From Microcoleus sp. MP8IB2.171 (lineage in GTDB: Bacteria > Cyanobacteriota > Cyanobacteriia > Cyanobacteriales > Microcoleaceae), in contig JARCMA010000460.1 in the NCBI GenBank assembly GCA_030248405.1, positions 1-35,255 on the forward strand: 35,255 bases of DNA. The letters are read 5' to 3'. Positions within the stretch are counted from its first letter, which is position 1, and every line of letters begins with the position of its first letter. A model generated the notes under the pieces. That model saw only the letters and a program-made list of their open reading frames with translations, was not told the origin of the DNA and did not search any database. The translations under genes were made by a program, and so were the position numbers. This document shows positions 1 to 35,255 of the stretch, piece by piece.

Positions 1-119
1 CTTGAATCAGGGGAGGGGGCAAGATTATTCTTGTTTCCCCTTAATAAGGGGGGAGTTGCGGGAGGTGAATTTGACTTTTGCAAGAACTCTAATGATGACT
101 GATGACTAATAACTAACCA

Positions 120-1145
120 CTAATGATTGATGACTGCATCAATATACTGCTGAACTTCCCTGAGTTGCTGCCGCTGGCATTCGATCCAATTTTTTTCCGT
201 CGCTCGCTGTTCGGCTGTTTCTTGCTGATACCGCACCTGCTTCTCTAAAAAATTATTGTAGAACATCATCGCTTTTTCTACTGTTTGAATTGCCAGTTTC
301 ATACGCGCATCAAAAATCGCTAAAATTACATTATCCAGGATTAACTCAATCACTTTACACGAATCTTCAAAATCGACCAAACTGATTCCTATCTTGCTTT
401 TATGAACTAGAGTTTCTACAGGCTCTTTCAGCGTTTCTTTAAAAGTCTTCATATAAGAGTCAGGCAAATATTTCAGAGGTTCCGTAAACTTCGACACAAT
501 CTCACTGCCTATGGATTGCAGTCGCTCTCTAAATCTCGCTTGACTTTTGATGTCGAAGCATTCAATACAAAATTCAATTTTTTCTATATCAATAGATTGT
601 AATTCTTTAAAAATTAAACTTAGTTCATTCTCCATAATTAAACTCACTCGCTCTGCCTGGGAATCAACTTCATTCCGCAACTCTTTGTGCAAATTATCTT
701 TTTCAAAAAAACCAATAGTATCTCTTTGAAAGACTTGAGAGTTTTTATCCCACAAAAACCACTGATTTTTTAACTTGGTCGCCTTGTCGCTCCAAGATTG
801 GCGAACTTTAGTAACAGTATCATATTTGCCCTGTTTTCCTAAACTGCGAATTCTCACATCGCATCCGCTTAGTTCGCCAATTTGCTCCCAGACATCAACA
901 GGAGATGCTCCAGCAATTCTCGGCTTGCTATTCCAGACATCCTCAGCCTGAGATACATCTTTGAAACATACCTGAAGTAACCCCTTGAGTCTGATGGCAG
1001 ATTGCTTAATTTCGTCAATACAAGGTTCCACATCTAAGCTGAGTTGGGTAGCTGACTGTTTAATCTCCACGGATTGATATTCGTCTGCCAACAATCGATC
1101 GCTAAACAGGGTAATAGCCTGGAATGCCTTGAGATACTCATTCAT
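120..1145 (-). CDS. hypothetical protein, largely helical/coiled-coil
   Basis: 341-aa ORF, divergent from the 1223 ORF with a 77-bp gap; no family recognised. Confidence 0.75.
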   Translation of the reverse strand: MNEYLKAFQAITLFSDRLLADEYQSVEIKQSATQLSLDVEPCIDEIKQSAIRLKGLLQVCFKDVSQAEDVWNSKPRIAGASPVDVWEQIGELSGCDVRIRSLGKQGKYDTVTKVRQSWSDKATKLKNQWFLWDKNSQVFQRDTIGFFEKDNLHKELRNEVDSQAERVSLIMENELSLIFKELQSIDIEKIEFCIECFDIKSQARFRERLQSIGSEIVSKFTEPLKYLPDSYMKTFKETLKEPVETLVHKSKIGISLVDFEDSCKVIELILDNVILAIFDARMKLAIQTVEKAMMFYNNFLEKQVRYQQETAEQRATEKNWIECQRQQLREVQQYIDAVINH

Positions 1146-1222
1146 TTCCTTTCATCCCTCGTTTCCCTAAACAGCATACAATACAGAACATCTGCCTTTT
1201 TGAATGGAAACTGAGTCACAAC

Positions 1223-2635
1223 ATGGATTATATATTCACCCCTGCAACTCAGGCGCGACTCAATAGTGGCAACCTTGTACAGCCTGCTGCCAAAACAGGA
1301 AAATTGCTCCCTGCTGCTAGAGATCCGGTGACAGGGGAGTTTGTGGAGATCGCAAAAATTTTTTATCAATCAAGAAGTGAAACTCTATCCTCGCGCGGAG
1401 TTATAGGATTGCTCGCACAGTTAGCCGGAGGTGGCCCCATACAGCCGCTGGTAGCTCCCGTGTACGTGACAGTGGCGCCGTTGCAGGTTGCTCAAACTCA
1501 TCAGGGGTTTCAAAAAATATACAGAATGCTTAACTGTCTGAAAATTAATTTGGCAGTGATGCAAGCGACTGCTGCTGTCATTGGTATTGGCACTGTATCG
1601 AGCACAGTTTTGTCAGCAGTAAACCTCAACCAAGTATTAAAAATCCGAGAAGAGGCAAAGCACCAGAAGCTAAAAATTAAAGACGGATTTATTGATCTCA
1701 GACACATCCTCAAAGATAGGGGAGTAGAGGTGATCCAGCAGATTTTTAAGGTGGCTCACGACTCTAGTTTTGAAATGCACCGCCAGAAACTGTTTAACGG
1801 TTACGATATTTTTTCTAAAGCTATCAAACGCTGTCAGTCAGCCCTGACAGTGCCCGATCTTAAACTTCGGAATTCCGAAATTAATACCGGGCGGGATATG
1901 CTGTTTGAGGCTTTAAAAATTTATGATAATCCTAGTTTGTTGGAGGGGCTATGTTCTGCTGGACAGCTCAGGCAAATGGAATGTGTTTGGGCGATCGAGC
2001 AGGCGATCGGCATCACGTTTCACTTGCAGCGGGCCTACGATATGGTGAGCGATCGCCTGCTGGAACTCCAATCAAAAATTCGTCAAAATATTCTAACTGT
2101 TGTTAAAGGATGTCAATCCGAACCAGAACTAGATTTTTTATTTCCCGAAGTTACTAGGATTCTCGGTCATGATTTAAGTGTAATAGAATTTTGGCAAAAT
2201 GAGGTTGATTGGATGCAAACTTTGTCTGCAAAAGAGCAGCACCAGTTAGCTAGTTTAGATAAACTCACCGGCGAGAGTTTAAAAAGCAGCGTGTACACTA
2301 CATTCGCGGTATTAGCTGCGGAACCTTCACTTTATGAAAGTTTAAAGCAAAAGTCTCACTTTCTATCCTTGCGCGACCAGCTAACCTTCGCTGTGTCGCC
2401 GGAAATCCGCCGGAGATACGAATTTTATATCAGCCAGCAGGCGATCGCTACTGGCTATCAAGCTTTAGCGGCCTCGAATTGGCAAGAAATATCCGATTTA
2501 ACTGTGGCTAACCTCTACTACTTTTTTCAAATCCGAGAGGACTCAACTGAAAATTATCCAACTGAGGACGAATTAGAAACGCCTTATTGGCACTTTCCCC
2601 CAAGCTTAAAAAACGAGCTGAATTATAGCAATTAA
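1223..2635 (+). CDS. hypothetical protein with one central hydrophobic segment
   Basis: 470-aa ORF; hydrophobic stretch NLAVMQATAAVIGIGTVSSTVLSAV; codon usage and HIP1 sites look like a real CDS. Confidence 0.75.
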   Translation: MDYIFTPATQARLNSGNLVQPAAKTGKLLPAARDPVTGEFVEIAKIFYQSRSETLSSRGVIGLLAQLAGGGPIQPLVAPVYVTVAPLQVAQTHQGFQKIYRMLNCLKINLAVMQATAAVIGIGTVSSTVLSAVNLNQVLKIREEAKHQKLKIKDGFIDLRHILKDRGVEVIQQIFKVAHDSSFEMHRQKLFNGYDIFSKAIKRCQSALTVPDLKLRNSEINTGRDMLFEALKIYDNPSLLEGLCSAGQLRQMECVWAIEQAIGITFHLQRAYDMVSDRLLELQSKIRQNILTVVKGCQSEPELDFLFPEVTRILGHDLSVIEFWQNEVDWMQTLSAKEQHQLASLDKLTGESLKSSVYTTFAVLAAEPSLYESLKQKSHFLSLRDQLTFAVSPEIRRRYEFYISQQAIATGYQALAASNWQEISDLTVANLYYFFQIREDSTENYPTEDELETPYWHFPPSLKNELNYSN

Positions 2636-2745
2636 ATGACCAATGACTAATTACATCAGTTCCTCACAAGGATGCAACTGTAGGGAAGTTACCAACGATT
2701 ATGCAGTAAGTCATTCCCATCTAAAATCTAAAATCTAAAATGGTA

Positions 2746-5247
2746 TTACCTCAGCCACAACTTAATAGTATTGTCTTTAGAACCGCTAGCAATAGTTTTG
2801 CCATCGGGACTAAAAGTCACTACATAAACTTCATCCGTATGTCCTGTCAAAGTATTCAGCAATTCTCCGGTAGCAAAATCCCAAATTTTAATAGTTTTAT
2901 CCTTGCTCCCGCTCGCAATAAACTTCCCGTCCGGGCTGATAGCAACCGAGACAATATCGTCAGAATGTCCCTTGATAGAGCGAATTAAATCTCCGGTTTC
3001 GATATTCCAGATTTTAATACTTTCATCGTAGGAACCGCTAACAATTGTCTTGCCGTCCGGGCTAACAGCAACCGACCTCACCGCGTCGCCGTGTCCCTCA
3101 AGAGTTTTGAGCAACCCCCCCGTTGCGACATCAACAACTGTAATTTTTTTATCCTTAGAAGCGCTAACCAAACTTTTTCCATCGGGAGTGAAAGCAACAG
3201 AATAAACAAAATCTGTATGGTCTGGAAAACTCTGAATCAAACGACCAGTTGCTGCATCCGAAATCTTTGTGGTTTTGTCTCCGCTGCCACTAGCCACAAG
3301 CTGTCCGTCGGGGCTAAGAGCGACAGACCAAACAGAAGCAGTGTGGTCGAGACTGCGAATCACTTGCCCTGTTTTCAAATCCCACAGCATGACTCGCCAA
3401 AAACCGGTTCCAGTCGCCAGTTTCGTACCGTTTGAGTCAAAAGCAACCGACCAAATGGTGGAGGAATCTCCTGGAAAAGTGCGGATCGACTTGCCTGTAG
3501 CTAAATCCCAAATTTGGATGGTTTTGTCTTTAGAACCGCTGGCTAACATTAAGCCGTCTGGACTGAAAGCAACAGACCCAACGGCATCTGAATGCTGAGC
3601 GAAATTTTTGACTTTGGCGTTCTTCCACAGCAAGCCTGCTTGGCACTGTTCCTGCAAGTCCTGAGCGGACGCATAGCTGCTGTTCGTGTTGGCAATTGTT
3701 GGTATTTGGCTGATGCAGTCTTCATAATTGCTGGCTTTATAAAGAGCTTCAATTTGATTGAGCTGTTGGGATTCTTGCTGTGCTCGCTGCTGCCATTCTT
3801 GCCACTTGAGATATCCGTAAATTCCGCCGATCGCAGCTAAGAGAGCCGCAATCGTTGCCCCGGCGAGATAAGGATTGAATTTGCGAGTTTCCTTGGGGAC
3901 AAGTGCTGCTGGGCTGGCGATCGACAAATCGGTTTTTCCGTTCAGATTTACCTGCGAGGATACCATCGGACTTGCCTGCAATTCGAGTTGAGGGGCGCTA
4001 CTCGGTGGTGGCCCATTGGGGTTGCGGTGTCCCTCCAAAACTGTGGATATCGCCTTGTACAATTTAGCAAATAAAGATTTAGGAATGATTAATTCTTCGA
4101 TTTTCGCGGCATCTTCGTCGGTAAGCCCTAAAACTTGCTGCAAGCGTGTTAATTCGTCGCGAGTTTCCAGAGAAAAGGGATATTCTTGCTGCATTGCTTC
4201 TTGCAGTGATTGTTCGTAGCGTTCGCCTTTTTCCCTGTATTTCCGGTAAGGGTTCAATACCTCATCTTCGATCGCCTCTGCTTCTTCTGGCAGCAATTCC
4301 AAACTGACGCGCAGTTCATCTAATATTCTACGACCGACGACTGTAATATCACCGCGGCTGCTGCTGCGCCGATCGACTTCTTCGCGATATATTGTCAGCT
4401 TGGGAATCCGCGCGCGCGATCGATCGCCAATTTTCCTCAAATCGGCTAAAGCTTCCGCCGCCGACTGATACCTCTCCCGAAAATCGTAGCGCACCATATT
4501 GTCCAAAACATCGGCCAGCGCTTGCGAGCACACCGCTAAATGCCGCCAAACAATTTCGCCTTTATTAGAATTTTTCAAATCCCGCAGTTTCGGCAAATCG
4601 TAAGCCGGCAAACCCGTCATTGCTTGGATGCCAATCATTCCCAAGGCGTAGATATCGCTGTTGAGTTGCGGGTTGTATTGAAATTGTTCGATCGGCATAT
4701 ATTCCAGCGTGCCAATCCGCACAGTTACCGGCGCTTGTCTTTGAGCGATGTGAATTTCTTTCACCGAGCCAAAGTCGATTAAAACTAACTTGTTGTCTGA
4801 ATAGCGGCGGATTAAATTTGCCGGTTTAATATCTCTGTGAATTACTCCCTGTCCGTGTACAAACACTAAAATTTCTAACAGTTCCTTCAGCAAAGCAATC
4901 ATTTTTTCTTCTGTTAGAGGTTTGCCCGGTACAATCTCGGTTGATAGCGAGTGACCGGCAACAAAGGATTCAACTAAGAAAAATTCTTCATTTTCTTCAA
5001 AATAAGCGAATAACTGAGGGATTTGGTCGTGTTGACCGAGCTTTTCTAGAACTTCTGCTTCTTTTTGAAAAAGACGGCGCGTAGTATTAATTAATTTCGG
5101 TTCGGTGGTACCGGGACGCAGGTGCTTGACAAAGCACTGCGGTTCTCCAGGACGGCGAATATCTTTGGCAAGATATGTTTGTCCAAATTCTCCTGTTTCT
5201 ATGACTTCAATGATTTGATAGCGTCCATCTAAAAGTTGGCTCACCAT
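2746..5247 (-). CDS. Serine/threonine protein kinase with TM segment and C-terminal seven-repeat WD40 propeller
   Basis: Kinase motifs HRDIKPANLI, LIDFGSVKE, GTLEYMPIEQ; TM YLAGATIAALLAAIGGIYGYL; seven WD40 repeats of the type HxDxVxSVAFSPDGKxxASGSKDKTIKIWD. Confidence 0.95.
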   Translation of the reverse strand: MVSQLLDGRYQIIEVIETGEFGQTYLAKDIRRPGEPQCFVKHLRPGTTEPKLINTTRRLFQKEAEVLEKLGQHDQIPQLFAYFEENEEFFLVESFVAGHSLSTEIVPGKPLTEEKMIALLKELLEILVFVHGQGVIHRDIKPANLIRRYSDNKLVLIDFGSVKEIHIAQRQAPVTVRIGTLEYMPIEQFQYNPQLNSDIYALGMIGIQAMTGLPAYDLPKLRDLKNSNKGEIVWRHLAVCSQALADVLDNMVRYDFRERYQSAAEALADLRKIGDRSRARIPKLTIYREEVDRRSSSRGDITVVGRRILDELRVSLELLPEEAEAIEDEVLNPYRKYREKGERYEQSLQEAMQQEYPFSLETRDELTRLQQVLGLTDEDAAKIEELIIPKSLFAKLYKAISTVLEGHRNPNGPPPSSAPQLELQASPMVSSQVNLNGKTDLSIASPAALVPKETRKFNPYLAGATIAALLAAIGGIYGYLKWQEWQQRAQQESQQLNQIEALYKASNYEDCISQIPTIANTNSSYASAQDLQEQCQAGLLWKNAKVKNFAQHSDAVGSVAFSPDGLMLASGSKDKTIQIWDLATGKSIRTFPGDSSTIWSVAFDSNGTKLATGTGFWRVMLWDLKTGQVIRSLDHTASVWSVALSPDGQLVASGSGDKTTKISDAATGRLIQSFPDHTDFVYSVAFTPDGKSLVSASKDKKITVVDVATGGLLKTLEGHGDAVRSVAVSPDGKTIVSGSYDESIKIWNIETGDLIRSIKGHSDDIVSVAISPDGKFIASGSKDKTIKIWDFATGELLNTLTGHTDEVYVVTFSPDGKTIASGSKDNTIKLWLR

Positions 5248-5531
5248 GATAATAACGCAGCCTTTTTTTGGTTGATTTTCGCAAGAAACAGTTGCACTGT
5301 TGAGTCAGTTGTATAGCCTTTTTTAGGTAAATTAGGTGTTCCTGGGCATGGGCAAAACAGGGCATTGGGCATGGGCAAAACAGGGCATTTGGTATTCGGA
5401 ATAGTTGTTTCTTTCCTGCTTCTTTCTTTCCTGCTTCTTTCTTTCCTTATTCCGACTTCCATCGGACGACTTCCATCGGACTTCTTTCCTTCGGACTTCT
5501 TTCCTTCTGGCTTCTGACTTCTGACTTCTGA

Positions 5532-5654
5532 CTGAGATATTGCACCATTCTCAATTACTTGTTTAGGAACAGGCAAGATGCCTGTTCCACAAGAAAACTC
5601 ATTCTTTGTGGAACGGGCATCTTGCCCGTTCTTGACAATGGTGCAACATCTCAG
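5532..5654. repeat. MITE-like nested palindromic element
   Basis: Outer arms CTGAGATATTGCACCATTCTCAA / TTGACAATGGTGCAACATCTCAG (23 nt, 2 mismatches) enclosing two internal palindromes, GGAACAGGCAagaTGCCTGTTCC and GAACGGGCAtctTGCCCGTTC. Confidence 0.8.
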
Positions 5655-5666
5655 TTCTGACATACT

Positions 5667-5774
5667 TTATTTTTTCAACATCTGCAAAGCTTGATATCCC
5701 AAAAAGAAAAAACCCAAAGCGCCGAGTACCGCTATCGTGTTCGCAAACACATCGACTGTAAAAAATTCGCCCAT
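5667..5774 (-). CDS. small single-TM protein, 35 aa (MGEFFTVDVFANTIAVLGALGFFFLGYQALQMLKK), not in the ORF track
   Basis: ATG preceded by AGAGGAGATTGCA (strong SD, 7-nt spacing); one hydrophobic helix with Lys-rich C-terminus; TATAAT box about 100 nt upstream. Confidence 0.7.
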   Translation of the reverse strand: MGEFFTVDVFANTIAVLGALGFFFLGYQALQMLKK

Positions 5775-5882
5775 TGCAATCTCCTCTGAAAACTGATATC
5801 TATCCTCGGCTTTTCGGTCGCTGTCTGGGTGAGGGGTCTTGCCCCTCGGTGCGGGCGAGCCGAAAGATGCTCACAAATTATA
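5775..5882 (-). promoter_or_regulatory. promoter (TATAAT, 5877-5882) and structured 5' leader of the 35-aa ORF
   Basis: On the minus strand: TATAAT, then UUUCGGCUCGC...GAGGGGcaagaCCCCUC...GCGACCGAAA (10-bp stem with one bulge enclosing a 6-bp hairpin). Confidence 0.5.
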
Positions 5883-5994
5883 GCAAAAGAGGCGGTCAAA
5901 ATAACTTTTTGGGCGATCGACTAGCTTTTTGTTTTAATATTTTTTAATATTTAGGGAGACAAATCGTGTACCGAAATTTTGAGGTCAGTTCGCT

Positions 5995-7236
5995 TTGATA
6001 TTGTTAACCCTGCTAATTTTTTCTCTCATTGTAAGTAGAGCTTACACTAAGAATTTGCGCCGATCGGTCGAAAATGCGCCTCGAACCGACAGAAGTTCGG
6101 CTACGCGGTCAACGGAACCAGCCGCGCAGTTCCCTAAAGTTTCGGTAATCGTACCAGCATACAACGAGGCAGAGAATATTCGGGATTGCGCGATCGCCAT
6201 TTTGGAGAGTACACCGCTGTCTGTGAAAAACTTAGAGGTTTTAATTGTAGACGATCGATCGACAGACGACACGTTAGCGATCGGGCAAACCCTACAACAG
6301 CAGCCGGGCGACCCCCGCCTTAAAATATTAGCAGGTCAGCCGCGACCAACCAACCAATATTGGGCGGGCAAAAACTGGGCCTGCGCCCAAGCTGTTCAAA
6401 TAGCAACCGGAGACTTCTTATTATTTATCGATGCCGACGTGCGACTCAAACCAGGGGCGATCGAAACCGCTATCGCCACAGCCGAAACCGAGAAAATAGA
6501 CTTGTTCACCTGTATGCCAGCGCTGGTTTGCGAGTGTTTTGCCGAGTGGTTAGTGCAGCCGATAATGTTCAATCACCTAGCAGTTTGCTACGACTTTACC
6601 GCCGTCAACGATCCGACAACAGACAGTGCTTTTGCGGGCGGGCCGTTCATGTTATTTAGGCGATCTGGCTACGAAAAAATCGGCGGTCACGAAGCAGTTG
6701 CCGGCGAAATTGTTGAAGATGTGGAACTAGCTAGGCGCATCAAACGTGCGGGTTTAAAGCTCGGACTTTATTCCGGGTCAAATTTGGCATCCGTGCGGAT
6801 GTATCGGTCTTGGAACGCATTGTGGGAAGGCTGGACAAAGAATCTGTATCTCGGCGCTAACCGCAGTTGGGGCTTGATGGTTTACATGGCTGCAATTATG
6901 TTTTTTCTTTATCCTATGCCGTGGTTGGCATTAGCTATTTTGCTGGCTAACGGCGACTTCGCAGAAATTCTGAAAATCACCAATTACCAATTACAAATCA
7001 CCAATTACCAATTGCCAATTACCTGGTTAACTATTTGTTTATTTGTAATCGTAATTTGGCAGCATTACAATTTGCGCCGCTTGGGTGCCGAGATTTCTGA
7101 ATGTCCGACGAAATACTGGTGGTTGGGAGGTTTGGGAGGTGCGTTAGTGGCCGCGATTGCGATCGGTTCTGCGATTAAAACAGAAACCGGTTGGGGATGG
7201 ACTTGGCGCGGTAGAACTTTGCAAATTAAGAGTTAA
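5995..7236 (+). CDS. Glycosyltransferase family 2 membrane protein (TTG start)
   Basis: VSVIVPAYNEAENI, VLIVDDRSTDDT, LLFIDADVRL, C-terminal TM helices; GT2 fold motifs. Confidence 0.9.
   Translation: MILLTLLIFSLIVSRAYTKNLRRSVENAPRTDRSSATRSTEPAAQFPKVSVIVPAYNEAENIRDCAIAILESTPLSVKNLEVLIVDDRSTDDTLAIGQTLQQQPGDPRLKILAGQPRPTNQYWAGKNWACAQAVQIATGDFLLFIDADVRLKPGAIETAIATAETEKIDLFTCMPALVCECFAEWLVQPIMFNHLAVCYDFTAVNDPTTDSAFAGGPFMLFRRSGYEKIGGHEAVAGEIVEDVELARRIKRAGLKLGLYSGSNLASVRMYRSWNALWEGWTKNLYLGANRSWGLMVYMAAIMFFLYPMPWLALAILLANGDFAEILKITNYQLQITNYQLPITWLTICLFVIVIWQHYNLRRLGAEISECPTKYWWLGGLGGALVAAIAIGSAIKTETGWGWTWRGRTLQIKS
6976..7024 (+). repeat. intragenic heptamer array (ATTACCA)~7 inside the glycosyltransferase CDS
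   Basis: ATCACCA ATTACCA ATTACAA ATCACCA ATTACCA ATTGCCA ATTACCT; encodes ITNYQLQITNYQLPIT. Confidence 0.85.
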
Positions 7237-7250
7237 TTAAGACTTGCATA

Positions 7251-7320
7251 TGGGCAGGCAAGATGCCCACCCCACCAAAAATTAACTCCTTGTGGAACAG
7301 GCATCTTGCCTGTTCTTAAA
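7251..7320. repeat. second member of the GGCAAGATGCC palindromic repeat family
   Basis: GGGCAGGCAAGATGCCCACCCCACC...TTGTGGAACAGGCATCTTGCCTGTTC; shares its inner modules with 5532-5654. Confidence 0.7.
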
Positions 7321-7398
7321 AATCATCTAAAATGTGAGTTATAGAAGACAGAAGGAAGAAGAAATAAGGCAGAACTAATCCTAACATCCTAACATCCG

Positions 7399-9687
7399 TT
7401 ACAGAATCCGTTGCCGAACTTCCGCATAAACAAAAGCAGGTACGCGCTTGTAAGCAGGCGTGCCCGATCGCTTTTCAATTTCCGGGTGAAAAATCACATT
7501 AACTTCAGGATAAAACATCAAAGCAGCACCCTCACGAACCGCCCCATAAATCACCTCGACATTTTCCATTTTCCCCACATTTCCCTGCACCGTAACCCGC
7601 TGATGTTCTTGAAAACCCGTGCTTTCTGCATCCGCACGATTCATCAAAATGCAGTTGCGGTGTGGCATTCCCCGATACTTATCATCAATTTTGTAAACCA
7701 CAGTATTGTGCTGAGAATAGCTGCGTCCCGTCATCAATGCCACAACTAAACCCTGCACTGAGTCGGATACGCCAAACTCTTGGGCTGCGGGTAGTTTCAG
7801 GACTGGCAAAGGTGTAACAAACATCTTTGCTTTGCCGGAATCAGTAGGAAATTTAGGTTCTGTAAAAATGCGACCTGCGATCGTAAATTCCTCTTTTGTT
7901 CTATCAATTGTCCCTAATTTTTCATAGCCCGGAATAGTTTGAGCAATCAATTGGCGCACGTATTTTGTGTCTTGAAGTAGGCGCCAATGAACCGGAAACT
8001 CGCCGTGAATTCTGCTAGCTAATTCCGTCAAGAATTCTACCTCTGAAATCAGATCGGCATTTTTGAGATGAGTTTCTCCCTCATCATTTAAACGCACAAA
8101 ATTATTCCCAGATTCCACCGTTGTTTTGTGGGGATTTTCAAAGCGATTCAGGACGGGAATCACAATTGTATTGTGTTTTGCCAATCCGTGAAAATGCCCT
8201 AAATTTGGTTTGGTGGCGAGGTAGATAACGGTTTCAACATTGGCTAAAGCGCGTTTTGCCTGAGTTGAATCCGGGTTCGCCCCGTACAAGTTGCCGCCCA
8301 GACACATCAGCGTATCGACTTTGCCTGCATCTGCTGCTTCAATGAGCGATCGAGTGTCGTAGCCCTTAACAGGACTGAGGGGACGATTTAATAACTTTTC
8401 TAAAGCTTGTTGAATTTCTTTTTTCAGATTCACAGTGACACCCATAGAGCCGAATCCTTGGACGTTTGAGTGTCCTCTGACGGGCATTAATCCAGCACCT
8501 TCTTTGCCGACATTTCCTGTCATTAAGGCAGTATTGGCAATGCTGAAAACATTATCTACACCGTTATCGTGTTGGGTAATTCCCATCGCCCAACCAAAGA
8601 CAACTCGCTGTGAAGTGCCGATAATTTTGGCTGCCTTCTCAATTTCTGCTTGGGAAACTCCGCAGGTTTTAGTAATAGTTTCCCAATCGGTTTCGCTGGC
8701 GTGCTGGACTACTGATTCCCAGCCTTCTGTATAAGTTTGCAAGTATTTTTCGTCCAGCAATCCTTGTTCGATTACAGATTTTTGGATGCCGACAAATAGC
8801 GCCGTATCGCTACCGGGAATTGGCTGCAAGTACAGCGAGGAAATATCGGAACCGGGGATGAGCGACTTGACGGGAAAAGCAGGAGAACCAAACTTGACTA
8901 ACCCAATTTCCATCACCGGATTGATCACAATTATTTTACCGCCTTTGTCGCGAATTTTAATTAACTCGTTCATCAAGCGGGGATGGTTGTAGGAAGAATT
9001 CGCGCCCGCGAGTACCACGCAATCTGCTTGCTTCAAGTTTTCTAGACTCACTACTGAGGTGCGGGTGGCAAACATTTCGCTTAAGCCAGTTGTCGAGGGA
9101 GCGTGGCAGAGATCTGAACAATCTGCTAAGTTATTGGAACCCATCGCCCGCATCATCAATTGCAGCAGAAAAGCCGCTTCGTTTGAAGAGCGACCGGAAC
9201 TGTAAGATGCCACTCTTTCGGGGGTTTTGCGAAAAGCAGCTTCGGCAATTTGATAAACTTCTTCCCAAGAAATGCGATCGTAATGAGATGAACCAGCCCG
9301 CAAAATCATCGGAAAACTCAGCCTTCCCAACCTATCGGCTTCCATTGAAGTTAATTGCTGAAGTTCTCCAATACTCTTCTTTTCAAAAAATTGAGTTGAG
9401 ATAGCCGGCTTGATTTCAGCGGAGATTGCTTCAACGCTTTTCATGCACCGCTGAAGTTTTTCGCCCTCTTCATTTGTAAAACCTCCTTTCTGCCCGCCAG
9501 TGCCCCAAGAACATGACAAACAAGCACTTTTGTGCAGCAAAGTTTTCCAAAGTTTCGTGCCTTCCGGGGACAATGTATGTTCTGCCCAAAACTCAATTAC
9601 GGGCAAACCGCCGCCTATGTCTGGCGTTTCCTCGTTTGTCTCGTTGAATGGCGGAACGGGTTGGATATTTTGGGAGTTGATTTCCAT
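7399..9687 (-). CDS. FdhF/YdeP-family molybdopterin oxidoreductase
   Basis: 762 aa; SACLSCSWGTGGQKGG, GRSSNEAAFLLQLMMRAMGSNNLADCSDLCH, GNVGKEGAGLMPVRGHSNVQG motifs. Confidence 0.93.
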   Translation of the reverse strand: MEINSQNIQPVPPFNETNEETPDIGGGLPVIEFWAEHTLSPEGTKLWKTLLHKSACLSCSWGTGGQKGGFTNEEGEKLQRCMKSVEAISAEIKPAISTQFFEKKSIGELQQLTSMEADRLGRLSFPMILRAGSSHYDRISWEEVYQIAEAAFRKTPERVASYSSGRSSNEAAFLLQLMMRAMGSNNLADCSDLCHAPSTTGLSEMFATRTSVVSLENLKQADCVVLAGANSSYNHPRLMNELIKIRDKGGKIIVINPVMEIGLVKFGSPAFPVKSLIPGSDISSLYLQPIPGSDTALFVGIQKSVIEQGLLDEKYLQTYTEGWESVVQHASETDWETITKTCGVSQAEIEKAAKIIGTSQRVVFGWAMGITQHDNGVDNVFSIANTALMTGNVGKEGAGLMPVRGHSNVQGFGSMGVTVNLKKEIQQALEKLLNRPLSPVKGYDTRSLIEAADAGKVDTLMCLGGNLYGANPDSTQAKRALANVETVIYLATKPNLGHFHGLAKHNTIVIPVLNRFENPHKTTVESGNNFVRLNDEGETHLKNADLISEVEFLTELASRIHGEFPVHWRLLQDTKYVRQLIAQTIPGYEKLGTIDRTKEEFTIAGRIFTEPKFPTDSGKAKMFVTPLPVLKLPAAQEFGVSDSVQGLVVALMTGRSYSQHNTVVYKIDDKYRGMPHRNCILMNRADAESTGFQEHQRVTVQGNVGKMENVEVIYGAVREGAALMFYPEVNVIFHPEIEKRSGTPAYKRVPAFVYAEVRQRIL

Positions 9688-9828
9688 GCGGTTTACCTTT
9701 TGTTTGAATTGCGAATTGATGGGCAGTTAAGTTTATTACTCTAATTTACCGCAAATTTACAGCACAAAAAATGAGTCAATAGATAGATGTTTTAAGAATA
9801 CCCAGCGGTTCCAACCGCCATCTTATTT

Positions 9829-9911
9829 TACCAGAAAGAATTGGTTTAAAGCCTCTCCCTTGTAGGGAGAGATTAAAATCAGACTATTCATTACTCCAAT
9901 CCTCTTCCTTC
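9829..9911. repeat. dispersed ~84-bp repeat, copy 1
   Basis: TACCAGAAAGAATTGGTTTAAAGCC...CCCTTGTAGGGAGAGATTAAAA...AGACTATTCATTACTCCAATCCTCTTCCTTC, matched at 16811-16894. Confidence 0.85.
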
Positions 9912-9968
9912 TTTTGTCAAGTGCTGTCAACCCTTCTCTAAGCAACCTGTCAACTGTCAACCTGTTTG

Positions 9969-10005
9969 CTGTCAACTGTCAACTGTCAACTGTCAACTGT
10001 CAACT
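9969..10005. repeat. heptamer array (CTGTCAA)n, ~5 copies
   Basis: Direct reading; ends 11 bp from the stop of the 10016 CDS. Confidence 0.95.
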
Positions 10006-10015
10006 GAATGAAGGT

Positions 10016-13000
10016 TTACTTCTTCTTATTTAATGCCTGCTTCCCAAACCCAAGACAAAGCAGTCGATCGCCCTCAGCAACATTCGGGTCATTCTGCAAA
10101 TAATCTCCCAACCATTCACAACTCCGAGCAATGATTTTATTCAGTTCAAAATTCTCCAAAGACCACAGAATTATAGTCCTATCGCTGCTAGCAAAAGCCA
10201 GAGTTTGGCTGTCAGAACTAAAAGTAACGCTCAACACGCGATCGCTCGATTCCAAAGTCTTCGATAGCAGCGCCTTCTTACCGTCAAAATCCCACAGTTT
10301 AACAGTATTTCCCCCACTCGCCGCCGCAATCAACTTGCCGTCGGGACTAAAACTCACGCTTTCTACAGTATCGCTGTGGTCGAGTTTTCCAGTTAAATTA
10401 ACCGCCTTGCCATCAAACCCCCACAAGTAAACTTTTTTGTCAGCGCAAGCAGCAGCAATAGTCTTACCGTCTGGACTGAAACTCACATTTTTAACGCTGT
10501 CCTCGTGGTCGATAGTTTTCAGAATCTTCGCCGACGAACCGTTAAATTGCCAGAGGTAAACTCTCTTTTCTCCGGAAATTTCAAAAGCCTTTTTCTTCCC
10601 GCTTGCCTTATCCTCAGCAGCGGTAGCAGTAGCAATAGTTTTGCCGTCGGGACTGAAGCTAACGCTAATTACTGGATTGCTGTGATCGAGTTTTGCAAGC
10701 AAAGTTGCTTTAGAACCGTTCCAGCGCCAGAGGTACAATTTGCGATCGGCATTGGCGGCGGCAATTATCTTGCCGTCTGGACTAAAACTCACGCTTCTAA
10801 CAATGTCGCCATGCCCCAGAGTATCTAACAGTTTCCCGTCTAAACTCCAAACTTTCACCGTTTTGTCATCGCTGGCAGAAGCAACAGTTTTATCATCAGG
10901 GGAAATGCTCACCCAGGTAACAGAATCCTTGTGACCTTCTAAGGTTTTGAATAAACTGCCGTCACTGCGCCAAAGTCTCACTGTTTTGTCCCCGCTAGCA
11001 GAAGCAATTGTTTTGCCGTCAGCACTAAAACTGACTTTGTAAACCCAGTTTTCGTGTCCCGATAAAATCTTATTCAACGGAGTGCTGTCCGGTTTCCAAA
11101 GTTTCACTATTTTGTCCTTACTTGCGGAAGCAATAGTGCCATCGCGGCTGAAAGTTACGGCTCTCACGTCGTCTTGATGTCCTCGAAAAGTGTTGAGCAA
11201 AGTGCCGCTGCGACTCCAAATTTTTACCGTATCGTCTGCACTACCGGTGACAATTTTTTCGCCGTCGCGACTGAAACTCGCGCTGACAACTTCATCGTTG
11301 TGTCCTTTGAGAGTTCTGATTTCCTCACCATTTCGGTTCCAAACTTTGGCTGTGGTGTCGGCACTTGCTGAGACGAGTTCTCGACTGTTGGGACTGAACT
11401 TAATGCTGTAAACAATGTCAGAATGTTTGGTTAATGTTTTGGGATTAATTGTAAATTTCTGGGTTTTACTTTCTCGGTTCCAAAGTTTGACAGTTTTGTC
11501 AACACTTGCTGAGGCTATTGTTTGGCCGTCGGGGCTGAAACTGACGCCGAGCACCCAGTCTTTGTGTCCGGTTAAGGTTTGCAGCACTTTTTTTTTCGCA
11601 AGGTTCCAGATTTTGACGGTGTTGTCGTAACTGGCGGAAGCTAGGGTTTTGCCGTCTGGACTGAAACTGACGCTGGTGACGATATTGCGGTGGCCGGATA
11701 AAATGCTACTCGCACTTTTGTCGTTATCTACTTGCCAAATTCTAATTGTACGATCGGCACAACCAGTAGCGATCGTTTTCCCATCGGGACTAAAACTAAC
11801 ACTCGTCACGCTATCCGGGTGATTGAAAGTTTTTAATAACTTACCTTCTTTGCTCCACAATTTAACAGTTTTGTCAGCACTTGCCGAAGCAACTGAATTG
11901 CCATCGGGACTGACACTCACATCCAAAACAAACTTGCTATGCTGCTCGAAACGGTTGCGTTCTTGCACCCCGGAAACTGATTGTCTGAGTCTCTCAGCAA
12001 TTTGATTTTTAGTATCCACAGGCAGCGCTGTACTTTTCAGAGAATCACGACCAATTTTGATACTATTTCCCAACACTCCTAATTGATTTTTTTCATTAGA
12101 AAGCACCAAAGCTTCCGACGCCGAATTTAGGGCATCAGTCCGACTTTTTTCTGCTTCTTGCCGTGCGCTTTCTGCTAATTTTGCTTGCTCGAATGCCATC
12201 CCTGAAACACCTGCGAGTACAAGCACTCCTAGAACCGCCGCCCGCAATTGCCATCTCCGAGTTTGGTAAAGTTGAGCTTCCGCTTGGTACTGTTTGTCTC
12301 TAGCTTCCGACAGCAAAGCATCTTGCTCTCTGTCTTTGCGAATTTGTTCGATTTCATCTCGGTTAATTTGGTTTTGCTTTCGCAGTTCCTCAACTTCTGC
12401 CTTTTTATCTAATTCTTGCTGCTGGCGAATGAAGCTAACTAAATAATCGTGAACTAGCTGATAAAGCTCTGCCGGTAGTTCCGTCCATCGAAAAACTAAA
12501 CCCGAGTTTACTAACAGTTCTAAGACTAAATCTAATTTATCAGCTTCAGCAAAGGTCGCTAAATTTGAGGCTAATTCTGCACGGGTTTTTAGGGGACGAA
12601 TCTGCTCTTCATCTGTGAGCAAATACAATACTCTGCGTGCAGCTACTTCATTCTCTGGCCCGCAATCTTTGATAACTTCTTCGAGAAACCTTTCGACTAA
12701 TTTTTGTTGCGGATTGTTGCCGAGTTCCTGATATTGACTTAAAGTTCTAATGTTCTCTTGTTGCAGTTGAGCGCCGACAAGTTGTAGTTCGATCGGGCGG
12801 ACTTCTCCCAATTCTCCAGCTAAATTTTTGACTAATTCTTCGATCAGCTCCGGTTCTAAGTAAAACTGCGCTCGCTCAGTTAAAGTGCGAATTACCGATC
12901 GCGCATCGACCAGCGAAAAATTTCCCAAATAAAACAGAATGTTTTTGCTGAGAATGTCCTCCAAAATATCATTGTTAACGAATCCTGTCTGGTTTTTGGG

Positions 13001-15199
13001 TCGGGAAAATTCCAGCAAATAGTGCAGGTAATCTTCCCGCAAACACAGGACGACTTTTAAGTATTTGATTTTCAAGCATTCCCGCAAAAAATCAAAAAAT
13101 ATTTGTCTTTCGGCTGGCTCTTTCCACACGAAAAAGAATTCTTCAAATTGGTCAAATATCAGAACAGTCACTAAATGTTCGGAATTTCTTTGCAGCTCCT
13201 TGATAATGTTTTCGTATTCGATCGCCTGTTGTTGTATGATTAATTCTACTGGCTGTGACTGCTCCCTTTGATCCTCATTATTCCCAGTCGAGCCACCGTG
13301 AAATCCCGAAATAAGATTTCCCTTGACTCCACCTGCTTCTACGGTCAAATCTACCGGAGAAATTTCAGGTACTGCTTCGGCAATTTCCGGATCGAATATT
13401 TCAGTTTTAAGAGCAGATAACTGTCTGGTCAATTCCCGCGGCCAGTTGTTGTAAACTTGCAGCACTACGGGCAAAACAGTCCGCATTTCTATTTTTTTTT
13501 GTTTGAGAGCTGGTACTAATCCTCCCGTGACTATTGAACTTTTGCCAACTCCAGACTGACCGTAAATTACTGTCAGTTTGTCGGGGGTATTGTTCATCCT
13601 ATATATCAAGCGGTTGAGGTCTTGCTCTCTGCCGGAAGCTGTAATTTCGTCAGCAATAGTAGCAGCGCCGGCAATAGTTTCGGCGACGGAATTAACCGCT
13701 TCTCTGTGCGGCTGCAACTTTCCGGCTCCAATAAAAGCTCGGAACCGATACGTGTGTTCCACCGCTCGATAATCTTGCTTAATTTGAAATGCTTCGAGAT
13801 ATTCTCCCCGCTGAAAATAGAGCGATCGCAGCATTTCTAAAACCCGCAAATACAGTTGCGGGTTGTAGCAAGGTTCGGTTTCCAAGCGAGCAAGCTCTAA
13901 ATGTGCGATCGCCTCCTGCACCTCACCCAACTGACTCTGGGCCTCTGCTAAAATTAACAGATATAAGCCTAGATGCTGCGACTTTACAGGGGTTCCCTGT
14001 CCCATCGCTTCTAAATTTGAGTTGAGAACGTCTAGAGCCACTAAAGCCCATTCTTTCGCCCCTTGCCAGTTCTTTTGCTCCAAGGCTACTCTAGCCAAAA
14101 AGCCGTAATCTTGAGCCAAATTAACTGCTGAATTTTCCATATTTTCATGTAACCTCCGAGCTTTGATAGCTAAATTCCAGAGTGCATCCCAATCTTCTAA
14201 ATGCTGCAATACTTCGCCAAGTTGATTGATGAATATACCAACGGCATCCGGCCGTCCCGCCCGTTCTAAAACATCAATACATTCCTGAAAATAATTCTTA
14301 GCTTCCGTCCAGTAAGGACGGTTGCCGCTGCGGTGTTGTTCTGCTTGGAAGCGGTAGCAAAGACCGATGTGGAATAGCAGAATTCCCTCTAACACCGGTG
14401 CTGGGTTAACGGTAAATAACAAATCACTAAATTCTGTTTTTGCTCCAATAAATGCTACTTGATACTTCCAAAAACTGAGACTTTTTTGATACAATTCAAT
14501 AGCCGCAGGGATGCGCTGACAAGCATATTCGTGCCTACCCCGAATAAATTGCAAACTCGCTTCAATAGCTGGTTCTAACCTGATGTTGCAAGTTTGCAAG
14601 TCTTGGCTAGCCGACTCTAGTTCACTCAAAGAATTGGCTCCGAGAATGGCAGAATTAGTTAAACGCCAATTGCCACTTTCTAAAATGTTGGAAAAAATGC
14701 GATCGGCACTTTTGCCCAGGAAATCCACCAAGTCGTCGGGGCCAATCACAAATTCAACGCTTGTCGTCCAAGTTTCGATATCTGTTACTAACCGAATCAG
14801 TTTTTTTAAGATTTTGTCTGTCACCCACAGCACCACCGGGAAGGGAAAATTATTCCGAAATTCTTCCCTCACGTAGTTGGTAGAAGTCAGCACTCGATCG
14901 ATCGCACTTACTGATTCCAATCCAAACACCATTAAAGCTGGCGGATGGCTGCAGGAAAGTTCGGTTTCTATCGTCGTGTAAAGAGTTTTAACAGATGCGG
15001 GAAGGACAATTTCTCGAATCTCGATACCAGACTCCTCCCGCAATTGCCTGACAATTTCCTCTCTCATGGCACTGTAATTGCACCGCACCAAAATCAGCGA
15101 AAATTGCCCCTGAGACATCGAGAGAGTCCGGGTGAGAGTTTGCAGCGAACTTTTGTTTTGCTGTGCTGCGGTGTCTTGCTGGCAGTGCGAATTAATCAT
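10016..15199 (-). CDS. nSTAND-type ATPase with N-terminal ATPase-like domain, TPR-like region, TM helix and 14 WD40 repeats (start reassigned from 15409)
   Basis: Walker A YGQSGVGKSSIVTGG, Walker B VTVLIFDQFEEFF; TM AAVLGVLVLAGVSGMAF; 14 WD40 repeats; ATG at 15199 (MINSHCQQD) is more plausible than the tandem-repeat-encoded N-terminus MPNFHPLHPLHPL. Confidence 0.9.
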   Translation of the reverse strand: MINSHCQQDTAAQQNKSSLQTLTRTLSMSQGQFSLILVRCNYSAMREEIVRQLREESGIEIREIVLPASVKTLYTTIETELSCSHPPALMVFGLESVSAIDRVLTSTNYVREEFRNNFPFPVVLWVTDKILKKLIRLVTDIETWTTSVEFVIGPDDLVDFLGKSADRIFSNILESGNWRLTNSAILGANSLSELESASQDLQTCNIRLEPAIEASLQFIRGRHEYACQRIPAAIELYQKSLSFWKYQVAFIGAKTEFSDLLFTVNPAPVLEGILLFHIGLCYRFQAEQHRSGNRPYWTEAKNYFQECIDVLERAGRPDAVGIFINQLGEVLQHLEDWDALWNLAIKARRLHENMENSAVNLAQDYGFLARVALEQKNWQGAKEWALVALDVLNSNLEAMGQGTPVKSQHLGLYLLILAEAQSQLGEVQEAIAHLELARLETEPCYNPQLYLRVLEMLRSLYFQRGEYLEAFQIKQDYRAVEHTYRFRAFIGAGKLQPHREAVNSVAETIAGAATIADEITASGREQDLNRLIYRMNNTPDKLTVIYGQSGVGKSSIVTGGLVPALKQKKIEMRTVLPVVLQVYNNWPRELTRQLSALKTEIFDPEIAEAVPEISPVDLTVEAGGVKGNLISGFHGGSTGNNEDQREQSQPVELIIQQQAIEYENIIKELQRNSEHLVTVLIFDQFEEFFFVWKEPAERQIFFDFLRECLKIKYLKVVLCLREDYLHYLLEFSRPKNQTGFVNNDILEDILSKNILFYLGNFSLVDARSVIRTLTERAQFYLEPELIEELVKNLAGELGEVRPIELQLVGAQLQQENIRTLSQYQELGNNPQQKLVERFLEEVIKDCGPENEVAARRVLYLLTDEEQIRPLKTRAELASNLATFAEADKLDLVLELLVNSGLVFRWTELPAELYQLVHDYLVSFIRQQQELDKKAEVEELRKQNQINRDEIEQIRKDREQDALLSEARDKQYQAEAQLYQTRRWQLRAAVLGVLVLAGVSGMAFEQAKLAESARQEAEKSRTDALNSASEALVLSNEKNQLGVLGNSIKIGRDSLKSTALPVDTKNQIAERLRQSVSGVQERNRFEQHSKFVLDVSVSPDGNSVASASADKTVKLWSKEGKLLKTFNHPDSVTSVSFSPDGKTIATGCADRTIRIWQVDNDKSASSILSGHRNIVTSVSFSPDGKTLASASYDNTVKIWNLAKKKVLQTLTGHKDWVLGVSFSPDGQTIASASVDKTVKLWNRESKTQKFTINPKTLTKHSDIVYSIKFSPNSRELVSASADTTAKVWNRNGEEIRTLKGHNDEVVSASFSRDGEKIVTGSADDTVKIWSRSGTLLNTFRGHQDDVRAVTFSRDGTIASASKDKIVKLWKPDSTPLNKILSGHENWVYKVSFSADGKTIASASGDKTVRLWRSDGSLFKTLEGHKDSVTWVSISPDDKTVASASDDKTVKVWSLDGKLLDTLGHGDIVRSVSFSPDGKIIAAANADRKLYLWRWNGSKATLLAKLDHSNPVISVSFSPDGKTIATATAAEDKASGKKKAFEISGEKRVYLWQFNGSSAKILKTIDHEDSVKNVSFSPDGKTIAAACADKKVYLWGFDGKAVNLTGKLDHSDTVESVSFSPDGKLIAAASGGNTVKLWDFDGKKALLSKTLESSDRVLSVTFSSDSQTLAFASSDRTIILWSLENFELNKIIARSCEWLGDYLQNDPNVAEGDRLLCLGFGKQALNKKK

Positions 15200-15252
15200 A
15201 ATTAATATTTGAAAATTTTTCTCAGGATAGGTGCTGTCAACTGTCGAAAAAA

Positions 15253-15543
15253 GGAAGTTCGGCAACGGATTATTTAACGGATGTAACGGATGGAAGTTCG
15301 GCAACGGATTATTTAACGGATGTAACGGATGTAACGGATGTAACGGATGGGAGTTCGGCAACGGATTATTTAACGGATGTAACGGATGTAACGGATGGAA
15401 GTTCGGCAACGGATTATTTAACGGATGTAACGGATGTAACGGATGGAAGGAATCGACGGATTATTTAACGGATGTAACGGATGTAACGGATGGAAGGAAT
15501 CGACGGATTATTTAACGGATGTAACGGATGGAAGGAATCGACG
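15253..15543. repeat. higher-order minisatellite: ~6 units of GGAAGTTCGGCAACGGATTATTTAACGG + (ATGTAACGG)1-3
   Basis: Direct reading; nested 9-mer count varies 1,3,2,2,2,1; the last units carry GGAAGGAATCGACGG in place of GGAAGTTCGGCAACGG. Confidence 0.95.
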
Positions 15544-15911
15544 GCAGGGGAAAGTGCAATTAAGAACGTCCTAACCGTTTTGGCGGTTGCTCTAAGTTTA
15601 CTTTTACCCGTTTTTGTGTTTGCAAATCACTGCGAAGAATCATCTGATTAATTTTATTTCTGCCCTTGTGGGCGATTTCCAATCACTGGGAACTGTCAAT
15701 TAGTTAAGTTTATTTCAGCCTGCATACTTATTGTTTTAGCCGATCGCATTAAAGCATACCCAAAAAAATACATACTCTGTTATTCGCATATTCCCAGCAA
15801 AATCAACCGGATTTTACTGAAATCTTGATGATTGCTCAAATTCTACCCAGCAAAAGAGTTTTTGTTTGCGGGGCTCCCAGCCATCGCCCAAATCGCGCAA
15901 ATCCGATTCAG

Positions 15912-16271
15912 TTATTCGCATATCGCTGAAATCCGGCATTCCTTGCTTGACTGGCCCCTGGCAGCACTGAGATAAACTATCGGCGGTGGCTCATCAATTA
16001 CAGCTTGAAGATTTTTTGTCATAAATTTACTAATCTCCATATCTAAAGTAGCTGCAAAATCAGGTTCATCCCAATCCTCGCTTTCTTCAATGCTGATGGT
16101 TGTTGGTGGCCCAATATCAAAATCTAGCTCATCGCCAAAATCCGAAACTTTCTTAATTGGATCTACTTTCTGACCGGTATCAGTGGCAAAAGCTTGAGTT
16201 GTATTGGCCATTAGTAGGAGTGGCAGTGCTACTATGGCACTTATTGTTTGTCGCGCCGTGATTTTCCTCAT
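15912..16271 (-). CDS. small secreted acidic protein, hypothetical
   Basis: Signal peptide MRKITARQTISAIVALPLLLMANTTQAFA; SD AGGAGG 6 nt before the ATG; acidic mature region. Confidence 0.75.
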   Translation of the reverse strand: MRKITARQTISAIVALPLLLMANTTQAFATDTGQKVDPIKKVSDFGDELDFDIGPPTTISIEESEDWDEPDFAATLDMEISKFMTKNLQAVIDEPPPIVYLSAARGQSSKECRISAICE

Positions 16272-16810
16272 GGTATCCTCCTAGTATAAACTAAATTTTG
16301 GTGCTGCTATACATTCAACATCCACCGCTACTTTAGAGCGCTGTGAGTCGATTTTAGATTTTAGATTTTAGATTTACTCCACAGATGAATCTGAGAGCTT
16401 GAACTAGGGTCTAAAATTGTGGGCTACTTACCACTCCTGCCGTTCACAAGTATCCGTTTTTGAGCAGAGTCATTAATTAATAGTGGCTTGCTTTTCCATA
16501 GGATATAACCTTATCTGTGACTCTTCGCGGCAAGTTTGCTTAACGGAGCATATCCGGTCAAGTGTTTGCCTTTCTATTTACTACGTGAAAACTCTTAAAC
16601 ATTCAGGTTTTCCCGTTAAGTAATTCCCCAGCTTTTGCGAGTGTTCATCTCAGACTCAAAGCCGTGAGAAGTTCGATCGCACACCAGTTTTCGCACACCA
16701 GTTTTCGCACTCCCGCGCTGCCACCAGCAGACTGATGTGCTATACCATAGCTACCGGATATCTGTCAATACTTATATCTTAACATTTCTAATTTTTTGCA
16801 TAATTCTCGT

Positions 16811-16894
16811 TACCAGAAAGAATTTGTTTAAAGCCGGAACCCTTGTAGGGAGAAATTAAAACAAGACTATTCATTACTCCAATCCTCTTCCTTC
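16811..16894. repeat. dispersed ~84-bp repeat, copy 2
   Basis: See 9829-9911; few mismatches plus one indel. Confidence 0.85.
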
Positions 16895-16908
16895 CAGGTA
16901 GAGGTCGC

Positions 16909-16952
16909 TATCAACTATCAACTGTCAACTGTCAACTGTCAACTGTCAACTG
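16909..16952. repeat. heptamer array (CTGTCAA)n
   Basis: Direct reading, ~6 copies. Confidence 0.95.
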
Positions 16953-17015
16953 AACAGGCTCTTCCTGGTAACGCAGATAAGCAAGGAAGAGCCTCCAGCC
17001 AAGCCGAGAGGGCTC

Positions 17016-17708
17016 CTATTTCGTCAAGCCGTGTTCGAGAGCGAAGCGAACCAACTCAGTACGGCTGTTAGTACCCGTCTTGCTAAACAAACGGCTGACG
17101 TACTTTTCCACATTACGCACGCTAGTTTCCAAGCGGCGGGCAATTTCCTTATTCATCAAACCTTGAGCAACCAAATCCAAAACACTTTGTTCTCGCGGAG
17201 TCAAATCAATTTTAATCGGCGAAGGACTTTGGGCGATCGAACTCCGCCCACTCAGCAAAGACTCAATTCTCGCCATTTGGCTTGTCAAAGCAGCAATATC
17301 TGGACTTTCAGCATTTTCGCTCGTCTCCTTAGCCGCCGCGCGGCGGGCCAGCAAATTGGTTACTATTGCTACTAATTCGTCGGGATCGAAGGGCTTAGAA
17401 AGATAAGCATCGCAGCCTGCTTGATAGCCTTGAATACGATCGCTCGTCATCCCCTTAGCCGTCAAAAACACCACCGGCAAAGCCTTATAGCGAGGATCTT
17501 CCCGCACTTGCTTGAGAAATTGATAACCGTCCACCTGGGGCATCATAATGTCTGAAATCACCAAATCGGGATTGTACTGCTGCAAGAGTTCCCACCCATC
17601 CCGAGCATTACTGGCAACCTCAACCGCAAAATCGCTATCTTCCAAATAAGCTTGTACTGCTTCCCGCAAGCCCGGTTCATCATCTACCAATAATAATCGT
17701 GCTAACAT
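17016..17708 (-). CDS. rre1: NarL/LuxR-family response regulator, Rre1/Ycf29-like
   Basis: REC domain LLLVDDEPGLREAV...VISDIMMPQVDGYQFL...KPFDPDEL and C-terminal LuxR HTH LTPREQSVLDLVAQGLMNKEIARRLETSVRNVEKYVSRLFSKTG. Confidence 0.88.
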   Translation of the reverse strand: MLARLLLVDDEPGLREAVQAYLEDSDFAVEVASNARDGWELLQQYNPDLVISDIMMPQVDGYQFLKQVREDPRYKALPVVFLTAKGMTSDRIQGYQAGCDAYLSKPFDPDELVAIVTNLLARRAAAKETSENAESPDIAALTSQMARIESLLSGRSSIAQSPSPIKIDLTPREQSVLDLVAQGLMNKEIARRLETSVRNVEKYVSRLFSKTGTNSRTELVRFALEHGLTK

Positions 17709-17874
17709 ATCCGTTACCCTTACGTTTTATCACTATTATCTTTGAATTTAGCCGAATTTAAGTCTTATTGTCACTCCATCCCTCGAAGGAAGTTAAAAAC
17801 TTGTTGTCCAACTCAAGAGTTTTGAGTTAGGTTTTGATCTAACGATGAAAAAGTTCTTAAATCTTTAATTCAAA

Positions 17875-17898
17875 ACTCAAAACTCAAAACTCAAAATT
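17875..17898. repeat. heptamer array (CAAAACT)n
   Basis: TTCAAAACTCAAAACTCAAAACTCAAAA downstream of the map stop codon. Confidence 0.85.
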
Positions 17899-17916
17899 AT
17901 TCTTGAACCGTTCCAC

Positions 17917-18744
17917 TTAAACTTTTGAACGATCGGTCAAAATTTCATAACCAGTTTCCGTCACCAACACAGTATGCTCAAACTGAGCAGACATAGCATT
18001 GTCAACCGTTACAGCAGTCCACTTGTCAGAAAGCGTCCGAGTGTACTTAGAACCAGCATTCAGAATTGGTTCGATCGCCAATGTCATGCCCGATCGCAAT
18101 TTCACGTTTGGCATTTCGCGGGTGCGGAAATTGAAAACCGACGGTTCCTCGTGCAAATTTCGCCCGACACCGTGGCCGGTAAACTCCTCAACGATGCTAA
18201 AACCGTTGCTTTTGACATGATCTTCGATCGCACCAGCCAGATCGAGCAAATAGGCTCCAGCCTTCACTTGTTCGATGCCTTTGTAGAGAGCTTCTTCTGC
18301 GACTCGGATTAATTTTGCAGATTCGGGAGTCACTTCCACAACTGCGATCGTAATGCAAGAATCGCCGTGAAAACCTTGGTAATATGCTCCCGTATCTACC
18401 TTGAGAACATCTCCGGCCCGAATTACCTTTTTGGCGCTGGGGATGCCGTGAACAACTTCGTTATTAATGCTAGAGCAAATCGAGCCTGTGAAACCGTGAT
18501 AGCCTTTAAAACTCGGAGTTGCACCCATAGAACGGATGCGTCTTTCGGCATAAGCATCTAAATCAGCAGTAGTCATTCCCGGTTTCACAATTTGCGAAAT
18601 TTCTTTGAGTACCGTTGCAACGATTTTCGACGCCTGCCGCATAATTTCGATTTCGCGTTCCGACTTAATTTCAATGCCTCGACGCTGTTTTGTGACTTGG
18701 GGTTGTTTAGTTGGCCCAGAAAGCAGACTGCTAAAAATATTCAT
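17917..18744 (-). CDS. map: Methionine aminopeptidase type I (start reassigned from 18897)
   Basis: [19 protein letters not shown]..., [55 protein letters not shown] at 18744 ([10 protein letters not shown]). Confidence 0.92.
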
Positions 18745-18886
18745 GTATTGATTGTCAGGTAATTTTGTACTTAGACGGCAGGTTGAAGCAAAAAAACGGC
18801 AAATATCCAGTTTTTTGTGGAAAAACGAGTGTCTTGTTCCGAACTGTCGATCGCTTGTCCTTTTAGCTAGCTTAATATTTTTTTCA

Positions 18887-20953
18887 CTAATCGGCACGGG
18901 ATTGGGGGGTCAATAAAGCGGTTTCAACCGCCGAGTCTGTCGGTTCAGGATTTCCGAGCATTCCTGTGAGGTTAGCAATTCCGGCAATTAACTTAGTGAT
19001 GTCAACTGGTTTAGATAAGTGCATCTGGAAACCAGCTTCCAGCGCTTGCTTGCGCTCTTCCTCTCTCGCGTAGGCTGTCAGGGCGATCGCAGGCATCTTT
19101 CCACCCCTGAGCCTTTCCATTTCTCTCACCCGCGCCATCAACTCGTAGCCGTCTGCTTCCGGCATTCCAATGTCGCTCAGCAGCAGATCCGGCCAATAAC
19201 TATCCAGTGCATCTAGAGCCCCGGCCACCGATGCCGCCGATCGCACCACAGCTCCTTCGTCTTCCAGTAAAGCAATCAAAAACTCCCGCGTGTCATCGTC
19301 ATCATCCACCACCAGCAATTGCAAATTAGCCAGAGTGGGGAGGGTCTGTGCCTGGTCATTGAGCTGCGACCAATCATCGTCAGCAGCGAGGGCGTTCCTC
19401 TGTGCAAGAGGTAGAGTCACCGTAAATTTCGCACCCTCGCCCGGATTATTTTCTGCATCCACCTTACCGCCGTGCTGTTCCACCAAGTGACGGACGATCG
19501 CCAATCCCAGTCCCAATCCCCCATAAGACCTAGTTGTGCTGCTATCAGCTTGGCGGAAGCGATCGAAAACATAAGGCAAAAAATCAGGAGCGATACCAAT
19601 GCCGCTATCAATTATCTGAATTTGAGCCTCATCGCCAACTGACTCCAACCGCACCTCTACTTTACCCTCTTGCGGACTAAACTTAATCGCATTTGACAGC
19701 AAATTCCACACAATTTGCTGCAAGCGATCGAAATCGCCGATAACTTCACCTACATTTGGACTGCACGTTAATTCTATGACTATTGATTTTTCCTCAGTCA
19801 GCGGCTGCAAAGAATCTATTGCCAGCTTGATCGCAGATTCCAACCGAATCGGATGCATATTTAAATTTAGTTTCCCCCGCAGAATCCGCGAAACATCTAA
19901 AATATCTTCGATAAGTTGAGATTGAGATTTAGCATTACGCTCAATTGTTTCTAGAGCTTTATCAATAGTGTCTTCGTCAAATTTTTTCACCCGAAGCAGC
20001 CTGGACCAGCCGAGAATTGCATTTAAAGGAGTGCGGAGTTCGTGAGAAAGAATCGCGAGAAATTCATCCTTCATCTGGTTAGCTCTCTCAGCTTCCTGCC
20101 GCGCCACTTGTTCGCGGATTAGTCGGCCGCGTTCTTCCTCTGCTTGCTTGCGGTCTGTGACATCTCTAACCGTACCCACGTGACCGATCAGTTTTCCCAA
20201 ATCCGAAAACATTGGCGACGACTGTACGTTAATCCAACGCACATCCTCGCTATCAGCTAATCGAAATTCACTCGAATATTCCTGACCTTTTTTAATCCAA
20301 GCTAACCAATCTGCTACTACGCGATCGCGGTCTTCAGGATGAACTGACCGCTGCCAAACTGATACCAAACTTTCCTCCAAAATTAACCCAGAAATCGCTT
20401 GACAACGGGGATTCATGTAAGTACAGCGGCCTGCAACATCAGCTAAGTAAATTCCCAGGGGCGAACAAGCACACAAAGTACGAAATCGCTCTTCACTTTT
20501 ACTTAATTCATTATTAACAGCAGCTAACTGTGTTGCTTGCTGTTTCACCTCGACTGTTTTTTGGAACAATTCCACAAATACCTGCACCTTCGATGTCAAT
20601 ATTTCCGGTTCCAAGGGTTTGAACAGGTAATCTACCGCACCCAAAGAATAACCTTTAAACACGTGGGTGTCATTACTGCTGAATGCTGTGATAAAAATAA
20701 TCGGAGTCGATCGCGATCGATCTCTAGAGCGAATCAATGTTGCCGTCTCAAATCCATCCATTCCCGGCATCTGCACATCAAGCAAAATTACCGCAAAATC
20801 TTCATTAAGCAGACATCTCAGAGCCTCCGCGCCCGAATTTGCTTTGACTAAATTGTAATACGGCTTGTTCAAAATAGCTTCCAGAGCCACCAAATTTTCT
20901 GGGCGATCGTCAACCAGAAGGACATTTACTCGATCGGAGTGCTGCACATTCAT
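18887..20953 (-). CDS. Hybrid histidine kinase: REC-PAS-HisKA-HATPase_c-REC
   Basis: [14 protein letters not shown] region; [35 protein letters not shown]-terminal [14 protein letters not shown]...[15 protein letters not shown]. Confidence 0.95.
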
Positions 20954-20960
20954 AATTTTT

Positions 20961-21698
20961 TTAATTTTTAATTGTTAGCAAGTTGACTAAACAGGGAGCG
21001 ATTTTAGACAGGGGTAAAATCCAGTCTACTTCAACATTTGCGATCGCAGATGCAGGCATTGTGCCGCAGAGAGCAGAAGCCGGTTCCTCAACAAATGTCA
21101 ATCCTCCCTCAGCCTTAATTTTTGCCAGCCCTTCACTCCCATCAGAATTAGCTCCCGTTAAAATTATGCCGATAACTTTCTCCCCAAAGGCATCCGCAGC
21201 AGACTCAAACAGCACATCGATTGAGGGCCGCGCGTAGCACACAGGAGCCTCAGTTGATAGTGCAAATTTAGGAGTTCCGCGATTGGGGATTAGGGATTTT
21301 GAATTATGGATTGACTCCACTGCCACGCTCCCCCATTCTGTAAAGTCGTTTTCATACAGGCTCAACTCCTCGTCAGAGGGCGATTCTATTAGCAAGTGAT
21401 AGTCAGCAGGAGCCAAGTAAACCCGTCCAGGTACGATCTCTTCTTTGTCTTGGGCCTCTGTGATTTGGAGAGAGCTTTGCTGTTGTAAAACATCAGTAAG
21501 CCTATCCTGAGAACTCTTATGGCGGTGTTGGACAATAACTACAGGCAAAGGAAAGCTTTGTGGCAAATCTGCCAGCATGACTGTTAAAGCCTGTAGCCCT
21601 CCCAAAGACGTGCCAACAACCACTATTTCAAAATTGTTTTTATTTAACTCGGCGGTAGAGTTTATCGCTACTTTCAATTGCTTCATAGTATTTTTCAT
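20961..21698 (-). CDS. cheB: CheB-type methylesterase domain protein (no REC domain)
   Basis: VVVGTSLGGLQAL, VVIVQHRHKS, GIILTGANSDGSEGL; overlaps the cheR 3' end. Confidence 0.92.
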   Translation of the reverse strand: MKNTMKQLKVAINSTAELNKNNFEIVVVGTSLGGLQALTVMLADLPQSFPLPVVIVQHRHKSSQDRLTDVLQQQSSLQITEAQDKEEIVPGRVYLAPADYHLLIESPSDEELSLYENDFTEWGSVAVESIHNSKSLIPNRGTPKFALSTEAPVCYARPSIDVLFESAADAFGEKVIGIILTGANSDGSEGLAKIKAEGGLTFVEEPASALCGTMPASAIANVEVDWILPLSKIAPCLVNLLTIKN

Positions 21699-22467
21699 AA
21701 GGTGTAAAAATCAGAGACTCCTGATGTCCCAGCCCTAAAACTCCAAACATTCCCAGACTCTCATAAAAAAGCTTGTGTACCCGCTCTTGGAGGTGTGAAT
21801 TGAAATAAATCATCACATTACGGCATAAAATAACATTAAACTCATTAAAAGAATTATCCGTTGCTAGGTTGTGGTGAGCAAAGACAATATTCTCTTTAAG
21901 TGAAGAGCGAAAAATCGCATTTTCATAGGCAGCAGTGTAATACTCAGAAAACGCTTTCTTGCCCCCCGCTTGGTGGTATAGTTGCGTATATTCTTGCATT
22001 TGTTTCAGCGGGAATATCCCCATTTTGGCTGTTTTCAAAACTAATTCATTCATGTCCGTAGCGTAAATCCGACAACGGTCATACAGTCCTTCTTCTTGCA
22101 GCAAGATTGCCATAGAATAGACTTCTTCTCCCGTCGAACATCCCGCGTGCCAAATCCGAATAAAAGGATAAGTACGCAGCAGCGGCACCACTTTATTTCT
22201 GAAACTAATGTAAAAGCTGGGATCGCGAAACATCGCCGTTACATTGACAGAAATGTCCAGCAGTAAACGATCTAGGTAAGCAGGATTGTGAAGTACCTTT
22301 TCCTGAAGTGCAGAGACAGTGGTGAGCCGTTCCGAGCGAATAGTGTTCCAAATACGGCGCTTGAGAGAGGCAAGAGCATAATTACGAAAATCAAATCCGT
22401 AATAGCGAAACATTCCCTCTAGTAAGAGTTGAATTTCGATTGTTTCCAGTTCATGGCTTTCGGGCAT
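21640..22467 (-). CDS. cheR: CheR-type SAM-dependent protein methyltransferase
   Basis: SVNVTAMFRDPSFY, IRIWHAGCSTGEEVYSMAILL, FNVILCRNVMIYF. Confidence 0.94.
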   Translation of the reverse strand: MPESHELETIEIQLLLEGMFRYYGFDFRNYALASLKRRIWNTIRSERLTTVSALQEKVLHNPAYLDRLLLDISVNVTAMFRDPSFYISFRNKVVPLLRTYPFIRIWHAGCSTGEEVYSMAILLQEEGLYDRCRIYATDMNELVLKTAKMGIFPLKQMQEYTQLYHQAGGKKAFSEYYTAAYENAIFRSSLKENIVFAHHNLATDNSFNEFNVILCRNVMIYFNSHLQERVHKLFYESLGMFGVLGLGHQESLIFTPYEKYYEAIESSDKLYRRVK

Positions 22468-22506
22468 TTTTAATTAGTAATTGATAATTAGTAATTGGTC
22501 ATATCG

Positions 22507-22540
22507 GTTCGTAGTGCGGACTGAAGTCCGCACTACGAAC
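22507..22540. repeat. perfect 15-bp inverted repeat with 4-nt loop
   Basis: GTTCGTAGTGCGGAC TGAA GTCCGCACTACGAAC. Confidence 0.95.
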
Positions 22541-22600
22541 GTATCTTACTGAGGTTAATCGATCGGACACGATATCATTGGTCATTGCTCCTTCTTCCTT

Positions 22601-22679
22601 CTGTCAACTGTCAACTGTCAACTGTCAACTGTCAACTGTCAACTGTCAACTGTCAACTGTCAACTGTCAACTGTCAACT
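22601..22679. repeat. heptamer array (CTGTCAA)11
   Basis: Direct reading; ends 7 bp from the stop of the poly-HAMP kinase. Confidence 0.97.
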
Positions 22680-22685
22680 CTTCCA

Positions 22686-25600
22686 TTATCGATAAAGCCA
22701 AACGCGCAGCAGCGAGAGCAACTGTTCCGTATCAACAGGCTTCGTGATGTAGTCAGACGCCCCAGCTTCGATACATTTTTCCCGATCGCCCTTCATAGCT
22801 TTCGCAGTAAGAGCAATCATTGGCAACGAAGCAAATTGAGGCATATTACGAATTGCTTGCATTGTTTCATAACCGTCCATCTCTGGCATCATCACGTCCA
22901 TCAACACAATATTTATGTCAGGCGTATTTTGCAATGTAGCAATGCCCTCTCTGCCGTTTTCAGCAAACACAATTTGCATTTGATGGCGCTCCAGCATACT
23001 CGTCAGGGCGAAAATATTCCGCATATCGTCGTCAACAATCAAGACTTTTTTACCCGCGAGCGTCGAATCTGTTTGATACAATTGCTCTAGCATTTGGCGC
23101 TTCGGTTCCGGCAAATTTGCTTGGACTCGGTGCAAGAACAAAGCCGTTTCATCTAACAAACGTTCAGGCGATCGCACATCTTTAACAATTATTGTTTCCG
23201 CCATGCGCTTGAGTTGAGTTTCTTCGGCTCTCGTCAACTCTTTGCCCGTATAAATAATAATCGGCAGACTTTTTAAAGCTGCATCTTGCTTGATCTGCTC
23301 GATCAGTTCAAAACCAGTCATATCTGGCAGTCCCAAATCGAGCACAATGCAGTCAAAATGCCCAGATTTCAAAGTTTCTAGCGCCTCTGCACCGCTACCC
23401 ACAGCCGTCGTTGAAACATCGTGATTGCCGATTAAATCCACAATGCTAAGACGTTGCGTTTCGTTGTCTTCCACAACTAGCAAATTCTTCACGGGGCGCT
23501 CCACAAAACCCTTAATATCAGTCAAAGCTTTGCTCAAAGCCTCATGACTGACAGGCTTTTGTAAATACGCGATCGCCCCTAACTGCAAACTGCGCTGCCG
23601 CCCTTCTTCAACTGATACAATGTGAACCGGGATGTGGCGCGTACTTGGGTCGTGTTTCAGGCGATCGAGCACTGTCCAGCCATCCATCACAGGCAAATTT
23701 AGATCCAGCATAATCGCAGTTGGCTTGAACTCTCGCGCCATTGCCAAACCGATATCGCTCCGTAAAGCCACCAAACCTTTAAAACCCTGATCCCGCGCCA
23801 TATCCAAAAGAATCCGAGCGAAGTTTACGTCATCTTCGATAATTAAAAGGATGCGATCGTCTGGCTCGACATTTTCCCGATCGTCAGCGATAATCGGTGA
23901 TGGATAAGGGGCGATCCTCTTCGAGGGCTCCGCTAACGGCAAGTTGAAATTCGGCGAAGGAACTGCAGAAGAAATAGCAGTCGGCAATTGAGCCCTTTGC
24001 TTGCCCATTCCCGATTCCTGATCATTCATTATTCGCGATTCTTGGTAAGTTGGCGGCAGATAAAGCGTAAATTTACTACCCTCACCAGCGCGACTCGTCA
24101 ACTTAATTTCTCCCCCTAACAGATTAGCAATTTCTCTACTAATAGACAAACCCAAACCAGTGCCCCCATATTTCCGGCTAGTGCTACCATCAGCTTGTTG
24201 GAAAGCCTCAAAAATAACCCTATGCTTGTCATCAGAAATCCCAATCCCCGTATCGCTAACCGAGAAAGCCAAAACAGTAGCAGAACTCGTTAAAGCTTCA
24301 ATCTCTAAACTCCACCCTTCCCGCACTACTTCGACATCCAACTTCACCTCACCCCGCTCAGTAAACTTAAAAGCATTAGAGAGAAGATTCTTCAAAACTT
24401 GTTGCAGCCGTTTAGCATCAGTATAGATACCTTTTGGCAACCCAGCCTCAAGCTCTACTTTAAAACTCAACTTCTTATCCAGAGCCATTTGGCGGAAAGT
24501 TCGATCCAAATGCTCTCGCAAATCCCCAAACAAAACTTGCTCAATATCCACCGACATCGTGCCCGATTCAATCTTAGCAAGATCCAAAATGTCATTAATC
24601 AGCTCTAACAAATCATTTCCCGCCGAGTAAATAGTGCGCGTGTATTCAACTTGCTTAGCAGTCAAATTGCCGTCAGGATTATCAGAAAGCAATCGAGCCA
24701 GAATCAACAGCGAATTCAGCGGAGTTCGCAACTCGTGAGACATATTTGCCAGAAACTCCGACTTATACTTAGAAGTTAGAGCCAACTGTTCGGCTCTTTC
24801 TTCCAGCAACGCCCTCGCCTGTTCGATATCTCGATTTTTCCGCTCAACTTCCTTATTTTGCAGCGCCAGCAATTCAGCTTGTTCTTCTAATTCTTCATTC
24901 GTTTGTTGCAACTCTTCCTGCTGATTTTTCAACAATTCCTCAGATGCGCGGAGCGACTGCGCCTGTTGTTCGAGACGCTTGTTAGTTTCCGTTAGTTCTT
25001 TTTGCTGAGTTTGCAACTCTTCTGTCAAAGACTGCGACTGTTTTAATAACTCTTCCGTCCGCATACTCGCCGCAATTGTATTTAAAACAATCGCGATACT
25101 TTCTGTAAGTTGGTCGAGAAATGTCAAATGTATTTCGCTGAAGCGGCGGAACGAAGCTAACTCAATTACTGCCGTCACTTGTCCCTCAAACAGTACGGGT
25201 AAAACCACGACATTCAGCGGCGCGGATTCTCCCAGTCCCGAGCTAATTTTAACGTAATTGTCCGGTACTTCCGTCAACAGTATTCGTTCTTTTTCCAGGG
25301 CGCACTGTCCGACCAAACCTTCGCCTAAATAGAATCTATTTCCTAACTGTTTGCGTTCCCGGTAGGCGTAGGTACTTAACAGTTTTAGAAACGGATCGTG
25401 TTCTACAGATTCCATCAAAAAGAATACGCCATGCTGAGCAGAAACCAGCGGTGTCAGTTCTGATAAAATTAGTTTAGAAACTGTTTCTAAATCGCGCTGA
25501 CCTTGTAGCATTCGAGTGAACTTAGCCAGGTTTGTTTTCAGCCAATCTTGCTCAGTATTTTTATGCGTTGTCTCCCGGAGATTGGCGATCATCTGGTTGA

Positions 25601-28247
25601 GATTATCTTTGACAATGGCAACTTCTCCTTCAGTAGCGACGGAAATTGACCTCGTTAAATCGCCTCTGGTAACAGCAATTGCCACTTCGGCGATCGCCCG
25701 CAACTGAGTAGTCAAATTCGCCGCCAATTCATTCACATTGTCCGTCAAATCTCGCCACGTCCCCGCCGCGCCCGGAACCTTCGCCTGGCCGCCCAATTTC
25801 CCTTCAATTCCCACCTCCCGCGCCACAGTAGTAACTTGATCGGCAAACGTCGCCAGCGTATCAATCATCTCATTAATCGTATCTGCCAGAGTCGCAATTT
25901 CTCCCTTAGCTTCCAGCATTAATTTGCGCTTCAAATCGCCATTCGCCACCGCCGTCACAACTTTAGCAATACCCCGAACTTGCGCCGTCAAATTCTCCGC
26001 CATCGAGTTTACATTGTCGGTTAAATCTTTCCAAGTTCCCGCAACTCCTTTCACCTCAGCTTGACCGCCCAATTTACCCTCAGTTCCCACCTCCCGCGCC
26101 ACCCGCGTCACCTCAGAAGCGAAGGAATTAAGCTGATCCACCATCACATTAATAGTATCTTTCAACTCCAGAATTTCGCCTTTAACATCAACGGTAATTT
26201 TCTTAGACAAATCCCCATTTGCCACCGCCTTCGTCACTTCCGCAATATTCCGCACTTGCCCCGTCAAATTCCCCGCCATCAAGTTAACATTGTCGGTTAA
26301 ATCTTTCCAAGTTCCCCCTACCCCGCGCACGTAAGCTTGCACGCCTAATTTGCCTTCGGTTCCTACTTCCCTAGCAACTCTGGTTACTTCTGATGAGAAG
26401 GAACTCAACTGATCCACCATGATGTTAATCGTGTTTTTCAGTTCCAGAATTTCCCCTTTGACATCGACGGTAATTTTCTTAGATAAATCGCCATTGGCCA
26501 CAGCAGTTGTCACTTCGGCAATGTTGCGGACTTGTGCTGTTAAATTCCCGGCCATCGAGTTAACTGAATCTGTTAAATCTTTCCAGGTTCCTGCAACTCC
26601 TTTAACCTCAGCTTGCACGCCTAATTTCCCTTCGGTTCCCACTTCCCTAGCAACCCTAGTTACTTCTGATGCGAAGGAATTTAGCTGGTCAACCATCGTG
26701 TTGACAGTGTTTTTTAACTCTAGGATTTCACCTTTAACATCTACAGTAATTTTCTTCGACAAGTCGCCATTTGCCACAGCAGTAGTAACAGCCGCAATAT
26801 TCCGTACTTGCTCTGTCAAACTACCCGCCATAAAATTAACTGAATCCGTTAAATCCTTCCAGGTTCCTGCTACGCCTCTGACATCCGCTTGACCGCCTAG
26901 TTTACCTTCCGAACCCACTTCCCTCGCCATCCGCGTTACTTCTGAGGCGAAGGAATTAAGTTGATCCACCATCACGTTAATGGTGTTTTTCAGTTCTAAA
27001 ATTTCGCCTTTAACCTGTACCGTAATTTTCTTAGATAAGTCACCGTTAGCAACAGCAGTCGTCACATCAGCAATGTTGCGGACTTGTGCTGTTAAATTGT
27101 TAGCCATCGAGTTAACAGAATCCGTTAAATCTTTCCAGGTTCCTGCTACTCCTCTGACTTCTGCTTGTACGCCTAATTTGCCTTCGGTTCCTACTTCCCG
27201 CGCCACTCTGGTTACTTCTGATGAGAAGGAATTTAACTGGTCAACCATCGTGTTGACGGTGTTTTTTAACTCTAGGATTTCACCTTTGACATCGACGGTA
27301 ATTTTCTTAGATAAATCGCCCTTGGCCACAGCGGTTGTCACATCAGCAATGTTGCGGACTTGTGATGTTAAACTGCCGGCCATGAAGTTAACGCTATCAG
27401 TTAAATCTTTCCAAGTTCCCGCAACTCCTTTAACTTCTGCTTGACCGCCTAGTTTGCCTTCGGAACCAACTTCTCTCGCAACTCTGGTTACTTCTGAGGC
27501 GAAGGAATTTAACTGATCCACCATGATGTTAATCGTGTTTTTCAGTTCGAGAATTTCCCCTTTAACATCTACTGTAATTTTTTTGGATAAATCGCCATTT
27601 GCCACAGCGGTTGTCACGTCAGCAATGTTGCGGACTTGGGCTGTTAAATTCCCGGCCATTGAGTTAACTGAATCTGTTAAATCTTTCCAGGTTCCTGCTA
27701 CTCCTTCCACTTCAGCTTGCACGCCTAATTTGCCTTCGGTTCCTACTTCCCTAGCCACCCGCGTTACTTCCGACGCAAAGGAGCTCAACTGGTCTACCAT
27801 TGTGTTAACAATTTGCGCTGTTTGGAGGAATTCTCCTTTGAGTGGTCTGTCTTCTATTTCTAGGGGGATGGTTTGCGATAAATCTCCTTTTGCTACGGCC
27901 CGAATTACTCTGGCGGTTTCTGAGGTTGGTTGCACTAAATCTGTAATTAGGGTATTGACAGAATTGACGCTAGCTGCCCAGGAACCCTCAACGTTGCCGA
28001 TGGTGGCGCGCTGGGCGATTTTGCCTTCTTTCCCGACAACTGTGCCGATGCGATCGAGTTCGGCGGCCATTCTCTGATTGAGTTCGATAATGTCGTTAAG
28101 TTCGTCAGCAATTTTGCCGGCTAGACCGGTCTGGTCTATGGGCATCCTAGCTGAGAAGTCTCCTTTTTTGACAGCTACTAAGGTTCTGAGTAGTTGTTTG
28201 GCATAAACATTATTTGGATTGGGCTTTGTTAGTTGTGCAGTTGACAT
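22686..28247 (-). CDS. Poly-HAMP hybrid histidine kinase: ~10 HAMP-type repeats, GAF, coiled coil, HisKA, HATPase_c, three REC domains (start reassigned from 28322)
   Basis: Repeats of [61 protein letters not shown] Asp sites [39 protein letters not shown] at 28247 ([10 protein letters not shown]) with SD AAAGGA. Confidence 0.95.
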
Positions 28248-28316
28248 TACTGTTTCCTTTGGGGAGTTGGAAGGGGTTTGGCGCGGCTCGAAGGCGTTGG
28301 TGGTGGAAGATATCGG

Positions 28317-28430
28317 GAGCATCTCAATGAATGCGAAAAAGCAATTTCTTTACAGTGCGATCGTCCCAGAAGAGCGAGTACAATACGCGAGCGGGGACGA
28401 TCGCACTATCAATGCAAAACTGAGATGCTC
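28317..28430. repeat. nested inverted repeat (possible MITE or structured RNA)
   Basis: Outer GAGCATCTCA / TGAGATGCTC (10 bp perfect), inner AGTGCGATCGTCCC / GGGACGATCGCACT (14 bp perfect). Confidence 0.85.
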
Positions 28431-28519
28431 TCTGCGGAGTTAAGTCCGCAGCCGGAGAACGGATTGAAGTCCGCACGCGCGATCGATCTTTGTGATAGTA
28501 ATCGACTTAGCAAGTGCGA

Positions 28520-30619
28520 TTATTTCCAATTTTGCCACGAACTATTGAAGATAGAAGTACCCGGAAATGCGATCGGATTCTTATTTTGCTGCAACCGCAA
28601 CTGCAACACTTCCAAGTTCGGCTCGCGGGATGGCAATTCGTCCACTAATTCATAAGGTAAAATCCCTTTTTCCAAGGAAAAAGCAGCCGTAACTCCTGCC
28701 GCCGCACCGGCTGACCATTCAAAAGAATGCACTCGATAAGCAGCCGCTGCCGTATGACTAACAGCAATACTTTTACCCGCCACTAACATATTGTCAATCT
28801 TTTGAGGAATCATTGCCCGCAGCGGAATTTGGAACGGATAAGCTTGCCCTTGACCTTTGCGAGTGCCTTCGCGTTCGGTATTTCCTGGTGCTTCCGGTGG
28901 GCTGTTGGTCATGCAGGGGTGAAAGTCGATCGCGTAATGACCGATACCCACACTATCAGGATAAATCCGGGCGCGCGATCGCGATTTTGTATCCTCAACA
29001 GATTGACTTCCCACAGCCAAAGCCGGCGCATTCAAACCACCCACAGCCAACCACAAATTGCGATACTCTTCCTCCGACAAATTCTCGCGGTAAAAATCAG
29101 CCGTAAAGTCAGTGCGAGACATATCAACTTCCCACACCGTAAAACCTTGAGGCTGATTGAAGCTCGGCCGCCCAATCATCCGCCGCCCCTCCCGCATATA
29201 AGGATATTTAGAAAGTCCGTGAACAGTCCCCATCGGCGTATCCAAACCGCTCAAAAAACGATTATTTGGATAAGGCTTTTTCGCTGCATTACCTAATTGC
29301 GAGTCAGTAGTTCCTGCTACCAACCAGTAGAAAAATCCTTTGGCATTTTCTTCGCCGCGACGCAAAGTTTCCGTTCGCAAACCGCCCATCCAGCCGCCCG
29401 GTTGCAGTTGACCTGCTGCTGCCAATTGCGGGCGAGAATAAATTAAATTATCCTGGGCAGAACCCGGGCGATAATCATTTCCCCAAGTCCAGTTTTGCAT
29501 CGAAATATCACCAGGATAAATCGGGAATTTCTTGGGGTCGGAAGGGCGCGGCTCATCCGGTCTCATGCTCCTAATTTGGCGGTAGCTGAAAACTAGCGGA
29601 AAACTCGCCAATCTCGCCAATTCGTAACTGTAGTAAGGAGCATATTGTTGATAAAAAGACGGGATTTGATGCTGCTGCGGTTCCTTTGTTGCCTCCATCG
29701 CAAAGGTGTAGGTAAAACCTTGGGTGCAGTAAGGGTCGCCGGTGGGGCTGGCGGAGGAAGGTTCGAGAGGTGAACGCGGGTCAATTCCGAGGCGGTAGGG
29801 AACGTCTGTAAGTCCGATCAATTCTCCTGTTTCAGTCGCATCTACCACGAACCAATCCGCACCTCTTTGTTTTGAATTTGACTGGTTAGGTGGTTTGGGA
29901 GTAAACCGAATAATAGTTTTGTTAAATCGCGCCGAGTTTTCGTAGCGATAGGCATCTTCGATGGTTTGAGACAGGGTTTCGGTGTTGATGGGCGGGGTGT
30001 TGGCTGCTGGTTTGTGTTGAATGGCGATCGCACTTTTAATCTCTTGACCCCCAACCGCATTCCCCGCCACAGCCGGAGTAATTGCCAATTCTTTAATCAC
30101 CGTATTGGGAAACCATTTCAGCTTACCATTGCCTTTTTTGGCAGCATCCTGCAAGATGCTAAATAAAATTTTGTGGCCGTCGTAGGGCATGAAACAGGAA
30201 TAGCTAACCCAACAGCCGCCGGGATTTAGCCTCCCGTAATGTTCCTTGATGCGCCGCCGCAACTCTAGGTAGCCGCGCGGGTAAAATAAGAGCGATCGCT
30301 GAGTGTCTCTTTCATCGAGTGCGGAGGTTCCCTGGGAGGAAATCTGACCGCCTACCCAGTCAGTAATTTCCGTGATGCAAACGGTGCGCCCCGCCAGCAA
30401 ACCTTCGTAGGCGGTAGCCGCACCTGCAAGCCCGCCGCCTGCTACGAGAATGTCGCAAGTTTCCTCTTTGTCGGGATTGCGAGTCGGTGCGGCCAATGTT
30501 GGGGTAATAACTGAGATTGAGGTAATTAGGCTGAGGGTGAAGGTAACGAGCGATCGACCTTTGAGCGAAAACATATACTTCGGAAGTTTCATCAGAAATT
30601 GTAGGTTAAATTTTGACAC
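28520..30619 (-). CDS. Secreted/lumenal FAD-dependent oxidoreductase (FAD_oxidored type)
   Basis: Signal peptide SLVTFTLSLITSISVITPTLAA; CDILVAGGGLAGAATAYEGLLAGRTVCITEITDWVGGQ; C-terminal MLVAGKSIAVSHTAAAAYRV. Confidence 0.9.
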   Translation of the reverse strand: MSKFNLQFLMKLPKYMFSLKGRSLVTFTLSLITSISVITPTLAAPTRNPDKEETCDILVAGGGLAGAATAYEGLLAGRTVCITEITDWVGGQISSQGTSALDERDTQRSLLFYPRGYLELRRRIKEHYGRLNPGGCWVSYSCFMPYDGHKILFSILQDAAKKGNGKLKWFPNTVIKELAITPAVAGNAVGGQEIKSAIAIQHKPAANTPPINTETLSQTIEDAYRYENSARFNKTIIRFTPKPPNQSNSKQRGADWFVVDATETGELIGLTDVPYRLGIDPRSPLEPSSASPTGDPYCTQGFTYTFAMEATKEPQQHQIPSFYQQYAPYYSYELARLASFPLVFSYRQIRSMRPDEPRPSDPKKFPIYPGDISMQNWTWGNDYRPGSAQDNLIYSRPQLAAAGQLQPGGWMGGLRTETLRRGEENAKGFFYWLVAGTTDSQLGNAAKKPYPNNRFLSGLDTPMGTVHGLSKYPYMREGRRMIGRPSFNQPQGFTVWEVDMSRTDFTADFYRENLSEEEYRNLWLAVGGLNAPALAVGSQSVEDTKSRSRARIYPDSVGIGHYAIDFHPCMTNSPPEAPGNTEREGTRKGQGQAYPFQIPLRAMIPQKIDNMLVAGKSIAVSHTAAAAYRVHSFEWSAGAAAGVTAAFSLEKGILPYELVDELPSREPNLEVLQLRLQQNKNPIAFPGTSIFNSSWQNWK

Positions 30620-30759
30620 AAGTCAATACACTTACAGCAAATGACCAAAAAGTGAATGAAGTTCTATAATACTGGTATTTCCCGGTGCGATCGGGGCGGT
30701 TTTTTTATTTTTGCGTAACATTACTTGCTACAACACCTTTTTAACATCAGGATTAACCG

Positions 30760-31272
30760 ATGAACAACCTAATTAGATTGTACAGATTATTGCTACCTTT
30801 TGATAGTTTAACAATTTCGACTAATTTAACTTATTCTGAAGTTTTACAAAAGTTAGATCAAATTATTGAGCCTCCTCAAAAAATCAGAATAGCATGGCAG
30901 TTGCAGAAATCCCATAAACCTTATCAAGGAACATTTTCAAGAAACACTTTCAAAATCAGCCGTATCGTCTCTACTTACAGAAATTCTTTTTTACCCCAAA
31001 TTACAGGTGAAATCCATCCTCAACCCTTTGGTTGTTCCATACAACTTAGCATGAACTTACACCTAGCTGTTATCGTATTTATGATTGTTTGGATGTCGAT
31101 GCCAGGTAGCATCGGGATGCTGGCCTTATTAGTTTGGTTGGTCGATCGCTCTGTCGGGCTAATATTTCTACCTCTTTTGGGAATGTGTATTTTTCCATGG
31201 TTTTTGTCCCTGATTTGCTTTAAAATAGAAGCCAAAAAAGATATCAAATTCTTCTCAAGTAAATTTAGTTAG
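30760..31272 (+). CDS. hypothetical membrane protein with two predicted TM helices, paralogue A
   Basis: 170 aa; paralogous over its full length to the 31897 ORF. Confidence 0.85.
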   Translation: MNNLIRLYRLLLPFDSLTISTNLTYSEVLQKLDQIIEPPQKIRIAWQLQKSHKPYQGTFSRNTFKISRIVSTYRNSFLPQITGEIHPQPFGCSIQLSMNLHLAVIVFMIVWMSMPGSIGMLALLVWLVDRSVGLIFLPLLGMCIFPWFLSLICFKIEAKKDIKFFSSKFS

Positions 31273-31511
31273 AGTAGTTGTGAACATAGTTTGAAAAATA
31301 GAATTTGAGCAAAAATTACATTTTTTTGTAGCACTACCCAGCAATCAAAACTAACTCTAACAAAAACTCACGCAAGGTGAAACTGAGTTTCTCTTTCATC
31401 TGACTTGAATTGTCTAAATCATTTATTGATGCAGAAACCGCAGATGTCAGGCAGATCAACACAGATAAACGCAGATAATTTTAAGATATTTTGGGAATGC
31501 AATGCAGGTCG

Positions 31512-31771
31512 ATCGAGTGCGGAAGTTCCCTGAGAGGAAATTTGACCGGCAAATCAATAATTTCGGTGAGGCGCGCTGTGCGCCACACCAGCAAGCCTTT
31601 TTAACTGCCGATTAGTTGATTGTATCGATTGCGAGTCGGCGCGACCAATGTTGGGGTAATAGCTGAGATTGAGGTAATTAGGCTGAGGGTAAAGCTGACG
31701 AGCGATCGACCTTTGAGCAAAAATAGATACTGTCGAAGTTTCATCGGAGATTGTGGAATTAATTTTGACAT
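31512..31771 (-). pseudogene. decayed duplicate of the 5' end of the FAD oxidoreductase
   Basis: 31601-31771 encodes MSKLIPQSPMKLRQYLFLLKGRSLVSFTLSLITSISAITPTLVAPTRNRYNQLIGS*, aligned to MSKFNLQFLMKLPKYMFSLKGRSLVTFTLSLITSISVITPTLAAPTRN; 31512-31600 retains degraded downstream sequence. Confidence 0.85.
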
Positions 31772-31896
31772 CTGCGAAAAACACTCATCCCATCTAAATG
31801 TTTATTTTGCAGTATACTGGTATTTCGCGGTGTTGTCAGGGCAAACTTGTTTTAGAAAAGAGGCATTAATACCAGCAACAACTATTGAACAGCCGG

Positions 31897-32418
31897 ATGA
31901 ACCTTATGCTCAAGATCGTCAAATTTTTTAGGTTATTTATTCCTTTTGAGAGTTTAACAATTACTACCAGTTTAACTTTTTCGGAAGTTGTGTCGAGGTT
32001 GGACGAAGTTGTCGCTCCTCCCAAACTTTTTAGAATAACTCTACCCTTTGGCACGCCACCTGCCAAACCCTATGAAGGAACAATTTCTGGCAAGAGATTC
32101 AAAATCAATCGCATCATCATCGGTCGCAATTCATTTATCCCAATTATAGAAGGAGATATACATCCTCAAAAGTTCGGTTGTTACATAAAAATTCGGATGA
32201 GTTTACATAAAATAGTTCTAGGATTTATGATTCTTTGGCTGTGGACAACTGGCAGTATTGGAATGTTTTCTTTATTTGCTTGGTTAGTCGAACCATCCGT
32301 GGGAGCCATATTTTTACCAATCTTAGGAATGTTTATTTTTGGCTGGCTTTTGTGCTTGATTCCTTTTAAAATAGAAGCAAAAGCAGCTATAAAATTTTTA
32401 TCAATCCTATTAACATAA
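31897..32418 (+). CDS. hypothetical membrane protein, paralogue B (ATG 31897 preferred over TTG 31885)
   Basis: Shared ...PFxSLTIxTxLTxSEVxxxLDxxxxPP... and GSIGM.xLxxWLVxxSVGxIFLPxLGMxIFxWxLxLIxFKIEAKxxIKF. Confidence 0.85.
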   Translation: MNLMLKIVKFFRLFIPFESLTITTSLTFSEVVSRLDEVVAPPKLFRITLPFGTPPAKPYEGTISGKRFKINRIIIGRNSFIPIIEGDIHPQKFGCYIKIRMSLHKIVLGFMILWLWTTGSIGMFSLFAWLVEPSVGAIFLPILGMFIFGWLLCLIPFKIEAKAAIKFLSILLT

Positions 32419-32508
32419 ACTAATTTATCACGACAATATTTTAGCTGTGTTATTAAAACAATCTGGCTTCATCTGCGGTAAAAAAAACTCAATTTTCCGG
32501 GATTACCC

Positions 32509-33273
32509 ATGCGTCAAAACCAACTCAAACAAAAAATTAAACAAGGCGAAACAGTCCTCGGTTTATTTATGAACTGCGCTTATCCCGCATTCATGGAAAT
32601 ATGCGGTCACGCTGGATTTGATTTCGCCGTTATCGATATGGAACACGGCCCCCTGCACCCGCTTGCTGCTGAAGATTTGTGTCGCGCCGCCGACTGTACC
32701 GGAATTGCACCGATTGTTCGTGTCCGCAAAAACGACGGGCCGCAAATTCAACGAGCTCTCGACATTGGCAGTGCAGGCGTTCAAGTACCTCAAATTGAAA
32801 GCAAAATCGATGCCGAAACCGCTGTCAAAAGTGCTAAATACAGTCCTCTGGGCACGCGAGGTCTTTCCTTCGCTACGCGGGCAGGACTTTACACCGCCGC
32901 AGGTACAAATATCACCGATCGACTCAACGAAGAATCCTTAGTTGTGATTCATGTCGAAGGCAAAGGCGGCATCGACAACCTGGCAGAAATTGTTACTGTG
33001 CCAGAGGTTGACGTGATTTTTCTGGGGCCTTACGATCTGTCACAGTCGATCGGCATTCCCGGCCAAGTCCGCGATCCCCGAGTCATCGACATGATGCAGG
33101 AAGCAGTGCAAACCATCCGCAAAGCAGGCAAAGCCGCAGGTACTTTTGCCGAAAACCCCGAAATCGCCCAGCAGTGGATTGATGCTGGCGTTCAGTACGT
33201 CGCACTTGGGGTCGATGTTGCCGTTTTCCTGCGGGCCTGTCAGTCGCTGGTGAAAGCGGTCAATCGATTTTAG
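32509..33273 (+). CDS. HpcH/HpaI aldolase family protein
   Basis: LGLFMNCAYPAFMEICGHAGFDFAVIDMEHGPL, VQVPQIESK, VDVIFLGPYDLSQSIGIPGQ. Confidence 0.94.
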   Translation: MRQNQLKQKIKQGETVLGLFMNCAYPAFMEICGHAGFDFAVIDMEHGPLHPLAAEDLCRAADCTGIAPIVRVRKNDGPQIQRALDIGSAGVQVPQIESKIDAETAVKSAKYSPLGTRGLSFATRAGLYTAAGTNITDRLNEESLVVIHVEGKGGIDNLAEIVTVPEVDVIFLGPYDLSQSIGIPGQVRDPRVIDMMQEAVQTIRKAGKAAGTFAENPEIAQQWIDAGVQYVALGVDVAVFLRACQSLVKAVNRF

Positions 33274-33306
33274 ATTTTAGATTTTAGATTTTGGATTTTG
33301 GATTAA
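33271..33306. repeat. heptamer array (GATTTTA)n overlapping the aldolase stop codon
   Basis: GATTTTAGATTTTAGATTTTAGATTTTGGATTTTGGATTA. Confidence 0.9.
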
Positions 33307-33363
33307 AAGAAGAACCAGCCCCCGGATTCATCTTGCAAACTTTACGATATCTTTGCAATTTTT

Positions 33364-33405
33364 GTAGTGTCTTTTACGACACATACAAAAAACCTGCGCT
33401 AGAGT
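33364..33405 (+). promoter_or_regulatory. putative NtcA-activated promoter
   Basis: GTA (33364-66) N8 TAC (33375-77) N22 TAGAGT (33400-05): exact GTA-N8-TAC-N22-TAN3T, 64 bp upstream of the ATG at 33469. Confidence 0.75.
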
Positions 33406-33468
33406 AGAAGCATACACCTCCTCAAGGCTAAATTAGGGAGGGGAGCAAGGCTTCATGGAGAAAAATCT

Positions 33469-34137
33469 ATGAAAACGGTATTAGAATCCATTCATTTGGA
33501 TTATGCTTTCATGTTTACTTTCAAAAAAGTAAACTCGATTAAGCTAGAAGGTTTCAAGGAATTTTTTGACGATATGCCTGTCGATCCGTATGTGAAAGGT
33601 AAGTATCGTTCTAGAAGATTATCGCGGTTTGCAGTCAACGGAAATGAGTTAGTTAAGTTACCTCACGGCTATTTGTATCAAAGCAAAACATACAATCCGC
33701 TAGTGGGTGATATCAGGCGGGAATTTGCCGAATTGGACGATCGACTAATCGCCCTCGATAATTTCAAACAGATGATTTTTGCTTTTTTCGATTCCTGCAA
33801 AATTCACCCAGAAGCTGAAATCGGCATCCATCAAATCAGGACGACTTGTTCGCCGCACAATTTCGGAAACCCCGCACCGGAAGGAATTCACCAAGACGGT
33901 ACTGATTTTATCGGGATTTTCTCGGTTGACAGAACTAATATTGTAGGCGGGGAAACGCATTTGTACTTGGCTAAAAAAGAGAAGCCTGTTTTTAATAAAA
34001 TTCTGCATCCGGGAGAATTGCTGTTAGTTAACGACCACGAGTTTTTCCACTTTACTACGCCGATTAAACCGGAATCGGAAGGGGTGGGAACCAGGGATGT
34101 CTTTGTGTTGACTTCTCCGAGTTTGCTTTGCGATTGA
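33469..34137 (+). CDS. 2OG-Fe(II) dioxygenase family protein (amino-acid hydroxylase-like, 2OG-Fe_Oxy_2 type)
   Basis: HxD in GIHQDGTDFIG, distal His in NDHEFFHFTTPI, Arg in GTRDVFVLTSPSL; SD GGAG 8 nt before the ATG. Confidence 0.85.
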   Translation: MKTVLESIHLDYAFMFTFKKVNSIKLEGFKEFFDDMPVDPYVKGKYRSRRLSRFAVNGNELVKLPHGYLYQSKTYNPLVGDIRREFAELDDRLIALDNFKQMIFAFFDSCKIHPEAEIGIHQIRTTCSPHNFGNPAPEGIHQDGTDFIGIFSVDRTNIVGGETHLYLAKKEKPVFNKILHPGELLLVNDHEFFHFTTPIKPESEGVGTRDVFVLTSPSLLCD

Positions 34138-34177
34138 GCAAACAGGCCAGCGCGCACTTTTGCTGTCTAAACTCACT

Positions 34178-34288
34178 CATTTCTGGACACAAAACCTATG
34201 AAGAAACCGGGTTTTTTACAAAAATTATTGGTTCTAGCCCTTGATCCAGGCTAAAAAACCCGGTTTCTCTCGTCGGAGTCCAGAAATG
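34178..34288. repeat. nested inverted repeat between convergent genes (MITE-like / bidirectional terminator)
   Basis: Outer CATTTCTGGAC / GTCCAGAAATG (11 bp perfect), inner AGAAACCGGGTTTTTTA / TAAAAAACCCGGTTTCT (17 bp perfect). Confidence 0.9.
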
Positions 34289-34290
34289 TT

Positions 34291-34704
34291 CTATCGAAAC
34301 TTCCGTTCAGACTCTTGAATGGGAACATCATTAATGCTGGCTTCACGTCTTCGCATTAACCCATTTTCTGCAAATTCCCACTGTTCATTACCATAGGCGC
34401 GATACCAGTAGCCAGAATCATCGTGCCACTCATACTCGAAGCGAACAGAAATCCGATTGTCTGTAAAACTCCACAGTTCTTTCTTTAAACGGTAATCTAA
34501 TTCCTTTGCCCATTTTCGTCTTAAAAAAGCCTTGATTTGTTCCCGTCCGCTGAAAAATTCGGCGCGGTTTCGCCACTGAGAATCTTCCGTATAAGCTAAG
34601 GCTACTCGTTCGGGATCGCGGGTATTCCAGGCATCTTCAGCAGCTTGAACTTTGGCTTTAGCCGTTTCCAACGTAAAGGGCGGTAGAGGTGGTTTAGTTT
34701 CCAT
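34291..34704 (-). CDS. SnoaL/NTF2-like, DUF1348-family protein (start reassigned from 34782)
   Basis: [74 protein letters not shown]...; ATG 34704 ([10 protein letters not shown]). Confidence 0.85.
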
Positions 34705-34778
34705 AAGCTTGGTTTTGTATGATATAAAAGTAAGGTGCGGGATGCTCGCGCTACAGAGAGAGTTTTGGGACTTTGAGA

Positions 34779-35204
34779 TCAATCCTCAGCATCGGGATCG
34801 ATTCCCAGTGCTCGCAGTCGCTCCGCTAACTGGGCGGCTTTTCGCTCTGCTTGTTCAGCTCTTTCCCGTTCTTGTTCGGTTCTAGCCCGCTCAATTTCAA
34901 CTTGTTCGGAGCCAGTTAACAGCAAATTCCCCTGCGAATCCCATCACCGCAGCCAAAGTAGTTCTTGATTTTGATAGCTTCCCTGCCACAGTCCCAATTC
35001 TACATCTAGTACAGGAATCGGATAGTGACCGCGTTCGTTTGGCTCCATCCTTCGATACACAAAATCTATTAGGTGATAGACTTCTAAATTGCCCGTTCTC
35101 ATTTCATAAATACCGTAGTAAGGAATGCGGATAATTCTCTCGTACACCCAAAACTTACATGAGAAGTAATTCTCGAACGCTTGGGGAGATAAAACCCTCT
35201 GGGA
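34779..35204 (-). pseudogene. Uma2-family (DUF820) protein, interrupted by in-frame TGA
   Basis: ...VYERIIRIPYYGIYEMRTGNLEVYHL...[76 protein letters not shown] at 34944-34946; a further in-frame TAG at 35205. Confidence 0.8.
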
Positions 35205-35255
35205 CTAACTAAATTAGGCTCGATACTTGGTTCAATCGAACGGGTATTTGGTTTA

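Follow-up and report, generated by a model that had tools for sequence, protein, structure and literature searches.

The dioxygenase locus

In the window, that is, the whole stretch of 35,255 nucleotides of Microcoleus DNA analysed here, a gene encoding a 2-oxoglutarate (2OG)-dependent dioxygenase lies directly downstream of a gene for an HpcH/HpaI-type aldolase, with a gap of 195 nt between the two. This gap contains what appears to be an activator-dependent promoter, followed by a short leader with a hairpin at its extreme 5' end (Table 1). Among named relatives, Microcoleus vaginatus HSN003 (99 per cent identity) and FACHB strains are the nearest to the window. Two repeat arrays are also found here: a short heptamer array, (GATTTTA/G)n, at 33266-33304 between the aldolase and dioxygenase genes, and tandem 11-nt repeats of the type ATATCTTTRCR at 33336-33358, directly upstream of the promoter element, which are likewise present in L006 and L012 and reach three or four copies in some relatives. 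Elsewhere, the window encodes a kinase-WD40 protein (2746-5247), an nSTAND-WD40 protein of 1797 aa (10016-15409) and a signalling cluster (17016-28322) comprising CheB, CheR, a LuxR-type response regulator and a 1878-aa hybrid histidine kinase with many HAMP domains.

Table 1. Features of the aldolase-dioxygenase locus, in coordinates of the window.
Feature	Position	Strand	Basis
HpcH/HpaI-type aldolase, 254 aa	32509..33273	+	Pfam E 1.2e-37; linkage and co-occurrence with the dioxygenase
Conserved promoter element TTTTTGTAGT-N4-TTnRCnACA	33359..33381	+	Contains GTA-N8-TAC (33364-33377); 96-promoter alignment, native NtcA matrix
Imperfect 19-bp palindrome TGTAGT-N7-ACGACA, alternative reading	33363..33381	.	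Centre 33372; best column symmetry
Possible weak -35, ACGACA	33376..33381	+	18 bp from the -10; overlaps the right half-site; putative role
-10 box TAGAGT	33400..33405	+	TATACT in most orthologues
Predicted transcription start	33412	+	-41.5 from the GTA-N8-TAC centre; placed by the -10 and the hairpin
Leader hairpin, stem 33417-33422 with 33436-33441 (CCTCCT/GGGAGG)	33417..33441	+	Pairing and covariation
Shine-Dalgarno GGAG	33457..33460	+	Sequence
PF10014 2OG-Fe dioxygenase, 222 aa (P0001)	33469..34137	+	Pfam E 3.5e-66; fold; catalytic residues

An earlier note on this DNA had described an exact class-II NtcA promoter, in which GTA-N8-TAC is followed by 22 nt and TAGAGT, and a Shine-Dalgarno sequence ahead of the dioxygenase reading frame. 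As a reading of the letters, both descriptions are correct, since GTAGTGTCTTTTAC, the 22-nt spacer GACACATACAAAAAACCTGCGC and TAGAGT follow one another exactly as claimed, and GGAG precedes the ATG within a leader of 57 nt. With regard to chance, GTAN8TAC alone occurs four times in the window against 2.9 expected, its combination with N20-24 and TAN3T twice against 0.46 expected, and the form with exactly N22 once against 0.11 expected. The chance of finding the GTAN8TAC class-II pattern in a single 150-nt upstream region is about 0.0007; for a given promoter such a match is improbable, but in a 35-kb window it is unremarkable. As 0.46 matches are expected per window, the bare pattern carries little weight and the case rests on the comparison of orthologues.

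Conservation of the promoter among orthologues

The dioxygenase has a match in 80 of 149 relatives, with about 69 near-full-length orthologues. Eighty named loci were fetched, and 96 orthologous promoters were aligned, with a non-redundant subset of 40. The typical element in these 96 promoters reads TTTTTGTAGT-N4-TTnRCnACA and lies 18 bp before TATACT. Within it, the bases T, G, T and A at 33363-33366 are conserved at 100, 99, 99 and 96 per cent, the two T at 33373-33374 at 95 and 98 per cent, the C at 33377 at 96 per cent, and A, C and A at 33379-33381 at 93, 89 and 86 per cent. The -10 box is conserved as T100 A100 N A98 N T100, and its distance from the element is nearly invariant. Of the 96 promoters, 89 retain GTA at its distance from the -10, and 87 show the -41.5 geometry, expressed as GTAN9[A/G]C followed by N21-23 and a TAN3T box (33 of the 40 in the non-redundant subset). 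Moreover, the element is intact in four genomes (L031, L035, L065 and L121) despite an insertion or rearrangement that puts 190-270 nt between promoter and gene.

The exact motif has fared differently. The earlier note had tied its reading to the conservation of GTA-N8-TAC in orthologous promoters, and the motif is not conserved, as the strict form is present in only 24/96 promoters and 8/40 non-redundant ones. The last triplet is TAC, GAC, AAC or AGC depending on the orthologue, with its first T at chance level (25 per cent of the 96 promoters, 20 per cent of the 40). Of the relaxed forms, GTAN9AC is found in 77/96 and 25/40 promoters, and GTN10[A/G]C in 90/96 and 36/40. Judged from the alignment, the promoter geometry is conserved, selection does not maintain the exact GTAN8TAC consensus, and the 'exact' match of the window is a lineage accident. 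It is thus this conservation across orthologues, rather than the match itself, that makes the site more than chance, and a real, conserved promoter of the activator type (class-II, CRP-type) appears to drive the dioxygenase gene.

Comparison with NtcA sites of the same clade

Among the canonical targets of NtcA are urtA and glnA, and the robust NtcA core derived from ChIP is GTN10AC (PMC3898017). In the same clade, urtA carries TTTTGTATC-N6-TACAAC followed at N22 by a TAATAT-type -10, with the strict motif in 29 of 40 loci; in the non-strict loci, the T of TAC drifts to A, G or C. The glnA promoter of the window's own genome presents TTTTGTAGCCCTAGATACAAAA with TACGAT at N22. The layout of the dioxygenase promoter is that of these two promoters, and it shares with the class-II NtcA promoters of Anabaena (glnA, urtA, nirA and ntcB; PMC3898017) the TTTTGTA left half, the N22 spacing to a TAN3T -10 and the centre at -41.5. 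Unlike canonical NtcA promoters, it has a degenerate right half, T at positions 5, 10 and 11 instead of C5 and purines, and a low matrix score. The loss of the T of TAC is compatible with NtcA, since the same T drifts in urtA and the ChIP core does not include it.

A native NtcA matrix was built from 34 non-redundant sites, and in leave-one-out scoring these known sites reach a median of 23.5 bits and never fall below 7.4. For the dioxygenase promoters the median is 9.0 bits and the best score 21.4, whereas the site in the window scores 6.4 bits, which is under the lowest known site and is exceeded at eight unrelated positions of the window. The left half has a median p of 3.3e-4 in the dioxygenase promoters versus 1.4e-4 in the known sites; of the 40 non-redundant promoters, 78 per cent have a right half with p<0.05, and the whole site has a median p of 2.6e-4. 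The inner eight bases score like random DNA, even though T10 and T11 are conserved at 95-98 per cent. NtcA sites avoid T at positions 5, 10 and 11, the very base that is conserved there in the dioxygenase promoters. This profile would fit either a weak NtcA site with one good half or another kind of site that shares the left half. The class-II NtcA claim of the earlier note is partly supported: the -41.5/N22 geometry and the left half, which resembles urtA and glnA, speak for it, and the exact motif and the matrix score of the window's site speak against it as worded.

No strict class-II site was found in the ntcA upstream regions (L220-L249), and these were left out as a control. The ntcA promoter is described in the literature as non-canonical, which is consistent with the lack of a strict class-II site there.

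Which regulator acts at the element

NtcA or another activator of the CRP family is plausible at the conserved element, and NtcA appears to be the leading candidate, with chances that we consider about even. If so, NtcA loaded with 2OG would most likely act as the activator at -41.5, held by the strong upstream half-site TTTTTGTA and, more weakly, by a downstream half-site that is degenerate in part and shares bases with a poor -35.

The alternative that survives best, which seems less probable and still deserves serious attention, is that the element is the operator of a different regulator. It would then be a 19-bp palindrome of imperfect symmetry, TGTAGT-N7-ACnACA, which has its centre at 33372 and overlaps the -35, with GTA-N8-TAC lying inside it by coincidence. 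This axis gives the best column symmetry, 2.07 versus 1.76 for the NtcA axis at 33370.5, although the difference is small. It would also account for the conservation of G33367, T33368, the TT at 33373-33374 and the ACA at 33379-33381 outside the NtcA core, next to a T of TAC that is free to vary, and for inner bases that match NtcA no better than random. However, the palindrome leaves aside that both the spacing and the left half are the same as in true NtcA promoters, and the ACA may belong to the -35: if it forms the 3' half of a -35 of the type RCnACA, 18 bp from the -10, its conservation would be explained without a second protein. Nor does the motif appear to define a regulon. When the window's own genome was searched for TGTAGTN4TTn[A/R]CnACA, a tight form of the motif, with 2 mismatches allowed, the matches were not enriched over a reversed control, and across 100 genomes only the dioxygenase promoters recur, most other matches being intragenic.

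It is improbable that the NtcA match is pure chance in an ordinary sigma-70 promoter, where the conserved bases would be the -35 and UP-like sequence. The expected frequency of the full pattern per window and the presence of a core promoter, RCnACA-N18-TATACT, would agree with this, but the TGTA at 33363-33366 shows 96-100 per cent conservation, at a fixed distance and in many families, and the element persists even where promoter and gene have been parted. Marginally weaker still is a FurC (PerR) box, which would make the gene responsive to peroxide or redox conditions instead of nitrogen: the published box of Anabaena sp. PCC 7120 (PMC10406281) has the same 19 bp, axis and GTAGTCA-like half-site, and some boxes, for example CGTAGTCATTATGAATTTA, are similar to the site TGTAGTCATTTTGACGACA of the orthologue in L034, but the central TT conflicts with the FurC core AT/AC, and a matrix of 22 EMSA-positive boxes gives p 0.045 for the window and a median p of 0.009 for the orthologues against 2.6e-4 with the NtcA matrix, which rejects FurC as a general explanation.

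The dioxygenase

The earlier note had assigned the reading frame to the 2OG-dependent dioxygenases, and this assignment is confirmed by a match to PF10014 (2OG-Fe_Oxy_2) of 223 bits against a cut-off of 23.1. The AlphaFold model of the protein, with a mean pLDDT of 83, matches the folds of HrmJ (Foldseek E 1e-16), BelL and the Bacillus thuringiensis IDO. The HxD...H triad is intact, with H141, D143 and H194 invariant, and R209 is present in 23/24 sequences; the roles of these residues as Fe(II) triad and 2OG-binding arginine were assigned by alignment to HrmJ. Despite having the same Pfam family, fold and HxD...H motif as IDO (B. thuringiensis), HilB (Pantoea), HrmJ and BelL (Streptomyces), the dioxygenase of the window is only about 20-28 per cent identical to these enzymes. 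Its score against the HilB equivalog, 34.6 bits, is far below the cut-off of 350, and its neighbour is an aldolase, whereas the neighbours in the Hil operon are a dehydrogenase and a second dioxygenase.

Characterised PF10014 enzymes place a hydroxyl group on C4 of free L-Leu, L-Ile and L-Thr (PMC3684760), and the homologues BelL and HrmJ abstract hydrogen from C4, BelL acting on 6-nitronorleucine (PMC10764440). Because the known enzymes act there, a free L-amino acid attacked at C4 offers the best guesses for the substrate and the position. An amino acid or a peptide had been proposed previously as the target of hydroxylation; the former is strengthened by the fold matches and by the aldolase partner, and a peptide substrate is less supported. 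The literature searched contained no described function for any cyanobacterial PF10014 enzyme, and nothing linking a cyanobacterial PF10014 enzyme or HpaI aldolase to NtcA.

The gene is single-copy in most relatives. In Calothrix brevissima NIES-22 (L027) it is tandemly duplicated (1856-2524 and 3001-3669), and the promoter of the first copy lacks GTAGT and ACGACA, reading GTATT ... ACGCTA. In many Nostocales and some other families (L027, L028, L030, L046, L056, L059, L118 and L127), the dioxygenase adjoins a protein that starts with MKIRTITTG, presumably a member of the DUF711 family, and often an SfsA-like protein.

The aldolase partner

The aldolase is recognised by Pfam at 129.8 bits against a cut-off of 25, and its nearest solved relatives are HpaI-type enzymes and YfaU. 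It belongs to the same Pfam family as the class II aldolases HpaI, YfaU and GarL and keeps the putative catalytic residues, but scores below every NCBIfam equivalog cut-off, including that of HpaI, whose substrate is 4-hydroxy-2-oxoheptanedioate (187 versus 368.8 bits). The residues H46, R71, E150 and D176, which are invariant in 11 orthologues, are those that we take as the counterparts of the catalytic and metal-binding residues in HpaI.

An aldolase gene is found on the same strand and just upstream of the dioxygenase in 49/100 loci, in lineages that include Microcoleus, Okeania, Trichodesmium, Oscillatoria, several other families and the Hassallia/Tolypothrix/Plectonema/Spirirestis group. 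Most other Nostocales keep the dioxygenase and its promoter and have no adjacent aldolase, so that the aldolase is not obligatory. Over 149 genomes, both genes are present in 62, the dioxygenase only in 7, the aldolase only in 0 and neither in 80 (Fisher p 2e-34, a value inflated by relatedness), and G007, a genome of the same genus, is devoid of both. The gene pair is apparently undescribed. A promoter of the shared type for the aldolase itself was considered and rejected, as its own upstream region is unconserved and holds no conserved element or NtcA-like site.

A possible route of amino-acid breakdown

HpaI-type aldolases cleave 4-hydroxy-2-oxo acids, and the pairing with a dioxygenase of this family therefore suggests C4 hydroxylation, deamination and retro-aldol cleavage. 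The PF10014 enzyme would hydroxylate a free L-amino acid, probably at C4, with 2OG being spent and succinate and CO2 released. In most non-heterocystous lineages, an unlinked transaminase would probably deaminate the 4-hydroxy amino acid to the 4-hydroxy-2-oxo acid, which the neighbouring aldolase, presumably working in the direction of cleavage, would split into pyruvate (or a homologue) and an aldehyde or ketone. No transaminase gene was seen beside the pair in the loci inspected, and the deamination step is thus assumed.

The whole reading, in which a class-II promoter with NtcA as its most likely activator drives a C4-hydroxylating dioxygenase that feeds an aldolase route, is given a probability of roughly 0.48. 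The more ambitious proposal seems unlikely by comparison, namely that filamentous cyanobacteria possess an uncharacterised amino-acid breakdown route that is induced when the nitrogen regulator, loaded with 2OG, binds a degenerate class-II site, and that combines C4 hydroxylation, transamination to glutamate and a dedicated HpaI-type aldolase. If true, 2OG would be effector, co-substrate and amino acceptor within one circuit. The earlier note had suggested that nitrogen starvation induces the hydroxylation step, which would drain or sense 2OG; both links are conjectural. Should NtcA be the regulator, a 2OG-consuming enzyme would be placed under a 2OG-sensing regulator, with possible feedback on the carbon/nitrogen signal; should it be another protein, the element would represent a conserved site of a cyanobacterial regulator awaiting assignment. 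Both the regulator and the pathway can be put to the test, given how strongly the promoter is conserved and that the aldolase was in no case seen on its own.

The leader hairpin

The hairpin sits just after the predicted start site, a position that fits initiation at 33412. Its strands pair in 77.8 per cent of the alignment cells, compared with 47-66 per cent in slid controls, and 13 double-changed cells were counted against 4.4 in shuffles, so that covariation lends moderate support to a conserved leader hairpin. A search of the leader for known RNA families gave no convincing match. The CCTCC strand of the stem could pair alternatively with the Shine-Dalgarno sequence, and the hairpin may act on mRNA stability or in the masking of this sequence.
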